DNA of 64,000 nt from Robertkochia solimangrovi. Lineage in GTDB: Bacteria; Bacteroidota; Bacteroidia; Flavobacteriales; Flavobacteriaceae. The DNA lies in NCBI RefSeq assembly GCF_007279655.1, contig NZ_QKWN01000001.1:1-64000 (forward strand), written 5' to 3'. The position numbers and the translations under genes are program-made. This document shows, piece by piece, positions 1 through 64,000 of the stretch. Below the pieces are notes generated by a model that saw only the letters and a list, made by a program, of their open reading frames with translations, did not search any database and was not told the DNA's origin. Every line of letters begins with the position of its first letter. Position 1 is the stretch's first letter.

Positions 1-7
1 TTAACTC

Positions 8-115
8 TTAATTCTTAATTCTCAATTTTCAATTCCTCTTACTTACGCTGTTACATGTTACCTTGTGAAGCAGTATGCAATAAGCGGTATTCTTTATTAA
101 TTCTTAATTCCCAAT
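8..115. repeat. 19-bp AT-rich direct repeat pair
   Basis: The sequence TTAATTCTTAATTCYCAAT occurs at 8-26 and again at 97-115 with one difference (T or C at the Y). The copies are 70 bp apart and sit in the AT-rich stretch before the first gene. They resemble simple intergenic filler, and I see no target duplications or coding content. Confidence 0.5.
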
Positions 116-173
116 GATTTTACACTTTACAAAATATCTTTTACCTTCATCATGAAATAGAAAAACTGAAACC

Positions 174-551
174 ATGACGAAGATCATCATGAAAGCTGAT
201 TGTGGGAACTCACCGAAGATGCAATTTCTGAAAGATTTCAATATCGCCTTTGCCAAAGGAGATATCGACTATCTGATAAATGCAGTTACTGAAGATTTCG
301 TTTGGAATATTGTTGGCAGTACTACCCTTTCAGGCAAAGAAGCATTTTTACAGGAATTACAGCAGATGAACAAACTGATAGTGAAAGAATTGGCGATCGA
401 CAAGGTATTATCTCACGGTCGTGAGGGCGCTGCCAGCGGCTCCCTCACAATGGAAGATGGAAAAACCTTTGCTTTTTCCGATCATTATGAGTTCAAAGGA
501 GCGAAGGGTACAAAGATCAAGGCAATGACCTCCTATGTGATTAGTATTTAA
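174..551 (+). CDS. SnoaL-like / NTF2-fold protein
   Basis: This is a 125-residue cytoplasmic protein with the layout of a SnoaL/NTF2-like alpha+beta barrel. After a short N-terminal tail it has a helical segment (FNIAFAKGDIDYLINAV, about residues 23-39), then a strand with a Trp (DFVWNIVG), a GKEAFLQELQQM helix, and C-terminal strands ending at the stop. The family includes small-molecule isomerases and stress proteins, and many members have no known reaction; nothing here picks a substrate. ATG 174 is used, but the in-frame ATG at 189 would remove only five residues and is an equal candidate. It is tail-to-tail with the next gene, 19 bp away. Confidence 0.75.
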   Translation: MTKIIMKADCGNSPKMQFLKDFNIAFAKGDIDYLINAVTEDFVWNIVGSTTLSGKEAFLQELQQMNKLIVKELAIDKVLSHGREGAASGSLTMEDGKTFAFSDHYEFKGAKGTKIKAMTSYVISI

Positions 552-570
552 ACTTTATTCTTTACTATCA

Positions 571-1164
571 TTATTGTAAACCTTCCGAATATCGCTCCAG
601 ATATAACCTGAGTTTTTGTCCTTTATTATTCTCCTCTTCGAATTCGGCTAGCAATTCACTGTCATCAGCAATAAGATCTCGTAACCATTCTTTGGTTAGC
701 TCCACGGCTTTCTTATTACGCAGATCAATGACCATCTCGCGTCGGTAATTAGATCTGGAATTGTTTACTTTCATTACATAAGCATATTCAACATAACAAA
801 AGTCCCCCATAAATTGAGGCTGGTAATATCTTACATTTGGATTCATCACATCAGCCCAAGGATTGATATAAACCTCCTTTCCATTGGAGAATCCAAAAAT
901 GGAACCTACTTCCTTACCTTCTTTATTCTTTACCTTTAAGTAGGCAACCGGAATACTTCCTCCCAATGCAAACATCCCATACCCTACCTTCTTATGCTTA
1001 ATTTCATAATCCAGAGGTAACGAAGGTTCATTATTCAGGAATTCCTCATAGGTTTTGTAAATTCCCTTTTTATATGTTTCTGTCATTGAAATGGTGGCCT
1101 GTGCAACGCATAGATTCACTATGGTTACTAAAAGGAATAACGAAAATAATATTCTCCTATACAT
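571..1164 (-). CDS. secreted protein of unknown function
   Basis: I do not recognise this 197-residue protein. It starts with a clear signal peptide (residues 1 to about 22, with a hydrophobic core and a VAQA-type cleavage site), so the product is probably periplasmic or exported. The mature part is soluble and mixed in charge, with an aromatic central section (NVRYYQPQFMGDFCYVEY) and a charged Glu/Lys-rich C-terminal helix. No lipobox, membrane segment or catalytic signature is visible. A well-formed Bacteroidota promoter lies just upstream, about 25 nt before the ATG, which supports this start and an independent transcript. Confidence 0.7.
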   Translation of the reverse strand: MYRRILFSLFLLVTIVNLCVAQATISMTETYKKGIYKTYEEFLNNEPSLPLDYEIKHKKVGYGMFALGGSIPVAYLKVKNKEGKEVGSIFGFSNGKEVYINPWADVMNPNVRYYQPQFMGDFCYVEYAYVMKVNNSRSNYRREMVIDLRNKKAVELTKEWLRDLIADDSELLAEFEEENNKGQKLRLYLERYSEGLQ

Positions 1165-1195
1165 CTGTTTTTTTAATTTAACATTACTTTACCTA

Positions 1196-1227
1196 CAAAT
1201 ATATAAGATACCGTTAGTTCTCACAAA
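1196..1227 (-). promoter_or_regulatory. Bacteroidota sigma-A type promoter
   Basis: Read on the minus strand, TTTG (1227-1224) is followed by 20 bp and then TATATTTG (1203-1196). This matches the Bacteroidota consensus TTTG, about 19-20 bp, TAnnTTTG at every fixed position. Transcription would start near 1189 and give an untranslated leader of about 25 nt for the secreted protein starting at 1164. Confidence 0.75.
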
Positions 1228-1296
1228 TCACGATGCTAAACTTACCATCAATCAATCTTTGGATGTTTGTACATTTAATGCTACATAAATTATCGG

Positions 1297-1917
1297 TCAC
1301 TCTGTAAACAGAATTTCAATCAGGAAATAATGAGGAATATCGAATTCCTGAAAGATCTTTTCAGGATCGACACCGGAGCCGGTTACATCACACCAGGAAC
1401 CGGAGCCATCTTCGTTGCGCTTTGGGGTTATAAACGAGAATAAACAGATCGAATCAGAATCTGAAGAAAGTACTTTATCAGCATTGGTATAACTCTGAAA
1501 AGCCAGATCTCCTTTAGTATTATCAATAGATACCACGGTCTTCTTTGAACCAAAGCCCTCGCCCCTGATCCACAATTTCAGCTCATCATCAGAGATCTTT
1601 GAAAGTAATTTAAAGGCTAAAGTGTCAGTACTGACTCTGAAATATTCAGATTCGCTCCCATCGAACAACATTCGTGGCGCTTGCGGCACACCTGATCTGA
1701 ATTCCTTAAGAACTACCCTATACTGCTTGTTTTTTATCCCGTCTCCGGTGAAAAATAGCGTATTATAATTGATGTCCTCAAATTCAAAATAGGTTCTGAG
1801 TTCTTCACTAAACCCTGATCCCCCCAGGGAAACCCTGATCGCTCCCTGTGCCTGGCTCTTCCAACCATTAAGCAGTAAAGTTAAAATCAGTACGACGTAA
1901 ATTTTAAAATGTTGCAT
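1297..1917 (-). CDS. secreted protein of unknown function
   Basis: This 206-residue protein has a signal peptide (residues 1 to about 24, ending SQAQ) and no lipobox. The mature region opens with a Gly/Ser-rich strand (RVSLGGSGFSEEL) and alternates beta-strand-like segments, including a KLWIRGEGFGSKK strand and a single Cys in both SICLF and SWCDV. I cannot assign a family. It is co-directional with the secreted protein at 571-1164 but has a 132-bp gap and that gene has its own promoter, so the two are probably separate transcripts. It is divergent from the histidine kinase at 2042. Confidence 0.65.
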   Translation of the reverse strand: MQHFKIYVVLILTLLLNGWKSQAQGAIRVSLGGSGFSEELRTYFEFEDINYNTLFFTGDGIKNKQYRVVLKEFRSGVPQAPRMLFDGSESEYFRVSTDTLAFKLLSKISDDELKLWIRGEGFGSKKTVVSIDNTKGDLAFQSYTNADKVLSSDSDSICLFSFITPKRNEDGSGSWCDVTGSGVDPEKIFQEFDIPHYFLIEILFTE

Positions 1918-2041
1918 AGTCTTTATTTTTATACCACTAAACTATAGCTCCTTAATCGCAAAATAGGTTAGCGGAGCGTTATGCTATGTTATCGTATGTT
2001 AACAGGTATCAAATTTAATTTCAGAAAGTTATTTTTGGAAT

Positions 2042-3511
2042 ATGAATAAGAAAGTCAGATTCCTGTTGGTATTATCGGTAGTGACCATAATTTCTGTGCT
2101 GGTACTGCAATTCCTCTGGGTGGGTAAGTATTACCGGAATGTTCGCTATAACTATGAAAGGGATATCAATCTGGCATTTGAAGATGCCCTGCGAAAGGAT
2201 TTTCAGCTCCGTTGTGATACGATAGAAAAACTGCTCATCCGGGAATTTCTAAATCCGGAAGAATACAGCATCGCCTCCGCATTCGATCAGAAATTGGACA
2301 AATGGAAGTACAGCATCATTAACAGACATGATTCACTGGATAAAATTACCTTTACTCCGGCTGAAGGCGAATTCAAAGAACTCACCCCTGAAAGAGTAGC
2401 CGCCATTTATGCCCAAGAGGTGAGAGAAGACGACCTGGAACATCATTTTGTTTATTACAGAACACAGAATCTCGGCAAATACCTGAGTGAAAAGATCGTA
2501 GAATTCCAATTCGATACCCTCTCTTTTCGCCCCATATTTGATGCATACTTACAAAGAAGGGCTATTCATTCCCAGTATCAACTCCAATATCAGCAACAAT
2601 CTAATCTTTATTACGATCACCAAACCGATCGGGAGGTTATCGACACCCGAACACTCCCTACTCATAAATGGTATACTCCTGAGGAAGGTTATGTACATGC
2701 TTCATTCACAGACCTGCATTTCGATATTTTCTCAAAGATATCCAGGGAAATATTGAGTAGTCTCCTACTTATCATGGTCACGGCTATTTGCATAGTATTG
2801 CTCTTTAAAGCCTTACTGAATGAAAAGAAAATGGCAAAAATAAAGGATGATTTCATCAGTAATATCAGTCATGAACTAAAGACACCGGTGGCCGTGATCG
2901 CTGCCTCTCTGGAAACTGTGACCGATAAACAAATTACGCTGGAACCGGAAAAAAAGGCGCGGTTCTTAGAGCATGCCAGGTCAGAGGTACAGCATCTGAA
3001 TAGTCTGGTTGAGGAATTACTGCAGCTCTCCCTGTATGAGAATAAAACCCTTCCGGTAAATCCGGAGAACTTCGATTATAGCTTTGAGATCGAAAAGATC
3101 ATAAGTGCATTTCAGACCACCCAGGCTGAAAATTTTAAAACAAGCATCACACATACTTCAGCTGATCCCTTTCTGTACACCGACCTGAAGCATTTCAGGA
3201 TCATCGTGGGCAATGTTCTGGAAAATGCTATCAAATACAGGAAGCAGACGGCCCACATTCATATAATCTCTAAAAAAAGTCCGGATGAACTTCAAATAGA
3301 AATTTTGGATGATGGAGCAGGAATAACTAAAGACGACCTTCCAAGAGTATTAGACAGGTTTTACCGTGCTCCCGGGAAAGCTCATCAAGTCAAAGGACAA
3401 GGTCTCGGACTTTACATCGTGAAAAACCTCATCGAATTGAACAAGGGAAGTATTCAGATCGAAAGTAAAAGGAATGAATTCACCAAAGTAATACTGGCAT
3501 GGAAACTATGA
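2042..3511 (+). CDS. RprX-like sensor histidine kinase
   Basis: This inner-membrane sensor kinase has 489 residues. TM1 is at about residues 7-27, a periplasmic sensor region spans about 28-237, and TM2 is at about 238-257. A HisKA domain follows with the H-box SNISHELKTP (phospho-acceptor His277), then a HATPase domain with an N-box (NVLENAIKY), G1 (DDGAGI) and G2 (GQGLGLYI). No PAS or HAMP domain is obvious. The layout and the pairing with an OmpR-type regulator resemble RprX/RprY of Bacteroides. It overlaps the regulator gene by 13 bp, so the two are translationally coupled. TATTTTTG at 2030-2037 looks like a -7 box but is too near the ATG for a normal leader. Confidence 0.9.
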   Translation: MNKKVRFLLVLSVVTIISVLVLQFLWVGKYYRNVRYNYERDINLAFEDALRKDFQLRCDTIEKLLIREFLNPEEYSIASAFDQKLDKWKYSIINRHDSLDKITFTPAEGEFKELTPERVAAIYAQEVREDDLEHHFVYYRTQNLGKYLSEKIVEFQFDTLSFRPIFDAYLQRRAIHSQYQLQYQQQSNLYYDHQTDREVIDTRTLPTHKWYTPEEGYVHASFTDLHFDIFSKISREILSSLLLIMVTAICIVLLFKALLNEKKMAKIKDDFISNISHELKTPVAVIAASLETVTDKQITLEPEKKARFLEHARSEVQHLNSLVEELLQLSLYENKTLPVNPENFDYSFEIEKIISAFQTTQAENFKTSITHTSADPFLYTDLKHFRIIVGNVLENAIKYRKQTAHIHIISKKSPDELQIEILDDGAGITKDDLPRVLDRFYRAPGKAHQVKGQGLGLYIVKNLIELNKGSIQIESKRNEFTKVILAWKL

Positions 3512-4194
3512 CCAATAATGAAAACTATATTCTTTTCTTAGAAGACGAACTCAATCTGGCTGAGATCGTTCGTGAAAACCTTACCGCCAGAGGCTTCTCT
3601 ATTTCACACGTAGCTACCATACAGGAAGCTAATGATAAGATCGCTTTTGGTAAACCGGCACTCATCATCGCTGATGTCATGCTCCCGGATGGAGATGGCT
3701 TTGATTTCATAAAACGTTTACGTCGAACCGATAGCCAGACACCGGTAATTTTCCTTACCGCCCGATCTCAACCCAAAGATGTTGTCAAGGGTTTTGAAAC
3801 CGGAGGAAATGACTATCTGAAAAAACCCTTCAGCATCGCCGAACTTGAAGTGCGTATCAAAGCCTTACTTCAGCGGATATCATCAAGTGTACCATCACCT
3901 ATTGAATTTAACTTTGGTAAGTATCAGTTTAAATACCCTTTGGGAACCTTGATCCATGGAGCTTATGAAATACAGCTCACTTCCCGGGAGGCCGATCTGC
4001 TTCATTTACTGGCCAGAAACCGCAATTCCTTTGTCAGCAGAGAAGAAATACTTATCAATTTCTGGGGCGAATCCGATTATTTTTCGGGACGCAGTCTGGA
4101 TGTATTTATCTCCAAATTGCGTAAATATCTGAAAAATGATCCTTCGATCGCTATTAATAATGTGAGGGGATTTGGATATAAATTTGTATACTGA
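3499..4194 (+). CDS. OmpR/RprY-family response regulator
   Basis: This DNA-binding response regulator (231 residues) is the partner of the kinase it overlaps by 13 bp. The receiver domain (residues about 9-125) has the acidic pair in FLEDE, phospho-acceptor Asp59 in IADVMLPDGDG, the Thr in FLTARS and the Lys in DYLKKPF. The C-terminal winged helix (about 135-231) contains LTSREADLLHLLARN and ends with the typical NVRGFGYKFVY wing. ATG 3499 lies inside the kinase gene; a second in-frame ATG three codons downstream is possible. Targets cannot be read from the sequence. Confidence 0.92.
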   Translation: METMTNNENYILFLEDELNLAEIVRENLTARGFSISHVATIQEANDKIAFGKPALIIADVMLPDGDGFDFIKRLRRTDSQTPVIFLTARSQPKDVVKGFETGGNDYLKKPFSIAELEVRIKALLQRISSSVPSPIEFNFGKYQFKYPLGTLIHGAYEIQLTSREADLLHLLARNRNSFVSREEILINFWGESDYFSGRSLDVFISKLRKYLKNDPSIAINNVRGFGYKFVY

Positions 4195-4215
4195 CCCAAA
4201 AATAATTTTAAGGAT

Positions 4216-4473
4216 ATGAATTTAAGGTTTAACCCCCTCGGTTTATATGCCATGGCTATACTCTTTATACTTGTATTTTTCTTTCTGGATAACGATCCTG
4301 AAATCGGAAAACTGGTGACTGCTGCCGATGTTACAAGACCGGCAACCGGATTTAGTATCTTCTTTTTAACCGGAATTTTAGCCTATGCTTCTCTTATTTT
4401 TGGTATTTCCCTGGCAGGAGTGCAAACTTTTCTTCTAATAAGGCGACTTTTCAGAAAGAATTTACCCCGTTGA
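4216..4473 (+). CDS. small two-helix membrane protein
   Basis: This 85-residue protein has two hydrophobic helices, about residues 8-24 (GLYAMAILFILVFFFL) and about 48-74, with a basic C-terminus (RRLFRKNLPR). It is probably an inner-membrane protein with both ends cytoplasmic. It follows the response regulator by 21 bp on the same strand, so it may be the last gene of that operon. No family is recognised. The hydrophobic pattern and spacing favour a real gene. Confidence 0.6.
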   Translation: MNLRFNPLGLYAMAILFILVFFFLDNDPEIGKLVTAADVTRPATGFSIFFLTGILAYASLIFGISLAGVQTFLLIRRLFRKNLPR

Positions 4474-4581
4474 ATGCTCCCCGAATATGCCCTGGCTAAT
4501 CCTTCATTAAAAAATTAATTTGATTAGCTTTATAGTATACGGTTCATCTTCCCCTCATGTTTCCGGTAATCGAACATTAAA

Positions 4582-5718
4582 ATGTCTATTATGAAAAAAT
4601 CAAGCAGAAGATCATTCGTTAAAAAAATTGGACTCGGTTTAGGGGCAACCACATTACTACCCACTTTATCTTCTTTTGAAGCTTATACAACAAACCTGAA
4701 CCTTCCTTCCGATAAAAAACTCAATATCGCCCTCTGCGGCCTGGGACGATATGCCAGTCTGCTGGCTGAATCTTTTAAGGACACTAAATATTGTCACCTC
4801 GCCGGCATCATAACGGGAACACCCTCAAAAGCGGTTAGCTGGCAGCAGAAATACAATATTCCGAAGGAGAACATCTACAGTTATGAAAACTATGATGATT
4901 TAGTCAACAACAAGAACATCGATCTGGTCTATGTGGTCCTGCCCAACGGTATGCATAAGGAATATACCATTCGCGCCGCACAGGCCGGTAAACATGTCAT
5001 CGTGGAAAAGCCCATGGCGAATACCGCTGCAGACTGCCTCGAAATGATCAAAGCCTGTAATAAGGCCGGGGTTCAATTAGCAGTTGGGTACCGACTGCAC
5101 TATGAACCCAATCATCAGGAACTCATGCGACTCGGGCAACAGAACATATTCGGACAAGTCAACCTCATCGAATGTTCTTTGGGTTATGACATCAGGGATA
5201 TTTCTTTAAGTGACTGGCATCTGAACAAGGAACTTTCCGGAGGAGGTGCATTGATGAACCTGGGCATCTATTGTGTACAAAGCAATCGGTATGTACTCGG
5301 AGAAGAGCCTGTTTCGGTCACCGCGCAATTTGCGCCCAAGACCAGACCTGATATTTTCAAGGAAGTGGAAGAGAATATAAGCTGGCAACTTAATTTTCCC
5401 TCCGGAGCCCTTTGCACTTCCAACACCACCTCGATTTGTGGCGTTGATCGCTTTTTCGCATCGGCAGATAAAGGTTATTTCGAATTGAGTCCGGCCGTAA
5501 GTTACGGACCCTTTCGCGGAAGATCCAGTGAGAAGGAATTCGATTTTCCCGTGATCAATCAACAGGCGGCACAAATGGACGGAATGGCAAAGGTTATCCT
5601 GGCCGGAAATGATCTACCCGATCATATCACAGGAATAGAAGGCTGGAAAGACCTGAAAGTACTGGAAGCGATCTACCAGGCTGCCGAAACCGGCAAGAGA
5701 ATTAAGATCGAATCCTAA
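4582..5718 (+). CDS. Tat-exported Gfo/Idh/MocA oxidoreductase
   Basis: This 378-residue NAD(P)-dependent oxidoreductase is of the Gfo/Idh/MocA family. The N-terminus carries a twin-arginine signal (SRRSFVKK, residues 8-15, then a Gly/Leu-rich core), so it is folded with cofactor and exported to the periplasm, as glucose-fructose oxidoreductases are. The Rossmann motif CGLGRYAS (about 52-59) follows. The family's EKPMA motif, with the conserved Lys, is at 142-146, and GYRLHYEP (169-176) is typical of GFOR-like members. The C-terminal alpha+beta domain is complete. Sugar or sugar-alcohol oxidation is expected from the family; the substrate is unknown. ATG 4591, three codons in, is an alternative start that keeps the Tat signal. 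Confidence 0.88.
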   Translation: MSIMKKSSRRSFVKKIGLGLGATTLLPTLSSFEAYTTNLNLPSDKKLNIALCGLGRYASLLAESFKDTKYCHLAGIITGTPSKAVSWQQKYNIPKENIYSYENYDDLVNNKNIDLVYVVLPNGMHKEYTIRAAQAGKHVIVEKPMANTAADCLEMIKACNKAGVQLAVGYRLHYEPNHQELMRLGQQNIFGQVNLIECSLGYDIRDISLSDWHLNKELSGGGALMNLGIYCVQSNRYVLGEEPVSVTAQFAPKTRPDIFKEVEENISWQLNFPSGALCTSNTTSICGVDRFFASADKGYFELSPAVSYGPFRGRSSEKEFDFPVINQQAAQMDGMAKVILAGNDLPDHITGIEGWKDLKVLEAIYQAAETGKRIKIES

Positions 5719-5849
5719 GCGCAGAAATTCCGCTTTTCAAACTCAGATAAATAAACTATATTTAATAGTACCCACTGCTTATCTATACTTCACAAGCACT
5801 ATACTGCTATGCCGGTAGTATAACCACTAACTAATGACCAACAGCCATT

Positions 5850-6320
5850 ATGAAAAATTCACGCTTGCTGACCCTTATCACACTGCTCACCCTATTCGCT
5901 TGTAAAGAAGCACCCAAAACAACAGATACCAGTCTTGAAAAGGAGAAGATAAAAAAACTATTCCTGACCTGGGTAAAGGAAAGCACCGAAAGTAGAGACC
6001 CGAATGTTTACTTCTCCTATGTCACCGATGATTATATCTATTCTGCACCTGGTACAGAACCTATGAATGATATAGAAGCAATGCGTCCGGAAGTAGCCGA
6101 TTTTCTCCAGAATAACGATATCACAATGGAAGACTGGAAATCGGAAGAGGTTATCATCGAAGGTAACCTGGCCATTCACAGACATCAGGGAACCCTGGTG
6201 CTGAAACCTGTCAATGATACCGTTGTTATTAAAAATTACCTGAAATACACCGACATACTGAAAAAGAACGAGGCAGGTGAATGGAAGATCTATCTCCATT
6301 CTGATATGCCCTATAAATAA
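5850..6320 (+). CDS. SnoaL-like lipoprotein
   Basis: This 156-residue lipoprotein has signal residues 1-17 and a lipobox LFAC with Cys18. The mature part looks like an NTF2/SnoaL fold (DUF4440-like): a charged helix (LEKEKIKKLFLTWVKES), the segment SYVTDDYIYSAPG, and strands such as NLAIHRHQGTLVL, then KNYLKYTDILKK and GEWKIYLHSDMPY at the end. Such domains often bind small ligands, and no catalytic residues can be assigned. It stands alone between the oxidoreductase and the DoxX gene. TATATTTA near 5758-5765 is a weak promoter candidate. Confidence 0.75.
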   Translation: MKNSRLLTLITLLTLFACKEAPKTTDTSLEKEKIKKLFLTWVKESTESRDPNVYFSYVTDDYIYSAPGTEPMNDIEAMRPEVADFLQNNDITMEDWKSEEVIIEGNLAIHRHQGTLVLKPVNDTVVIKNYLKYTDILKKNEAGEWKIYLHSDMPYK

Positions 6321-6469
6321 AATTTAAGGCGTTTCCGGAGCCATGGCTCCGCTTATTACCCGGATTAAATGGATTCCCGGTTAGGGTATAAGAAGAAGGT
6401 ACAATTCAGACACCAATATATACAAGACATCCGAAGTTGGATTTTGCATTTTTACGTATCCCTAAAAAA

Positions 6470-6877
6470 ATGAAAATGAAAAAAACAACGTTCTTCTTTT
6501 TGCGTCTACCCATGGCACTTTCACTATTGGGGCACGGACTCATACGCTTACCGAAACTTCAGGGCTTCAGTACCTGGATGGCTGATTTTATGCAAGCCTC
6601 CTATCTTCCTGAATTTTTGATCACAATCTTTAGTTATAGTGTGCCGTTCATAGAACTGATCACCGGATTACTGCTACTTGCAGGCATTTTCACACGGGTT
6701 ACCCTATACCTGTCTTTGACATTAATGGCCTTATTCATCTTTGGAAATACGACCATTGAGAATTGGGAAGCCATCACCTCTGAACTGTTACATGCTGCCT
6801 ATCTGGGCGGATTGCTCATCTGCCTGGAACGTTATAACCTAAAAGATCTGGAACTGTTTAATCTCCGGGAAAAATGA
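6470..6877 (+). CDS. DoxX family membrane protein
   Basis: This is a four-helix inner-membrane protein of the DoxX family, about 136 residues from ATG 6470. Helices lie near LPMALSLLGHGLIRLP, FLITIFSYSVPFIELITGLLLLAG, YLSLTLMALFIFG and LLHAAYLGGLLIC. The open frame reaches back to a TTG at 6437, but the ATG AAA ATG cluster at 6470-6478 precedes a normal Lys-rich N-terminus and is the better start. Some DoxX proteins act in membrane-linked redox or sulfur chemistry; no specific role is visible here. Its stop overlaps the next start (ATGA, 4 bp), so it is coupled to the metallo-hydrolase. Confidence 0.85.
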   Translation: MKMKKTTFFFLRLPMALSLLGHGLIRLPKLQGFSTWMADFMQASYLPEFLITIFSYSVPFIELITGLLLLAGIFTRVTLYLSLTLMALFIFGNTTIENWEAITSELLHAAYLGGLLICLERYNLKDLELFNLREK

Positions 6878-7707
6878 AAAAAACAACCATTTTGATGCTG
6901 TTCTTCGGGATCGTAAATCTATGTTATTCGCAATCCGAAATAAAAGAATATAAGGTGCAGGACAGCCTTTACCTGGTCGGTGACCGGGTTTATTCACTTT
7001 ACTATATCACACCAGACGGTGTAGTGGTGATCGATCCTATCAATGAAAGGATCGCTTCTGAAACCCTGCGATCCATCCGCAGTCATACCGATCTTCCGAT
7101 AACCCATGTGATCTATAGTCACAATCACTGGGATCATAATTCAGGCGGACGTATCTATAAAGAACAGGGTGCCACTTTTCTGGCTCATGAGAAAGCGGCC
7201 GCCAACATGACCCCGAATGAAAATGTGATAGAACCTGACGCTGCCTGGTCCGGAGACAAAACCGTACTGGAAACGGGAGGCAAGGATATCGAGCTCTATT
7301 TTTATGGTCAGAATCATGGGAATGGAATGACGGTATTTCGATTTCCGGAGTATAACGCCGTATTCACCGTAGATCTGGTAGTCCCTGATCGAGTACTGTA
7401 TGCCTACCTGCCGGATGCCAAACCAAAACAATGGTTGGAAGATCTGTATGAGATCGACAAGCTTAAGTTCGACGAACTCTATATGGCCCATGTACGCCCT
7501 ATCGGCGACCGGTCTGATTTAAAATTACAGATTCGCTATTTTGAAGATCTGTATGCTGCAACTGAAAAGGCCATGGCTGATGGGACTCCCTTCTTCGAGA
7601 TCCCGGACAAAGTACGAATGCCGCAGTATGAAAACTTGAAAAACTACGACGAATGGTTACATATGAATGTCTGGAGAATCCTGATGGAAAAGTCTATCGG
7701 GCAGTAA
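6874..7707 (+). CDS. secreted metallo-beta-lactamase-fold hydrolase
   Basis: This 277-residue zinc hydrolase has the MBL fold and a signal peptide (about residues 1-19), so it is periplasmic. The metal-binding motif YSHNHWDH gives His83, His85, Asp87 and His88. Further ligands are probably His148 (GQNHGNG), Asp167 (FTVDLVV) and His206 (MAHVRP). This is the complete set expected for a two-zinc site. The sequence is closer to general MBL-fold esterases and quinoprotein-relay-type enzymes than to a known resistance lactamase, and the substrate is unknown. It is translationally coupled to the DoxX gene upstream. A weak hairpin (TGCCA and TGGCA arms) follows the stop. Confidence 0.87.
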   Translation: MKKTTILMLFFGIVNLCYSQSEIKEYKVQDSLYLVGDRVYSLYYITPDGVVVIDPINERIASETLRSIRSHTDLPITHVIYSHNHWDHNSGGRIYKEQGATFLAHEKAAANMTPNENVIEPDAAWSGDKTVLETGGKDIELYFYGQNHGNGMTVFRFPEYNAVFTVDLVVPDRVLYAYLPDAKPKQWLEDLYEIDKLKFDELYMAHVRPIGDRSDLKLQIRYFEDLYAATEKAMADGTPFFEIPDKVRMPQYENLKNYDEWLHMNVWRILMEKSIGQ

Positions 7708-7766
7708 ATCAAAATATTTCGTAGCTGCCATTCAAAAATTGGCATCTAGATCGTAAGTAACCTGTC

Positions 7767-7988
7767 CTGTTAAAAATTCGGTTCACATCAATACTATTTC
7801 TAACAATACTCAGCGGTTGCAACCCGGATTTTGAACCCGCTACTCCAGGTGCAATAACGGAGATCTACTCTCAAGATTACTATCGATCAGATAAGGGAGG
7901 TATTCCGCACTTCATCAATCTGGATCCCATAGCCAATTCCACTTCTTTCCCCTCTCACAAAATATATACTGACTACAAAAAACCTTGA
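7767..7988 (+). pseudogene. lipoprotein N-terminal remnant without start codon
   Basis: This frame reads a typical Bacteroidota lipoprotein signal (SILFLTILSGCN, lipobox Cys) followed by about 55 residues (NPDFEPATPGAITEIYSQ and onward) before a TGA at 7986-7988. No ATG, GTG or TTG lies between the upstream TAA (7758) and the signal, only CTG 7767. The mature part is far shorter than a normal lipoprotein domain. The best reading is the decayed 5' end of a lipoprotein gene. A short lipoprotein using CTG or a nearby unseen start is the alternative. Confidence 0.35.
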
Positions 7989-8105
7989 TTAATCCCTTTA
8001 TTCAATCTAATTATTTATTAATCCTAAACCCTTAAAAAAGGGATAGTTATACGAATTTTAAACAGGTATATTCATGATTCTGACGTATCTTTATATCCAT
8101 TATTG

Positions 8106-8127
8106 ATTTACCTTTTTTAAGGTAAAT
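8106..8127. promoter_or_regulatory. perfect 9-bp hairpin before orphan ORF
   Basis: ATTTACCTT and AAGGTAAAT form a perfect 9-bp stem with a TTTT loop, 10 bp before the ATG at 8138. No T-run follows on the plus strand, so it does not look like a terminator. It could be an operator or a 5' mRNA structure. Confidence 0.4.
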
Positions 8128-8137
8128 AACTGGTTAA

Positions 8138-8494
8138 ATGAGGTTAAAAATGAAAACTTTAAAGCCTCGACTAATTTTAAACGGCCTACTCATTAAACAG
8201 ATCAGAACTGATACTGATCTTCTTAAAAATGGGCTTTCTTGTAAGCCACAGGACTTTAGTTTTTCTTTTTTCCGTAAATATACAGTAGGCAAAATCAACT
8301 TATATCCTTCTGTTATCTCCAAAGTCCCGACTATTGCTGAAGGGAAGGAACGCGAGGTAAAAAAAATAAACCAACAAAACAAGCATCATCTTTATAATCC
8401 TGGAATTGTAATTACAATCTTGCCACGTTATCTAAAGCACTATCTTCAAAATTTTCGCCCTGGTTACTATAATTTCATGGTAATCTCAAGATAA
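8138..8494 (+). CDS. hypothetical basic protein (doubtful)
   Basis: This is an open frame of 118 codons encoding a Lys/Arg-rich, Ile/Leu-rich polypeptide with no signal, domain or motif that I recognise. A second ATG at 8150 follows an AGG-containing stretch and may be the better start. It lies in an AT-rich region next to a lipoprotein remnant, and a long opposite-strand frame overlaps it, so it may be fortuitous. It is listed because it is the only candidate gene in about 860 bp and a clean hairpin sits just before it. Confidence 0.3.
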   Translation: MRLKMKTLKPRLILNGLLIKQIRTDTDLLKNGLSCKPQDFSFSFFRKYTVGKINLYPSVISKVPTIAEGKEREVKKINQQNKHHLYNPGIVITILPRYLKHYLQNFRPGYYNFMVISR

Positions 8495-8568
8495 TTTAAA
8501 GACCATCAACCGGCTGTTGTAATTTCCTAAAACAGTAAATATGTACAACTCCATAAAATTCAGAAAAG

Positions 8569-10008
8569 ATGAAAGCTATAAACAAAGCCCTAGTCCGGCA
8601 ACTGGTGTTGTCACTGGGAACATTATTTTTTATTTTATCATGTGCCAGCCAGGAAAATTCTAAATCAGATGAGGAAATTCTGGCTATTGCCCAAAAGGCC
8701 TATGTCTATGGATACCCCATGATATTAATGGACCTGACTAAAAAGGTCAGCACCAATGTCATCAGCCCTACCGATGACGGATATGCTCCTATAAATCAGG
8801 TGGCCAATAACCGCAAATTTCCAGATGATAAATTCACGGCGGTCGTAAAAGCCAATACAGACACCTATTACTCCACCATGTGGTTGGATCTGAAAAATGA
8901 ACCCTTAGTTCTTATGGTCCCGGAAACAGATCGATATTATCTTTTACCGATGTTGGATGCTTATACTAATATTTTCTCCGTACCGGGAAAAAGAACCACG
9001 GGTACTGCAGCTCAGAACTTTCTGATCGCAGGCCCTGAATGGCAGGGTAAGACTCCATCTAATATGACATTAATCCAAGCCCCAACCAATATGGTCTGGA
9101 TCCTGGGACGCACGCAGGTTAATAGTCCTGAAGATGGTGCTACAGTAGTCAAAACCATACAGAATGGCTTTCAGTTGGTTCCATTAAAATCTTTCGGTAA
9201 ACATTATACACCCCCTAAAGGAAAGATCATTGACGAGAATAAAAAGATCGTACCCGTAAAGGATATCGAATCGATGCCAATCACAGTATATTTTAATCGA
9301 ATGTCTGAACTTATGGTCGATAATCCACCTGCAGTCGCAGATTCTGCAATTATTCGTGAAATGGCTTCAATCGGAATCATCCCCGGGCAAAAATTCCGAA
9401 CAAATTCATTTAGTAAGGAGTTGAAAGAGAAATTAACCCAGATTCCTGAATGGGTAGACCAGTCCTTTAAGAAACAAGTAGCCAATAATGATCCCAGTAT
9501 ATTGATCAATGGATGGAGTTCCCTTTACAGAAATGAATCGATGGGAAATTACGGTACTGATTATAATTTCAGAGCACTTGTATCCTATGTAGGAATCGGA
9601 GCAAATTTGCGACAGGATGCGGTATATCCGAATACGGCGCTGGACAGTGACGGCAATTTGTTGAATGCCAGAAATACATATATTATGCATTTTGACAAAA
9701 AGGATATTCCACCGGTAAATGCTTTTTGGTCATTGACCATGTATGACAGCAGGAATCTGTTAACTTCTAACCCAATCAACAGGTTCTCTTTAGGAGACAG
9801 AGATCAGCTCCAGTATAATGAAGATGGATCTCTGGATATCTATATTCAAACTGAAAATCCGGGAAAAGACAAAGAATCCAACTGGTTGCCAGCTCCGAAA
9901 GAAGGGAATTTCGAGTTGACAATGAGACTGTATTGGCCAAAAGAATCCGTTTTGAATGGCGAATGGGCTCCGGTACCCGTCCAGAAAGTTGAACGATCTA
10001 CGTATTAA
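8569..10008 (+). CDS. DUF1254/DUF1214 lipoprotein
   Basis: This 479-residue lipoprotein has a hydrophobic signal and lipobox ILSC (Cys25). The mature protein has the DUF1254 domain first (about residues 38-170, including AYVYGYPMILMDLT and ANTDTYYSTMWLDL). The DUF1214 domain is at the C-terminus (about 340-470, with PPVNAFWSLTMYD and LPAPKEGNFELTMRLYWP). This two-domain arrangement is well known in bacteria, and the biochemical role is not established. The length is normal for the family. The gene is monocistronic: it ends in a strong hairpin shared with the convergent phosphoesterase gene. Confidence 0.9.
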   Translation: MKAINKALVRQLVLSLGTLFFILSCASQENSKSDEEILAIAQKAYVYGYPMILMDLTKKVSTNVISPTDDGYAPINQVANNRKFPDDKFTAVVKANTDTYYSTMWLDLKNEPLVLMVPETDRYYLLPMLDAYTNIFSVPGKRTTGTAAQNFLIAGPEWQGKTPSNMTLIQAPTNMVWILGRTQVNSPEDGATVVKTIQNGFQLVPLKSFGKHYTPPKGKIIDENKKIVPVKDIESMPITVYFNRMSELMVDNPPAVADSAIIREMASIGIIPGQKFRTNSFSKELKEKLTQIPEWVDQSFKKQVANNDPSILINGWSSLYRNESMGNYGTDYNFRALVSYVGIGANLRQDAVYPNTALDSDGNLLNARNTYIMHFDKKDIPPVNAFWSLTMYDSRNLLTSNPINRFSLGDRDQLQYNEDGSLDIYIQTENPGKDKESNWLPAPKEGNFELTMRLYWPKESVLNGEWAPVPVQKVERSTY

Positions 10009-10021
10009 TAGCGAAATAAGA

Positions 10022-10047
10022 AAGCCTGCAGCACAAACTGCAGGCTT
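10022..10047. terminator. bidirectional terminator hairpin
   Basis: A perfect 10-bp stem, AAGCCTGCAG / CTGCAGGCTT, with a CACAAA loop lies between convergent genes (stops at 10008 and 10104). T-rich tails on both sides are modest. Its position fits termination of both transcripts. Confidence 0.8.
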
Positions 10048-10103
10048 CTCTACTAATCATAAAATCAACTCTAATTACAAACTAAATCTATTCATGTATT
10101 GTA

Positions 10104-12086
10104 TTATTTCATATCCAGGCTGAAAGCTTTAGGACGTGCCATTTCTTCTGTAAAAACATTACCAAATCGATCAGTTACCTTTACCGACAGGGTTGTATCC
10201 GGTGCAACGGCGTTCACACTGAATAAGTGAGCGGTCTCTCCGGTTATAAATGCCCCGGTCGGATTTGCACCTGCATTCAATCGAAAAGCCTCATAGGAAA
10301 TGATATGTAACGGATCTTTATCCCTGATCCTCTTTACTTCAAGCGGATTCCCATTTTCAGAAACCTCGATCTTCCAATGTGGGTCATATCCCCATACGTT
10401 GAGGAGCACTTCATTGTTAGCATTCTGACTGGAATACCTACCTGAAAATGCAGCCATGGCCTCTTCTGATGCATTCGGAGCAAAAGCTGCCGCTGTAATA
10501 TGTACATTATTCATATCATAGGTCCTGAACTGATAATCGTCCTGATATCCGATACCTTTATAATGCCATTGCAGATCCCTCCCTTTTATTTGCCAGATAC
10601 CATAACCTCCGGGACTACCGTCTTTACAAATGTGATTTCCTGCATAGCCATTCCTTCCTGTCCACCACCAGGTAGCGCAGATCGCCGCAGTATTATGCTC
10701 CATTATATTGGCTTCCTTTTCCACGGTGTAATTGATATGGGTATGACCACTAAGTACATGGACATTCGTAAATTCCTTCAGACAATCCACAAGGGTTCCG
10801 CCATTGGCCAGATCCAGTTGATCCACCTGATTTCCTGATTCGTCCAGTGTGGGATTCTTATACAAAGGAGTATGCATAGCAACCACTACCGGTGTACTTT
10901 TATCGGTAACCGTAGCAAGATCCTTTTTCAACCATTCGATCTGATCGTTACTGATACGCTCATTATAATTCCGGTTTCCTACCGTACCTTCAGCACCTCC
11001 TGAATTCAGATATTCCACATCATCGAGTACCACATAGTGCACCTGTCCGAGATTAAAGGAATAATAGGTTGGTCCCAGTACGTCCCGGTAAGCATTCTCA
11101 GCTTCCCAGTCTCCTTGCTTATACGGATCGTTATCATGATTTCCCATCAGATTAAACACCTGTGTATTCAATTGATTCATGTATGGGATATAATCATTCA
11201 AGCCGAAATTATTGGAATACCAGTACAGGTCCCAGGTCATATCTCCAAGTGTAAGCACATAAGTCTTTTTCCCTTCTGCTATATATTTATCGATCGTGGT
11301 ATTTACATCCGGAAGTACTTTATTCGTAAATTGATCAAGATCATTATTCCGATTCGCAAGATGCCAATCGGCCATGGATATCACCACATGATCATCATTA
11401 TCAGTTTTGATCAGGGAAAAATCCTTTTGCTCAACAGCGTCTTTATTATTACTTAGTCGCTTGAAGTACTGGGGCGCATTCCCTACTGCCGCTACTTCAT
11501 AATTTCCCGGCAGAGAAATAAAAATGAACCCGGTCTTTTTCTCAGATGGCAGATAATAGCGTCCTTCTCCATCTGTAACAGTCACTTCAAACCCGTCTGA
11601 AACCACAACACCTGGTATCCCAACCCCATCGCTGTACACCACTCCTTTTACAGTCATGCCTTCACGATCCGGAATATTCAGGTTAGCGACAAGATTCAGT
11701 AATAAACTACCGAGTACCAACCTTTCCTCACCACGAAGAATTGTTAACTGATACGTACCGGTAGTTAATTCTTCCGGAACCGAAAAAGTGACCGATCCCG
11801 CATCAACCGATACAGTCGAAGTGCTAAACTTCTTACTGGCATCCGTTAACAGATCCAATTGAAGAACATCACCATTTTCAAATCCCTGACCGTTGATGAC
11901 CAAGGCTCCTCCCGCATAAACATCCATACTGGAGGGTATGGAAACCTTGGTGATTTTGAGTTTGTTATTCTCATCGATGACAGTTTCTTTCGAGCAGCTG
12001 GAAAAGGCAAAGCCAATACCGCTGAATCCGGCAAGCGTTGTAAGCCCTCCGATTTTTATAAATTCTCTTCTTTTCTGATCCATCAA
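10104..12086 (-). CDS. Tat-type lipoprotein metallophosphoesterase
   Basis: This 660-residue calcineurin-like phosphoesterase is probably exported by Tat (KRREFIKIGG, residues 5-14) and lipidated (FSSC, Cys31). An IPT/TIG-like Ig domain spans about 44-130 (VINGQGFENGD). A carboxypeptidase-regulatory-like beta domain follows at about 145-225, then the catalytic domain at about 230-480 and a C-terminal beta domain. All metal motifs are present: D240xH242, GD 281-282, GNHD 315-318, H405 and GHTH 447-450. It should hydrolyse phosphomono- or diesters at the cell surface or in the periplasm. It is the last gene of the sigma-FecR-SusC-SusD-BACON operon, so it probably acts on the substrate of that system. 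ATG 12083 is an equally good start. Confidence 0.88.
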   Translation of the reverse strand: MMDQKRREFIKIGGLTTLAGFSGIGFAFSSCSKETVIDENNKLKITKVSIPSSMDVYAGGALVINGQGFENGDVLQLDLLTDASKKFSTSTVSVDAGSVTFSVPEELTTGTYQLTILRGEERLVLGSLLLNLVANLNIPDREGMTVKGVVYSDGVGIPGVVVSDGFEVTVTDGEGRYYLPSEKKTGFIFISLPGNYEVAAVGNAPQYFKRLSNNKDAVEQKDFSLIKTDNDDHVVISMADWHLANRNNDLDQFTNKVLPDVNTTIDKYIAEGKKTYVLTLGDMTWDLYWYSNNFGLNDYIPYMNQLNTQVFNLMGNHDNDPYKQGDWEAENAYRDVLGPTYYSFNLGQVHYVVLDDVEYLNSGGAEGTVGNRNYNERISNDQIEWLKKDLATVTDKSTPVVVAMHTPLYKNPTLDESGNQVDQLDLANGGTLVDCLKEFTNVHVLSGHTHINYTVEKEANIMEHNTAAICATWWWTGRNGYAGNHICKDGSPGGYGIWQIKGRDLQWHYKGIGYQDDYQFRTYDMNNVHITAAAFAPNASEEAMAAFSGRYSSQNANNEVLLNVWGYDPHWKIEVSENGNPLEVKRIRDKDPLHIISYEAFRLNAGANPTGAFITGETAHLFSVNAVAPDTTLSVKVTDRFGNVFTEEMARPKAFSLDMK

Positions 12087-12093
12087 AGCTGCC

Positions 12094-13326
12094 TTAATTG
12101 ATTATCTCAACTTTGATATCATCCAGAAAGATCCTGTTCTTCCCCTGCCCTATTCCGCGAAGGTCGAAATCACCTCCCAGGAATCTGATCTGAGTCTCGG
12201 AAGTGGCTCCGGTGATGGTAAATTCATAGGCTCTGTCTTCCGCCCAAATGTCATTCTCTATTCCCGCATCATCATCCGCTCCTGCATTTGGCACATTGTC
12301 GATGGTGAATTGTGAAACACTTACATCTCCTGCACCTAACGATGATATATTGAGCAGACGGTCATCGATATTTCCGCCCTTGGAAATATAAGCCGCTGCT
12401 TTGAAGGTAACTTTAAGCGTCACGGTTCCATCGATATTCATTTTGGGTGAGATCAGGTCGCCTCCGTAATTCGTCTTTCCTAGTTTCACGAAGCCTTGTC
12501 TCGCATAAACGATCTGCTGTCCACTTGAAACCTCGTTCGGTGTACTGTACCACCCATGATCCTTTTCTTCCTGTGTCCAGGTATCATATCGGGTCTCTCC
12601 GCTAGTCTCATAAGGAACTGCGCTTCCATAGGTCAGCCAGGAAAAATTTTCCTCCAGGATCACATTTCCGGGAGACTGAACAATGGTCACTTCCTGCTCC
12701 AGCTCCGGAAAACCGGGAGCGCTTAAAGTCAATAACACAGTCCGCTCTTCCCCGATATTAGCATCCGCTAATAATCTGATCTCATCTTCAGAAACTTCAA
12801 CCTGAGACAACCAGCTATCATCAGACAGCTTATAGGTCCATTCAACATTTGCATTTACGGCAATTCCGAATTCACCACCTGCTGAAGCTATTGTAATTCC
12901 CGATCCTGCATCTGGTATGGTAAGGTACGGTACATTCTTATCTTGTTCTATCCGGAATAGGGTAGGTTGCTCTTCACCATCCACTATAAAGGCAAAATTG
13001 GTAGCTCTGGCTTCAAATCCATCATTCTTTGAAACAATAAATTTGAAGATTCCATCATCTGCTCCTTCATCAGGAAATGCGGTTACCCAGGTATTCTCAT
13101 CCTGACCGACGATCTTCCAGGGCCTGTTCGACCGTACGACATATCGCTGGGTAATACCGTTCACATCAGCAGAAAGTCCGGTTGGAGCACCTTCAATACT
13201 GAAATAAGGTGCTTCGGAAAACGAATCATCATCACTACACGAGACAAGTCCCAAGGTAAAGCTCAGGCAAAGTAGCATCGGAACGATCAAACTCATTTTC
13301 CTTGTTAAGATTCTATTTAAATTCAT
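12094..13326 (-). CDS. BACON-domain surface lipoprotein
   Basis: This 410-residue lipoprotein (signal, LVSC lipobox, Cys30) lies in the PUL-like operon. It has Ig-like BACON repeats: one about 45-130 ending FRIEQDK, and a second about 133-218 (TIASAGGEFGIAVNANVEWTY, ending VTIVQSPG). The C-terminal region (about 225-410) looks like a jelly-roll binding module (LISPKMNIDGTVTLKVTF, ending IFLDDIKVEI). BACON domains are known as surface spacer or ligand-binding modules in Bacteroidota uptake loci. It lies 7 bp before the phosphoesterase and 23 bp after SusD, so it is in the same transcript. It is probably an accessory surface glycan- or ligand-binding protein. Confidence 0.82.
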   Translation of the reverse strand: MNLNRILTRKMSLIVPMLLCLSFTLGLVSCSDDDSFSEAPYFSIEGAPTGLSADVNGITQRYVVRSNRPWKIVGQDENTWVTAFPDEGADDGIFKFIVSKNDGFEARATNFAFIVDGEEQPTLFRIEQDKNVPYLTIPDAGSGITIASAGGEFGIAVNANVEWTYKLSDDSWLSQVEVSEDEIRLLADANIGEERTVLLTLSAPGFPELEQEVTIVQSPGNVILEENFSWLTYGSAVPYETSGETRYDTWTQEEKDHGWYSTPNEVSSGQQIVYARQGFVKLGKTNYGGDLISPKMNIDGTVTLKVTFKAAAYISKGGNIDDRLLNISSLGAGDVSVSQFTIDNVPNAGADDDAGIENDIWAEDRAYEFTITGATSETQIRFLGGDFDLRGIGQGKNRIFLDDIKVEIIN

Positions 13327-13349
13327 TTTAGTCTTTTTTAGGTATTGTT

Positions 13350-14924
13350 TTATTTTCCTTCCTCAATCGCTTGTTTACTCCACCAAACCGGTGTTTTCAT
13401 CGTATTATCCCCTCCCATTCGCGCAAGCGCAGCCTTTGCATTTTCGTTGTTGGTCGCCATTGTCGTAGTAGGATAGGCAAAACGGGTAGGTAATATATGA
13501 TCGTTATAGACCGTACCCGCACCGATGGTCAATTCCGGGTATCCGGTACGTCTGTACTCATGATAGGCTTCCATACCGATCCAGAAAAGGGACAGAAACT
13601 TCTGATCACCGATCAGTTCTTCTTTATTCGACACAAGATCCCATGAACCCAGTTCTGAAGATAGGAAGGTAGCGATATCCTCCTCGGAGATGCTAACCGG
13701 TGTTTCACTGTACTGACCATATTCCGACCATTTCTTCATCGATGCTGTAACCCCGGTTTCGTAGTAAGCTTGCGCAGCAGATTCACCTCCTGAAATAAGT
13801 CCTTTTAAAGCGGCCTCCGCCAGAATGAATTGCACTTCGGCATAGTCCATAAAATACCCGGGGGCACCGGATCTACAGAAAACGGCAGCATTCAACCAGG
13901 AAGAACCGCGGTCCACAGAACTTTGTTCCTCTTCTGTACAACCGGCCACCGTGCCGATCCATTTGTTATCCGGATTTGAATCCAGACTCGGGTTCTTTTT
14001 CCCGAAAATGGCCAATCTTGGGTCTTCATATACCTGATTTTCGCTTCCATCCTCCAACACTGTCATTCCGATCAGTTGCCGGGTCAGCTTTCTTCCTGAA
14101 CTTGTAAATCCTCCTTCATTAGTATCAGCGAATTCATTTCTGTAAGGATCATTTCCTGAGAACACTACAGTTGCATTATCTGCATTGGAAGTAAAAACAG
14201 GATATTTTGCAGCATCGTTCAGTATCGTGGTCATCTTCTCCCCCACGTTCATCTCTGACCGACCACTGACACGACAAAGCAACCTGAGATATAAGGAGTT
14301 GTTGAATTTCCTCCATTGCTCCATGGATCCTCCATACATACCATCCAGTTCAGGTTTTATAAATACAGGGTTGCCGGCATATAACGTATTGGCTGTTTCA
14401 AGGTCTGCGAACATCTGTTCATAAACTTCTTTCTGAGAATCGAACTTTGGTTTGGTGGTTCCATCCGGCTTTCTGGCCGTAAAGGCTTCCGAATACGGAA
14501 TATCCCCGAACATATCAGTAAGATTCGACATATACATTACTTTCAGGGTCAAAGCGATAGCCTGCAATGATTCATCATCCTGCTCCATGCTAAGGTCATA
14601 CATGTGCATGGCATTATTGGCATAACGTGCATACAGATTCCATACGCTCTGCCAGTTACCATCACTGATAAAATAACGATGTTCCTGTCTGGTGGTTCCA
14701 CCGGTAAAAGCCGTGAACTGAATCAGTTCATCGTTCCAGAACCAGGTATAGTTCAACCAGGCATTGGCTCCATTATATAATAAGGGCTCAAACATTCCCG
14801 AAGCCTGGATCTCTCCTACTGTTGTCTGATTAGGGTTCGTATTTACGTCCTCAAAATCTGAGGTACAACTGAGTGTGCTTGCCAGGGAGATTCCCGCTAA
14901 CACTATTTTCTTTATACTATTCAT
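13350..14924 (-). CDS. SusD_2-type nutrient-binding lipoprotein
   Basis: This outer-membrane lipoprotein (524 residues; LSC lipobox, Cys20) is of the SusD/RagB superfamily, SusD_2 subgroup. The N-terminal SDFEDVNTNPNQTT segment is characteristic. The TPR-like helical core follows, including SLQAIALTLKVMYMSNLTDMFGDIPYSEAF and a C-terminal region ending with GGDNTMKTPVWWSKQAIEEGK in sections. It should form the lid over the SusC transporter encoded 11 bp upstream. The SusD_2 subgroup often goes with substrates other than starch-like glycans. The length is normal. Confidence 0.92.
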   Translation of the reverse strand: MNSIKKIVLAGISLASTLSCTSDFEDVNTNPNQTTVGEIQASGMFEPLLYNGANAWLNYTWFWNDELIQFTAFTGGTTRQEHRYFISDGNWQSVWNLYARYANNAMHMYDLSMEQDDESLQAIALTLKVMYMSNLTDMFGDIPYSEAFTARKPDGTTKPKFDSQKEVYEQMFADLETANTLYAGNPVFIKPELDGMYGGSMEQWRKFNNSLYLRLLCRVSGRSEMNVGEKMTTILNDAAKYPVFTSNADNATVVFSGNDPYRNEFADTNEGGFTSSGRKLTRQLIGMTVLEDGSENQVYEDPRLAIFGKKNPSLDSNPDNKWIGTVAGCTEEEQSSVDRGSSWLNAAVFCRSGAPGYFMDYAEVQFILAEAALKGLISGGESAAQAYYETGVTASMKKWSEYGQYSETPVSISEEDIATFLSSELGSWDLVSNKEELIGDQKFLSLFWIGMEAYHEYRRTGYPELTIGAGTVYNDHILPTRFAYPTTTMATNNENAKAALARMGGDNTMKTPVWWSKQAIEEGK

Positions 14925-14935
14925 TACGTCGCTGT

Positions 14936-17900
14936 TTAGAATGAAAGTTTTACATTAAAACCGTAAGATCTCGTCATCGGGAATGACATGGATTCAATAC
15001 CCATATGAATATCGGATCCATTGAGCATACCCGTTTCAGGATCGTATTGCGGGAACTCTGTTATACAGAATAAATTCGTTGCGTACATCCCCAGGCTGGC
15101 ATTCTTGAATACCCCGGTCTTTGCACAAACCTCAGCCGGAACCTGATAATCCAGACGTACTTCTTTGAGCTTGAGGAAATCTGTACTAAACGTGTTCTTC
15201 TCTGTGTTATTACGGTTCCATACATAGGTGTTGTAATAGGTCTGTATATTGCTGGTAACCGTTGTATTTTTGGTATAACTAACTGTTCCGTCTCCATTAT
15301 CCACGACATTGACCCCGTTATGCACGAGTCCGTCATAGCGTCCTTCCAATGAGTTCTTAAGTTTTCCCTGATAGGAAAGTGCGAAGTTGGTCACCGAAAA
15401 AGCATTCCCTCCCATTTGTGCGGTAAAAGCTGCAGACAAGGAGAAATTTTTATAACGGATTCGTTGGGTCATTCCTCCCCGCCAATCAGGATTCACATTT
15501 CCGATCTTGCGATCCGGAGATTCATCCAGAATGGGATACCCCTCCGAATTCACGATATCCATCCCGGAAGCATCGATCTGATTTCCATCCTCATCGACAT
15601 AGTAAGCCCCTTCGGGAGCCTTTTGAAAGCCACGTCCATAGATAACATGCATTTGTTCTCCAACATAGGAATAGATATAGGTCCGGTTTCCGATAGTGGT
15701 TCCCATGTCAGTCTGTAAAGGCTCGTTCGGGTCCCATCCCTCCTGTAGACTAACCAGTTTATTCTTGTTCATGGACCATGCAAGATCGAAAGACCAGTCG
15801 AAGTTGGCAGTACGAACAGGCGTTATACCTGCTGTAACTTCAATACCTTTATTTGAAATCTCTCCGGCGTTGATCTTCATTCCGGTCGCACCGGTGATCT
15901 GATCTACATCCACAGAAACGATCTGATTGGTCGTTGATGATGAATAAGCCGTAAGATCCAGGGAAAGCCGGTTCTTAAACAGTTTTGTCTCGATCCCTGC
16001 CTCCCAGCTTTCCACATTTTCAGGCTGGATCAACGGATCCGGAATCGTACCCGGAAGGGTATATCCTCCTGGATAGGACGTCGTCCCGTAATACTGATCC
16101 AGTGCATAAGGCGAGGTGTCATTCCCTACATTAGCCCAGGAAAAACGCAGCTTCATCATGTCGACCCAGTTTGCGTTTTCTCTGAAATTCAGAACCCGAT
16201 CCATTAACACACTGGCTGCTACAGAGGGGTAGAAATAAGACCAGTTGCCTTCAGACAAAGTACTTGACCAGTCATTTCTTCCGGTAATATCCAGAAAATA
16301 AGTGTCATCCCAGCTAAGTGAGACCAGTCCGTATAAACTGTTCACTACTTTTTTGCTATGGTAGTTATAAGGGTCCGGATTCACCCCTGTTGGCAGGTTG
16401 GTGGTATGATATACCCCTTCCTCACCAAGCTGACTTAAGGTGATCTTCGTATTATGATATTTGTTCGTCATATTATTACCCCCCAACATGGCAGAAAATC
16501 CGAAACGCTTGTCTGCCCACTCGTTATTGGTATAGCGCAACATGAAATCATTGTTGAGCTCATAATAACCAACGGTCTGTTCACGATAGAATCCATTCTC
16601 ATATCCGGCAGTATAGAAGGGCTTACGTTGTGTTCTGAAATCACTGGACCAGTCAAGTCCAGACCTCAGGTCCAGCGTTAAATTTTTCATGAGATCTATC
16701 GAGAGGCGCATATTTCCGAACACTCGGTTCTTATCCTGAGTATTCAATGCTTCATACAGGGTTCGGTACGGGTTAAAAGATCCGGATGAAGGAAAAACAA
16801 GTCCTTGTCCGTTCTCACCCATGGCAGCCCAGTTGGCATAGTTATAACGCCCTTCAAAATATTCATTCTTCCAGTCATCCATGGAGTTTACATTGAAACC
16901 CCACACCAGGGCATACATCGGGTTGGTTTCATCATAACCTCCACCAGGCATATTATCACTCTTCTTATGGTTATAGTTGATATTGGAGGTCAGTTTGATC
17001 TTATCATTGATAGGTGTGTTAAAAGATAAAGAAACCGTCTGTCTGTCAAATCCGGTATTCGGCATGATCCACTCATTCTTAAAATCGGTTACGGAGAAAC
17101 GCGTGGATGTTCCCATCCCGTTATTGCCACTAATGGTTACAGTATTGTTATAGGTTACCCCTGTTACGAACAAACCTGTATACCAGTCATCCTGATATAC
17201 CCATGGTAACTTTGTATAGGTATCATTATCCCAGTCTTTAGAAGCATACAGATAACGCAGTTTGGAGGCATCAAATTTTTCACCGAAGGTATAACGTGAG
17301 TAATGTCTGGGTACCGCGATTCCATCGGGAGCCATATCCGACGATATTTCCCAAAGCGAATATTCACCAGCTCCCATATCGGAACCATTTCCGTATTCAG
17401 TCTGGAAATCGGGAAAATAGCTGGCTTTATCAAAGGTTACCGAAGAATTTATGGTGACCCCGAGTCCTTTGTTCTTTCTCCCTGATTTTGTGGTGATGAT
17501 AATCGCACCGTTTGCTGCCCGGGATCCATAAAGTGCAGCAGCAGCCGGACCTTTTAAAACAGATACAGCAGCGATATCTTCTGGATTCAGATCACTTGCC
17601 CCATCACCATAATCGATGGGTGCATCGGCCTGAGCATAGTTACTTACACTTCGAGTGGCCGTCATTCCTGATGAGATCGGCACTCCGTCAACGACAAAGA
17701 GTGCGGTGTTATTGGAATAGTTCAATGACTGATCGCCACGTAAAGTTACTCGTATCGAACCACTGGGCCCGGTTCCTGCCTGTGCCGAGAAAAGTCCGGC
17801 TACCTTGCCATTCATTCCGTTTAGCCAGTTTCCGGAAACCGATTTTGTCAATTCTTCTCCCTCAACTTTAGAGACCGAATACCCAAGTGACTTCTCTTCT

Positions 17901-18526
17901 CTGGTGATGTTCAGTGCGGTTACCACTACTTCATCCATAGCCACACTCTCCTCAGTCATCATCAGTTCGACCTGAGCACGTCCATCGATAGACTGTTCTT
18001 CCTCTTTCATACCGATATAACTAAATACCAGCGTACCATCAGATGGAATACTTTTGAAATTATACAACCCGTCAAAATCGGTAGTGGTTCCTAAGGTGGT
18101 GCCTTTTAATCGCACGGTTACTCCATAAAGCGGTACACCCTGCGCATCGGAAACTTTACCTTTCACATTCTTTCTTTCCGTGAATTTAAGGGTAACACTT
18201 TTGCCGTCGATCATATAACTGAGTCCGGCATCCTTGCTTATTCTTTTCAGAATATCTTCCAGTGGACGATCGATAAAATTATAGGAAAATTGTTGGTTGC
18301 TTTTGAGGATATCGTCGGTATATCTGAATTGATACCCAGATTCTGTTTCCAATCTTTTAAAAAGCTGATCCAGGGTCACCTCGCGTACTTCAAGCGTATA
18401 GGTACTGTTATTACCCTGCCCCAGTACACTCCCGAACTGAAAAATGCAGCATAATAACAAAAGAATTTGCAAGCCGGGAACGTTTCTGAAAAGATATTTT
18501 TCTTTCCCAGTTGATATTAATTTCAT
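14936..18526 (-). CDS. SusC/RagA TonB-linked transporter with STN domain
   Basis: This 1196-residue outer-membrane TonB-dependent transporter is of the SusC family. After the signal peptide there is an STN signalling domain (about residues 42-112, TLEVREVTLDQLFKRLE). A carboxypeptidase-regulatory-like domain (about 118-195) follows, then a TonB box (EVVVTALN, about 199-206), a plug (LRGDQSLNY, VLKGPAAAALYGSRAANGAI) and a 22-strand barrel ending in F (GFNVKLSF). The STN domain shows it can signal substrate binding to the FecR protein encoded 136 bp upstream. It pairs with the SusD_2 lipoprotein downstream. A hairpin pointing antisense lies just before its start codon. Confidence 0.95.
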   Translation of the reverse strand: MKLISTGKEKYLFRNVPGLQILLLLCCIFQFGSVLGQGNNSTYTLEVREVTLDQLFKRLETESGYQFRYTDDILKSNQQFSYNFIDRPLEDILKRISKDAGLSYMIDGKSVTLKFTERKNVKGKVSDAQGVPLYGVTVRLKGTTLGTTTDFDGLYNFKSIPSDGTLVFSYIGMKEEEQSIDGRAQVELMMTEESVAMDEVVVTALNITREEKSLGYSVSKVEGEELTKSVSGNWLNGMNGKVAGLFSAQAGTGPSGSIRVTLRGDQSLNYSNNTALFVVDGVPISSGMTATRSVSNYAQADAPIDYGDGASDLNPEDIAAVSVLKGPAAAALYGSRAANGAIIITTKSGRKNKGLGVTINSSVTFDKASYFPDFQTEYGNGSDMGAGEYSLWEISSDMAPDGIAVPRHYSRYTFGEKFDASKLRYLYASKDWDNDTYTKLPWVYQDDWYTGLFVTGVTYNNTVTISGNNGMGTSTRFSVTDFKNEWIMPNTGFDRQTVSLSFNTPINDKIKLTSNINYNHKKSDNMPGGGYDETNPMYALVWGFNVNSMDDWKNEYFEGRYNYANWAAMGENGQGLVFPSSGSFNPYRTLYEALNTQDKNRVFGNMRLSIDLMKNLTLDLRSGLDWSSDFRTQRKPFYTAGYENGFYREQTVGYYELNNDFMLRYTNNEWADKRFGFSAMLGGNNMTNKYHNTKITLSQLGEEGVYHTTNLPTGVNPDPYNYHSKKVVNSLYGLVSLSWDDTYFLDITGRNDWSSTLSEGNWSYFYPSVAASVLMDRVLNFRENANWVDMMKLRFSWANVGNDTSPYALDQYYGTTSYPGGYTLPGTIPDPLIQPENVESWEAGIETKLFKNRLSLDLTAYSSSTTNQIVSVDVDQITGATGMKINAGEISNKGIEVTAGITPVRTANFDWSFDLAWSMNKNKLVSLQEGWDPNEPLQTDMGTTIGNRTYIYSYVGEQMHVIYGRGFQKAPEGAYYVDEDGNQIDASGMDIVNSEGYPILDESPDRKIGNVNPDWRGGMTQRIRYKNFSLSAAFTAQMGGNAFSVTNFALSYQGKLKNSLEGRYDGLVHNGVNVVDNGDGTVSYTKNTTVTSNIQTYYNTYVWNRNNTEKNTFSTDFLKLKEVRLDYQVPAEVCAKTGVFKNASLGMYATNLFCITEFPQYDPETGMLNGSDIHMGIESMSFPMTRSYGFNVKLSF

Positions 18527-18539
18527 AATTTGATCAATA

Positions 18540-18614
18540 ATTTTTTAGTAAATAGGATTTTGAAAATTCTAACTTTCTATAACCGGAACTGGTGACGACA
18601 GTTCCGGTTTTTTT
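18540..18614 (+). ncRNA. candidate cis-antisense RNA with terminator, fecR-susC gap
   Basis: A perfect 11-bp stem (AACCGGAACTG 18581-18591 and CAGTTCCGGTT 18599-18609, 7-nt loop) is followed by seven T on the plus strand (18608-18614). The flanking genes are on the minus strand, so this terminator faces the antisense direction. A possible -7 element (ATAATTTG, 18525-18532) overlaps the susC start codon; no convincing TTTG is seen at -33. The RNA would be about 75 nt and complementary to the susC leader. The position matches DonS-type antisense RNAs in Bacteroides uptake loci. The terminator is clear; the RNA start is inferred. Confidence 0.45.
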
Positions 18615-18662
18615 ATGTTATTTATTACCGGTTATCGTTAGTATGATTTTTACATAAGGTTC

Positions 18663-19649
18663 TTATTTTATGATTATTGAATCGTTTTCTATGTGAACCT
18701 CGAAACCGATCATAAAACGAAGGTTATCGAGTACGGTTTCCAGAGGCTCGTCGGTATAAACCGCTCTTATCTTTCTATTGAGGATATCTTCAGAATCACA
18801 ATGAATGGTGATGCCATACCAATTTTCCAGAGTGTTGAACGCTTCTGCAGTCGTGATCTCTTCAAATCGCAGGATATTCCGGTGCCAATCGGTAAAAAGT
18901 CGCGCATCCACATCACTGGCTTCGAACTCTTGAGTTTCGCAGTCATAAGCGGCCCGATCGCCTTTTTCAAGAATGACCATGGCTTTTGAATCCTCGCTAC
19001 ACACCTTAACCTTTCCCGATTCAACTGTAACAGCGATCCCGGTACTGTCTTTGGTTAGCACATCGAATGAAGTACCCAACACTGTGGTCTTAAATTTGCC
19101 GGAGCTCACGATAAAGGGCTTGTGGATATTTCTTTCCACCTGAAAAAAGGCCTCCCCTGTAAGTTCCACGATCCTTTTGCTTCCATTGAATTGTTTTGGA
19201 TATTTGAGCATTGCACCCGAATTGAGATAAACGGTTGAACCGTCAGATAGCACGACCTGATTTCGTTCACCAGGCGCACTGGACACTACAATATATTCCA
19301 TAGGATTTTCCATTCCGTATTGCAACAGGTAATATCCCAATGCGGTTCCAATGAGTAAGGTAAGTGTAGCGGCTACCCTGAAAAAAGTGGTTCTTTTAAA
19401 AGATCTATTCAAGCTAACTTCTTCAGCTCTTGCTTTTTGAATCTTTAACCTAAGTTTTCCTAATCCGCGTTCGAGGTCAAAATCTTCAGACCCGGTTCGA
19501 ATATCACGGCGCCATTCCGTTTTCAACCATTCAAAAGTGTGACGGTATTCCGGATCGCTAAGGAATCCTTCCAGTTCCTTTAGCTCTTCCGGGGTGGCTT
19601 CTCCCGTAAGTACTTTTGCCGCCAATTCATAAAACACATCAAAATTCAT
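18663..19649 (-). CDS. FecR-family anti-sigma factor
   Basis: This 328-residue single-pass inner-membrane anti-sigma regulator has a cytoplasmic helical domain (about 1-87) that binds the sigma factor and a TM helix (about 88-109). A periplasmic FecR beta domain follows (about 118-215, APGERNQVVLSDGSTVYLNSG, FFQVERNIHKPFIV in parts), with a C-terminal DUF4974 domain (about 255-328) that contacts the SusC STN domain. It lies between the sigma gene (199 bp upstream) and susC (136 bp downstream), the standard order. It should hold the sigma factor inactive until the transporter is occupied. Confidence 0.95.
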   Translation of the reverse strand: MNFDVFYELAAKVLTGEATPEELKELEGFLSDPEYRHTFEWLKTEWRRDIRTGSEDFDLERGLGKLRLKIQKARAEEVSLNRSFKRTTFFRVAATLTLLIGTALGYYLLQYGMENPMEYIVVSSAPGERNQVVLSDGSTVYLNSGAMLKYPKQFNGSKRIVELTGEAFFQVERNIHKPFIVSSGKFKTTVLGTSFDVLTKDSTGIAVTVESGKVKVCSEDSKAMVILEKGDRAAYDCETQEFEASDVDARLFTDWHRNILRFEEITTAEAFNTLENWYGITIHCDSEDILNRKIRAVYTDEPLETVLDNLRFMIGFEVHIENDSIIIK

Positions 19650-19848
19650 TGTATACGATCTTTACCTCTAAGACCCAAAAATGAACTCCTACCTGTTATC
19701 CGGGTCGATTATGAAAAGGTTAACTTAATGTGAAGTGACGATGCTGCTCCCTATTTATTGGGACAACTTGGACGAAGTTGAATTAACGACCCTGATTGCA
19801 GCAGGCTGGATCCTTTTAAAGCAGGAATTACGCGAAGTACCTTCTTTG

Positions 19849-20439
19849 CTAATGACTGATCACGTAATAGGTTAGAAAAATAAAATAGGGGATACAGGAA
19901 ATATGGAATTCGGATTCATATTTGGAAATATGACGAATTGCTTCCATCATCTGTTTTTGAACGGTATGTACTGAAATTTGTAAAATTTCGGCGATCTCTT
20001 TGTATTTGAAACCTTCGAGACGATTCAAGGTAAAGATCAGTCTTCGTTGTGGAGGGAGTTCTTCAATAATACGCTCAATATGTTTCTCCGTTTCACGGTA
20101 TTGAATGGAAAGTTCTCCGGAATGATGATCTGATTGTAACTGGATTTCTGAAAAACCGATCTCCTCGAAGGTAATATTATTAGTTCGCATCGCCTTCAGT
20201 GACTGATTTTTTATAGCGATGAACAGATACGATTTAAAATTGTATTGAATTTCCAGGGAATGTCTTCCTTCCCAGATCTTGAAGAACACGTCGGCAACGA
20301 TCTCTTCAGCCAGATCCGTACGTTTTACGAATGAGGCTGCGAACTGACACAAAGGGAAATAATATTTGCGAAATAATCGCTCCAAAGCCCTTTGGTCATC
20401 ACCTTTTATTTGCTCGATCAACAGCTTATCCTGATCCAT
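19849..20439 (-). CDS. ECF RNA polymerase sigma factor (FecI-like)
   Basis: This ECF sigma factor has about 196 residues from ATG 20439. Region 2 includes FRKYYFPLCQFAASFVKRTDLAEEIVADVF in parts and a FKSYLFIAIKNQSL segment. Region 4 contains LPPQRRLIFTLNRLEGFKYKEIAEI and the HTH helix SVHTVQKQMMEAIRHI. The frame extends 13 codons upstream to 20478, but MDQDKLLIEQI is the usual start of this family. The protein ends with an unusual hydrophobic tail (CIPYFIFLTYYVISH). It should drive the downstream fecR-susC-susD-BACON-phosphoesterase genes when released by FecR. Confidence 0.93.
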   Translation of the reverse strand: MDQDKLLIEQIKGDDQRALERLFRKYYFPLCQFAASFVKRTDLAEEIVADVFFKIWEGRHSLEIQYNFKSYLFIAIKNQSLKAMRTNNITFEEIGFSEIQLQSDHHSGELSIQYRETEKHIERIIEELPPQRRLIFTLNRLEGFKYKEIAEILQISVHTVQKQMMEAIRHISKYESEFHISCIPYFIFLTYYVISH

Positions 20440-20564
20440 TTTCTGACGGGTAAATCGTACCTGATTCAAGGGAAACAATGTACCCAGAAAGTAAGTACCT
20501 GCTGTTATCTTAGAATTAAATTAATATTATGAAAGGTATTTTACTATTCCTGAATATCGATTTA

Positions 20565-21119
20565 TCAATTAAAGCCCAGAAGTTCTATGGAATTATTTTC
20601 CCCGTGTTTAAAGACCCCGATAAGAAGATTTTCCTCCCTTAACTTCGTAGTCAGTTCATCACAAAGTGCCCCGCAAGCTACATTTACCTGCTTTAACAGT
20701 TGATAATTCTCAGGATCATCTCCCGTGATAAAACTATCCCCATTGAGTTTTAGAAAAACAGTGAATTCGGTATCGGCTGCAATCTTTTCCTTTTCAAGGA
20801 TCTTTTTAAGCGTATACTTCTTCGAGCTTCCATCCGCTGGTGGATCAGGAATTTGTTTTACATCCACAAGCAATTTATAGATATATCCGGGTTCATAATC
20901 AAACCCTTTTATCCCGGAATAGAAATGCATCCATTTTGCATCTTCAGACATTGTGCCCTCTTTCACCAGATAGGTAAGTGTCGGACTTACCGCCATGCCT
21001 GTACCCAGATAATGATTGATTTGCATTTCAACGGTGGTGGAAACGGATTCTTCATGGTCAGCGCATCCAATAATAAGAAGCAGGACCGATGTAAGTAAAA
21101 TTTTCAGACAGGTTTGCAT
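20565..21119 (-). CDS. DUF4377 lipoprotein
   Basis: This lipoprotein of about 184 residues starts at ATG 21119 (signal residues 1-18, LIIGC lipobox, Cys19). The frame is open back to 21197, but those residues lack signal character. The mature part matches the DUF4377 pattern: WMHFYSGIKGFDYEPGYIYKLLVDV followed by IPDPPADGSSKKYTLKKIL, both split over residues about 65-110. The domain occurs in small envelope proteins related to HslJ/META-type proteins, and its function is unknown. It is a single gene, upstream (in transcription order) of the sigma gene on the same strand but 126 bp away. Confidence 0.85.
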   Translation of the reverse strand: MQTCLKILLTSVLLLIIGCADHEESVSTTVEMQINHYLGTGMAVSPTLTYLVKEGTMSEDAKWMHFYSGIKGFDYEPGYIYKLLVDVKQIPDPPADGSSKKYTLKKILEKEKIAADTEFTVFLKLNGDSFITGDDPENYQLLKQVNVACGALCDELTTKLREENLLIGVFKHGENNSIELLGFN

Positions 21120-21180
21120 GGTTTTGTTTCTATAAAGATTAAAGCCTGCAGGAATGGTTGCGTGAAATTTTATATTATTA

Positions 21181-21224
21181 AACACGGTAAACAGCACATC
21201 CTTTCATAGACTACTTACCGTGTT
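21181..21224 (-). terminator. hairpin after NADH dehydrogenase gene
   Basis: AACACGGTAA (21181-21190) and TTACCGTGTT (21215-21224) form a perfect 10-bp stem around a 24-nt loop, 5 bp after the stop of the dehydrogenase gene. The minus-strand tail is AT-rich rather than a clean T-run. It is probably a terminator for that gene; an operator for the DUF4377 lipoprotein is the alternative. Confidence 0.55.
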
Positions 21225-21228
21225 AAAA

Positions 21229-22503
21229 TTACGATTTGGTATCTCTTGGACGAATGATCATACGGAACGACTGGTCTTTATTAAAATAATATCCGATCCA
21301 GTCATAAAGTGCTCTCATTCGGTTTCGGAAATTCACCAGTGACATAATATGTACGAATACCCAAACGAACCAGGCAGGGAATCCTTTTAAAAACAGTTTT
21401 TCATTTGGCCCGTCGGTAACCGCTTTGTTCCTTCCTATTATCGCCATTGAACCTTTATCATGATAACTAAAGGGTTCCCAGGTGATTCCTTCTTTTTTCC
21501 CGAGGTTCTTTCCTAGGTTTCTGGCTTGTTGAATGGCAACCTGAGCTAACTGAGGGTGGCCTTTGGGATAAGCCGGGTCGCCACTTAATAAGGCTGTATC
21601 GCCTAAGGCAAAGATATTTTCATATCCTTCCACTTTATTGAAGGCATCGGTCTTCATCCGTCTTCCCGGTCCGTATACATCCTTCTCAAAACCATCAAAA
21701 ACCTTAGCGGAAATCCCCGCTGCCCAGATCAGATTACGAGACTGGATGGTAGTGTCATCTGAGAGGTAAACGATCTCATCTTTGAAATCCTTCACAAGAG
21801 TATTCAATTTAATCTTCACCCCGAGCTCTTCGAGTTTCTGTTTACTGTATTTCTGGGTCTTCTCAGACATAGCAGAAAGGACTGCGCTTTGCCCGTCAAC
21901 CAACCAAATATCACCCAAATCTTCATTCTGAAGCTCCGGATAATCCTTCTTGAGGATATGTTTACGCATTTCCGCAAATATCCCGGACAATTCAACACCG
22001 GTAGGACCGGCACCGGCGATAACGAAGGAAAGCAATTTCTTTCTCTTTACCGGATCATTTACTCGGGTCGCTCGCTCAAGTCTGGTAAGCATGAGATTCC
22101 TGAGGGTCAGGGCATCTCCTATGGTTTTCATCGGTAATGCATACTTCTCAACATTTTCATTACCGAAGAAGTTGGATTCAGCACCGGTTGCCATTACCAG
22201 AATATCATAATGCATTTCCCCGTTACTCAGAATAAGTTTGTTCTCGGAAGGGATCACCTTCTGTAAAGCCCCTAAACGGAATCGTACATTATTTTTCTTC
22301 CGGAGTATTTTCCTGAAGGGATAACTGATCGCTGAGGGCTCCATAAATCCGGCAGCAACCTGATATAATAAGGGTGGAAAAAAATTATAATTATTAAGAT
22401 CGACCAGGGTTATCCTGTGTTCTTTCGAGGTATTCAGATTATTGATCAGTTCCAGACCTGCAAATCCGCCGCCAATGATGACAACCTCTTTTTGAACTCC
22501 CAT
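21229..22503 (-). CDS. ndh: type II NADH dehydrogenase (NDH-2)
   Basis: This 424-residue single-subunit FAD-dependent NADH:quinone oxidoreductase has the FAD-binding motif VVIIGGGFAGLEL at residues 5-17 and the NADH-binding motif VIAGAGPTGVELSG at about 161-174. The ATG-like segment NIFALGDTALL (about 299-309) binds FAD. A C-terminal amphipathic stretch (FPAWFVWVFVHIMSLVNFRNR in parts, about 370-400) would anchor it to the inner face of the membrane. NDH-2 feeds electrons into the quinone pool without pumping protons. The gene appears to be transcribed alone. Confidence 0.9.
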   Translation of the reverse strand: MGVQKEVVIIGGGFAGLELINNLNTSKEHRITLVDLNNYNFFPPLLYQVAAGFMEPSAISYPFRKILRKKNNVRFRLGALQKVIPSENKLILSNGEMHYDILVMATGAESNFFGNENVEKYALPMKTIGDALTLRNLMLTRLERATRVNDPVKRKKLLSFVIAGAGPTGVELSGIFAEMRKHILKKDYPELQNEDLGDIWLVDGQSAVLSAMSEKTQKYSKQKLEELGVKIKLNTLVKDFKDEIVYLSDDTTIQSRNLIWAAGISAKVFDGFEKDVYGPGRRMKTDAFNKVEGYENIFALGDTALLSGDPAYPKGHPQLAQVAIQQARNLGKNLGKKEGITWEPFSYHDKGSMAIIGRNKAVTDGPNEKLFLKGFPAWFVWVFVHIMSLVNFRNRMRALYDWIGYYFNKDQSFRMIIRPRDTKS

Positions 22504-22646
22504 AAAATTAGATGTTTACTGATTTTTTAATTCGTGAATTAGGAGGTCCCGTTTTGTTGGGAAACCGGACTACTAATTTACGGCGTTCTGAAGAAAATTC
22601 TTCGATTTAACACGCTTTTAATTACGAACTTCACACCTCATTAACA

Positions 22647-23084
22647 TTAGTCAAGAGGCTTTAGTGTACTAACTGCGATACGGTTCCAGGAATTGATTGT
22701 GATCACGGCCATAATAAGCTCTGCAAGCATCTTTTCCCCAAAGACTTCCAGGGCCCGCTCATAGGTTTCCGAGCTGAGTCCTGATTCGCTGATCAAAGTG
22801 ACCTCTTCGGTGATCTTCAATAGTAATTGTTCTTCCGGGGTAAAGAGATCTGACTCCTCCCAGGCATTTAAAAGAAAAATTCTTTCCTGACTAATTCCAA
22901 TTTTAAGTGCATCTCTTGTATGCATGTTGATACAATAGGCACATTTATTCAGCTGAGAAGCCCGTATTTTGATCAACTCCATCTGAACCTTACTCAACGA
23001 GGAACTTTGAACGAACCTTTCAAGGGTTAACATTGATCTGATGGCTTCCGGCACTACCTGGTCTATTTGAATTCGTGTTTCCAT
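22647..23084 (-). CDS. AhpD-like / carboxymuconolactone decarboxylase family protein
   Basis: This protein has about 145 residues from ATG 23084; the frame extends to 23132 but MDQ-like or hydrophilic start features only begin at METRIQIDQ. The AhpD-type redox motif KCAYCINMHTRDA gives Cys48, Cys51 and His55, so it is a probable alkylhydroperoxidase-type thiol protein rather than a true decarboxylase. The C-terminal helices (LAELIMAVITINSWNRIAV) match the family. It lies 63 bp after the Crp/Fnr-like regulator gene on the same strand when this start is used, and the two are a frequent pair in Bacteroidota, suggesting common transcription. Confidence 0.88.
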   Translation of the reverse strand: METRIQIDQVVPEAIRSMLTLERFVQSSSLSKVQMELIKIRASQLNKCAYCINMHTRDALKIGISQERIFLLNAWEESDLFTPEEQLLLKITEEVTLISESGLSSETYERALEVFGEKMLAELIMAVITINSWNRIAVSTLKPLD

Positions 23085-23147
23085 GATGATGATATTTAAT
23101 GTTTCCTCAAAATTAAAAACCCGAACCTGCAAAAAACTTAACCTGGA

Positions 23148-23723
23148 TTAAGAAAGCTCTTTGCCCCTGATCTTGCTGAGATACTCCGGTGTCAGACCGA
23201 GAAAACTAGCCAGCAGATATTGCGGCACCCGCTGTACAAACTCGGGAAACTGTTTGCGAAACTGTATAAAGATCTCTTCTTTAGAATGATCATAGATATA
23301 TTTCATGCGCATTAACGCAGCACCATAGCCAACCTCATAAACCCTTCGAAAATAGCGCTCCATGATCGGAAATTCTTTTAGCAAAGCATTCATATTCGCT
23401 ACGCTGATCCCAAGAACCTCGGAAGTTTCCACCGCCTGGATTCCAAATCCTGAAGGACTGTCTTTATAGAAATTCAGATGGTCACCGATCCACCAATTCT
23501 CCATTGCAAAAAACACAGTCTTCTCCACCCCCTGATCATCCGTAAAGAACATATGCAGGCAACCCGACACAACAAAATATTTCTGAGGCGATACTGAACC
23601 TTCAATTTGAAGCATTCCTTTTTTTTCCAGAGAAATCGGTTCAAAATACGCCATCACCCCCCTAAAATCTAAGGCACTCAGGTCACTAAATTTGGTTATA
23701 TGGTTATAGAATTCATTTGCCAT
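23148..23723 (-). CDS. Crp/Fnr-family transcriptional regulator
   Basis: This 191-residue regulator has an N-terminal cyclic-nucleotide-binding-like beta roll (about residues 25-115, with KKGMLQIEGSVSPQKYFVV and CLHMFFTDDQGVEKTV). A dimerisation helix follows, then a short C-terminal HTH (PQYLLASFLGLTPEYLSKIR, about 167-186). Residues for cAMP binding are not clearly conserved and there is no Fe-S cysteine set, so the effector is unknown. It precedes the AhpD-like gene, suggesting a redox- or stress-linked role. Confidence 0.88.
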   Translation of the reverse strand: MANEFYNHITKFSDLSALDFRGVMAYFEPISLEKKGMLQIEGSVSPQKYFVVSGCLHMFFTDDQGVEKTVFFAMENWWIGDHLNFYKDSPSGFGIQAVETSEVLGISVANMNALLKEFPIMERYFRRVYEVGYGAALMRMKYIYDHSKEEIFIQFRKQFPEFVQRVPQYLLASFLGLTPEYLSKIRGKELS

Positions 23724-23819
23724 ACTATAAAATTAAACCTTTATAAAACAACATTCCAGAATTGATTATAAATGGCTGCTGGTTAATTGTAGATTGTAGA
23801 TTAAATCATTAAAGGGAAA

Positions 23820-24000
23820 TTATAATAAAACTGAGCCCGAGAAGCCACTATCACCACAGGTCACTCTAGCATTTTGGGCTAAAGGCCCTAAATAGCGACG
23901 ACACTCGACGAAACCTAAAGCAGGCCTGCCTGCATTAGGAAGGAGATCGTAACTCCTACTTCGCCGAAGGCAGAAGTCAGGATCGTCACTTTTAATTGCG
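23820..24000. other. structured intergenic region with nested hairpins
   Basis: The 306-bp gap between the Crp-like gene and the kinase gene has no plausible frame but is rich in inverted repeats. The clearest is at 23914-23939: CCTAA, A, GCAGGC / GCCTGC, A, TTAGG. GGGC/GCCC lies near 23877-23889, AGGAG/CTCCT near 23939-23955, and ACTTC/GAAGT around 23958-23977. GATCGT recurs twice. It could be a small RNA, the 3' end of the kinase transcript, or an old miniature repeat. Confidence 0.35.
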
Positions 24001-24029
24001 CCAGCAAACGATAAGCCTTCATTTCAACC

Positions 24030-25376
24030 TCAGTTAAAAATCAAACTCACCCTCGTCCCAACGCCTTCCTTACTTTTGATCTGTATCCTCCCCTTATGCA
24101 GGATCATGATCTGCTTACATAAACTGAGTCCGATTCCGCTTCCCGATTTTTTGGTCGTAAAGAACGGTACAAAGATCTGATCGAGAATCTCCTCCGGAAT
24201 CCCTTTACCATTATCGATAATCTCAATGATTACCCTTCCCCTGAGGTCCTGATACCCCTTCATTCGAATATTGGGTTTCGCTGCAATATCAACGGCATCA
24301 ACGGCATTCACCAGCAAATTGATGAGCACTTGTTCGATCAGGTAAGTATCGATATCAATTTCCAGACGTGTATCTTCGACCTTAAAATTCAGGTCGATCG
24401 ATTTATTTTGCAAGGAAGGTTGCATGAGGTTACTGATATTTCTGAACAACTCGCTTACATACACCCTCCTCAGATTCAGTTCGGTGATTTTATGAAGACT
24501 TCGATAGGTTTTTGCAAACATAAGTAACCCATCACTCCTTTTACGAATACTACCGATTGCCTGTTCGAGATCTTCCCGATCAAGCGCCACCTCATCAGGT
24601 TTTTCGATAGCTTGTCTGATATGATGTTGCAAAGTTTCAGCCAGTGAAGAGATAGGTGCGATGGAATTCATAATCTCATGGGTCATCACACTCAATAACT
24701 TTTTCCATGCTACTGATTCCGTTTGGTCGATGGTCTCATCGATATCCTGGATAGCAACGATCTTAAAGGTTTCCTCATCGATCTTAAAAAGCGCATTCGA
24801 GACCAGCATATTAACCGAATCACGACTCACTAAAACAGTCAGAGCGGTGGTTTCAGGAAAATAATTCTCCATCACATCCTTATAGAAATCAGATTTTCGC
24901 TTTTCAAGAAAACTTACATTCCTGAATTCCGGGACATCCAGAATCTCTTTAAATGCCGAATTCTGTAATAGTACTTGCCCACTATCGAGACTATAGGCTA
25001 AAATACCTGTATCCACCATTTGAAGAATTTCCTTGAGATAGATATGTTGGATCTCCCGTTCACGGTTCATCGATTGTATGGTCCTGATTACGGTATTAAA
25101 ACTTTTATGAAGTTCCTGCATATCACGGGGACCCGATCCTTCGTTGAACCAACGGGAAAAATCCCGGTACTTCACTGATTCCAGAAAATCATCGACCTCA
25201 GTCAGACGTTTATTGACAAATGTATAGAGGTTGATAATGATTATAAAAAACAGGAAAATAGCGATCGCCAGCACATATTCGATTCCCGTATTGTAAGCAT
25301 ACACCAGAAAAACGACACTGAGTACCATAAGGAATAACCGCAGTGTAAGACCATATTTATACCTCCTATATGCCAT
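24030..25376 (-). CDS. NtrB-like membrane sensor histidine kinase
   Basis: This 448-residue kinase has two adjacent TM helices (about 10-26 and 30-50) with almost no periplasmic loop, then a HAMP-like segment (about 52-100). A PAS-like domain follows (about 110-205, LQMVDTGILAYSLDSGQVLLQN in parts), then the H-box SVMTHEIMNSIAPI, with the phospho-acceptor His at about 227. The HATPase domain carries NLLVNAVDA, DNGKGIPEEI and GSGIGLSL. The short periplasmic loop suggests sensing within the membrane or cytoplasm. It overlaps the NtrC-type regulator gene by 11 bp and is divergent from the export operon, its likely target. Confidence 0.92.
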   Translation of the reverse strand: MAYRRYKYGLTLRLFLMVLSVVFLVYAYNTGIEYVLAIAIFLFFIIIINLYTFVNKRLTEVDDFLESVKYRDFSRWFNEGSGPRDMQELHKSFNTVIRTIQSMNREREIQHIYLKEILQMVDTGILAYSLDSGQVLLQNSAFKEILDVPEFRNVSFLEKRKSDFYKDVMENYFPETTALTVLVSRDSVNMLVSNALFKIDEETFKIVAIQDIDETIDQTESVAWKKLLSVMTHEIMNSIAPISSLAETLQHHIRQAIEKPDEVALDREDLEQAIGSIRKRSDGLLMFAKTYRSLHKITELNLRRVYVSELFRNISNLMQPSLQNKSIDLNFKVEDTRLEIDIDTYLIEQVLINLLVNAVDAVDIAAKPNIRMKGYQDLRGRVIIEIIDNGKGIPEEILDQIFVPFFTTKKSGSGIGLSLCKQIMILHKGRIQIKSKEGVGTRVSLIFN

Positions 25377-26712
25377 ATTTGTTCAGCCTGCGATAAAGCG
25401 CGGTTCGGGTTATTCCAAGATCTTTGGCCGACTTTGAGATATTACCCTTGTTTTTCTCGATCACTTTAAGGATTGTTTGTTTTTCCACCTCTTCCAGATT
25501 CAGGTGCTGAGGTATACTCACCGGTTGATGTTTTTCAATGGGAGAAAATATCAGGTCATCAGCAGACAGGTTCTTAGTGTCAGCCATGATGACAGCCCTT
25601 TCAAGGGTATATTGAAGTTCCCTGACATTGCCCGGAAATGAGTAGGATTCCAGTTTTTCCAAAAATTCCGGGGTCATGGTATATTCCGGTTTGAAATATT
25701 TCTCAGAATACAATTCCAGATAGAATGCTGCCAGGAGTTTGATATCGACATTCCTTTCCCTGAGGGGCGGTACATCGATCTCCACGGTATTGATCCTGTA
25801 AACAAGATCCTTTCTGAAGCGCGATTCGTCAGCCAGGAATTTGAGTCCGACATTCGTAGCGCAAATGAGCCGTATATCTACTGGGATTGGAGTATTCGAT
25901 CCCAACGGGATGACCTGTCGGTTTTGAAGCACCGACAATAGTTTAGCTTGTTGCTGCAGGGTAATATTTCCGATCTCGTCAAGAAATAAAGTTCCTCCAT
26001 TTGCAGCTTCGAAACGTCCGGCCCTGTCTTCTCTTGCATCCGTGTAAGCGCCTTTCTTATGTCCGAAAAGTTCACTTTCAAAAAGCGATGCTGTCAGCGC
26101 ACCGGCATCCACTTTCAAGAAAGGTTTATCTTTCCTTCCTGAATTTTCATGGATCGCTTTCGCAATCAGATCCTTTCCGGTACCATTTTCTCCAAGAATA
26201 AGAACATTGGCATCCGTTGGTGCCACCTTATTGATCTTCAAAAATACATCCTTCATAGCGTCACTTTCACCTATGATCTTTGCGTCGCTCAATAAGGGAA
26301 CAGGATTAATTTCTTTCGCTTTCGATTTTTTCCCGAGTATTTCCTGTAAAGCATGAATCAGTTTTTCATTTTTCCAGGGTTTAACCAGAAAGTCAGAAGC
26401 GCCTTCTTTAAGTGTCCGGATTGCCAGGTCGATATCTGCATAGGCGGTAATAAGCACGACATCGGTCTCAGGAGTGATCTCCTTAATCCTTCCCAACCAG
26501 TAAAGTCCTTCATTCCCGGTATGAACCACACCTTCGAAGTTCATATCCAGAATAATGACATCGAAATGTTTTTTACGAAGTAAGGTCGTTATTACCTCTG
26601 GTTTTCTTTCGGTGACGACTTCCTTAGCCATCGGTTTCAAAAGGAAACGCATGGCCATAAGCACATCTTCATCGTCATCGATAACCAGAATGGAAGCATT
26701 TTTGAGAAGCAT
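25366..26712 (-). CDS. NtrC-type sigma-54-dependent response regulator
   Basis: This 448-residue activator has a receiver domain (1 to about 125; Asp56 in IILDMNFEG), an AAA+ domain (about 145-385) and a Fis-type HTH (about 410-448, ISKSAKDLGITRTALYRRL). The AAA+ domain has Walker A GENGTGKD, Walker B GGTLFLDEIG and the arginine-finger region FRKDLVYR. The sigma-54 contact loop reads GAYTDA rather than GAFTGA. It should activate promoters with a -24/-12 element from remote sites. It is divergent from the HlyD-ABC-TolC operon and shares a 380-bp control region with it, so that operon is the prime target. Confidence 0.93.
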   Translation of the reverse strand: MLLKNASILVIDDDEDVLMAMRFLLKPMAKEVVTERKPEVITTLLRKKHFDVIILDMNFEGVVHTGNEGLYWLGRIKEITPETDVVLITAYADIDLAIRTLKEGASDFLVKPWKNEKLIHALQEILGKKSKAKEINPVPLLSDAKIIGESDAMKDVFLKINKVAPTDANVLILGENGTGKDLIAKAIHENSGRKDKPFLKVDAGALTASLFESELFGHKKGAYTDAREDRAGRFEAANGGTLFLDEIGNITLQQQAKLLSVLQNRQVIPLGSNTPIPVDIRLICATNVGLKFLADESRFRKDLVYRINTVEIDVPPLRERNVDIKLLAAFYLELYSEKYFKPEYTMTPEFLEKLESYSFPGNVRELQYTLERAVIMADTKNLSADDLIFSPIEKHQPVSIPQHLNLEEVEKQTILKVIEKNKGNISKSAKDLGITRTALYRRLNKYGI

Positions 26713-26819
26713 ACAACAATATTATAAATTATTCTTGGGTATTTACGGGTTTCAGCGTTACATATCGGAGATCCATGTAATTTTTCGATAAAAACAATTT
26801 CCGGTCCCTCTTAAGGACG

Positions 26820-26843
26820 GTTGTAAAACAGGTATGTTACAAC
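26820..26843. promoter_or_regulatory. 7-10-7 inverted repeat, possible activator site
   Basis: GTTGTAA (26820-26826) and TTACAAC (26837-26843) are perfect inverted arms with a 10-bp spacer, a layout usual for dimeric activators. It lies about 210 bp upstream of the sigma-54-like -24 element and about 110 bp upstream of the regulator's own start. Confidence 0.45.
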
Positions 26844-26887
26844 TGAATAAGAACTAAATCTTAAACGCACTGTTATTGTGTGTATTA

Positions 26888-26998
26888 TGTTCGGTATTTC
26901 GCATTAACCGGAATACACCCATCTTCCTTAACGTTGCAAGGAGCAGCATCGCTAAAGACCTGTTCGCTAGCGAACACAAAGTGTAACGAAACCGAACA
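26888..26998. promoter_or_regulatory. array of TGTTCGST half-sites upstream of export operon
   Basis: Four copies of an 8-bp half-site TGTTCG(G/C)T occur: 26888-26895 (+), 26961-26968 (+), 26969-26976 (-) and 26991-26998 (-). The middle two form a perfect 16-bp palindrome, TGTTCGCTAGCGAACA. The outer two form extended inverted arms (TGTTCGGT-A-TTTCG and CGAAACCGAACA). The array lies 56-166 bp upstream of the sigma-54-like -24 element, where enhancer sites for NtrC-type activators usually lie. Confidence 0.55.
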
Positions 26999-27053
26999 CC
27001 TTCCTTTTCCCTTTATTATCTAACTAATTGATTTACTGCGTTTTAAGATTATG

Positions 27054-27069
27054 GCACGATAATACGTAT
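27054..27069 (+). promoter_or_regulatory. sigma-54-like promoter, imperfect -12
   Basis: TGGCACG (27054-27060) is a perfect -24 element. The -12 region four bases later reads TACGT instead of TTGC(A/T), so the usual GC is reversed. If used, the start would be near 27080, about 13 nt before the ATG at 27093. The divergent NtrC-type gene makes a sigma-54 promoter expected here, but the weak -12 lowers confidence. Confidence 0.4.
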
Positions 27070-27092
27070 ACAATGAACAAACCACGCCATAT

Positions 27093-28346
27093 ATGGACAT
27101 TCCGATAGAAAAGAAAAAATTCGATACAACAAAAATTCTTAAGATAGGTGGAGCGATCGCATTGGTTGCGCTAATCCTGTTCGCAATTCTTGCCTCCGGT
27201 GGAAATGCAACCCTCAACGTTAAGCGTGAAAGAATTGCGATCAATGATGTAACCAAAGGGATATTTCAGGAAAACATACCGGTAAACGGAGCGGTACTCC
27301 CCATTTCAACCATTTACCTCGATGCCGTAGAAGGCGGACGTGTGGAGGAGAAATATGTGGAAGACGGTGCCGTAATGAAGAAAGGTGAGCCGATACTCAG
27401 ACTTTCAAATACAGACCTTGAACTTAGCCTGATCAATCAGGAAACAGCGGTTTATAATTTAATCACCCAAATGCAGATCTCGCAAACGGCGGCAAGGCAA
27501 AATACCATCAACAGACTCAACCAACTAACTGATGTTGAAAATGCCTATATCGAAGCAGAGCGTGTGTACAATCTCAACAAGAAATTATACGCACAACAAG
27601 CGATCGGCCGTCAGGATCTGCAGGAGGCTGAAAACAATTACAATTATCAAAAAGAGCGACTCGAACTTGCCAACCAGATTCTGAAACAGGATTCTATTGC
27701 CGTACAGCAAACCAATGATCAGGAAAAAAGTTCCTATGCACGAACCAAAAATGCCCTTGACCTTATGCGTAAAAAGGTGGAAGACCTCATCGTACGAGCT
27801 CCGGTAGATGGCCAGCTCACATCGCTGGATGCGGAAATCGGTCAAAGTAAGAACAAAGGAGAAAGACTCGGTCAGATCGATGTTCTCAGCGGTTTTAAGG
27901 TAAGAGTTGATATTGATGAACACTACATCGCCAGGATCTATTCCGGGCAACGCGGAACCTTTACCTATAAAAATAAACCCTATACCCTGATGATCAAAAA
28001 AGTATTTACGCAGGTGGTTAACGGAAGATTTCAGGTCGATATGGAATTCGAAGGGGAAGTGCCGGAAGGGATACGCAGAGGGCAATCACTCCAGATCCGA
28101 CTGGCCTTAAGCGAGGAGAAAGAGGCTATCCTGATACCGAAAGGATCCTTTTTTCAGGAGACCGGAGGCAACTGGATCTTTAAACTGAGTGAAGATGGCA
28201 ACACCGCTTATAAGACAGACATTCAGTTGGGAAACCAAAACACGGAATACTATGAAGTATTGACCGGACTAAAGCCCGGCGACAAGGTGATCACCTCCGG
28301 ATATGACATCTATAAAGACATCGAAGAATTGAATATTAAGGATTGA
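27093..28346 (+). CDS. HlyD-type periplasmic adaptor protein
   Basis: This 417-residue membrane-fusion protein of the HlyD/MacA type has a cytoplasmic tail, one TM helix (about residues 15-36) and a lipoyl/barrel-sandwich half (RVEEKYVEDGAVMKKGEPILRL in parts, about 93-113). A long coiled-coil hairpin follows (about 120-220, Gln/Asn/Glu-rich), then the second lipoyl half (IVRAPVDGQLTSLDAEIGQ) and beta-barrel and membrane-proximal domains. It links the inner-membrane ABC permeases to the outer-membrane channel. It is first in a five-gene operon with ATPase, two permeases and a TolC-like protein. Confidence 0.93.
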   Translation: MDIPIEKKKFDTTKILKIGGAIALVALILFAILASGGNATLNVKRERIAINDVTKGIFQENIPVNGAVLPISTIYLDAVEGGRVEEKYVEDGAVMKKGEPILRLSNTDLELSLINQETAVYNLITQMQISQTAARQNTINRLNQLTDVENAYIEAERVYNLNKKLYAQQAIGRQDLQEAENNYNYQKERLELANQILKQDSIAVQQTNDQEKSSYARTKNALDLMRKKVEDLIVRAPVDGQLTSLDAEIGQSKNKGERLGQIDVLSGFKVRVDIDEHYIARIYSGQRGTFTYKNKPYTLMIKKVFTQVVNGRFQVDMEFEGEVPEGIRRGQSLQIRLALSEEKEAILIPKGSFFQETGGNWIFKLSEDGNTAYKTDIQLGNQNTEYYEVLTGLKPGDKVITSGYDIYKDIEELNIKD

Positions 28347-28400
28347 TACAGGGATCAATCCTAACCAAGCAATTGAAATAATTATAAACACAAGAAAATC

Positions 28401-29078
28401 ATGATTAAGATCAAAGACCTTGAAAAATACTATCGTACCGAAGAGGTACAGACAGTAGCGCTGAACAAATTATCGTTTGAAGTTAAAGAAGGGGAATTCG
28501 TAGCCGTAATGGGCCCTTCGGGTTGTGGCAAATCGACCTTACTGAATATTATCGGACTTCTTGATGATCCGGATGGAGGAAGTTTCGAATTCAACGGGAT
28601 CGAAGTATCCGGCTATAAAGAACGTCAACGAGCAAACCTGAGAAAACACAATATCGGATTTGTATTTCAGAGTTTTAATCTCATCGATGAACTTACGGTA
28701 TTTGAAAATGTGGAACTACCCTTGATCTATACCGGAGTCAAACCGGCTGAAAGAAAACGAAGAGTAGAGGAAGTATTAGAAAAAATGCAGATCATGCATC
28801 GAAGAAATCACTTTCCCCAACAATTATCGGGAGGACAACAGCAAAGAGTAGCCGTAGCCAGAGCCGTGGTTAACGATCCAAAACTGATTCTTGCTGATGA
28901 GCCAACCGGAAATCTCGACAGCAGCAACGGAAACGAAGTGATGCAATTACTGACCGAATTGAATGAACAGGGAACCACTATTGTTATGGTAACACACAGT
29001 GAGCATGATGCAAAATACAGTCACCGCGTCATCAGAATGCTCGACGGACACAAAGTAACAGAAAGCTTACTCGTTTAA
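28401..29078 (+). CDS. MacB/LolD-type ABC transporter ATPase
   Basis: This 225-residue ABC ATPase has Walker A GPSGCGKST (about residues 38-46), a Q-loop in FVFQSFNL, the signature LSGGQQQRVAVARA, Walker B LILADEPTGNLD and the H-loop His in MVTHSEHD. All the catalytic residues are present. It is the MacB/LolD/FtsE type that drives type VII (mechanotransmission) ABC systems and energises the FtsX-like permeases encoded next. It lies 54 bp after the adaptor gene. Confidence 0.95.
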   Translation: MIKIKDLEKYYRTEEVQTVALNKLSFEVKEGEFVAVMGPSGCGKSTLLNIIGLLDDPDGGSFEFNGIEVSGYKERQRANLRKHNIGFVFQSFNLIDELTVFENVELPLIYTGVKPAERKRRVEEVLEKMQIMHRRNHFPQQLSGGQQQRVAVARAVVNDPKLILADEPTGNLDSSNGNEVMQLLTELNEQGTTIVMVTHSEHDAKYSHRVIRMLDGHKVTESLLV

Positions 29079-29109
29079 TCATTTCATCAATCAATCAAAA
29101 AGAACAATT

Positions 29110-31512
29110 ATGATCCGTAATTATTTCAAAATCGCCTGGCGAAATCTTAGAAAGAACAAGATCTATTCCTTCATCAATATTTTCGGTCTTGCAATCGGAA
29201 TGGCGGTTACTATCATTATCGGACTTTGGGTACACGACGAACTCAACTACAATCATTACTTTAAAAATCGCGATAAGATCGCCCAGGTATTTCAGACGCA
29301 GACCTTCAACGGTAATAAGGGTACCGGATCAGCCATCCCAAGACCCCTGGAAATGGCGATGAGAGAACAACATTCCGATAAGTTCAAACATATCGTTATG
29401 TCTTCCTGGAATCAGCCCTCCTATCTGGAATATAAAGACATCAACATATCAAAGAATGGTAATTCCATGCAGGAAGGAGCCATAGACATGCTCGGACTCA
29501 AAATTCTAAAAGGTGTTAAAGACGGCATATCCGATCGGTATTCGATCATGCTTTCAGCGTCTACGGCCAAAGCCTTATTCGGAGACGAAGAACCCATCGG
29601 GAAGATCATTAAAGCAAATAGCCAGTATGACCTTAAAGTAACTGCTGTCTATGAAGACATTCCGGTAAATAACTCCTTTTCCGATCTGGATTTCGTTAAA
29701 CCCTGGGACCTTTATGCCAATTCTATGGACTGGGTGAAAAGATCAATCGATAGCTGGGGTAACAATTCCTTTCAACTATTTGTTCAAATGAATGACGATC
29801 AAACCCTGGATGATCTCAACAAACAAATAGAAAGAATCAAATTAGATGCTCCCGGAGCTGAAGATACCAAACAATACAATCCGGTCATGTTTCTACACCC
29901 GATGGATGACTGGCATCTGCGCTCAGAATTCAAGAATGGTGTTAAAACAGGGGGTCGCATTGAATACGTTTGGCTCTTTGGAATTATCGGATTATTCGTA
30001 TTACTGCTGGCATGTATCAATTTTATGAATCTCAGTACTGCCCGTTCCGAGAAACGAGCCAAAGAGGTAGGGATTCGTAAATCGGTAGGATCCAGCAGAG
30101 AACAACTTATACGTCAATTCCTCGGCGAATCACTATTCGTTGTGGTTATCGCCTGGGTATTAGCGATAATAATCGTACTGGCATCGCTTGACGGCTTCAA
30201 TAAATTAGCGAGCAAAGCCATTGAATTCCCCTGGACGAATCCGTCATTCTGGCTTGCTTCAATAGCCTTTGTCATCATCACCGCGGTACTATCCGGTAGT
30301 TATCCGGCATTATACCTCTCTTCCTTCAACCCGGTTGAGGTACTAAAGGGAACCTTCAAGGCAGGAAAACTGGCGCATTTACCGAGAAAGGTACTGGTTG
30401 TTACCCAGTTCACCGTCTCCATCGCTTTGATCATTGGTACGATCATAATACTGAAGCAAATTCAACATACGAAGAACAGACCTATCGGGTATTCAAAAGA
30501 AGGGCTCATTCAGATCCCGGTGATGAGTCAGGATTTTCTTGGGAAACAAGATATCATGCGCAATGCATTTCTTAGTTCTGGTGCTGCGATCGCCATGTCG
30601 ACCTCAAGTAGTCCTACCACGAATGTTTGGTCGAATCGATCCGGTTTTCTCTGGGAAGGCAAACCTGATGGATTTCAGGAAGACCTTGCATGGGTGGAAG
30701 TATCTCCGGAATATGTATCCTCTCTCGGATTAAAAGTAGTTGAAGGCAGAGACTTTTCCAGAGAATTTCCTACCGACTCCAATGCAGTACTTCTGAATAA
30801 GACCGCTGTAAAATATATGGGACTTAATGATCCTGTGGGTAAATTGATCCGTAGCGATGATGATGGTGAAGACGAACCTATGAAAGTGATCGGGGTTGTG
30901 GAAGATGTGATCATGCAATCGCCCTACGAGCCCGTAAAACAGACCATCTTTGTCTTTGATCGCCATGGTAACGCAAGTTATTATAACCTGAGATTGAATC
31001 CAGACAGAAGCGTTTCTCAGAATTTGGAAACCATCGAACAGGTTTTTAAAGAACATTTCCCCAACCTGCCTTTCTCCTATCAGTTCGTCGATGAGGAATA
31101 TGCACAAAAGTTCGCCGCAGAAGAACGTATTGCCAGTCTGGCATCGGTATTTACCGTACTGGCCATTCTGATCAGTTGTCTCGGACTTTTCGGACTTGCC
31201 TCTTTCGTAGCAGAACAGCGCACTAAGGAGATCGGAGTAAGAAAAGTACTGGGTGCTGATATAACCAACCTGTGGATGTTGCTCTCTAAGGATTTTCTTA
31301 CACTGGTTGCGATATCCTTGCTCATCGCATCTCCTCTTGCCTATTTCTTTATGCAGAACTGGATCACAAAGTTCACCTATAAGACCAATATCTCCTGGTG
31401 GATATTCCTGATGGCCGGTATGGGGGCTATCCTGATCACTATGATCACGGTAAGTTTCCAATCGCTGAAAGCAGCGACCGCCAATCCTGTAAAAAGTCTT
31501 AGAACAGAATAA
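29110..31512 (+). CDS. FtsX/MacB-type ABC permease A
   Basis: This 800-residue permease is organised as a duplicated MacB_PCD plus FtsX unit. TM1 (about 20-41) is followed by a large periplasmic domain (about 45-280) and three to four TM helices (about 283-445). A second periplasmic domain (about 460-660) and three C-terminal helices (about 675-790) complete it. The N-terminus YFKIAWRNLRKNKIYSFINI and the segments KRAKEVGIRKSVGSSREQLI and RTKEIGVRKVLGAD are family signatures of the coupling helices. It lies 31 bp after the ATPase. Each such protein has two FtsX-like halves, so pairing with the second permease is not obligatory. Confidence 0.93.
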   Translation: MIRNYFKIAWRNLRKNKIYSFINIFGLAIGMAVTIIIGLWVHDELNYNHYFKNRDKIAQVFQTQTFNGNKGTGSAIPRPLEMAMREQHSDKFKHIVMSSWNQPSYLEYKDINISKNGNSMQEGAIDMLGLKILKGVKDGISDRYSIMLSASTAKALFGDEEPIGKIIKANSQYDLKVTAVYEDIPVNNSFSDLDFVKPWDLYANSMDWVKRSIDSWGNNSFQLFVQMNDDQTLDDLNKQIERIKLDAPGAEDTKQYNPVMFLHPMDDWHLRSEFKNGVKTGGRIEYVWLFGIIGLFVLLLACINFMNLSTARSEKRAKEVGIRKSVGSSREQLIRQFLGESLFVVVIAWVLAIIIVLASLDGFNKLASKAIEFPWTNPSFWLASIAFVIITAVLSGSYPALYLSSFNPVEVLKGTFKAGKLAHLPRKVLVVTQFTVSIALIIGTIIILKQIQHTKNRPIGYSKEGLIQIPVMSQDFLGKQDIMRNAFLSSGAAIAMSTSSSPTTNVWSNRSGFLWEGKPDGFQEDLAWVEVSPEYVSSLGLKVVEGRDFSREFPTDSNAVLLNKTAVKYMGLNDPVGKLIRSDDDGEDEPMKVIGVVEDVIMQSPYEPVKQTIFVFDRHGNASYYNLRLNPDRSVSQNLETIEQVFKEHFPNLPFSYQFVDEEYAQKFAAEERIASLASVFTVLAILISCLGLFGLASFVAEQRTKEIGVRKVLGADITNLWMLLSKDFLTLVAISLLIASPLAYFFMQNWITKFTYKTNISWWIFLMAGMGAILITMITVSFQSLKAATANPVKSLRTE

Positions 31513-31536
31513 TAACAATTAGTAAGCTGACCGATC

Positions 31537-33936
31537 ATGATCAAAAACTATATAATTACGGCACTTAGAAATCTTTATAGAAATAAGATATACAGCAGTA
31601 TAAATATACTCGGGCTCAGTATAGGTCTTGCATGCTCCATGCTGATCATTCTTTATGTGAAAGATGAGCTTAGCTTTGACCGGTTTCATGAAAATGTAGA
31701 TCGCGTTTATCGCATCGTGAGTGACGAGGTAGACGTAGAAGGCAATGTGACCAACAAAAACAGTCATACCGGAGCCTTGCAAGGACCCTTATTCGCAGAA
31801 CATGTACCTGAGATCCAAACCTATGTAAGAATTCAGAGCCAACATATGGATATACGGATCGACAATGAAATAAAATCGGAGGAACTATTCAAAGTCGATA
31901 AGGACTTCTTTAAGATCTTTTCCTTTCCTATGATTAGTGGAAATCCCGAAACCTGTCTGACACAACCTTTTTCCATCGTACTATCACAAGACATGGCCAT
32001 TAAGATCTTTGGGACTACCGATGTTCTGGGCCGATCCGTAATGCTAAAAGATGGTCAGGATTTCCAACCTTATCAAGTTACCGGGGTAGCGAAGAATACT
32101 CCCATAAATTCTACTGTACGCTTTAATATACTGATACCCCAGCAACTTGATGAGAGTGAGTTGAGTAACCGGATGAACTGGTTCAATTTTTTTCAAAACA
32201 CCTTCGTCTTACTTGCAAAGAACGCAGACTTAACGAAGGTGGAAGAAAAGATGGATGCCTTCTATAAATCCGATTCCAAAGAAGCCAGAGATCGCATGGC
32301 AAAAGAATACGGAATGACCGAGGCAATGGAGAATTACAAACTGCAGCAATTGACTGATATACATCTCAATACAGAACTCCCTGCTCAGAATGGCTTAACA
32401 AGTGCAAGCAACCCGATGTATTCCTATCTGCTTTCAGGGATCGCCTTATTCATACTTTTGATCGCCTGTATAAACTTCATCAACCTGACCGTGGCACGTT
32501 CTGTAAAACGTTCCCGGGAAATAGGTATTCGAAAAGTGATCGGTGGAGAACGCAGGCAATTGATCATACAATTCCTGAGTGAATCATTTGTGCTCTGTGG
32601 TTTTGCCTTTCTTCTTGCAATCTTACTTCTGAAACTCTCTCTTCCGGTTTTCAACAATCTCGGAAATAAAGCACTGTCATTTTCATACCTTTTAGATCTT
32701 AAACTAATACTGGGATATCTACTGCTATTCGTTATCACAGGATTTCTGGCAGGCTTCTATCCTGCAATCGTACTTTCCGGATACAATCCGGTGGAAACCC
32801 TTTACAGCAGATTCAATATAGGCGGTAAGAACTACCTGCAAAAATCATTGGTGGTATTTCAATTCATCCTTGCCTCCTTTATGATCATGGCTACACTGGT
32901 CATCTACTCGCAATTTAATCTGCTTACCGAAATGGAACTTGGATATAATGACCAGAATCTGGTTGAAGTAAGTAAATATCCATTTGAAAGAAGCGAGTTG
33001 GAAACCTTTACCGAACAATTGAAAAAAGATCAGAGCATTATCGATATCAGCGGAAAGAATGGAGGTAGCTGGTTTACCGCAGCCAAAGTAAATGGAGAGA
33101 CCATCTTACAATTCAGCATTGAAACCGTGGATGAAAATTTCATCCCCATGATGGAGATTCCGGTCATTCAGGGCAGGAACTTCTCGAGAGATTTCCCTTC
33201 CGATTCCAGTAATTCTGTACTGGTCAATGAAACCTTTGCCAAGGAAGCCGGGTGGAAGGATCCCATTGGAGAAACGGTCAATTTCTGGTATAATGACAAC
33301 GAAAAATATCAGGTCATCGGGGTGGTAAAAGATTATCATTTTCAGAGTTTGACCAATAAGATCAGACCCCAGCTTTTCACGATGAATATGCGAAATGAAA
33401 TGGGTAAGGTATTTATAAAGATCAACCCTGAAAAAACGACCAACGCACTGGAACATATCGAAAGTACCTTTAAGACGCTGTACCCGAATGATCCCTATAA
33501 TTATGTCTTTACCGAGGAACAAAATCTAAGAAGCTATGAACAGGAATCTAAATGGAAGCAGATCATGTTATTCGGGGCCTTGTTAACCATTTTTGTATCC
33601 TGTATCGGACTCTTTGGATTGACAGTACTCGCTGCTGAAAAAAGAACGAAAGAGATCGGAATACGCAAGGTATTGGGTGCATCCGTTAATACAGTGGTTG
33701 CCACCCTGACCAAAGATTTTCTGAAACTGGTGATTTTGGCACTTATCGTAGCCATTCCCATCACCTGGCTAACCGCAGGAAAATGGCTTGACAATTATCC
33801 CTACCGCATAGAAATAAACTGGCAGCTATTCGTCATTGCCGGAATACTTATCCTCCTGATCGCTGTAACCACCATTAGTTTTCAGGCAGTAAAAGCCGCT
33901 GTTTCAAATCCCGTAAAAAGCCTGAGAACAGAATAA
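31537..33936 (+). CDS. FtsX/MacB-type ABC permease B
   Basis: This 799-residue paralogue of the preceding permease has the same order: TM1, periplasmic domain, FtsX helices, second periplasmic domain, FtsX helices. Coupling segments are KRSREIGIRKVIGGERRQLI and RTKEIGIRKVLGASVNTV, and both proteins end with the same NPVKSLRTE. The periplasmic domains are clearly diverged from those of permease A, which suggests an old tandem duplication and perhaps different substrates or a heterodimer. It starts 24 bp after permease A and ends 12 bp before the TolC-like gene. Confidence 0.93.
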   Translation: MIKNYIITALRNLYRNKIYSSINILGLSIGLACSMLIILYVKDELSFDRFHENVDRVYRIVSDEVDVEGNVTNKNSHTGALQGPLFAEHVPEIQTYVRIQSQHMDIRIDNEIKSEELFKVDKDFFKIFSFPMISGNPETCLTQPFSIVLSQDMAIKIFGTTDVLGRSVMLKDGQDFQPYQVTGVAKNTPINSTVRFNILIPQQLDESELSNRMNWFNFFQNTFVLLAKNADLTKVEEKMDAFYKSDSKEARDRMAKEYGMTEAMENYKLQQLTDIHLNTELPAQNGLTSASNPMYSYLLSGIALFILLIACINFINLTVARSVKRSREIGIRKVIGGERRQLIIQFLSESFVLCGFAFLLAILLLKLSLPVFNNLGNKALSFSYLLDLKLILGYLLLFVITGFLAGFYPAIVLSGYNPVETLYSRFNIGGKNYLQKSLVVFQFILASFMIMATLVIYSQFNLLTEMELGYNDQNLVEVSKYPFERSELETFTEQLKKDQSIIDISGKNGGSWFTAAKVNGETILQFSIETVDENFIPMMEIPVIQGRNFSRDFPSDSSNSVLVNETFAKEAGWKDPIGETVNFWYNDNEKYQVIGVVKDYHFQSLTNKIRPQLFTMNMRNEMGKVFIKINPEKTTNALEHIESTFKTLYPNDPYNYVFTEEQNLRSYEQESKWKQIMLFGALLTIFVSCIGLFGLTVLAAEKRTKEIGIRKVLGASVNTVVATLTKDFLKLVILALIVAIPITWLTAGKWLDNYPYRIEINWQLFVIAGILILLIAVTTISFQAVKAAVSNPVKSLRTE

Positions 33937-33948
33937 AACAGTAAATAA

Positions 33949-35370
33949 ATGATACGTATCATCCTCATATTATCCACTTTTCTATTGAACCTTTTTCTAT
34001 GTAATGCACAGGAAAAGGTATACACGCTCGAAGATTGCATCGCTATAGCCTTTGAAAACAATCTTGACTTAAAGGGCTCTCATCTCAATGCCGATGCAGC
34101 CCGGGTGGATTTAAACCGGTCATGGGGAGATATAACCCCTGCAGTTAATGCCAGTTATGAACTAGGGATCACCGACGGACGAAGTATTGATCCCTATACC
34201 AATGACTATATCGATCAGGAACTGACCTATTCAACAGCAGCCCTTTCGTTGAGCGCCACCGTGTTCAACGGATTTAAATTAAAGAATACCATAAAGCAAA
34301 GTCGCCAGAATCTGAATGCCTCAGAAATGGAGATAGCAGAAGCAAAACAAGACCTACGCTTGAAAGTCACCCTTGCTTATCTTCAGATCTTGAACACCAG
34401 AGACCAGTTAACTCTTGCCAAATCCAGGCTGGAAGTAACCGGACAACAGGTTGACAGACTGGAAGTACTATACCAACAAGAAGTTGGAAATCCTGCTGAT
34501 TATACCGATATGAAGGGGCAATTCTCCTCTGACCAGATGGCCGTTCTCACTGCGGAAAACAATCTCAAGGCAGCGATCATCAACCTGTTTTTATTGATGG
34601 GAGTTGAGACCGAACTCGATGCAGATTTCCAGAACACCGCAGCTTCCCTAAAATTTGAGCTTTACCCGATCTCCTCTGAAGATGTATACGAGGAGTCTCT
34701 GGCCAACCTTCCCACCTTTAAAGCCAAGGAACTCCGACAGGAAGCTGCAGAAAGTGGTGTTAGTATCGCTATCGCCGATTACTTCCCAAGAATTTCCTTG
34801 TTTGGCGGACTCTTCACCAACTATTCAAGTGCTGCAGAGGTCTTCAACCAAACCGGCACCAACACGGTCAATACCGGAAGTTATGTAAATATAAACGGTA
34901 CTGATTATGACGTTTTCGCTGATCAGGCGATCTTCAGTTCGGAAAAGATATCCTATGGCGACCAGTTCAATAATAACCTGAACACCTCCTATGGTGTAAG
35001 TGTGAATATACCCTTGTTCAATGGTGCCAGAGCAAGAAATAATGTCAAGATCAGCAAGATCGAACTGGAATCTGCCGAAAATGAACTAAAACAAACCAAA
35101 CTCTCTTATAAAAAGTCTATAGAACAGGCCTATATCAATATGGAGACGGCCTATGACAAGTTCCTGGTACTTCAGGACCAGGTGAAAGCGTATGAAGAAT
35201 CATTCAGAGTGAATGAAATCCGTTTCAACAGCGGAGTATCCAATATCGTTGAATATATTATCGCAAAGAATAATGTCGATTCCTCCCGACTTAATCTCTC
35301 GATCGCACAGTACGAATATGTACTGAGAACACTGGTTCTGGATTATTATCGAGGTAGTTTTGATATGTGA
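33949..35370 (+). CDS. TolC-family outer-membrane efflux channel
   Basis: This 473-residue outer-membrane factor has a signal peptide (about 1-20, ending CNAQ) and two OEP repeats (about 25-220 and 240-460) of long helices with Gln/Asn/Ala-rich heptads. TLEDCIAIAFENNLDLKG is the usual N-terminal segment. Short strand segments (AALSLSATVFNGFKLKNTI and YGVSVNIPLFNGARARNNV) form the barrel. It completes the tripartite exporter with the adaptor, ATPase and permeases upstream. What the system exports cannot be told from the sequence. Confidence 0.93.
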   Translation: MIRIILILSTFLLNLFLCNAQEKVYTLEDCIAIAFENNLDLKGSHLNADAARVDLNRSWGDITPAVNASYELGITDGRSIDPYTNDYIDQELTYSTAALSLSATVFNGFKLKNTIKQSRQNLNASEMEIAEAKQDLRLKVTLAYLQILNTRDQLTLAKSRLEVTGQQVDRLEVLYQQEVGNPADYTDMKGQFSSDQMAVLTAENNLKAAIINLFLLMGVETELDADFQNTAASLKFELYPISSEDVYEESLANLPTFKAKELRQEAAESGVSIAIADYFPRISLFGGLFTNYSSAAEVFNQTGTNTVNTGSYVNINGTDYDVFADQAIFSSEKISYGDQFNNNLNTSYGVSVNIPLFNGARARNNVKISKIELESAENELKQTKLSYKKSIEQAYINMETAYDKFLVLQDQVKAYEESFRVNEIRFNSGVSNIVEYIIAKNNVDSSRLNLSIAQYEYVLRTLVLDYYRGSFDM

Positions 35371-35411
35371 TCAGTAAGGCCTAAAATACTTCTCATATAA
35401 TTTTAGACCAG

Positions 35412-35443
35412 ATAGCCCGGTATTCTGAAGAATTCCGGGCTAT
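35412..35443. terminator. terminator hairpin between convergent genes
   Basis: ATAGCCCGG (35412-35420) pairs with CCGGGCTAT (35435-35443), and the inner ATTC/GAAT extends the stem, with a TGAA loop. It lies between the TolC-like gene and the convergent phosphodiesterase gene and probably stops both transcripts. Confidence 0.8.
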
Positions 35444-35471
35444 TGTATGGTTAGTTATATCGATCAAAAGA

Positions 35472-36407
35472 TCATTTACCCCGGATCAAAGCCTTCACCC
35501 TCCCAGGAAAATCTGATATAATTCCATCAACCTTCAAAGTATCCATCCTTTGAATAGCGACCGTATCATTCACTGTCCATGGAATTAATTTCAGTCCCTT
35601 GCTGCGTATCGAATCCACAAAGGAGAAACTGTGGATTAGCTTATAGGAAGGACTGTAAATTTCAGGCAGGAAGGTAAGTTCATTTAAATTCATGTCGATA
35701 CCCGGTTTATACACCAGATATGCGAGCGTTATCTCAGGATATTTACGATGCATCACCTCCAGAATGGCCGGATCGAACGACTGAATATTAACGGGCCCCT
35801 GAATTATACTATTTTCAAGAATCTCCATAACCATATCGGTCAATTCCTCAGGTTCCGGCTGAGATATCCCATATTCTTCCGGTTTGGATTTGATCTCTAT
35901 ATTATAACCTACAGGCTTGCGGTTATTCGATTTCAGAAAGTTTTCCACACTGTCGACAACCTCCGTCAATAAAGGTTTGTAGGCAGCCATCTTTCGCTGT
36001 TGAGGAAAATCGATATTCCCACGTCTACCGATATCATAATTTCTGATACTATCGTAGGTCATCTTATACAGGTTAAGATCATGTTCTTCTGCTGAAGTAA
36101 CGACGCTTCCATCCGGAAAACTCACATATTTTGAAGACATATAAGGTTCATGAGACACTACCACCTTGCCGTCTGAAGAAATCACGACATCCAGCTCGAT
36201 GATATCGGCTCCGTCCTCGATGGCTGCAATATATCCAGGTATACTATTTTCCGGCATGAGTCCACGCTCGCCACGGTGCCCCTGGATCTGAATATTCTTT
36301 ACTTCAGAATCACGGTTACTAACGGAAGCCTCTGAAGGTTTATTCTCCTTACAGGCTACCCCTGTGGAAAGAATAAGGATTGAGGTAACTATTTTTATTG
36401 ATTTCAT
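35472..36407 (-). CDS. glycerophosphodiester phosphodiesterase, lipoprotein
   Basis: This 311-residue GDPD-family enzyme has a signal peptide and probable lipobox (GVAC, Cys19). The TIM-barrel active site is intact: HRGERGLMPENS gives His44, Arg45 and Glu53, ELDVVIS gives Glu71 and Asp73, and His86 follows in VVSHEPY. It hydrolyses glycerophosphodiesters to glycerol 3-phosphate and an alcohol in the periplasm. It starts 5 bp after the metallophosphoesterase gene, so the two are co-transcribed and could act in sequence to release phosphate from phosphodiesters. Confidence 0.92.
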   Translation of the reverse strand: MKSIKIVTSILILSTGVACKENKPSEASVSNRDSEVKNIQIQGHRGERGLMPENSIPGYIAAIEDGADIIELDVVISSDGKVVVSHEPYMSSKYVSFPDGSVVTSAEEHDLNLYKMTYDSIRNYDIGRRGNIDFPQQRKMAAYKPLLTEVVDSVENFLKSNNRKPVGYNIEIKSKPEEYGISQPEPEELTDMVMEILENSIIQGPVNIQSFDPAILEVMHRKYPEITLAYLVYKPGIDMNLNELTFLPEIYSPSYKLIHSFSFVDSIRSKGLKLIPWTVNDTVAIQRMDTLKVDGIISDFPGRVKALIRGK

Positions 36408-36412
36408 ACTGA

Positions 36413-38005
36413 TTAAATTTTGGATTTGGCAATTCTGTATTCAGTCACTGCATGATGCTCTTTCCCGAACATGTCTACCGCGCGTATCTCGATCTTATGA
36501 GTTCCGATACTCAGTTTAAAGGGAAGCTCACCACGCCATAAATGTTTACAATCAATGGCATCGGAAGCTCTTCTTCCAGGCAATAATATCTCACTGGTAT
36601 CCCGCTCTAAATTAGTTGCCACAAAGGAAGGGTCTGGAGCCACCACGTAATCCATATCCTGCCAATTACCTCCATCGACTCTATAACTAACTTTATCTCC
36701 TTCCCGACCCACAAAGAAATTTGCATAAAGACCCGATTTAGAACGCCTGCCCTGCTCGATCACTTTGGGCGCGAACACCTTGATCTGATAAGCTTCAGGT
36801 TCTCCGGCAACTTTATAATCAAATTCATATTGATTTCCACGGAACTTCATAAACACATAACCTTTTGGAGTTCCGTCGCGCATAGTGGAAACGGGAATTC
36901 CCTGATCATTTAAGAGTCCGGAATACCAGTCGCCGGAAGTAGTACCCACATTGAAATGATGATGTGGTTCCTTGCGAAGCCAACCTGATGAAGCATCCAT
37001 ATAATCCTGTCGCTGAATATGCGTATGAGCGGAAAGCGAAAGTGTATGGGGAAAATCTTTTAACAACCGAAACAATTTCTCCCGGTCTTTATCCCTGAAA
37101 CTATCTCCTTCCGGTTCGCTTAGCGGTATATGAAATGCTAGCACGATCAGATGATCCTTAGACACATATTTCAGATCCTCTTCAATAAATTGTAGCTGAT
37201 CCGGTCGGAATCCACCCCAATATCCCTTTTGATCTCTTGGATCGGGATAAAGGATATCATCCAGTACGATAAAATGAACCTTGCCATAATTATAAGCATA
37301 GTTGGCGGGTCCAAAATGAGACTCGTAGGTCTCATCAGATAAGTTATCAGTTTCCGCATCGAAGTTCATATCATGATTTCCCATCAGATTAAACCAGGGG
37401 ATTCCGGCTTTTTTCATTACCCCGATATACGGCTCGAAAAGTTCAAGATCATTTCCTACAAGATCTCCGAGACTGAGCCCGAAAATTACATCCTGAATCC
37501 CTTCAACTTCGGCTACCACGCCTGCTTCAAAATACGCCAATTCTTCCCGCGTATACGGCTGTGGATCTCCAAAAATAAGCGTGGTAAATTCATCCTTCTC
37601 CTCAGCCGGTTTAAGTCCGAAATCGACAGACTCAGGTAAAGATCCGGTAGGCTTCACACCCTCAAACTTAAGAGTTGGGGATCCCATTGGTTTATGGATA
37701 TAATAAAACTGAGGAAGATTGTTAGCGTTAACGGGCAAGCTGAATCCGGATGGCTTAATCACTGCAATGATCATGTCTTCAGAAACCGGAAGTTCATAAT
37801 GACCCTTACGATCGGTTTGCACCACATGTACGCCATCAGTTACAGACACCCTGGGTATACCCTTTTCTTCGGTATCGCGTACACCATTACCATTGTCGTC
37901 TGAATAAATAATCCCGCTTACTGCAGACTGTGAATAAATTATATTACAGGCTCCCAGAAAGATCAGGGAAACCATAACGCTCTTTAAACTGTTATATGAA
38001 ATCAT
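36413..38005 (-). CDS. secreted calcineurin-like phosphoesterase
   Basis: This 530-residue protein has a signal peptide (about 1-26), an N-terminal SdrD/carboxypeptidase-like beta domain (GIIYSDDNGNGVRDTEEKG, about 31-90) and a metallophosphoesterase domain (about 140-350). A C-terminal beta domain follows. Metal motifs are D147xQ149, GD 180-181, GNHD 209-212, H292 and AHTH 326-329. Compared with the 10-12 kb paralogue, the first motif has Gln for His and the last has Ala for Gly; DPQ-type motifs occur in this subfamily, so activity is still likely. It is first gene of an operon with the glycerophosphodiesterase. Confidence 0.88.
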   Translation of the reverse strand: MISYNSLKSVMVSLIFLGACNIIYSQSAVSGIIYSDDNGNGVRDTEEKGIPRVSVTDGVHVVQTDRKGHYELPVSEDMIIAVIKPSGFSLPVNANNLPQFYYIHKPMGSPTLKFEGVKPTGSLPESVDFGLKPAEEKDEFTTLIFGDPQPYTREELAYFEAGVVAEVEGIQDVIFGLSLGDLVGNDLELFEPYIGVMKKAGIPWFNLMGNHDMNFDAETDNLSDETYESHFGPANYAYNYGKVHFIVLDDILYPDPRDQKGYWGGFRPDQLQFIEEDLKYVSKDHLIVLAFHIPLSEPEGDSFRDKDREKLFRLLKDFPHTLSLSAHTHIQRQDYMDASSGWLRKEPHHHFNVGTTSGDWYSGLLNDQGIPVSTMRDGTPKGYVFMKFRGNQYEFDYKVAGEPEAYQIKVFAPKVIEQGRRSKSGLYANFFVGREGDKVSYRVDGGNWQDMDYVVAPDPSFVATNLERDTSEILLPGRRASDAIDCKHLWRGELPFKLSIGTHKIEIRAVDMFGKEHHAVTEYRIAKSKI

Positions 38006-38019
38006 ATTTTTAGATTAAT

Positions 38020-38031
38020 ATTTACGTAAAT
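38020..38031. promoter_or_regulatory. 12-bp palindrome before phosphoesterase operon
   Basis: ATTTACGTAAAT is a perfect palindrome 15 bp upstream of the phosphoesterase start codon. Further up in the same 291-bp gap, CGGATCT and AGATCCG (38099-38121) form 7-bp inverted arms. The first could be an operator; no recognisable promoter was found. Confidence 0.3.
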
Positions 38032-38296
38032 GATCGAATTGGTCATCAGTCCATTCTCATTAAAAAACCTGATAGGCTTCAGAGAAAAGAAGTTATAACG
38101 GATCTTTCGTCACCAGATCCGGAAGTTGAGAGTCGGGAAACCGGCAGTACCCGAATCACAAAAGAAATACAGTATCATGAATAAGTGTTGAGCTTAACTT
38201 TAAGGTTACGTTAAATCCATTGGAAACCAGGAAATATTCAACATTCCTATGATTCCATAATAAATCTTTGAAATCGGATTTTCTTAACTTTAGTTC

Positions 38297-38737
38297 ATGA
38301 AAGAGCTATTCACAGATATCTTCGAATATCACCATCATTTCAATCAGAAACTCATCGCAGTATTCATAGCGCATGTTTCAGACATTTCAGACCGAAGTAT
38401 TCCAACCCTGTCCCATATCATCAATGCCCATACAATCTGGAACTGCAGAGTACAAAAAATGGAGACACCTCCATTGAACCAATTGCATTCCCTGGAGGAA
38501 AGTGCGCAATTGGATCTTTCCAATTACAATTATACTATGCAGATCCTGGATCAGTATGAGCTTGAAGAAATTATCCATTATTCCAATTCACGAGGGAATT
38601 CCTATGAGAATACCATAAGAGACATTCTTTTTCATGTAAATAATCATACCACCCACCACCGGGGTCAGCTTATCTCAGACCTCCGACTTAACGGTATTGA
38701 GCCATTCATCAGTGACTATATCTTCTGGAAAAGATAA
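38297..38737 (+). CDS. DinB-family protein
   Basis: This 146-residue four-helix-bundle protein of the DinB/YfiT superfamily has the three metal-binding histidines recognisable: His in LSHIINAHTIWN, and the pair in the C-terminal FHVNNHTTHHRGQL segment (HVNNHTTHHRG is the family signature). The metal and reaction differ among members (thiol transfer in some), and the function here is unknown. It is a single gene, probably cytoplasmic. Confidence 0.88.
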   Translation: MKELFTDIFEYHHHFNQKLIAVFIAHVSDISDRSIPTLSHIINAHTIWNCRVQKMETPPLNQLHSLEESAQLDLSNYNYTMQILDQYELEEIIHYSNSRGNSYENTIRDILFHVNNHTTHHRGQLISDLRLNGIEPFISDYIFWKR

Positions 38738-38790
38738 TTGCTATCAATATTTTCATAAATTTAAAAAGACCAAAACCAACCACCTTTAAA

Positions 38791-40143
38791 ATGAAAATAT
38801 TCCTTACTTCCCTTACGGCTGTTATACTACTGGGATCCTGCCAGGTAAAGACCCGTACTCAAAAAGATTCAGAATTAATCGTTTATGCCGATTCGATCTT
38901 CTCTATTGCAGTCGATAGCAGTGAGATCGCAGGTGCTGCAATTCTGATCGCCAAAGGTGATTCAGTACTTCTTGATAATCGTTATGGTTTCAGCAGTCTG
39001 GAATTACAGGTTCCTATTCCGGAAGAGGCCCAGTTTGAGATCGGTTCTGTAACCAAACAATTTACCGCAGCCGCTATCTTAAAATTAGCAGAAGATGGAA
39101 AATTGAATCTGGATGATGATTTTACCCAATACCTGGATTTCGATACCCGTGGAAGAAAAGTCACCATACGCCAGTTACTGGACCATACTTCAGGTATTCC
39201 CGGCTATACCGAAATGCCATTTTTCGGAGATCTCATGATCCAACATAAACCTAAGGACACGCTGGTAAGGCTTGTCGAAAAAGGAGATTTCCTCTTTGAA
39301 CCGGGAGAAGCCATGATCTATAATAATTCAGCGTATTTCTTTTTAGGTATTATTATCGAAAAGGCCAGTGGAGAATCATATGAAACCTATCTGGAAAAAA
39401 ATATCTTCATACCATTGAAAATGGAACATACCTATTACTGCAGCAATACAGAAATAAAGAACGGAAAAGTATACGGTTACAGTTTTACGGGAGAAGGACT
39501 GAGTCAAAAAGGGTATCTCGATCATACCTGGCCCTATGCCGCCGGATCACTGTGCAGTTCTACTCAAGATCTTTATACCTGGTTAAAAGCCTTACACCAT
39601 GGGAATGTACTCGATGTCGCTACTTATAAGACCATGATCACCCCTGACACTCTAAATGACGGCACACCGCTTAGCTATGCCAAAGGGTTACTTCATTTCA
39701 AGAATCAAGGGCATGATATGATCGCTCATGGCGGAGGGATCAACGGCTTTCTATCAGAAGCCCGATACTTCCCTGACGATGATCTGTACGTTATCTGCCT
39801 CGTCAATACCACAGGCCCTAAAGGAGCCGGATATTTTGCAGACGCACTGAGTTGGGAATTATTGGATAAGGTTCCGGTCGATCAAAAGGCACTGGATACT
39901 GACCTCTCCAAATTAGTCGGTTATTATTCCGGTGCGGTTAGAGGCAGAAGGATCGGTCTGAATGTAGAAGCAATGAACGATACACTTTTGATCAAACATG
40001 AAGGAAGAGAGAAGGTCGACACCTTATCCGTCTTTATAGGAAATAATACCTGGGTGGAAGGTAATGACGTCATTTCATTTTCTGAAGATAAAATGAAGAT
40101 CAATGAGAACTATGGCTTCTATATTTTGAAAAAATCTGAGTAG
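38791..40143 (+). CDS. serine hydrolase, class C beta-lactamase fold, lipoprotein
   Basis: This 450-residue lipoprotein (lipobox LGSC, Cys17) has a penicillin-binding/class C beta-lactamase domain (about residues 30-360). The catalytic Ser86-x-x-Lys89 is in EIGSVTKQF, Tyr177-x-Asn179 in MIYNNSAY, and a third motif AHGGGINGF replaces KTG. A C-terminal beta domain (about 365-450) follows. The HGG-type third motif is usual for esterases, D-aminopeptidases and peptidases of this family rather than true resistance enzymes. It is probably periplasmic and membrane-anchored, and follows the DinB gene by 53 bp. Confidence 0.9.
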   Translation: MKIFLTSLTAVILLGSCQVKTRTQKDSELIVYADSIFSIAVDSSEIAGAAILIAKGDSVLLDNRYGFSSLELQVPIPEEAQFEIGSVTKQFTAAAILKLAEDGKLNLDDDFTQYLDFDTRGRKVTIRQLLDHTSGIPGYTEMPFFGDLMIQHKPKDTLVRLVEKGDFLFEPGEAMIYNNSAYFFLGIIIEKASGESYETYLEKNIFIPLKMEHTYYCSNTEIKNGKVYGYSFTGEGLSQKGYLDHTWPYAAGSLCSSTQDLYTWLKALHHGNVLDVATYKTMITPDTLNDGTPLSYAKGLLHFKNQGHDMIAHGGGINGFLSEARYFPDDDLYVICLVNTTGPKGAGYFADALSWELLDKVPVDQKALDTDLSKLVGYYSGAVRGRRIGLNVEAMNDTLLIKHEGREKVDTLSVFIGNNTWVEGNDVISFSEDKMKINENYGFYILKKSE

Positions 40144-40310
40144 ACCCTCTTAAAAACTCAATAAATTCCTCATTTTCAATACGTTTTCGTTTTCCACGAT
40201 CAGACAAACCTATTGATCTGATTTACTGCATTTTACAATTTTACAATTTGTTCACCTATCCATTTTTAGTGTATTTCATAATGATTTTTTTAAAAAAAAT
40301 TAAGAATAAT

Positions 40311-40340
40311 TTAAGGGTAATTAAAGTTTCATTCGTGATA
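40311..40340 (+). promoter_or_regulatory. predicted ECF-sigma promoter, STN-less SusCD module
   Basis: TTAAGGGT, two bases, TTAAA, then TTCGT lie in a 30-bp block that matches the block before the fecR gene (47309-47338) at 23 of 30 positions with no gap. The GGGT and CGT elements, 15 bp apart, have the form of ECF -35 and -10 boxes. The start would be near 40342, giving a leader of about 530 nt for susC at 40874. Confidence 0.6.
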
Positions 40341-40407
40341 TACAATATATAATTCAGGTTCTTTTCAATAATCATGAATTTTTGACATTGACTGAATTTT
40401 ATGAATT

Positions 40408-40441
40408 AAAAAACCGAAAAATGCTGCTACATTTTTCGGTT
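40408..40441 (-). terminator. rho-independent terminator facing away from susC
   Basis: A perfect 12-bp stem (AACCGAAAAATG 40412-40423 and CATTTTTCGGTT 40430-40441, 6-nt loop) is followed on the minus strand by six T (40413-40408). On the plus strand only two T follow, so it acts on minus-strand transcripts. Confidence 0.85.
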
Positions 40442-40758
40442 GGTAATTAAGATGATTAATAATTTAACCATTTAAAGTTATGACCAAATTTACAACTTTA
40501 ATTCTACGCGGTAAAACAGGCTGTTTTTCTTTAAAAAGGATAGAAATACCTCCTTCATTCATTTGATTCAAATAATAGATCGCGATAAGCAGTAACGGGG
40601 CTAACTGCAATTCAGGCTTATCGATTTTCACGCTGATCCGGATTGGTTTCACACCTTTTAAGATCAGACGAAGGGACTGTTATGTCTGAACTTTTCTCAA
40701 ATGAACAGTAAAGAACAGCGTCCATCGATTTGCTGTCAACCCACCAGTCCCACTTCAA
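40410..40758 (-). ncRNA. candidate antisense RNA / small mRNA in susC leader
   Basis: A minus-strand transcription unit of about 350 nt is bounded by a promoter-like sequence (40795-40765) and a strong terminator (40441-40408). It lies entirely within the predicted leader of the plus-strand susC operon, so the RNA would be fully complementary to that leader. It contains a 62-codon frame with a GTG start (40652-40464; MKPIRISVKIDKPELQLAP at the N-terminus) preceded by AAAGG at very short distance; no family is recognised. It could therefore be an antisense regulator, a small protein gene, or both. Confidence 0.5.
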
Positions 40759-40764
40759 ACAAAT

Positions 40765-40795
40765 CAAATTATACTAACTAAAAACAATTTGCAAA
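40765..40795 (-). promoter_or_regulatory. promoter of the minus-strand small transcript
   Basis: Read on the minus strand, TTTG (40795-40792) is followed by 18 bp and TATAATTTG (40773-40765). This is the Bacteroidota consensus with one extra base between TA and TTTG. Predicted start is near 40758. Confidence 0.45.
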
Positions 40796-40873
40796 TGAAA
40801 AACGAGCACACCACTAACGACCTGAAACCCGAAAACCGAAACAAAATTGATCATTAAAACCTTATCTACAATT

Positions 40874-43800
40874 ATGAGAAGAATTCAAGCTTACTCTGAA
40901 TTACTGGGTAAGAAGGGGCTGGCGTTGGCCGGATTCTCTTTCGCAATGATGATTGGCCAATCTTCCACGGCTTATGCTACGGATAACCATACATCTATCC
41001 AAAACAAGATCCATACTATAAGTCTGATTAAAAATAATTACGACACGAAAGATCAGACGATCACAATTAAAGGAACTGTCATCGATGAAAAAGGTGTTCC
41101 CCTCTCCGGTGTTGTAGTGATGGTACCCAACACGACCATTGCCTCTCAGACTGATTTCGATGGGAATTACACCATTACAGTTCCCGAAAATACCAAAACA
41201 CTGTTGTTCTCTTATCTCGGATTCGAAGATCAGACCATTACTATCGGTAAGAACCTTACCCTCAATATCGTTATGAAAGAGAATATCGAGGAACTCGGAG
41301 AAGTAGTGGTTACGGGATATCAGACCATTTCCAAGGAACGATCCACCGGATCCTTTGCCCAGGTAGAGGCTGAACAAATTCAAACCCGACCTGCCGCCAC
41401 CAATATCCTGGAAAGGATCGAAGGTTCAGCCGCAGGTATCAATTACACCAACGGCTCGGTTACCGTACGAGGAGGCAGTTCCATGTTACTGGGGCAGAGT
41501 CCGCTCATCGTAGTTGACGGATTCCCAATTACCGGAGGAATTGAAACCGTAAACCCCGAAGATGTGGCTACGGTTACGGTACTGAAAGATGCTTCTGCCG
41601 CTTCAATCTGGGGAGTTGCCGCCAGTAACGGGGTGATCGTGATCACTACTAAAAAAGGTAAAGCCGGACAAAAGTTAACCGTGGAGGTATCGGCCTTTAC
41701 TTCTATGACCGAACAGATCGATTATAATGAGAACGACTGGATGAGTACTTCCGATCAATTGGACATGCTCCTGGAATATGATGCAAAAGGTTGGTTCCAG
41801 TACGATCAGAAAATATCCAGAAAACAGGCTTTCACCGGCTTTGAACTTGCAAAATTGCATTTACTGGGGCTGGCTCCCGACGGAGATGTATGGTCACAGT
41901 CACAGTTTGACAACTACATAAATTCCCTGAGAAATAAAGAGGTGATCGATGACTGGAAGAAGTACCTCACCCGTACACCGGTACTTCAAACTTATAACCT
42001 CTCTCTGTCCAGTGCCGGAGAGCGTAACTCTACCTATGCATCCCTGGTGTTCAATGATCAGAAGGATGCTGCTATCGGAGATGCAGAACAACGTTTGATC
42101 TTCAATATGAATGACACTTATAAATTCAGTGATAAGGTACGCTTTTCTGCCGCGGTAACTGCTACTTACCAACAAGAACTCAATAACGGGATGTCGGTGA
42201 GCAGTGTGAATACCTATGAAGGGTATGAGGCACTGGTGGATGATTATGGTCAGCCAACACAGTTCTATCGGGCCTATGATCCGTGGACCAGTAAGGAACG
42301 GGAAGCAGCCAACGGTATTCATTTAGGATTCAACCCTATCGAACAACAACGTGCCAATGACAACTCCTATGAAGCTCTTGATATCCGTGCACGCTTCGGT
42401 CTCGAAGCTGAGATCTTAAAGGATCTAACTTTCGCAACCAATTTTCAGTATGAAAACAGCTTTGAGAAATATGATAACTTCTACAGCATGGATGAGTACA
42501 ACCAGCGATATAAGGTCTCGCGAGCCTATGTTGACGGGGTATACCAGTACCCGGTAGGTACCAACTACCGATTCACCGAAGTGAATGAATATTCCTGGAA
42601 TTTCCGAAATACCCTGAACTGGGATAAAACCTTCGGAAAACACAAGATCACCCTCTTCGGTGGTGCTGAGGTTAGAAAAATATTCTCAGAGACCACCTCC
42701 GACAGTAAATACGGGTATAACAAACAAACGACTCAATCAGTTCCGATCAACCAGCAGGATTTTCAGGCAGGTAGAATATTCGACTGGTACGGAAACCGAA
42801 TGTACGATACCTTCTGGAACACCTACAATTCAGACCGCAGACAATTCTCGGTCTTTGCCAACGGCGCCTATGAGTTCGATTCCAGATATGCAATCAATGG
42901 ATCCTTCCGTATCGACCAGGCCAACCTGTTTGGGTCTGACCCGGATTTCCGTTATAAACCACTCTGGTCTGCTGGTTTTGCCTGGAACATCACCAATGAA
43001 TCTTTTGTGAATATCGACTGGGTAGACATGCTGAGAATGCGGGCAACCATCGGGGTGAATGGAAATGCATCTTCCACCGAATCACCATATGCTCAGGCCG
43101 CCAATTATGTAACCTCCTGGGGAGCTAACCTGTACGACATGCTGCGTTTTACCAAGCCGGAGAATCAGCAGTTGAAATGGGAAGAGACAAGAACCTTCAA
43201 CCTGGGGCTTGATTTCAGTCTCTTTGCCAATGCCATCGGTGGTACGATCGAGTATTATAACAAGAATAGTACTGACCTTTTAGGAAACGTAACCCTCGAC
43301 CCAACGGTAGGATTTACTTCTGCCAGACTAAACTACGCGTCGATGATCAACCGTGGAGTGGAAGTAACCCTTAATGCAAACATCTTGCAGGGTGATGGAT
43401 TTAACTGGAGAACCTCCGCCAATATTTCCTATAACCACAATGAGGTGACCGATATTCTGGATCAAAAATTCACACCCTATCGGATTGCAACGGGAGGAGA
43501 TCTCGCGATTGGTTCTCCTCTGAACAATCTCTATTCGTATAACTATGCCGGACTCGACAATGCCGGTGTGATCCAGTTGGTGGATCCGAACGGAGGTACT
43601 AAATCCTGGGATGCCGGTGTGGAGGATAAATCAGAACTGCTTTATCACGGAACCACTGTGGCACCCTGGTATGGTGGACTCACCAATACCTTTAACTATA
43701 AAGGGATTGACCTGACCCTGAATCTGACCTATAAGTTTGGACATGTATTCCGTAGGTCTCATGATAATTCCTATACCAATGCCTATAACAGACCGGATAA

Positions 43801-44179
43801 TATCTGGGTGAACCGTTGGCAGGAGCCCGGTGACGAACTTACCACCCGAGTGCCGAAGATTCCGTATAATGGTACGAACCCTTATAATGGTGTTGGAGAG
43901 ACCTTCTATGACGGACTGGATGCAGATCTCTATTATTCCTATTCTCAGGATCTGATCTACAAAGCAGATTTCATCAGGGTACGAGACATCATCCTGGGAT
44001 ATACACTGCCTAAATCCTTTACTGATCAGACTTTCTTCACGAATCTGAAGTTCTCGTTCAACGTGACCAACCCATTCCTCTGGGTAGCCAATGATCCGGG
44101 ATATGATCCGGAATACGCGTATACCCAGGCATATAACAACCTGAAGACCTACACCTTCGGATTAAGAGCAACCTTCTAA
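40874..44179 (+). CDS. SusC/RagA TonB-linked transporter without STN domain
   Basis: This SusC-family outer-membrane transporter has about 1101 residues from ATG 40874; a TTG at 40847 would add nine residues before an already normal signal peptide. After the signal (ending AYATD) it goes straight to the carboxypeptidase-regulatory-like domain (GTVIDEKGVPLSGVVVMVP), with no STN domain. The TonB box EVVVTGYQ, plug (VRGGSSMLLGQSPLIVVDG, VLKDASAASIWGVAASNGV) and barrel follow, ending in TFGLRATF. It is clearly paralogous to the STN-containing SusC at 48.6-52.1 kb (shared HR/NRWQ-PGDELTT, IPYNG segments). It pairs with the SusD encoded 12 bp downstream. Confidence 0.94.
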   Translation: MRRIQAYSELLGKKGLALAGFSFAMMIGQSSTAYATDNHTSIQNKIHTISLIKNNYDTKDQTITIKGTVIDEKGVPLSGVVVMVPNTTIASQTDFDGNYTITVPENTKTLLFSYLGFEDQTITIGKNLTLNIVMKENIEELGEVVVTGYQTISKERSTGSFAQVEAEQIQTRPAATNILERIEGSAAGINYTNGSVTVRGGSSMLLGQSPLIVVDGFPITGGIETVNPEDVATVTVLKDASAASIWGVAASNGVIVITTKKGKAGQKLTVEVSAFTSMTEQIDYNENDWMSTSDQLDMLLEYDAKGWFQYDQKISRKQAFTGFELAKLHLLGLAPDGDVWSQSQFDNYINSLRNKEVIDDWKKYLTRTPVLQTYNLSLSSAGERNSTYASLVFNDQKDAAIGDAEQRLIFNMNDTYKFSDKVRFSAAVTATYQQELNNGMSVSSVNTYEGYEALVDDYGQPTQFYRAYDPWTSKEREAANGIHLGFNPIEQQRANDNSYEALDIRARFGLEAEILKDLTFATNFQYENSFEKYDNFYSMDEYNQRYKVSRAYVDGVYQYPVGTNYRFTEVNEYSWNFRNTLNWDKTFGKHKITLFGGAEVRKIFSETTSDSKYGYNKQTTQSVPINQQDFQAGRIFDWYGNRMYDTFWNTYNSDRRQFSVFANGAYEFDSRYAINGSFRIDQANLFGSDPDFRYKPLWSAGFAWNITNESFVNIDWVDMLRMRATIGVNGNASSTESPYAQAANYVTSWGANLYDMLRFTKPENQQLKWEETRTFNLGLDFSLFANAIGGTIEYYNKNSTDLLGNVTLDPTVGFTSARLNYASMINRGVEVTLNANILQGDGFNWRTSANISYNHNEVTDILDQKFTPYRIATGGDLAIGSPLNNLYSYNYAGLDNAGVIQLVDPNGGTKSWDAGVEDKSELLYHGTTVAPWYGGLTNTFNYKGIDLTLNLTYKFGHVFRRSHDNSYTNAYNRPDNIWVNRWQEPGDELTTRVPKIPYNGTNPYNGVGETFYDGLDADLYYSYSQDLIYKADFIRVRDIILGYTLPKSFTDQTFFTNLKFSFNVTNPFLWVANDPGYDPEYAYTQAYNNLKTYTFGLRATF

Positions 44180-44191
44180 AAAATACGCAAG

Positions 44192-45592
44192 ATGAAAAAA
44201 CTATTGATACTTCTGATAACCACGATCCTGATCACTTCGTGCAGCACGGATGAATTTCTCGATGTGATACCTACAGGAAGTAAAATACCCAATACCGTAG
44301 AGGATTTTGATAAACTTCTGAACGACTATAATTCCTCCTATCCTACCTGGAACAATGTTTCCTATATGGATCCGGATACCTGGATGCCGGGAGAGAATTA
44401 TAATTATTTGTGGAGACTCTTCTGGAGAGAACAATACAAATGGTCTGAGCAACAGTACAATGTCGATGACAATGATTACGACTGGATCTACAAATACCAG
44501 CGGATTTATGTGTATAACCTGATCATCTCCTATGTGGATGAAGCTCCGCTGGGAGGAACGATGACCGAAGCAGACCGTATGCGAATCAAAGGAGAAGCCC
44601 ATGCACAAAGAGCCTTCGATTATTTCTTTTTGGTGAATGAATACGGTCCTCATTATACCGCTGCCAATCTGGAGGTACCTACTGTACCCCTGGTATTGGA
44701 GACCGATCTTTCTGCCCAGCCGCCTAAAGCGACCGTGGGTGAGATCTACGAATTGATCGAAAATGATATTGCTATCGCCGAAGAATTACTTAAGAATGGC
44801 CAGGTGATTGACGAGGATGCTAACTTCAGACCTGGATCGGCTTCGGTGTATGCCTTCCGCTCCTGGATTGCACTGTACAAAGGGGATTTCGAAACGGCAA
44901 AGACTTATTCCGATAAAGCACTGGATCTGTTCGATTACCTCTATGACTATACTGAGTTGGAGAACAAGACCGCGGGAGACCCCTGGAGTGGCTTGAGCAT
45001 TACTGATTTTGATTATTCCACCGATAATCATTCTGTTATCTGGAACCGATACCACCGCTGGACCTACTATGATCCGGCGCAGCAATTCCTTCCTGAATTA
45101 GCGGAACTGTTCGATCAGGAGAACGATCAACGATTCATCCTGTTCGCTTCACCTACGAACTATTTCGGAACCTTCGACGCTTCCCCCAACTGGTACTATG
45201 CACGTTATTATGCCGAATCAGTAGCAGGAATTGACACCAAAGACCTGTTGATGGTAAGTGCGGAAGCCCACATCAGAACCGGAGATGCACAAGGAGCTCT
45301 GGATCGCATCAACTACTTACTTGAACACAGAATATTGAACTTCACACCTTATGAAGTCGGTGATTTTTCCGGAAACGAGGCGATCCTGCAATTCGTAAAA
45401 GACGAACGTCGCAAAGAACTCATGGCCACCGGGAAGAACTGGTTCGATCTGAAGCGTTATCATGCCTATGGAGAAACCGTTCCAACCTATACCAGAGAAG
45501 TAGAAGGACAAACCTATACGCTGGAGCCGGGAAGTGATAAATACATAGTTCCGATCTCCCCGAAGATCCTTAACCTTAATCCTAACCTGTAG
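44192..45592 (+). CDS. SusD/RagB nutrient-binding lipoprotein
   Basis: This 466-residue surface lipoprotein (lipobox TSC, Cys17) is of the SusD/RagB family. The N-terminal STDEFLDVIPTGSKIPNT segment is a family hallmark. TPR-like helices include ADRMRIKGEAHAQRAFDYFF, and the C-terminal SusD domain contains VKDERRKELMATGKNWFDLKR and ends NLNPNL. It forms the lid of the preceding transporter. The paralogue at 52.1-53.5 kb ends in the same way, supporting duplication of the whole SusCD unit. Confidence 0.94.
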   Translation: MKKLLILLITTILITSCSTDEFLDVIPTGSKIPNTVEDFDKLLNDYNSSYPTWNNVSYMDPDTWMPGENYNYLWRLFWREQYKWSEQQYNVDDNDYDWIYKYQRIYVYNLIISYVDEAPLGGTMTEADRMRIKGEAHAQRAFDYFFLVNEYGPHYTAANLEVPTVPLVLETDLSAQPPKATVGEIYELIENDIAIAEELLKNGQVIDEDANFRPGSASVYAFRSWIALYKGDFETAKTYSDKALDLFDYLYDYTELENKTAGDPWSGLSITDFDYSTDNHSVIWNRYHRWTYYDPAQQFLPELAELFDQENDQRFILFASPTNYFGTFDASPNWYYARYYAESVAGIDTKDLLMVSAEAHIRTGDAQGALDRINYLLEHRILNFTPYEVGDFSGNEAILQFVKDERRKELMATGKNWFDLKRYHAYGETVPTYTREVEGQTYTLEPGSDKYIVPISPKILNLNPNL

Positions 45593-45618
45593 TTTCCATA
45601 TTTTAAAAACCGAATAAA

Positions 45619-46596
45619 ATGAACAAATTCAAGATATTTAAATATATATCGGTATGTACAGTACTGTTCGCACTCTTTTCCTGTTCGGATGAAGGCTATA
45701 CCGACAATTCAGGCGTTACCCTGCCTGAAACTGAAGACCTGCCCTGGCAGGCCAATACCACACTGGAGGTAACCCCGGATGAAGACCATGCCTCTTTTAT
45801 CTGGTATCATGACCTGCTTACCGGAGAAGATTACTGGGGAAATGACGAAGTGATCCTGAATTTTGATCTGGAATCTGTGCTTACCGCAGATCAATTCTCC
45901 AAAATCGATTTCTACCTGACCGCAGAAGAAAAAGATGGATATAACTATACAGCCCCTTATGAGACCAGTGGTGCACTTTTGACCACCGTTAGTGAATGGA
46001 ATGAAGAAGGTCAGTTCAGCCTGACCATTGCGGCTGATTCGGCCTACGATCTCTTTCTGAATAAATACACCTATGATCGCTCCGAAAAACTGGCTCGCGA
46101 AGGCGACCTTTTTGAAATTCATTGGGTTATCACGGCCAAAAACGGAGAAGTATATGACTCTCGTGAATCCTGGACTGGGGATACCCGTTTTGGCATTCAG
46201 ACTAAACTGGAAAACTATGCACCACCGATCTTTGAGGGAACCTTCACTTATGAATATACCGACGCGACGGCAGACGCAGAATATTGGGGTAAAATCTCAG
46301 TAGGAGAAACCGGATCCATAAATTTCACACATCTTGGAAATCAGGTTTATTCTGTTCCCAATCTCGGTTTTAGTTATAATTACACCAGTTCAGGCACCAT
46401 TACACTGGATTTCCTCTCCGGATTGATAACGGTCAAGGGAAATGTTGAAGAGAAATGGATCATTACTAAAGTAGACGGACCGGACCTGTATATCGATATC
46501 GAATATAAATATTCAGCCTCCTACAATGAATACTTCTCTGTTAAACTTACCAGAACAGACGGAAATAACTGGCCTGAAAACATCCATACCGAATAA
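45619..46596 (+). CDS. PUL accessory lipoprotein, SusE-like position
   Basis: This 325-residue lipoprotein (lipobox LFSC, Cys22) follows SusD by 26 bp and ends the operon. No named domain is recognised. The mature chain looks all-beta, with an N-terminal segment rich in acidic and aromatic residues (DEDHASFIWYHDLLTGEDYWG). A middle domain follows, then a C-terminal beta-barrel-like domain (about 200-325, FEGTFTYEYTD, GTITLDFLSGLITVKG, EYFSVKLTRTDGN). The position and architecture fit a SusE/F-type surface ligand-binding protein. A strong terminator follows. Confidence 0.75.
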   Translation: MNKFKIFKYISVCTVLFALFSCSDEGYTDNSGVTLPETEDLPWQANTTLEVTPDEDHASFIWYHDLLTGEDYWGNDEVILNFDLESVLTADQFSKIDFYLTAEEKDGYNYTAPYETSGALLTTVSEWNEEGQFSLTIAADSAYDLFLNKYTYDRSEKLAREGDLFEIHWVITAKNGEVYDSRESWTGDTRFGIQTKLENYAPPIFEGTFTYEYTDATADAEYWGKISVGETGSINFTHLGNQVYSVPNLGFSYNYTSSGTITLDFLSGLITVKGNVEEKWIITKVDGPDLYIDIEYKYSASYNEYFSVKLTRTDGNNWPENIHTE

Positions 46597-46631
46597 TTTT
46601 CATTGGTATTTTTGATTAATTTGATTAGAGG

Positions 46632-46657
46632 AAATGGGGACTTGAAAGTCCCCATTT
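46632..46657. terminator. terminator between convergent SusD module and sigma gene
   Basis: A perfect 12-bp inverted repeat, AAATGGGGACTT (46632-46643) and AAGTCCCCATTT (46646-46657), is followed by TTATTT. It closes the upstream lipoprotein operon. The minus-strand tail (TCC) is poor, so it mainly serves the plus strand. Confidence 0.85.
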
Positions 46658-46671
46658 TATTTAGTATCAGA

Positions 46672-47241
46672 TCAGGAATGACAAAATACCTTCCTGAAAA
46701 GAAGAAACATATTCATAAATTGTTCGCCGAGCACTTCTCGAATGCGTTTGTAGGCGATCCTCATCTGAGATTCTACGGTTTTAACGGAAATCCCCAATAC
46801 CTCAGCAATTTCTATATGTGTTAAACCTTCATACTTATGTAATTTCAGTACTTCCTGGCATTTATCAGGAAGTTCATCGATCACTTTGGAAACCTGTCGA
46901 TATTTCCTCTGCATGCGATCTTCATCTTCCTGACTCTCTGATTCCAGAGCGGAAGCACCTATATTCACATAGATCTCACTTCGCTTATTTTCTCTTCTGA
47001 AATGGTCGATAAGAATGTTCTTGGAAAGTGTAAAAAGGTATTTCAAAGGGGTCACTTCAATAACCACCTCTTCCCGCTTTTCCCATAATTTAATAAAAGC
47101 CTGTTGCGCTATATCTTCTGCAAGGGAAATATCCTTAGTATAAACAAGACAAAATGCCACCACACGGTTGAAATACATATTGTAGATCTCCCTGAATAAT
47201 GGCTCCGTTATCTTTCCGTTATATTGGTCTTTTGTATTCAT
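46672..47241 (-). CDS. ECF RNA polymerase sigma factor (FecI-like)
   Basis: This 189-residue ECF sigma factor has region 2 at about residues 15-80 (VVAFCLVYTKDISLAEDIAQ, LKYLFTLSKNILIDHFRR). Region 4 is at about 125-178 (LPDKCQEVLKLHKYEGLTH, then the HTH IAEVLGISVKTVESQMRIA). The C-terminus is short and hydrophobic (MNMFLLFRKVF). It is divergent from fecR, a usual arrangement, and convergent with the upstream SusCD module. Its own gene has a housekeeping-type -7 box, while fecR and the other SusCD module carry the shared ECF-like block, so it probably activates both. Confidence 0.94.
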   Translation of the reverse strand: MNTKDQYNGKITEPLFREIYNMYFNRVVAFCLVYTKDISLAEDIAQQAFIKLWEKREEVVIEVTPLKYLFTLSKNILIDHFRRENKRSEIYVNIGASALESESQEDEDRMQRKYRQVSKVIDELPDKCQEVLKLHKYEGLTHIEIAEVLGISVKTVESQMRIAYKRIREVLGEQFMNMFLLFRKVFCHS

Positions 47242-47254
47242 AGCACGATCAACA

Positions 47255-47262
47255 CAAAAATA
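47255..47262 (-). promoter_or_regulatory. -7 box of the sigma gene promoter
   Basis: TATTTTTG on the minus strand (47262-47255) matches TAnnTTTG perfectly. The -33 position has ATTT rather than TTTG. The leader would be only about 7-10 nt before the ATG at 47241. Confidence 0.5.
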
Positions 47263-47308
47263 CAGGATAATACGAAATGTTAAATAAATTATAATAAAAT
47301 ATAGTAAC

Positions 47309-47338
47309 TTAAGGGTGGTTAAATTCTCTTTCGTTATC
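47309..47338 (+). promoter_or_regulatory. predicted ECF-sigma promoter of fecR-susCD operon
   Basis: TTAAGGGT, GG, TTAAA and TTCGT occur here in the same spacing as in the block at 40311-40340 (23 of 30 identical, ungapped). CGT is at 47332-47334, so transcription would start about 20 nt before the fecR ATG at 47363. This gives a short leader, in contrast to the long one of the upstream module. Confidence 0.6.
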
Positions 47339-47362
47339 CCTATAGAATTAGTATACTAATAA

Positions 47363-48484
47363 ATGAAAAAACTGATCCGTAAATACCTCAATTCCAATTT
47401 AAATGAGGAAGAAACTCTTGCCCTAAAAAAATGGCTGGAGAAGGATGAGAATAACCATGAATTTGAAGAATTAATTCAGGAAGAATATCTCATCAATCTC
47501 CATCACGTTGAAAAATATGGCAAGGATCGCGATCGCATTTTCGACAAAATTATCGCCGCCAAACAGCCAAAGATTATTCCACTTTGGAAAAGGACACTCC
47601 GATATGCAGCCATATTTATATTGCTTGCAGGTCTCGGACTCATCCTTAATTATTTCCTGAATAATGATACGATTAATGCAGTGCCTGTCGATATGGTCTC
47701 TATCTATTTTGGAGAAAACAGTATTCGTATCGATACCGAAGCTGCCAATCATAATGTATATGATCCTGATGGCAAATTGATTGGAAATTTCATGGGCGAC
47801 ACTTTATTCTATAAAGGGAATACCGGACTCACTGCAGAAATGCTGATGCTAAAAGTTCCTTACGGAAGAAGATTTTCAGTTCAATTGACGGATAGTTCCA
47901 TGATCACTTTGAACGCCGGAAGTATTCTAAAATTTCCTGACGACTTTAAAAATGAAAATAAAAGACTGGTCTACCTGGAGGGAGAGGCCTATTTTGATAT
48001 CAGTCATAATGAAAATAAACCCTTTGTCGTGAATGCCTACGACATGAATGTAAAAGTATTCGGAACAAAATTCAACGTTGACGCCTATGCCGGTGAGCCT
48101 ATGACCAAAGTAGTGTTGGTTGAGGGTAAAGTCGGAATGTACAATATAAATCATGATGACCATGCCCTACTGACTCCGGGTACCATGGGAAGCATGCAGC
48201 GATTCGATACGACCCCTGATATCACGGTTTCGGAAGTAGATGCCAATATCTATACATCATGGATGGAAGGGAAGCTCGTATTCAGAAATGTCAACTTCGA
48301 ATCTGTAATCAAAAGTCTGGAGAGGTCCTTTAATAAGGAAATCATCTTAAAGAAAAATGATCTTAGAGACCAGACCATCAATGCTACCTTTGATCAAAAA
48401 GAACTGGAATCTATCCTTAAATATCTGAAAGAACTCTATAATTTTGATTATTCCATTCGGAATGATGTTGTCTATATTCGATAA
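47363..48484 (+). CDS. FecR-family anti-sigma factor
   Basis: This 373-residue inner-membrane anti-sigma factor has a cytoplasmic domain (1 to about 77, YLNSNLNEEETLALKKWLE), one TM helix (about 79-98) and a periplasmic FecR domain. The FecR domain spans about 165-270 (VPYGRRFSVQLTDSSMITLNAG, FDISHNENKPFVV) and is followed by a C-terminal DUF4974 domain (about 300-373). It has an insert of about 50 residues between the TM and the FecR domain that the 18.7-kb paralogue lacks. It is divergent from its sigma gene and precedes the STN-containing susC by 94 bp. Confidence 0.94.
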   Translation: MKKLIRKYLNSNLNEEETLALKKWLEKDENNHEFEELIQEEYLINLHHVEKYGKDRDRIFDKIIAAKQPKIIPLWKRTLRYAAIFILLAGLGLILNYFLNNDTINAVPVDMVSIYFGENSIRIDTEAANHNVYDPDGKLIGNFMGDTLFYKGNTGLTAEMLMLKVPYGRRFSVQLTDSSMITLNAGSILKFPDDFKNENKRLVYLEGEAYFDISHNENKPFVVNAYDMNVKVFGTKFNVDAYAGEPMTKVVLVEGKVGMYNINHDDHALLTPGTMGSMQRFDTTPDITVSEVDANIYTSWMEGKLVFRNVNFESVIKSLERSFNKEIILKKNDLRDQTINATFDQKELESILKYLKELYNFDYSIRNDVVYIR

Positions 48485-48578
48485 CACATGCGAGCAGTGA
48501 ATAGGCCGGACTGACAGGGTAACTTTCTGACATTATTCTTGATCAAATTGTTGGAATTGAAAAAATAAAACGCATTGA

Positions 48579-51500
48579 ATGAGGTTCAGACCTGAGCATA
48601 TTCTCGTAATACTATGTCTTTTGTTCATTTCCGAAATGAATGCACAAAAGAAAAGGATAACGCTCGATCTGGTGGATGTTCCACTTATAAAGGTCCTGGA
48701 GGATATAGAACGTCAGAGTCGTTATGAATTTGCCTATCTCGTACAAACCATCGATCCTGATCGCAGGGTTACCATTAAGGTCAATGAAGCTAAGATAAAC
48801 AGAACGCTTGAACTGTTGTTCAAGGATACGACAATTACCTATAAAATTATCGATGACCAGATCATACTTTCCAAAGAAGAGAATGCCCTGGAAAAAGATA
48901 ACCTGCCACTGACAACAGTGGTACAAAATTCCAGAACATATTTTGGAATCATTTCTGACGAAAATGGCATCCCTATTCCAGGTGTTACCATTAGCACCTC
49001 CGATTACAGATTTCTTGGATTCAGTGATGCTCAGGGACGTTTTGCCATTACCGTTTCCACAACAGCAAATCAATTATATTTCTCCTATGTTGGATTTGAA
49101 ACTAAAAATATAGACCTGTCCAATCTCGTAAAAACCTCGGGGCTTTCTGTGATTATGACTGAAGAAGTGAATTTTCTTGATGAGATCGTTTTAACCGGCT
49201 ATCAGGATATTCCTTCAGAACGAATGGCAGGATCCTATGACAAGGCGGATGAGGAGGTATTGGCTAATCGAATTTACACCAACCCGCTTGAAAGAGTTCT
49301 CGGTAGATTATCCGGGTTGAATTTCAATCCATACTCCCAGAATTTAGAAGTGCGCGGTCAGTCTTCCCTCCTTAGGAGTAGTACTCAACCACTCATTGTA
49401 CTTGATGGATTCCCTATGACCGACCAAAGTAATCTCGCCGCGATCAATGCGGAAGACATCGCTTCGGTCACTTTATTAAAAGATGCAGCTGCAGCCTCTG
49501 TATGGGGTGCACGTGCAAGTAACGGTGTACTTGTGATCGAGACCAAAAAGGGAGAACGAAATACCCCGTTACAATTGGAGTTATCTACTTTTATCGAGAT
49601 TGAAAAGAAAGTGAACACCAAAGATTTCAGCTGGCTCACCACTACTCAGGAACTGGAATTCGATCAGGAATATTATGACAAAGGTTATAGCAACCTGCCG
49701 AATTACCTGTCGCTGGGACGAAGCCTGAACAATTTTCATTTGGCTAAGGTATACCTGAACGGACTTTCTCCCAACGGAGATATCTGGTCACAACATACCT
49801 ATGAAAATTATATCGCGGCACTCAGGCAATATGATATCGGCAAGGATTGGGAGCGATATTTAATCAGGAATCAGATCCGACAAATTTATAACCTGTCCTT
49901 TCGAGGAGGTTCTTCTCAACATTCCTATTATGGTTCTGTATCTTATAATCAACATTTGGGGCAGCTTATGGGCAATAGCGATGACCGTTTGACTGCCAAT
50001 TTTAAGAACGACCTGAACTTTAGCAAGTACATCCGGCTAAAGCTAGGCGTCAATGGTGTTTTAAAAAATGAAAAGCTGAACGGACTCACCTTTACCGACC
50101 TCCGGAATGCCCAGCCCTACGACCGTCTTATTGACGATCATGGCTTTCGTACTGCCATCAACACCTCCTGGAATCCATGGATATCTCATGAGCGTGAAGA
50201 ACTAACCGGATTATCATATGCTTATAATTCTCTGGCAGAACAGGAAAATCGTGATAATACATCCCACGGATATGATATCAGAGCCGATATTTCGTTAGAA
50301 ATAGACCTTTTAAAGAATTTACAGTTCGCCACCTCCTTTCGCTTTGAAGAAGGTGAAGTGGTCAATAATGACTTCAAAAATATGGATCTGCCCTCCTACA
50401 GGTTTACGATAGCTGATTTTTATGTTGATTCAGCCTTCAGAATTCCATTAGGTTCAGATTACACTAAAAACACCAATTCCTACATGGGCTGGACCTTCAG
50501 AAACACCCTATCATATGATTTGGAACTGGAAAAACATAGTCTGAGTCTTTTCGCCGGAGCTGAATATCAAAGGAGATTTCTCAAAACCATTCTCTCCAGA
50601 AAACTAGGCTATGACAAATCAGATGGCACCTATGTACCCTTAAGTGCGATCGGACTTGAAAGTGTATCGATCACCGACTGGTACGGGAATCGATATCCTT
50701 ATAGCTACAGAAGTTTCGAAAATGAAAATATCGATGATAATCGCTTTGTGAATTTCTTTGCCAATATGGGGTATTCATTTCATGAAGAATTTCTTTTAAA
50801 TGCTAACATAAGGATCGACCAGGCTAACATTTACGGGAATGATCCTTCTTTCAGATATAAACCTCTTTGGTCGGTTGGAGCCGGCTGGATACCCACAAAA
50901 TCACTGATCCCGGATTCCGACGTTTTGAATTATCTAAAGATTCGGATATCTGCAGGGACCGGAGGCAATACGATCTTTAATCTTTCACCCTACCCAACTG
51001 CTATTCACTGGTCGAACAGCAATGGCTATTTTTATCCCTACAGCTATTATTATGAACCAGGAAATCCTAATTTGAAATGGGAGGAGACAAAAATATACGA
51101 TATCGGAGTTGATTTCACCCTTTTTGATAATCAGCTATACGGATCACTGGACATTTATTTTAAGAAAAGTGACGATCTCATCGGACTCAAATCACTGGAT
51201 CCGACCAATGGATTTCTGGATGGATTTGTAAACTACGCCGCTATGAAGAATAGAGGATATGAGATAAAACTGGGTGGGGAGATCCTACGATCATCATCGT
51301 TCGAATGGAAAGCTGACATCAACTTCAATTATAATAAAAATAAGATCATTAATTATGAGAACCTCAATTCAACTCCGGATGAGATCACAGCCGGTATCCG
51401 GTATTTCGAAGAATATCCTGCAAACGGTCTCTTCGCATATAATTATGCAGGCCTTAATGAACATGGTGATATAATGCTTTATGATACCGATGGCCGTAAA

Positions 51501-52112
51501 AAACTTTGGAGTGAAGCTATCGGGAATGATGAACTGGTCTATGAGGGTCCAAGAACTCCCCCCTATTACGGAGGTTTTTCCACTTCTTTAAGATATGGAT
51601 CCTTCGACCTTTCGGTTAACACTGCTTATCAGTTCGGGCACGTCTTTCGATATTCCATCGGCTATGGTATCGAAGGCTATGGCGCAGGTAATAATATCTC
51701 GGAATTCAGCTCCTTCAATCTAAGAATGAATGAGGCCTGGGCTCACCGATGGCAAAATCCGGGTGATGAGCTTACAACTCAAATCCCCAGAATTCCCTAC
51801 AACGGTTATAACCCGGAAAAAGGCGTGTATGAAAATTACTATACCGCCTATACCAGTCACCGGATATGGAGTCAATCAAGCTATCAAACCTATGAAGCCG
51901 ACAATTTTCGGATTCAGGATATAATTTTCGGGTATACGCTCCGGGGATTCGCACTTAAAAGTTCATCCATAAAATCATTGAGATTCACCCTGCAATGGAC
52001 CAACCCCTATGTCTGGCTTAAGAATGAAAGAAAAATAGATCCGCAAAATCCCAAAGAAAATGCCTATGCCAATCTGCCGAGATTGATCTTTGGATTAAGA
52101 GCAAAATTGTAA
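48579..52112 (+). CDS. SusC/RagA TonB-linked transporter with STN domain
   Basis: This 1177-residue outer-membrane transporter has a signal peptide (about 1-22), an STN domain (about 26-92, LDLVDVPLIKVLEDIERQ) and a carboxypeptidase-like domain (about 124-205). The TonB box region (EIVLTGYQ), plug (VRGQSSLLRSSTQPLIVLDG, LLKDAAAASVWGARASNGV) and barrel follow, ending in FGLRAKL. The STN domain marks it as the signalling transporter of the sigma/FecR pair next to it. It resembles the STN-less SusC of the upstream module throughout plug and barrel. It is followed by SusD after 2 bp. Confidence 0.95.
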   Translation: MRFRPEHILVILCLLFISEMNAQKKRITLDLVDVPLIKVLEDIERQSRYEFAYLVQTIDPDRRVTIKVNEAKINRTLELLFKDTTITYKIIDDQIILSKEENALEKDNLPLTTVVQNSRTYFGIISDENGIPIPGVTISTSDYRFLGFSDAQGRFAITVSTTANQLYFSYVGFETKNIDLSNLVKTSGLSVIMTEEVNFLDEIVLTGYQDIPSERMAGSYDKADEEVLANRIYTNPLERVLGRLSGLNFNPYSQNLEVRGQSSLLRSSTQPLIVLDGFPMTDQSNLAAINAEDIASVTLLKDAAAASVWGARASNGVLVIETKKGERNTPLQLELSTFIEIEKKVNTKDFSWLTTTQELEFDQEYYDKGYSNLPNYLSLGRSLNNFHLAKVYLNGLSPNGDIWSQHTYENYIAALRQYDIGKDWERYLIRNQIRQIYNLSFRGGSSQHSYYGSVSYNQHLGQLMGNSDDRLTANFKNDLNFSKYIRLKLGVNGVLKNEKLNGLTFTDLRNAQPYDRLIDDHGFRTAINTSWNPWISHEREELTGLSYAYNSLAEQENRDNTSHGYDIRADISLEIDLLKNLQFATSFRFEEGEVVNNDFKNMDLPSYRFTIADFYVDSAFRIPLGSDYTKNTNSYMGWTFRNTLSYDLELEKHSLSLFAGAEYQRRFLKTILSRKLGYDKSDGTYVPLSAIGLESVSITDWYGNRYPYSYRSFENENIDDNRFVNFFANMGYSFHEEFLLNANIRIDQANIYGNDPSFRYKPLWSVGAGWIPTKSLIPDSDVLNYLKIRISAGTGGNTIFNLSPYPTAIHWSNSNGYFYPYSYYYEPGNPNLKWEETKIYDIGVDFTLFDNQLYGSLDIYFKKSDDLIGLKSLDPTNGFLDGFVNYAAMKNRGYEIKLGGEILRSSSFEWKADINFNYNKNKIINYENLNSTPDEITAGIRYFEEYPANGLFAYNYAGLNEHGDIMLYDTDGRKKLWSEAIGNDELVYEGPRTPPYYGGFSTSLRYGSFDLSVNTAYQFGHVFRYSIGYGIEGYGAGNNISEFSSFNLRMNEAWAHRWQNPGDELTTQIPRIPYNGYNPEKGVYENYYTAYTSHRIWSQSSYQTYEADNFRIQDIIFGYTLRGFALKSSSIKSLRFTLQWTNPYVWLKNERKIDPQNPKENAYANLPRLIFGLRAKL

Positions 52113-52114
52113 GT

Positions 52115-53512
52115 ATGAAAAGTATTTTAAAATACATCCTCTTATCAATCCTGATTGGTGCCTGTGAAACTCCGGATGAATTTTTGGATGTGAAACCAGA
52201 CAACTCATTCAATCCTTCCACGTTGGGAGAGTTTGAGTCGCTGTTAAATAATGTATCATTTTCCTACAGACGACTTCAGAACCTAACGCTCATCGATCCC
52301 GATATAGCCATGAATGATCAATCTTATGCGAATATCATGGCCGATGAAGTAATGGTCAATGCCTTCAGATGGAATCACGAACTCTATAATGAGATCACAA
52401 ACGATCCGGATTACAATGATGCATATTCCAACATCTTTACTTTTAATCAGATCATTATGGATATTGAAGAGGCAACTGTCAATGAAGGCTACGAAGAATC
52501 TGACCGTGCAAATATAAAAGCGGAAGCACACGCCCAGCGTGCAATGGAATATTTCCTGCTAATCAATGAATATGCTGCTCATTATGATCCTGATCACCCT
52601 GACATCCCAGGTATTCCAATGCCCTTGGAGAATGATATAGAAGCACAACTCCCACGATCTTCAGTTTCAGATATTTATTCACAGATTCTAAGCGATCTTG
52701 AAATGGCCGCAACCTTGTTCGATGATACTTTTGAAGATGTGCAACCCGAAGCCAACTTTCGTCCCGGACTTGCCTCAATCTATGGATTATTAGCTGAAGT
52801 ACATTTGTATATGGGCGAATTTGAGCAGGCCGCGAGTTATGCAGAAGATGTGCTCCTGCGTTATAATTTTCTCTACGATTATAATACCATTGAACTCGAG
52901 GACATGGAAAATCCCTGGAAGGGCATCACTGAAACCGACCTGACCTTTGCCACGCTGAATAAAGAGGTTATCTGGAATCGGTATCATCGATGGAACTATT
53001 ATAATCCTTTTTACCTGTTTAGCGATGACCTCGTATCAACTTTTGATAAAGCCAGAGATCGTCGGTGGTATTTCTGGTCAACGCAGGTCTCACAAAACGG
53101 CATTGATACAAGTCCGTATTATATTTTCTGTATGTCGGATATCGAAACGAATGCAGGGATTACCATTCCCCGTTTGCTTTTGACCTATGCAGAAGCTCAA
53201 ACGCGTTCTGGAAATGTACCACAAGGACTGGAAGCTTTAAACACTTTGCTAACCCATCGAATTTCCAATTTCCGTCCCTATGAAATCACTGATCAGAATG
53301 AACTTCTTCAACTTATAAAAACTGAAAGAAGAAAAGAACTCTTTGGGACCTCTTTAAATACCTTCGACCAGAAACGCTATCATATTTATGGTGAAAAAGT
53401 ACCGGTTTTTGAACGCTCCCTCAATGGCATGAACTATGAATTATCTCCGGGAGACCAGGGTTATTTCATTGCGATACCCCTAAAGATCCGAAACATAAAT
53501 CCCAACCTTTAA
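52115..53512 (+). CDS. SusD/RagB nutrient-binding lipoprotein
   Basis: This 465-residue surface lipoprotein (lipobox IGAC, Cys17) has the SusD-type opening DEFLDVKPDNSFNPST and helical core (SDRANIKAEAHAQRAMEYFLL). The C-terminal SusD domain contains IKTERRKELFGTSLNTFDQKR and ends NINPNL. It is paralogous to the SusD at 44.2 kb. It lies 2 bp after susC and 7 bp before the thioredoxin-like gene, so it is tightly coupled in the operon. Confidence 0.94.
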   Translation: MKSILKYILLSILIGACETPDEFLDVKPDNSFNPSTLGEFESLLNNVSFSYRRLQNLTLIDPDIAMNDQSYANIMADEVMVNAFRWNHELYNEITNDPDYNDAYSNIFTFNQIIMDIEEATVNEGYEESDRANIKAEAHAQRAMEYFLLINEYAAHYDPDHPDIPGIPMPLENDIEAQLPRSSVSDIYSQILSDLEMAATLFDDTFEDVQPEANFRPGLASIYGLLAEVHLYMGEFEQAASYAEDVLLRYNFLYDYNTIELEDMENPWKGITETDLTFATLNKEVIWNRYHRWNYYNPFYLFSDDLVSTFDKARDRRWYFWSTQVSQNGIDTSPYYIFCMSDIETNAGITIPRLLLTYAEAQTRSGNVPQGLEALNTLLTHRISNFRPYEITDQNELLQLIKTERRKELFGTSLNTFDQKRYHIYGEKVPVFERSLNGMNYELSPGDQGYFIAIPLKIRNINPNL

Positions 53513-53519
53513 AGTTCAA

Positions 53520-54737
53520 ATGAATCAAAAAACAACTCCATATATTCCTTATTGGATCCTGATACAGATACTGTCTTTGTCGCTTTTATTTAGCGGATGT
53601 AAACGTAAGGAAGATCAGGCTTTAAAAAATCAGAACTTTACCGTGATAGGAAATGTAAAAAACCTGAACAGTGAATACCTGATCTACAGTGAAGATTTCA
53701 ATTCGAAAACCGGAAACAGAATATATGACACCCTATGGATTAAGAATGGGAAATTCCAATTTCAGGATAGTATCGCCAATTTCAAATATTATCGGATTTT
53801 CGCGCGCCAAACCGAAAAAACCATATCACGCGTTGATGAAAAGAGCCATTCTTATCTGCCAACTCCGGTATCATGGTTTCACTTTATTGGATATCCCGGA
53901 GCTACAATAAAACTCGAAGGTCAGATTACAGACTTTGTAGATGCATACCCGAACGATGGTGGCATCAATGATTCACTGGGAAAACTTAACCGACGGATCT
54001 TTCCGTTACTGGATACCATAGTTAATTTAAAGCAACAATATTATCTGAACAATTCGGATCCGGAAACCTATCATGAGATCAGTAAAATATCTGATGCTAT
54101 CATGAAAGAAATTCGTGCCGAAAAAGAGCGATTCATAGTATCTCAACCTGATTCTCCGGTTGCAGCTTTTGTATTGCTGGATGCCTTTACACGAAGTGAA
54201 TTCAACGATGCAGAATTCAATCGGTTATATGAAAAACTAGATAGTATAGCCTTGAAGGATGTTTCTTTTTTCGAAGATCTTCGGGTGAGATATCTTGCCA
54301 TTGAAAATATCAAGATCGGGAAGATCATTCCTGATTTCACCTCTCCCGATACACCTGACAGTACCCTGTTCAATATTCGGGAATTAAGAGGTTACTACGT
54401 ACTTGTGGATTTTTGGGGAATCTGGTGTTCGCCATGTACCGATGAACTTCCTCAGATCAAATCCTATTATGAGAAATACAAAGATAAGGGATTGACGATC
54501 CTGGGGATCAATTCGGGAGATACGAGGGCAAAATGGCAGGATTATATTTACTCGAATGAATATAACTGGCATCATATTCAATCTGATAAACTTCAAAATG
54601 ACCTGATCACCCAATTAAATGTCAGGTATTTCCCGACCAAATTCCTGATCGACCCTGAAGGCCGAATCATATTTAGTTCAGAACAATCCAGACAAACGAT
54701 ATTTGAAGTGATGGATGAGATCTTTTCAGACAAATGA
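53520..54737 (+). CDS. TlpA-like thioredoxin-fold lipoprotein
   Basis: This 405-residue lipoprotein (lipobox FSGC, Cys27) has an N-terminal DUF4369-like beta domain (about 40-140). A helical linker (about 150-260) leads to a C-terminal TlpA/ResA thioredoxin domain (about 265-405) with the redox motif WCSPC (Cys303, Cys306) and the cis-Pro region YFPTKFLIDPEG. It is a probable periplasmic thiol-disulfide reductase. It ends the fecR-susC-susD operon and is convergent with the next gene, with only 3 bp between stops. Such proteins often accompany SusCD pairs lacking glycosidases. Confidence 0.9.
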   Translation: MNQKTTPYIPYWILIQILSLSLLFSGCKRKEDQALKNQNFTVIGNVKNLNSEYLIYSEDFNSKTGNRIYDTLWIKNGKFQFQDSIANFKYYRIFARQTEKTISRVDEKSHSYLPTPVSWFHFIGYPGATIKLEGQITDFVDAYPNDGGINDSLGKLNRRIFPLLDTIVNLKQQYYLNNSDPETYHEISKISDAIMKEIRAEKERFIVSQPDSPVAAFVLLDAFTRSEFNDAEFNRLYEKLDSIALKDVSFFEDLRVRYLAIENIKIGKIIPDFTSPDTPDSTLFNIRELRGYYVLVDFWGIWCSPCTDELPQIKSYYEKYKDKGLTILGINSGDTRAKWQDYIYSNEYNWHHIQSDKLQNDLITQLNVRYFPTKFLIDPEGRIIFSSEQSRQTIFEVMDEIFSDK

Positions 54738-54740
54738 GTT

Positions 54741-56189
54741 TTAGAATTTTCTAAAATAAAAAGTGTACCCTAATAAAAATCCAAAGGAATTATAATCGGC
54801 CTGCGTAATGGTGGTGGCCCCTTTTAAAAGATCACCTTCGGTCGGATTACTCAGATTACCGGATTGTTCATAATCACCGGTGGTACCTGTGCTGTAGAGA
54901 ATTCCCAAACTTAAACTACTATTCGTTCTTGTAAACGTTGCTCCGAGAGAAAAATGATACAAATCCCAGGAACTGATCGTAGTACGGATACCATTGCCAT
55001 CATTCAGATCATTATCGAAATAAGACATATCTGAACGCCCTCCGATCATAAATGACAAACTTTCATCGACTGTGTATTCATAACCCAAAGCTACGTTCAA
55101 CACCGATGTCGCCGCGCTTCTTACATTCAGGAATTCATCACTTGAAATATCCGGGGCGAGATCGGCCGGTCTTACAAAGGTTCCGGGAGTGACCTCCATA
55201 ATATCATAGATATCGATCGAGGAAAAATATTGTGCCGCAATTCCAAAGGCATGTTTACCCGAATCGTAATTTACTCCTACTGCCAAGGATGCCGGTGATT
55301 TATATTTCGTTTTTAATTCTGCCTGCCTGTCGGTAGCCACGCCACTCTTTCTTTCCCCATCTTCAAATAACACATTCTTTGCTGCCACATTAGCCGCAGT
55401 TGTTCCCTGTCCTCCAATATTCAGAGAAGGCGTGGTAAGGGTTATCCCAAAACTCCAGGGTTCCATCCGGTAGATCAACCCGAGTTTCATCGAATAACGG
55501 ATGTTATAATAATCGACATTTTGCAAAAGGTTACCCCCAATGAATGATTCTTCAGCATTGTTCTGAAAAATATAGGCAGAGTAACTGCGATTATAGGTAT
55601 GTGATCGGACCGTGATCAGATTGGTAAGTCCGACCGACAGGTTATCCCCTATCTTTCGTCCGATACCGATACCTCCTACTACTTCGTTCACTTTATTCGA
55701 TAAGGCACTTTCCCCAACCAATTCTTCATTTCCCGGACTTATCGCATCATCGATCACATTGAAGTTTCCGTCAACGCGGGCAATTCCTTTGAATTTGAAG
55801 TCCATGGGAACAACAATAGTATAACCCAACTTCCATTCAGAATTCTTCAGGTTTATCATCCCGCCAACCAACAAGGGAACTGAACCAAGATTCTTACTTT
55901 TAAAATCTCCGCGATCACCTAAGGCATTATAGATCTTGATATTCTCAAGCCTGTATGCATTTGCATTGATAGAAATGGAGGCGTTCTCCAGAAAGCCCAA
56001 GCCTCCCGGATTATACCAGATCATCGTGTTATCATTTGCCCCACCGATGACAGCACCTGACATCAATGCGGTTCTGGTACCAAACTGTTGAGACCAATAA
56101 TGGGTATCCTGCCCTAAAGCCACCAGTATTCCTGATAACAGAAAGGTCAGTAGTAGTAGTACGGTATGTATACGTTTAAAAATGATCAT
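54741..56189 (-). CDS. FadL/OmpP1-like outer-membrane barrel protein
   Basis: This outer-membrane beta-barrel has about 482 residues from ATG 56189. The frame extends to 56222 into the preceding gene, but the signal peptide starts at MIIFKRIHTVLLLLTF. The mature N-terminus (GTRTALMSGAVIGGANDNTM, then IWYNPGGLGF) resembles the FadL/OmpP1/PorV-like family with its NPAG-type plug motif. Strands run to the terminal aromatic GYTFYFRKF. The cargo is probably a hydrophobic small molecule; this is inference only. It lies 7 bp after the lipoprotein gene, in one operon. Confidence 0.8.
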   Translation of the reverse strand: MIIFKRIHTVLLLLTFLLSGILVALGQDTHYWSQQFGTRTALMSGAVIGGANDNTMIWYNPGGLGFLENASISINANAYRLENIKIYNALGDRGDFKSKNLGSVPLLVGGMINLKNSEWKLGYTIVVPMDFKFKGIARVDGNFNVIDDAISPGNEELVGESALSNKVNEVVGGIGIGRKIGDNLSVGLTNLITVRSHTYNRSYSAYIFQNNAEESFIGGNLLQNVDYYNIRYSMKLGLIYRMEPWSFGITLTTPSLNIGGQGTTAANVAAKNVLFEDGERKSGVATDRQAELKTKYKSPASLAVGVNYDSGKHAFGIAAQYFSSIDIYDIMEVTPGTFVRPADLAPDISSDEFLNVRSAATSVLNVALGYEYTVDESLSFMIGGRSDMSYFDNDLNDGNGIRTTISSWDLYHFSLGATFTRTNSSLSLGILYSTGTTGDYEQSGNLSNPTEGDLLKGATTITQADYNSFGFLLGYTFYFRKF

Positions 56190-56196
56190 AATGCAA

Positions 56197-56844
56197 CTAC
56201 AAACCCTTTTTGATAACCCCATCTTTCACCAACTGATCAGCCAATGCCTTGGTGTATCCTTCGATAAAGTTCTCGTAATCGGTTGGGTTATAGGTCGCAG
56301 ATTGAGCTGACCACACCAATTCTTCTGTAGCGGTATCATAAAAATTGCTTTCTACAAAATACTTCTTGTCTTCCGTATAATATCCGGGATCATACGTCAT
56401 TGGATAATAACTGGAATAATATCCATAGAATCTGCCATACCCCCCATATCCCATGGGAGCATAGGTCGTTGAACCGGGAACATACCTTGTTGAAGTCTCT
56501 GTATCCTTCAGAGTTACTGTAAAAATGCTTTCACACCCTGTAGACTTGATCTCTTCCAGCAATTCTTCCTTGGTAGGCATGTTCTCCTTCGAGAAAGTCT
56601 GCTTGAAGATATCATGACTCTTAACAGCCTTAACACCTTTTGCACTCACCTTTTCAGCAAGTTCATTTTCCAAAAGATTCTTCAGTTGAACATTGGATCC
56701 GATAAAGGCTATGAACACACTGTTATATTTCTTGTCGAATTTGGCATCCGGATTTTTCCAGGATCCAGTCATTTTGGTGGTGGCTCCTCCACAGGATAAG
56801 AGTAAAAACGCCCCAATAGTCAGAAAAGAGATGAAAATCTTCAT
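56197..56844 (-). CDS. DUF4136-like lipoprotein with Tyr/Gly-rich insert
   Basis: This 215-residue lipoprotein (lipobox LLSC, Cys18) resembles DUF4136-type envelope proteins: an early TGSWKNPDAKFDKKYNSVF strand, helices (LKNLLENELAEKVSAKG) and a C-terminal helix (FIEGYTKALADQLVKDG). A Tyr/Gly/Pro-rich low-complexity stretch at residues about 121-156 (includes MGYGGYGRFYGYYSSYY) interrupts the fold and is probably an exposed loop. It is first in an operon with the FadL-like barrel protein, so the two may work together at the outer membrane. Confidence 0.75.
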   Translation of the reverse strand: MKIFISFLTIGAFLLLSCGGATTKMTGSWKNPDAKFDKKYNSVFIAFIGSNVQLKNLLENELAEKVSAKGVKAVKSHDIFKQTFSKENMPTKEELLEEIKSTGCESIFTVTLKDTETSTRYVPGSTTYAPMGYGGYGRFYGYYSSYYPMTYDPGYYTEDKKYFVESNFYDTATEELVWSAQSATYNPTDYENFIEGYTKALADQLVKDGVIKKGL

Positions 56845-56879
56845 AATACTAATGTTTTAGATACACATCAGTATAAGCG

Positions 56880-56910
56880 GAAAGATAGATGGTTTTAAAA
56901 TTAAGAGCAA
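56880..56910 (-). promoter_or_regulatory. promoter of lipoprotein/FadL-like operon
   Basis: On the minus strand, TTG (56910-56908) is followed by 20 bp and TATCTTTC (56887-56880), one mismatch from TAnnTTTG. The leader would be about 30 nt before the ATG at 56844. Confidence 0.45.
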
Positions 56911-57121
56911 CTAACTAATAATAAGCAATTTATGGATTTTTATTGAATATAAAAACCTTATTAATAAAGTATAACAGTAAAATATTGTTGGTTATTTCCT
57001 ATAACAAAAAAATCATCGGGCAAAAATTAAGGATTTCCTATAACAAGATCTAAAACACAAACTTTGATAGCTCATTATCAGTTATTTATGTTATTTTTAT
57101 CTTGAATTAAATCCAATCAGA

Positions 57122-57706
57122 ATGTCATTTAAATTCAACGTGTTAATCAGAATCAGATACTGTTGCCTGTTCCTGTTGTTCTTTTTCGCTACACAACATA
57201 CTGTAAAAGCTCAGGAAGAAGAAGTTACTATAAATGAAGAAGTCGAAAATGAATCCTGGCTTAAAAATAAATTGTCACTGTATACCGGATATGCCTGGGT
57301 TCCAAAAGGGAGAAACCCGGAAACAGGAAACAAACAAACCATTTTTGCACCCTCTTTGGGACTTTCCTATGAATACTGGTTTGCTGAAAAATGGGCCATA
57401 AGTACCTATGATGATATCGACATCATTAAAGTTGGAATTCAGGAAAAAGACAATAAGATTCTTGAAAGGGAAAACGCTATCCTTCTGACGGTCGGATTTA
57501 CTTATGAGGTGATCCCGAAATGGACATTTGCCATCGGAGCAGGAATTGAAACCGACAAAAATGAAACCCTGAAAGTGATGCGCTTTGGATCTGAATATGT
57601 TATTCTTGAGAAAAACGAATGGGAGCTTTCGGTCTCTTTATGTTATATCAACAAAGATGTTTATGACATTATAGGCATTGGGTTTGTCTTTGGTAAGAAG
57701 TTCTGA
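57122..57706 (+). CDS. predicted outer-membrane barrel protein
   Basis: This 194-residue protein has a signal peptide (about 1-29, ending VKAQ), an acidic linker (EEEVTINEEVENE) and then alternating strands with aromatic girdle residues (LSLYTGYAWVP, LGLSYEYWFAEKWAI, AILLTVGFTYEV, ELSVSLCYINKD). It ends in Phe (GFVFGKKF). This is the layout of a small outer-membrane beta-barrel, about eight strands. No specific family is recognised. The 277 bp before it are AT-rich without a clear promoter. Confidence 0.7.
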   Translation: MSFKFNVLIRIRYCCLFLLFFFATQHTVKAQEEEVTINEEVENESWLKNKLSLYTGYAWVPKGRNPETGNKQTIFAPSLGLSYEYWFAEKWAISTYDDIDIIKVGIQEKDNKILERENAILLTVGFTYEVIPKWTFAIGAGIETDKNETLKVMRFGSEYVILEKNEWELSVSLCYINKDVYDIIGIGFVFGKKF

Positions 57707-57726
57707 ATACGTCGGTGAATATATAT

Positions 57727-58368
57727 TTAGTTCAACCTGAAAACAAGTCCGCCACCTAAACTAAATTGCACAAAACTGGAATACGTATTAAGTCCTACCT
57801 GCGGTCCATATCCGGAAAAATAAAGCCCGCCACCGATGGCCTGAGGCGAGGAGATCAATTGTGCCTGTAATCTGAATCCAGCCCTGGTAGAAAGCCAGTA
57901 AGTACCACCGAGACGTGCTCCCCATGCAAACTTCGTTCCATTAGAACTACTACCGGTTGAAGGGTCTTTAACATTGATGATAGCGATCCCTCCAAGAAGA
58001 CCAAAAAAACCTTCCAATGGTGACCCCACCCTGCGAAAATATTGATTCCCCCCTGCCAGAATGTAATTGATTCCTAAGTCGAAATCAACATATTCAACGG
58101 AAGTATTCAACGATCTGAAGTAGGTAGGTGCGTGCGTATCCATGCGTAGATATAGCAATTCAATTCCTGTATGGGGGGCTGGAAGGAATTCAATTCCCCC
58201 ACCCCACTGAGCACTTCCTTTGATCTTTCCATCATAATATTCACGGGAAGAATAATATGAATTGAAACTGTCGTCAAAAGCATAATTCAAATAGACATTC
58301 AATCTTGTTTCCTGGGCCAATCCGTTGGCACTTACGAAAAACAAGGCAATAATGATAAAGTATTTCAT
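57727..58368 (-). CDS. predicted outer-membrane barrel protein
   Basis: This 213-residue protein has a signal peptide (about 1-18, ending GLAQ) and a barrel-like mature part (WGGGIEFLPAPHTGIELLYLR, FDLGINYILAGGNQYF, GAFRLQAQ-type strands) ending FSLGGGLVFRLN. It resembles small porin-like or OmpX/opacity-type proteins. It is convergent with the other barrel gene, 20 bp away, and is not obviously its paralogue. Function unknown. Confidence 0.7.
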   Translation of the reverse strand: MKYFIIIALFFVSANGLAQETRLNVYLNYAFDDSFNSYYSSREYYDGKIKGSAQWGGGIEFLPAPHTGIELLYLRMDTHAPTYFRSLNTSVEYVDFDLGINYILAGGNQYFRRVGSPLEGFFGLLGGIAIINVKDPSTGSSSNGTKFAWGARLGGTYWLSTRAGFRLQAQLISSPQAIGGGLYFSGYGPQVGLNTYSSFVQFSLGGGLVFRLN

Positions 58369-58529
58369 AGTAACAGATTTATCTAAAATTGAAAAGCAGT
58401 GTAGGAAAGCTCGGGAATATCTTCTTGATTAAAGATAGTTATTTTGTAGAAATATTTTTTCATATATTACTGACATACTGATTATTACTAAAATATTAAA
58501 GGAATTAACATTACTAAAAAACTTCGACG

Positions 58530-58901
58530 ATGAAACTTGGTGCCTTTTCCCTGAGTCTGGCGGTCAACGACCTTTCAGCTTCCAAAGAATTCTATACGAA
58601 AATCGGGTTTGAGATCTTCGCCGGTAGTGAAGCTCAAAAGTATCTGATCATGAAGAACGGGGATGCTCTCATCGGACTTTTCGAGGGAATGTTCGAGAAT
58701 AATATCATTACTTTTAATCCCGGCTGGAATCAAAATGCAGAAACCCAGATGAAATTCGATGATATAAGAAGTATCCAAAAGGATTTTAAATCAAATGGTC
58801 TGACACTGCTGACAGAAGCAGATCCCGGTTCTAAAGGCCCCGCGAATTTCCTGATAAAAGATCCGGATGGAAATATAATTCTGATCGATCAACACGTTTG
58901 A
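58530..58901 (+). CDS. VOC-family (glyoxalase-fold) protein
   Basis: This 123-residue cytoplasmic protein has the vicinal-oxygen-chelate fold: two beta-alpha-beta-beta-beta units, with SLAVNDLSASKEFYTKIGFEI at the start and FLIKDPDGNIILIDQ at the end. The usual metal-binding His near the N-terminus is not evident; Gln and Asp candidates occur in the C-terminal DPDGN/IDQH. It could be a glyoxalase-like enzyme or a drug-binding protein. It is a single gene. Confidence 0.85.
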   Translation: MKLGAFSLSLAVNDLSASKEFYTKIGFEIFAGSEAQKYLIMKNGDALIGLFEGMFENNIITFNPGWNQNAETQMKFDDIRSIQKDFKSNGLTLLTEADPGSKGPANFLIKDPDGNIILIDQHV

Positions 58902-58978
58902 ACAACCCATAGGTTCTATTTGAAATAACCTTTAAGAAAAGTACAAAGTGTGTCGTGGGTATCCCGTACAAAATTCTA

Positions 58979-59025
58979 TTGCCCATATCTTTAAACTTCC
59001 GTATTTTTGTGTACTATATACGCAA
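58979..59025 (+). promoter_or_regulatory. promoter with overlapping operator, NrtR-like gene
   Basis: TTG (58979-58981), 20 bp and TATTTTTG (59002-59009) form a good Bacteroidota promoter with its start near 59016. TTGTGTA (59007-59013), CTATA and TACGCAA (59019-59025) form an inverted repeat with 6 of 7 matching arm positions, directly over the -7 box and start point. This looks like an autoregulatory operator. The promoter also rules out the upstream TTG start at 59007. Confidence 0.6.
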
Positions 59026-59027
59026 AG

Positions 59028-59723
59028 ATGTCATTCAAATCGGAACAACACATAAAGGTGGCTGTAGATGCAGTAGTGTTTGGTTACATACAAAATCACT
59101 TGCAAATCCTGTTAACGAAACAGAACCATGGAAGCGGCATTCCTAAATGGGCATTACCCGGAGGTTTTGTCAAAGATAATGAATCTGTTGAATGTGCAGT
59201 TTCGAGAGAATTACAGGAAGAAACAGGAGTGAATGTGAATTATCTGGAACAATTATTCACGTTTGGCTCGGTGGATCGTGACCACCGCGGTAGAGTTGTA
59301 AGTGTAGCCTATCTGGCTCTTATCAATCCACGTCATTTTATCCTTTGTACTTCCAGAGAAGATATGGAAACAGAATGGTTTAATCTGGATGAAATTCCGG
59401 ATCTTGCCTATGATCATAAAGAGATCATCGAAAAAGGATGGGAACGTTTAAAGGCTAAGATCAATTATCAACCCGTAGGATTCGAATTGCTTAAAAGAGA
59501 ATTTCCATTCTCAGATCTGGAAAACCTCTATCAGACCATATTGAATAAAAAGATCGATCGCAGAAACTTCCGAAAGAAGATCATGAGTTACGATCTATTG
59601 TTAGAAACCGATAAGATCTATCAACCAAAAAGCGGTCGTCCCGCTAAATTATATAAGTTCAATCACAGGAAATACCGTAAACTTGAAAAAGACGGTTTCC
59701 ACTTTGAGGTAAAATTCGCCTGA
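59028..59723 (+). CDS. NrtR-like Nudix transcriptional regulator
   Basis: This protein has about 231 residues from ATG 59028. The N-terminal Nudix domain (about 8-140) carries a complete Nudix box, G-x5-E-x7-REL-x-EE-x-GV, in GGFVKDNE and SRELQEETGV. The C-terminal winged-helix domain (about 150-231) contains FRKKIMSYDLLLETD and SGRPAKLYKFN. This is the NrtR architecture: a DNA-binding repressor that senses ADP-ribose-like or sugar-phosphate ligands. Many NrtR proteins have a degenerate Nudix box; here it is intact, so hydrolase activity is possible. In Bacteroidota relatives regulate NAD or pentose genes; no such target is adjacent here. Confidence 0.88.
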   Translation: MSFKSEQHIKVAVDAVVFGYIQNHLQILLTKQNHGSGIPKWALPGGFVKDNESVECAVSRELQEETGVNVNYLEQLFTFGSVDRDHRGRVVSVAYLALINPRHFILCTSREDMETEWFNLDEIPDLAYDHKEIIEKGWERLKAKINYQPVGFELLKREFPFSDLENLYQTILNKKIDRRNFRKKIMSYDLLLETDKIYQPKSGRPAKLYKFNHRKYRKLEKDGFHFEVKFA

Positions 59724-59929
59724 TCTTCCTATGGCTAACACTTCGGGAGAAAGACCTCTTTAAGGTAAGTCTGTATCTCAAAATCAAGCAAAAAATCATC
59801 TGATAAAAGCGATAAATCCAATTTCTCCTTTGGATTTTTAAGTTACTGCAACTGTGTTAATTATACATTTACACGTTATTAACCCACTTGTAATGGCCTT
59901 CAAAGGCATATTTTCACTTTTTTTTAACT

Positions 59930-59971
59930 TTTGTAGTGCATTTCATCGATTTTATAGTGCACTTTACCGAT
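59930..59971. repeat. tandem 21-bp direct repeats in intergenic region
   Basis: Two adjacent 21-bp units, TTTGTAGTGCATTTCATCGAT (split 59930-59950) and its copy at 59951-59971, agree at 17 of 21 positions and share TAGTGCA and CGAT. The period equals two helical turns, typical of tandem protein-binding sites. They lie about 100 bp before the small membrane protein gene, within the 349-bp gap after the Nudix regulator; the rest of that gap is AT-rich with nothing else recognised. Confidence 0.5.
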
Positions 59972-60072
59972 ATTTGATTTATATTCGTAAGCCCGCTTTG
60001 ATTGATTAATAGCTGAAATACAATCAAGTAACCTATTTTTTACCATTTTGAACTATTTAACCCCGAAAAACT

Positions 60073-60552
60073 ATGTCTTACTCAGCAAAATCAAACCATT
60101 CTCTTGCGGCAAGAATCATTCTGGAATCAAAGGCTGAACTAGCCAAGGGGAATATCAGAATTGCAGAAATGATCTATTACGTGATCGGAGCCGTCAACTT
60201 CGTGATCGCCCTAGGCCTTTACCTCTATGCCAGATCTCTGTCGGTAGACGACAGTTTCCTGCTTATGACAAGGAATATTGTCATCAAAGCTGCCTTTGTA
60301 CCTATCCTGTTAGGAAATCTCTATCTTTTACTGGGTAGTCTTTTCCAAAAACACACAGGTCCCGTTATGTTCACCGGTATTTTTGTGATGGTCATGAAAA
60401 TCTTATTTCAGATTGTTTCCTCCGGATTTTATAACGCCATAGGGTTTGAATTCATTTTGGATGTAATGTGTTGCATTGCACTGATATGTGCTGCAGTTTT
60501 TTACATAAGATCAAAACATATAATCGAAGAAGTGGAAAAGAAAATACTCTAA
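60073..60552 (+). CDS. four-helix membrane protein of unknown function
   Basis: This 159-residue protein has a soluble N-terminal helix (residues about 1-28) and four hydrophobic helices: about 34-53 (YYVIGAVNFVIALGLYLYA), about 68-87, about 95-114 and about 123-147. It ends in a charged tail (IIEEVEKKIL). No family is recognised. It has its own terminator, and the tandem 21-bp repeats upstream may control it. Confidence 0.7.
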   Translation: MSYSAKSNHSLAARIILESKAELAKGNIRIAEMIYYVIGAVNFVIALGLYLYARSLSVDDSFLLMTRNIVIKAAFVPILLGNLYLLLGSLFQKHTGPVMFTGIFVMVMKILFQIVSSGFYNAIGFEFILDVMCCIALICAAVFYIRSKHIIEEVEKKIL

Positions 60553-60565
60553 TTGTCGGGAGAAT

Positions 60566-60592
60566 ATGCCGGAAATATGACCGGCATTTTTT
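60566..60592 (+). terminator. rho-independent terminator
   Basis: ATGCCGG (60566-60572) pairs with CCGGCAT (60581-60587) around an 8-nt loop and is followed by six T. It lies 14 bp after the stop of the four-helix membrane protein gene. Confidence 0.85.
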
Positions 60593-60609
60593 CTTTACAC
60601 CAGGTAAGA

Positions 60610-60634
60610 GGTTGTCCTGTTCGGACAGCCTTTT
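60610..60634 (+). terminator. second, tandem rho-independent terminator
   Basis: GGTTGTCC (60610-60617) pairs with GGACAGCC (60623-60630) with one G-T pair, 5-nt loop, followed by TTTT. It backs up the terminator at 60566. Confidence 0.6.
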
Positions 60635-60654
60635 ATTAATTCATAGAATACCCT

Positions 60655-60689
60655 TAAAAAAGAGCCGGGTTCAAGGTTTCCCGGCTCTT
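60655..60689 (-). terminator. terminator of the GH97 operon
   Basis: On the minus strand a 10-bp stem (AAGAGCCGGG 60660-60669 with CCCGGCTCTT 60680-60689) is followed by a run of T (60661-60656). It lies 25 bp after the GH97 stop codon. Confidence 0.85.
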
Positions 60690-60713
60690 ACAGTTCAAGC
60701 TAACACCAAATAA

Positions 60714-62753
60714 TTATTCCGTTACCGGAATAAATTTAATCGCGGCCCCACCTCCGGGTGCCAATGCTATAGTTAGTTTATCTCCATTTGTGTAGTTCTC
60801 GGTAGAGAACTTAATCGGATATGGATCTGTCCGGTAATCGGCTCCTTCCCCATCGGTATAAAGTTCCGCTCGATATTTGCCATCTCCCAGAAAGTTCAGA
60901 TCTATATCCAGCTTCCTTGAATTTTCATCGGTAATTACTCCCATGTACCAGTTTTCACCTTCCCATTCCTTTCTTGCAATGGCAACATAGTCCCCTATTT
61001 TCGAATCAGGAACAACCGTTTCAGACCATATGGCCGGGACATCCCTGACAAAATTAAATGCTGGATTACCCTCATAATTCTCTGGGAGATCAGCCGCCAT
61101 TTGTTGCGGACTGAAGAGAACGACATAAAGGGCCAACTGTTTTGCCAAAGTGGTTTGAACACGGGTGCCGGATGCAGTTTTATAATCAAAATCAAATATC
61201 CCTGGTGTAAAATCAAATGGTCCGGATAACATTCTGGTAAACGGCATCACCGTGGTATGTTCCGGTGTATTACCCCCATCCGGCGACCAGGCATTATATT
61301 CTTGTCCTCTGCCTCCTTCCTGTGTCATAAGATTAGGATACGTACGCTGAATACCGGTACCTTTTACGGGCTCATGATTATCGATCATAATATGATATTT
61401 GGCAGCGGTCTCTATAACCTTGCGATAGTGTCTCACGCCAAACTGGCTATCATGCCATTCTTTCTTATCCAGATATTTATTTACATAACCCGTCTTCACG
61501 GCATTAACTCCTAACTTCTCATACATCCCAAAAGCATCCTCCAATTGTGATTCATAATGCGTGGCCGCTCCTGCAGTCTCATGATGTCCGATGAGCCTGA
61601 CATTTCTACTTGCCGCATATTTTGTTATCTCATCCAGATCAAAATCAGGATAAGCCTCTGTAAAACTAAAAGCCGTACCATCTGCGGTCCAATCTCCATC
61701 CCACCCAAGGTTCCAACCTTCCACTAAAACTCCGTCAAAGTTGTTATCAGAAGCAAAATCGATGTATTTTTTTGTGTTTGCAGTGGTAGCTCCATGCTTT
61801 TCACCCTGACCCCAGGTATATTTATCCAGATGCATCCCCCACCAGATACCGATATATTTAGAAGGAACGATCCAGGATGTATCGTCGATCTTTGAAGGCT
61901 CATTAAGATTGAGCATCATGGTAGAAGTGACAAGATCACCAGGAGTATCTCCGATCATAACTATACGCCATGGAGTATTAAAAGGTGCTTTTGTGTATAC
62001 TTTAATCCCATCAGCCCACGGCACCAAATCACTTTTATAGCGATTGTTTCCAGTGTTTAGCAAGGTCATCGATGCAAAATCTGTAAGGTTTGCTTCGTGA
62101 ATTGCCAAATATTTATCATTGACCGATTCAAAGGTTGCCGGAGTATTGATCGTATCAGTAGCGCTGATTTCAGTTCTTCTGTAAAAACTTTCATAATAGC
62201 TGTTCTCTCTGTGTACCGGCATCCACCAAACCTCCTCATCGGAAGGAAAAGTGAATTCTGTCAGTTCATCTGTAATCCTCACATCCTCCATCCCCGGTTG
62301 TTCCGGAAAATGATATCGAAACGCAATACCATCATCAAAGGCACGAAAGATGAAATTTATCCGTCGACCCTCATTTCCCTTTTCCTTTAATTGCAACGAG
62401 AGTTCATTATACTTGTCCTGAATCTTGCGGAATTCGCCCCAAGGCTGCTCCCAGAACTCATCTACAGAATCAACGGCGATACTTTCAACTTCCAGATCAG
62501 TATTGATTGGATTCTGATCCATAAATTTAAAACCCAATGCTGAACTGAGTATGATCTGTTTCCCGGAAGAATTTATTTCATAGCTGGGTTCTCCGCTATC
62601 AGATAGCCTAAAGATCACTTCATGATTATGATTTGGAGAATAGACGGAGTATTGCACTTTTCTGTCACAGGAAGTGATTACAATACTTAAGATAAATAGT
62701 AAGAGTACTATTGTAATTCTTTTATATTTCACTTGATCTAATTTAAATTCCAT
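60714..62753 (-). CDS. glycoside hydrolase family 97 (SusB-like)
   Basis: This lipoprotein has about 679 residues from ATG 62753 (lipobox ITSC); the frame extends to 62951 but that part overlaps the upstream gene. The GH97 domains are in order: N-terminal beta-sandwich (VYSPNHNHEVIFRLSDSGEP), (beta/alpha)8 catalytic barrel (GVLVEGWNLGWDGDW, RLIGHHETAG, IMIDNHEPVKGTG, LMTQEGGRGQEYN) and a C-terminal beta domain ending GGGAAIKFIPV. The HHET, NHEP and EG-RGQE glutamates resemble the inverting alpha-glucosidase group of SusB more than the retaining group, but this is inference. It overlaps the GH99-like gene by 11 bp. Confidence 0.92.
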   Translation of the reverse strand: MEFKLDQVKYKRITIVLLLFILSIVITSCDRKVQYSVYSPNHNHEVIFRLSDSGEPSYEINSSGKQIILSSALGFKFMDQNPINTDLEVESIAVDSVDEFWEQPWGEFRKIQDKYNELSLQLKEKGNEGRRINFIFRAFDDGIAFRYHFPEQPGMEDVRITDELTEFTFPSDEEVWWMPVHRENSYYESFYRRTEISATDTINTPATFESVNDKYLAIHEANLTDFASMTLLNTGNNRYKSDLVPWADGIKVYTKAPFNTPWRIVMIGDTPGDLVTSTMMLNLNEPSKIDDTSWIVPSKYIGIWWGMHLDKYTWGQGEKHGATTANTKKYIDFASDNNFDGVLVEGWNLGWDGDWTADGTAFSFTEAYPDFDLDEITKYAASRNVRLIGHHETAGAATHYESQLEDAFGMYEKLGVNAVKTGYVNKYLDKKEWHDSQFGVRHYRKVIETAAKYHIMIDNHEPVKGTGIQRTYPNLMTQEGGRGQEYNAWSPDGGNTPEHTTVMPFTRMLSGPFDFTPGIFDFDYKTASGTRVQTTLAKQLALYVVLFSPQQMAADLPENYEGNPAFNFVRDVPAIWSETVVPDSKIGDYVAIARKEWEGENWYMGVITDENSRKLDIDLNFLGDGKYRAELYTDGEGADYRTDPYPIKFSTENYTNGDKLTIALAPGGGAAIKFIPVTE

Positions 62754-63984
62754 TAATGATTTCGAGCGCCTTTTCCGGTTTTGCAGCAGCAAACCAGGCA
62801 AAGGCATCGTCCAGTTTATGCTGAACTTCACGGTCTGAAGCGTATTTTTTTCGAAGTTGAAACCATTTAAAGATCCCTTCGAAGACCTCTGTTGAAGCCT
62901 GTACCCCGGCATAGGTTTGAAGGCGATTGACATAGTCGAACCCAAATTCATGAGTCGGTTCTAAAATGGTGCCTTCCCCATAATCATTCCACGTGATCAG
63001 TTGTAACAACTCTGATCCCGAAGCCATCTGTAAAGTTTCATTCAGCGTTTCCCCTCCGTTATGAGGTATCGTAAAACCTATGCTACTTTCCGCTCCGCCT
63101 TCTTCATAGAAATCAACGAACCCTGGATAAGCAGATCCCATAGAGTTCTGCAATTCAGGGGCACGTACTTCATAAAAATCTTTCAGATGTGAATTATCCT
63201 CATAGACCCAGGAATATTCTCCCGTAGCATTGACTCCGGCATCTCCTGACTCATACCATAACGTAAAGAATTCCGGGGCTTCCTCAAAAACACTGAACAT
63301 ATCGGTCCATTCTTCTTCGGTTTGTAAGGTCACTGGTCCGAAGCAAAGCAAGAGTGGTTTTCCGTCTATTTCGATATAATTTTCGTCGGCGAACATTTCG
63401 CGGTCCAGATATCTCATATCGTTCTTTCCTGCACTCAATTGAGTGGGGGCCTTGCCTGCCTCAACTACCTGCTGTAAAAACCTGTCCTCGTATACTATAG
63501 CATAATCAAGTCCAACCATCAACAGATGCTCCCTGACCACCTCGGTATTGTCGAAGATCATTCGGTAGTCATTTACATCATAGGTACCATACCAATCGAT
63601 AAGAACACCATCCACTCCAGCATACTTCATGAGCAATAGTTGATAATCGATTACATCCGGATCTCCTGAATGATACGGTCCGGTTAATGGGTAAAAATAG
63701 GATGCTATTTCACGCTTTCCATCTGAATCCATCACATCCGGATTTTTGTTGCTCATGGTCCAGTGATATCCCCATTGGCCGTTCCCGCTACTTTCTTTTG
63801 TTTCAAACCAGGTCATAAAATGCATATACATTTTGGTTTGATTGGTTTTAGCAATAGCTGTGGGATCAGGAATCTCAACTTCAGGATCGGGTCTATCCGG
63901 ATCTGAACCATTGTCATTACTACAGCGAGTCCATAACATCAGGCAGCCACAAGCTAAAATCAGTTTTAGAAAATAATATTTCAT
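62743..63984 (-). CDS. GH71/GH99-like glycoside hydrolase lipoprotein
   Basis: This lipoprotein has about 413 residues from ATG 63984; a TTG at 63999 is also in frame at the window edge. The signal has a lipobox-like WTRC. A (beta/alpha)8 domain follows: MYMHFMTWFETK, then PLTGPYHSGDPDVIDYQLLL with YAGVDGVLIDWYG, IDGKPLLLCFGP, and LLQLITWNDYGEGT near the end. This matches the GH71/GH99-like group (alpha-mannan or related alpha-glycan endo-acting enzymes among characterised members). It is coupled to GH97 downstream and is probably part of a polysaccharide locus that continues beyond the window. Confidence 0.85.
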   Translation of the reverse strand: MKYYFLKLILACGCLMLWTRCSNDNGSDPDRPDPEVEIPDPTAIAKTNQTKMYMHFMTWFETKESSGNGQWGYHWTMSNKNPDVMDSDGKREIASYFYPLTGPYHSGDPDVIDYQLLLMKYAGVDGVLIDWYGTYDVNDYRMIFDNTEVVREHLLMVGLDYAIVYEDRFLQQVVEAGKAPTQLSAGKNDMRYLDREMFADENYIEIDGKPLLLCFGPVTLQTEEEWTDMFSVFEEAPEFFTLWYESGDAGVNATGEYSWVYEDNSHLKDFYEVRAPELQNSMGSAYPGFVDFYEEGGAESSIGFTIPHNGGETLNETLQMASGSELLQLITWNDYGEGTILEPTHEFGFDYVNRLQTYAGVQASTEVFEGIFKWFQLRKKYASDREVQHKLDDAFAWFAAAKPEKALEIINGI

Positions 63985-64000
63985 AAGGTGCACAATCAAT

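Follow-up and report, generated by a model that had tools for sequence, protein, structure and literature searches.

How does a nutrient-uptake gene set without a regulator of its own come under control? This question is raised by two neighbouring SusC/SusD modules of the marine bacterium Robertkochia solimangrovi, which lie in the window, the whole stretch of 64,000 nucleotides analysed here (the start of contig NZ_QKWN01000001.1). A sequence-only reading had proposed that one ECF sigma factor drives both modules through a shared promoter. In our analysis the two gene sets carry the same rare promoter, and the one sigma factor encoded between them is very probably its reader. The features concerned are the following.

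40311 to 40340, plus strand: promoter block 1, predicted to serve susC1-susD1-lipoprotein as an ECF promoter; -35 TTAAGGGT at 40311-40318, -10 CGT at 40334-40336
40874 to 44179, plus strand: susC1, a mosaic SusC/RagA transporter, no STN match
44192 to 45592, plus strand: susD1
45619 to 46596, plus strand: gene of a predicted lipoprotein, 325 aa
46672 to 47241, minus strand: FecI-like ECF sigma factor, TIGR02985 (Sig70_bacteroi1), presumed reader of both promoters (profile match and helix alignment)
47255 to 47262, minus strand: TATTTTTG, which matches the -7 box of the Bacteroidota primary sigma and lies upstream of the sigma gene
47309 to 47338, plus strand: promoter block 2, predicted to serve fecR-susC2-susD2-tlpA as an ECF promoter; -35 TTAAGGGT at 47309-47316, -10 CGT at 47332-47334
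47363 to 48484, plus strand: fecR, an anti-sigma factor with FecR and FecR_C domains
48579 to 52112, plus strand: susC2, a SusC/RagA transporter whose STN signalling domain scores slightly below the Pfam cut-off
52115 to 53512, plus strand: susD2
53520 to 54737, plus strand: gene of a TlpA-like thioredoxin-fold protein with DUF4369

Domain profile matches bore out the gene content that had been claimed, with the sigma gene between a fecR-susC-susD-tlpA module and an STN-less susC-susD-lipoprotein module. The sigma factor scored 137.8 bits against TIGR02985 (curated cut-off 126.4) and contains Sigma70_r2 and r4_2, and its gene adjoins a fecR carrying FecR domains, so that the FecI/FecR arrangement is present. 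The STN match of SusC2 (E 4.6e-6, 26.8 bits) falls below the Pfam cut-off of 28.4, and that of its counterpart in the sister species Robertkochia marina (29.8 bits) lies above it. No STN match was found on SusC1 of the window or on SusC1 of R. marina, and SusC1 is predicted to be a target rather than a signalling member of the system. The 325-aa predicted lipoprotein matched no Pfam or NCBIfam family, and an Rfam search gave nothing at gathering score in the window or in locus L122.

The two blocks were located correctly by the earlier reading and, aligned ungapped, agree at 23 of 30 positions; both contain TTAAGGGT, TTAAA and TTCGT, and in both exactly 15 bases separate GGGT from CGT. When the whole upstream regions were compared, the top ungapped 30-mer match was 24, and among 1000 dinucleotide shuffles 23 was reached in 2 and 24 in none. 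The shared 26-base pattern, allowing up to 3 mismatches, occurs at 3 sites in the 4.4 Mb genome, two of them exact and one with 3 mismatches. GGGT-N15-CGT by itself is not special as a marker, with 7 matches in the window versus 3.5 expected; the weight of the case rests on the longer match and on comparative evidence. The site before fecR stands 28 bp from that gene, and no primary-sigma -7 box was found on the plus strand upstream of susC1 or fecR.

We then considered how TTAAGGGT-N15-CGT is distributed. It occurs four times in the R. solimangrovi genome: upstream of susC1, of fecR and of a tlpA gene not linked to the cluster, and once within dnaJ. The copy in dnaJ is presumed to be a chance occurrence and makes plain that the pattern alone is no proof of a promoter. 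The unlinked site lies on a different contig, 133 bp upstream of the gene for a 395-aa TlpA, which is the best match in its own genome (51%) to a 396-aa TlpA of R. marina. The motif, defined in R. solimangrovi, was tested in R. marina, where the gene order of the cluster is kept. It occurs there four times, and all four sites lie on a single strand within the equivalent cluster (C6:226465-236810), preceding fecR (L156:11726), susC1 (L156:4726), a gene for a 458-aa TlpA-like protein and the gene for the 396-aa TlpA. Shuffling the 20.9-kb R. marina locus 500 times gave a mean of 0.008 motif matches and a maximum of 1, and the reversed-pattern control gave 0 to 6 matches per genome. Among three other genomes of the genus, each of which has one FecR and a best-scoring match to this TlpA that is 27-29% identical, two were without the motif and the third had 2 copies, both within reading frames. 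A one-mismatch search of both Robertkochia genomes returned 20 matches besides the cluster and perfect sites, 15 in reading frames and 5 outside them by a simple ORF call.

The sites, their rarity, conservation and position, and the sigma helices described below are observations, and given these it is highly likely, as far as sequence can tell, that a single FecI-like ECF sigma factor, whose divergent gene lies between the modules, uses both blocks as promoters. The proposal of one sigma, two modules and a shared promoter thus gained support from the R. marina sites and the shared helices, but the set of sites extends beyond the two modules, because the tlpA gene on another contig also carries the promoter.

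We asked whether the blocks might instead be general-class ECF promoters read by several FecI-like sigma factors, with susC1 answering another sigma or a pool of them. The genome offers room for this, as it holds 18 FecR loci, and GGGT-N15-CGT also stands upstream of other fecR genes. Moreover, the -35 helix of the cluster sigma recurs unchanged in the sigma factor of the C4 locus, and the C4 module supplied the nearest relatives that we found for the SusC1 barrel and for SusD1. Upstream of the C4 fecR we found TTAAGGGT without CGT; because of this and the helix, crosstalk from the C4 sigma in R. solimangrovi is possible. On the other hand, TTAAGGGT-N15-CGT has just three plausible sites in the genome. 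In addition, the cluster sigmas of R. solimangrovi and R. marina have both promoter-contact helices in common, ISVKTVESQMRIA and YLFTLSKNI[LF]ID. Out of 37 sigma region-4 matches in the R. solimangrovi genome, we aligned 16 of the 18 fecR-paired sigmas, the cluster sigma included (L029 and L037 yielded no usable reading frame, and 4 of the 16 start late); among the other 15, the first stretch occurs in one, the second in none, and the two together in none. R. marina has two FecR loci, and its susC1 keeps the site although the sole FecR locus outside the cluster, whose G-rich -35 (TTAAGGGGT) is related, departs from it in both the -10 (GTTGTTT) and the sigma helix. On these comparisons, which cover sigmas paired with a fecR, reading by several sigmas is, we judge, unlikely. 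Pairing of helix and -35 was also seen more widely: across 54 sigma/fecR rows, freed of duplicates and each with a fecR at most 450 bp away, a K[TA]VE helix accompanies GGGT promoters and NTVK accompanies CACCC promoters, a row being counted as CACCC only when it had no GGGT-type site. Where the sigma gene is divergent, a GGGT-type site stands upstream of the fecR in 9 of 15 cases (0-1 in controls; the count covers 46 of 47 loci, one having been dropped). A search for ECF240 promoters gave nothing usable.

SusC1 proved to be a mosaic. Its head resembles that of R. marina SusC1 and its barrel resembles the STN-bearing paralogues of its own genome, so that the two species share the head but not the barrel lineage (p-AU 1.5e-6). 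In our comparison the barrel is nearest to that of SusCs which carry STN and have a sigma and a FecR to themselves, as would be expected if susC1 came from such a module, lost these genes and kept block 1 as an unused relic. We consider this highly improbable, since R. marina keeps the site at the same place although the SusC1 barrel there is of another lineage, which argues that the promoter site belongs to the slot and not to the incoming module. The pattern looks as if a regulated slot had been kept and its cargo swapped. Whether susC1 occupies a fixed expression slot under sigma control, in which promoter, long leader, antisense RNA and STN-less head are co-inherited beside the sigma gene while recombination close to the boundary of head and plug replaces the transporter body, is for us an evenly balanced matter. 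If it is, different transporters would be placed under one unchanged signal, and such a slot could be a route for changing imports without rewiring their control. R. marina has the same wiring, with a transporter body of different ancestry under one of the promoters.

It is very improbable that the blocks serve to bind a DNA-binding regulator, or that they match by chance or through low complexity in this AT-rich region, given the strict 15-base spacing, the 28 bp to fecR, the single strand, the rarity and the pairing with the sigma helices.

We return to a single sigma factor reading both blocks. In the standard scheme of the FecI/FecR class, a substrate acting via an STN-bearing SusC signals FecR, and FecR releases the sigma factor. 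Here, substrate passing through SusC2 would send the signal to FecR, and the sigma factor, once released, would fire the fecR-susC2-susD2-tlpA promoter as feedback and also the susC1-susD1-lipoprotein promoter, adding a second transporter that cannot itself signal because it is without an STN domain. The unlinked tlpA gene would be a further target, and since tlpA shares the promoter, the predicted targets in R. solimangrovi number three transcription units; in R. marina there are four, all in the cluster. The sigma gene, for its part, probably depends on the primary sigma factor for its transcription. Sigma binding, start sites and signalling in this scheme are what we infer, as is the antisense RNA in the susC1 leader, the predicted parts of which are as follows.

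40404 to 40480, minus strand: predicted cis-antisense RNA within the susC1 leader, about 76 nt long; a terminator-like hairpin (stem 40441-40412) and a T-run form its end
40485 to 40492, minus strand: TAAATTTG, which matches the primary-sigma -7 box and would serve the predicted antisense RNA

A similar layout is present in R. marina at L156:4897-4829 on the minus strand, and in both species the predicted RNA would be antisense to the 5' part of the susC operon, with its own promoter box and a terminator. A DonS-like RNA would be expressed and would repress its susC; the one predicted here may damp the susC1 module alone. The DonS family of Bacteroides PULs consists of cis-antisense RNAs of 78-128 nt (PMC7366714), short RNAs antisense to a susC transcript as here. 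The present RNA differs in being predicted only, in belonging to Flavobacteriaceae and in lying in the leader of an STN-less module.

As in FecI/FecR/FecA-type signalling, an ECF sigma, FecR, an STN-bearing SusC and a SusD occur together, with a sigma-type promoter upstream of fecR. In the usual picture of such systems one sigma serves its own locus, whereas here a SusC/SusD module without STN and a tlpA gene elsewhere in the genome also carry the same promoter, and in R. marina four units of one cluster do. SigW-1 of Bacteroides thetaiotaomicron likewise reaches SusC/SusD genes beyond its own pair: it controls the distant PUL59, which the authors regard as challenging convention (PMC12596196). 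That case was built on transcriptomics and CRISPRi, the motif being not significant, with TGTT near -10 (PMC12596196); here, the motif is sharp, local with one unlinked site, and predicted from sequence. Promoters of Flavobacterium psychrophilum, of the same bacterial family, were compared at the -10: the SM6 promoters have a CGT box in the -10 region and are assigned to ECF sigmas, and they differ from the present sites in serving several type IX secretion genes (PMC9723704). Here, sequence alone yields a motif that can be put to use, a -35 class tied to the recognition helix of the sigma and a small predicted target set, and this would allow one to predict which regulator-less SusCD modules answer which sigma.

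Outside the genus the 26-base pattern sinks into background, as 86 of 149 genomes of the family have a match with up to 3 mismatches and the reversed control gives at least as many. TAGGGTA-N14-CGT was tried as a mark of the cluster in four genomes farther away and is not specific to it: G422 has 7 matches, 2 of them in the cluster; G006 has 4, with 1 among the cluster sites; G196 has 4 and G317 has 1, none in the cluster. The multi-site reading in these genomes, made on a looser pattern, is weaker than for Robertkochia; the comparison took in the window segment and 7 of 14 loci. Of the 14 loci examined, 6 (L141, L149-L152 and L155) are without a GGGT-type site.

Several single sites were noticed in passing. 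Three of the five one-mismatch sites outside reading frames lie 31 to 126 bp upstream of an ORF (L250, L252 and L241). One match of the family-wide search, G021:C1:3629708, is 33 bp upstream of a fecR. A 3-mismatch site (C18:96353), which has GGGA and is outside our claim, lies 43 bp upstream of an S9 peptidase gene and is suggestive because homologues of this peptidase (46-49%) occur in cousin clusters.

Direct comparison bore out the match of 23 of 30 positions that the sequence-only reading had claimed for block 1, before susC1-susD1-lipoprotein, and block 2, before fecR-susC2-susD2-tlpA. When the two upstream regions were compared, the top ungapped 30-mer match was 24, a score reached by none of 1000 shuffles (23 was reached by 2 of 1000). 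The gene content described for both modules was likewise as stated, with the STN match of SusC2 slightly under the Pfam cut-off. Because the relaxed form GGGT-N15-CGT is common, the block pair by itself is evidence of moderate strength only. The R. solimangrovi genome has 4,407,270 bases in 23 contigs, and the window forms positions 1-64000 of contig 11. A search of this genome with the pattern TTAAGGGT-N15-CGT gave four matches:

40311-40340, plus strand: block 1
47309-47338, plus strand: block 2
contig 14, 133 bp before a lone tlpA
within dnaJ, the gene being named by eye

A beta-lactamase-family (PF00144) gene at about 38791-40143 lies immediately upstream of block 1, and another sigma/FecR pair is found near 19-20 kb (about 19000-20080).

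Gene order is the same in the sister species R. marina, susC1-susD1-lipoprotein, a divergent sigma gene and fecR-susC2-susD2-tlpA, at identities to R. solimangrovi of 46% for the sigma factor, 45% for SusC2 and 54% for SusD2. In its 3.5 Mb, TTAAGGGT-N15-CGT was found four times, all four within this cluster and on one strand:

before fecR
before susC1
before a 458-aa TlpA-like gene
before a 396-aa TlpA gene

The shuffled R. marina locus held a mean of 0.008 matches; the reversed pattern, used as a control, had 3 matches in R. marina and 0 to 6 per genome in the nine genomes searched. The lone tlpA with the same promoter (G000:C14:102651, or L173:7652 in the extracted locus) is unlinked in R. 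solimangrovi, and its homologue lies inside the R. marina cluster: its 395-aa product is the genome's closest match, at 51%, to the 396-aa R. marina TlpA. In three other same-genus genomes, each with one FecR gene, the best-scoring matches to that TlpA were 27-29% identical, and the pattern was absent from two and matched twice in the third, both times within reading frames.

We then asked which sigma factor reads these sites. R. marina has two FecR loci, of which the second is similar to the one FecR present in each of the three other genomes. These four fecR genes are preceded by AGGGGTAAA ... GTTGTTT (TTAAGGGGTAAA in R. marina), which has a related G-rich -35 but differs from the cluster motif in -10 and spacing, and the sigma factor of the second R. 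marina locus has RAVRK where the cluster sigma has KTVES (rows L177, L176, L116, L117). We aligned 16 fecR-paired sigmas of R. solimangrovi, out of 37 region-4 matches in all, with the R. marina sigma and four sigmas from more distant relatives; for R. marina, FecR-paired loci were covered. Two stretches are common to the cluster sigmas of the window and R. marina, ISVKTVESQMRIA (region 4) and YLFTLSKNI[LF]ID (region 2); region names, and the pairing of helices with -35 and -10 boxes, follow common usage. Among the other 15 R. solimangrovi sigmas aligned, that of a locus on contig 4 has ISVKTVESQMRIA without YLFTLSKNI[LF]ID, and its fecR is preceded by TTAAGGGT lacking the CGT. The cluster sigma (46672-47241, minus strand) is the best candidate and the predicted reader of the sites, with crosstalk from other sigmas possible.

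In a set of 46 fecR loci, the 130 bp before fecR contained GGGT-N14-16-[CT]GT in 9 of 15 loci with a divergent sigma and in 6 of 31 others, and three control patterns gave 0 or 1 per group. We also compared promoter class with the sigma helix in 54 sigma/fecR rows, in counts that ignore descent. GGGT-type promoters went with a K[TA]VE-type helix in 18 of 20 rows (L010 was an exception, and L123 was left unparsed). CACCC sites before fecR formed a second promoter class, seen with sigmas carrying NTVK in the region 4 helix (L006, L007, L008, L013, L148, L153, L155); NTVK was scored in 6 of 7, and the seventh was misparsed, its full sequence also having NTVK. None of the CACCC scores in the 54 rows fell on a K[TA]VE sigma. 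The remaining 27 comprised 18 with a loose GGG match only (9 K[TA]VE, 8 other and 1 NTVK, L009) and 9 with no match (2 K[TA]VE, 7 other). A limited search of open-access papers found no earlier report of the TTAAGGGT-N15-CGT promoter, the helix/-35 pairing or the Robertkochia locus.

The primary-sigma consensus TAnnTTTG is taken from PMC7366714 and PMC9723704. Scanning of the upstream regions revealed no such box before susC1 or fecR, and one before the sigma gene, at 47262 on the minus strand. This distribution agrees with ECF control of both modules and transcription of the sigma gene by the primary sigma. In this cluster and in related ones the accompanying genes code for TlpA-like proteins and for peptidases of families S9 and M16, so that the cargo may be a peptide-like substance and not a glycan.

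Eight clusters, that of the window among them, contained 17 intergenic GGGT-N15-[CT]GT sites no more than 900 bp upstream of a gene; this gene was fecR at 7 sites and another gene at 10. As controls, the reversed pattern gave 0 and the complement 1; the reverse complement gave 7 and was not counted as an independent control, being the same kind of site on the opposite strand. GGGT-type sites preceded several units, lipoprotein, S9 peptidase, TlpA-like and fecR genes among them, in L144, L145, L146 and L137, suggesting that multi-unit local regulons also exist in these clusters of Aestuariivivens, Wocania and Tamlana. At G000:C18:96353-96378 (L003, L120), 22 of 26 bases agree with block 1, with GGGA replacing GGGT; this near-copy lies 43 bp upstream of a gene for an S9 peptidase, homologues of which are located in SusCD clusters of the more distant relatives.

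Comparison of SusC1 (window 40874-44179) with R. marina SusC1 (L156:5159-8524) showed that identity changes along the protein. Over residues 61-150, identity is 69% to R. marina SusC1, 47% to the SusC of contig 4 and 39% to that of contig 2; from residue 261 the order is reversed, at 35-49%, 48-60% and 44-61%, respectively. Trees of 17 SusCs were tested with groups named after this comparison had been seen. The barrel tree rejected a clade joining the SusC1 proteins of the window and R. marina (p-AU 1.5e-6), and the head tree grouped them (93/86, not starred) and rejected the six-row barrel grouping (p-AU 0.009). SusC1 is thus a mosaic, with a head like that of R. marina SusC1 and a barrel from another lineage; the head half is less firm, because the head set has just 96 columns and two of its three long branches fall in the six-row group. 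In a Flavobacteriaceae MAG (L147), SusC genes at 396-3983 and 5248-8589, with fecR between them, are 96% identical at the DNA level for 2932 bp beginning near the head/plug boundary; on visual inspection one has an STN-like head, which the other lacks. This pair shows a similar exchange, or possibly a MAG assembly error.

A predicted antisense RNA lies in the susC1 leader, within the 537 bases that separate the gene from block 1:

40404-40492, minus strand: predicted RNA region with box and hairpin (R. marina L156:4829-4909, minus strand)
40492, minus strand: TAAATTTG primary-sigma box
40441-40412, minus strand: terminator-like hairpin and T-run

The R. marina leader has a TACATTTG box at a comparable distance and a hairpin with T-run whose stem is altered but still paired; the loop is nearly unchanged (CTGCTA in the window, CTGCCA in R. 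marina, plus-strand reading). This putative RNA resembles DonS, the cis-antisense RNA family of Bacteroides PULs. As folded, the predicted RNAs are 77 nt (window) and 69 nt (R. marina) long, with two hairpins apiece and z-scores of -5.4 and -6.4.
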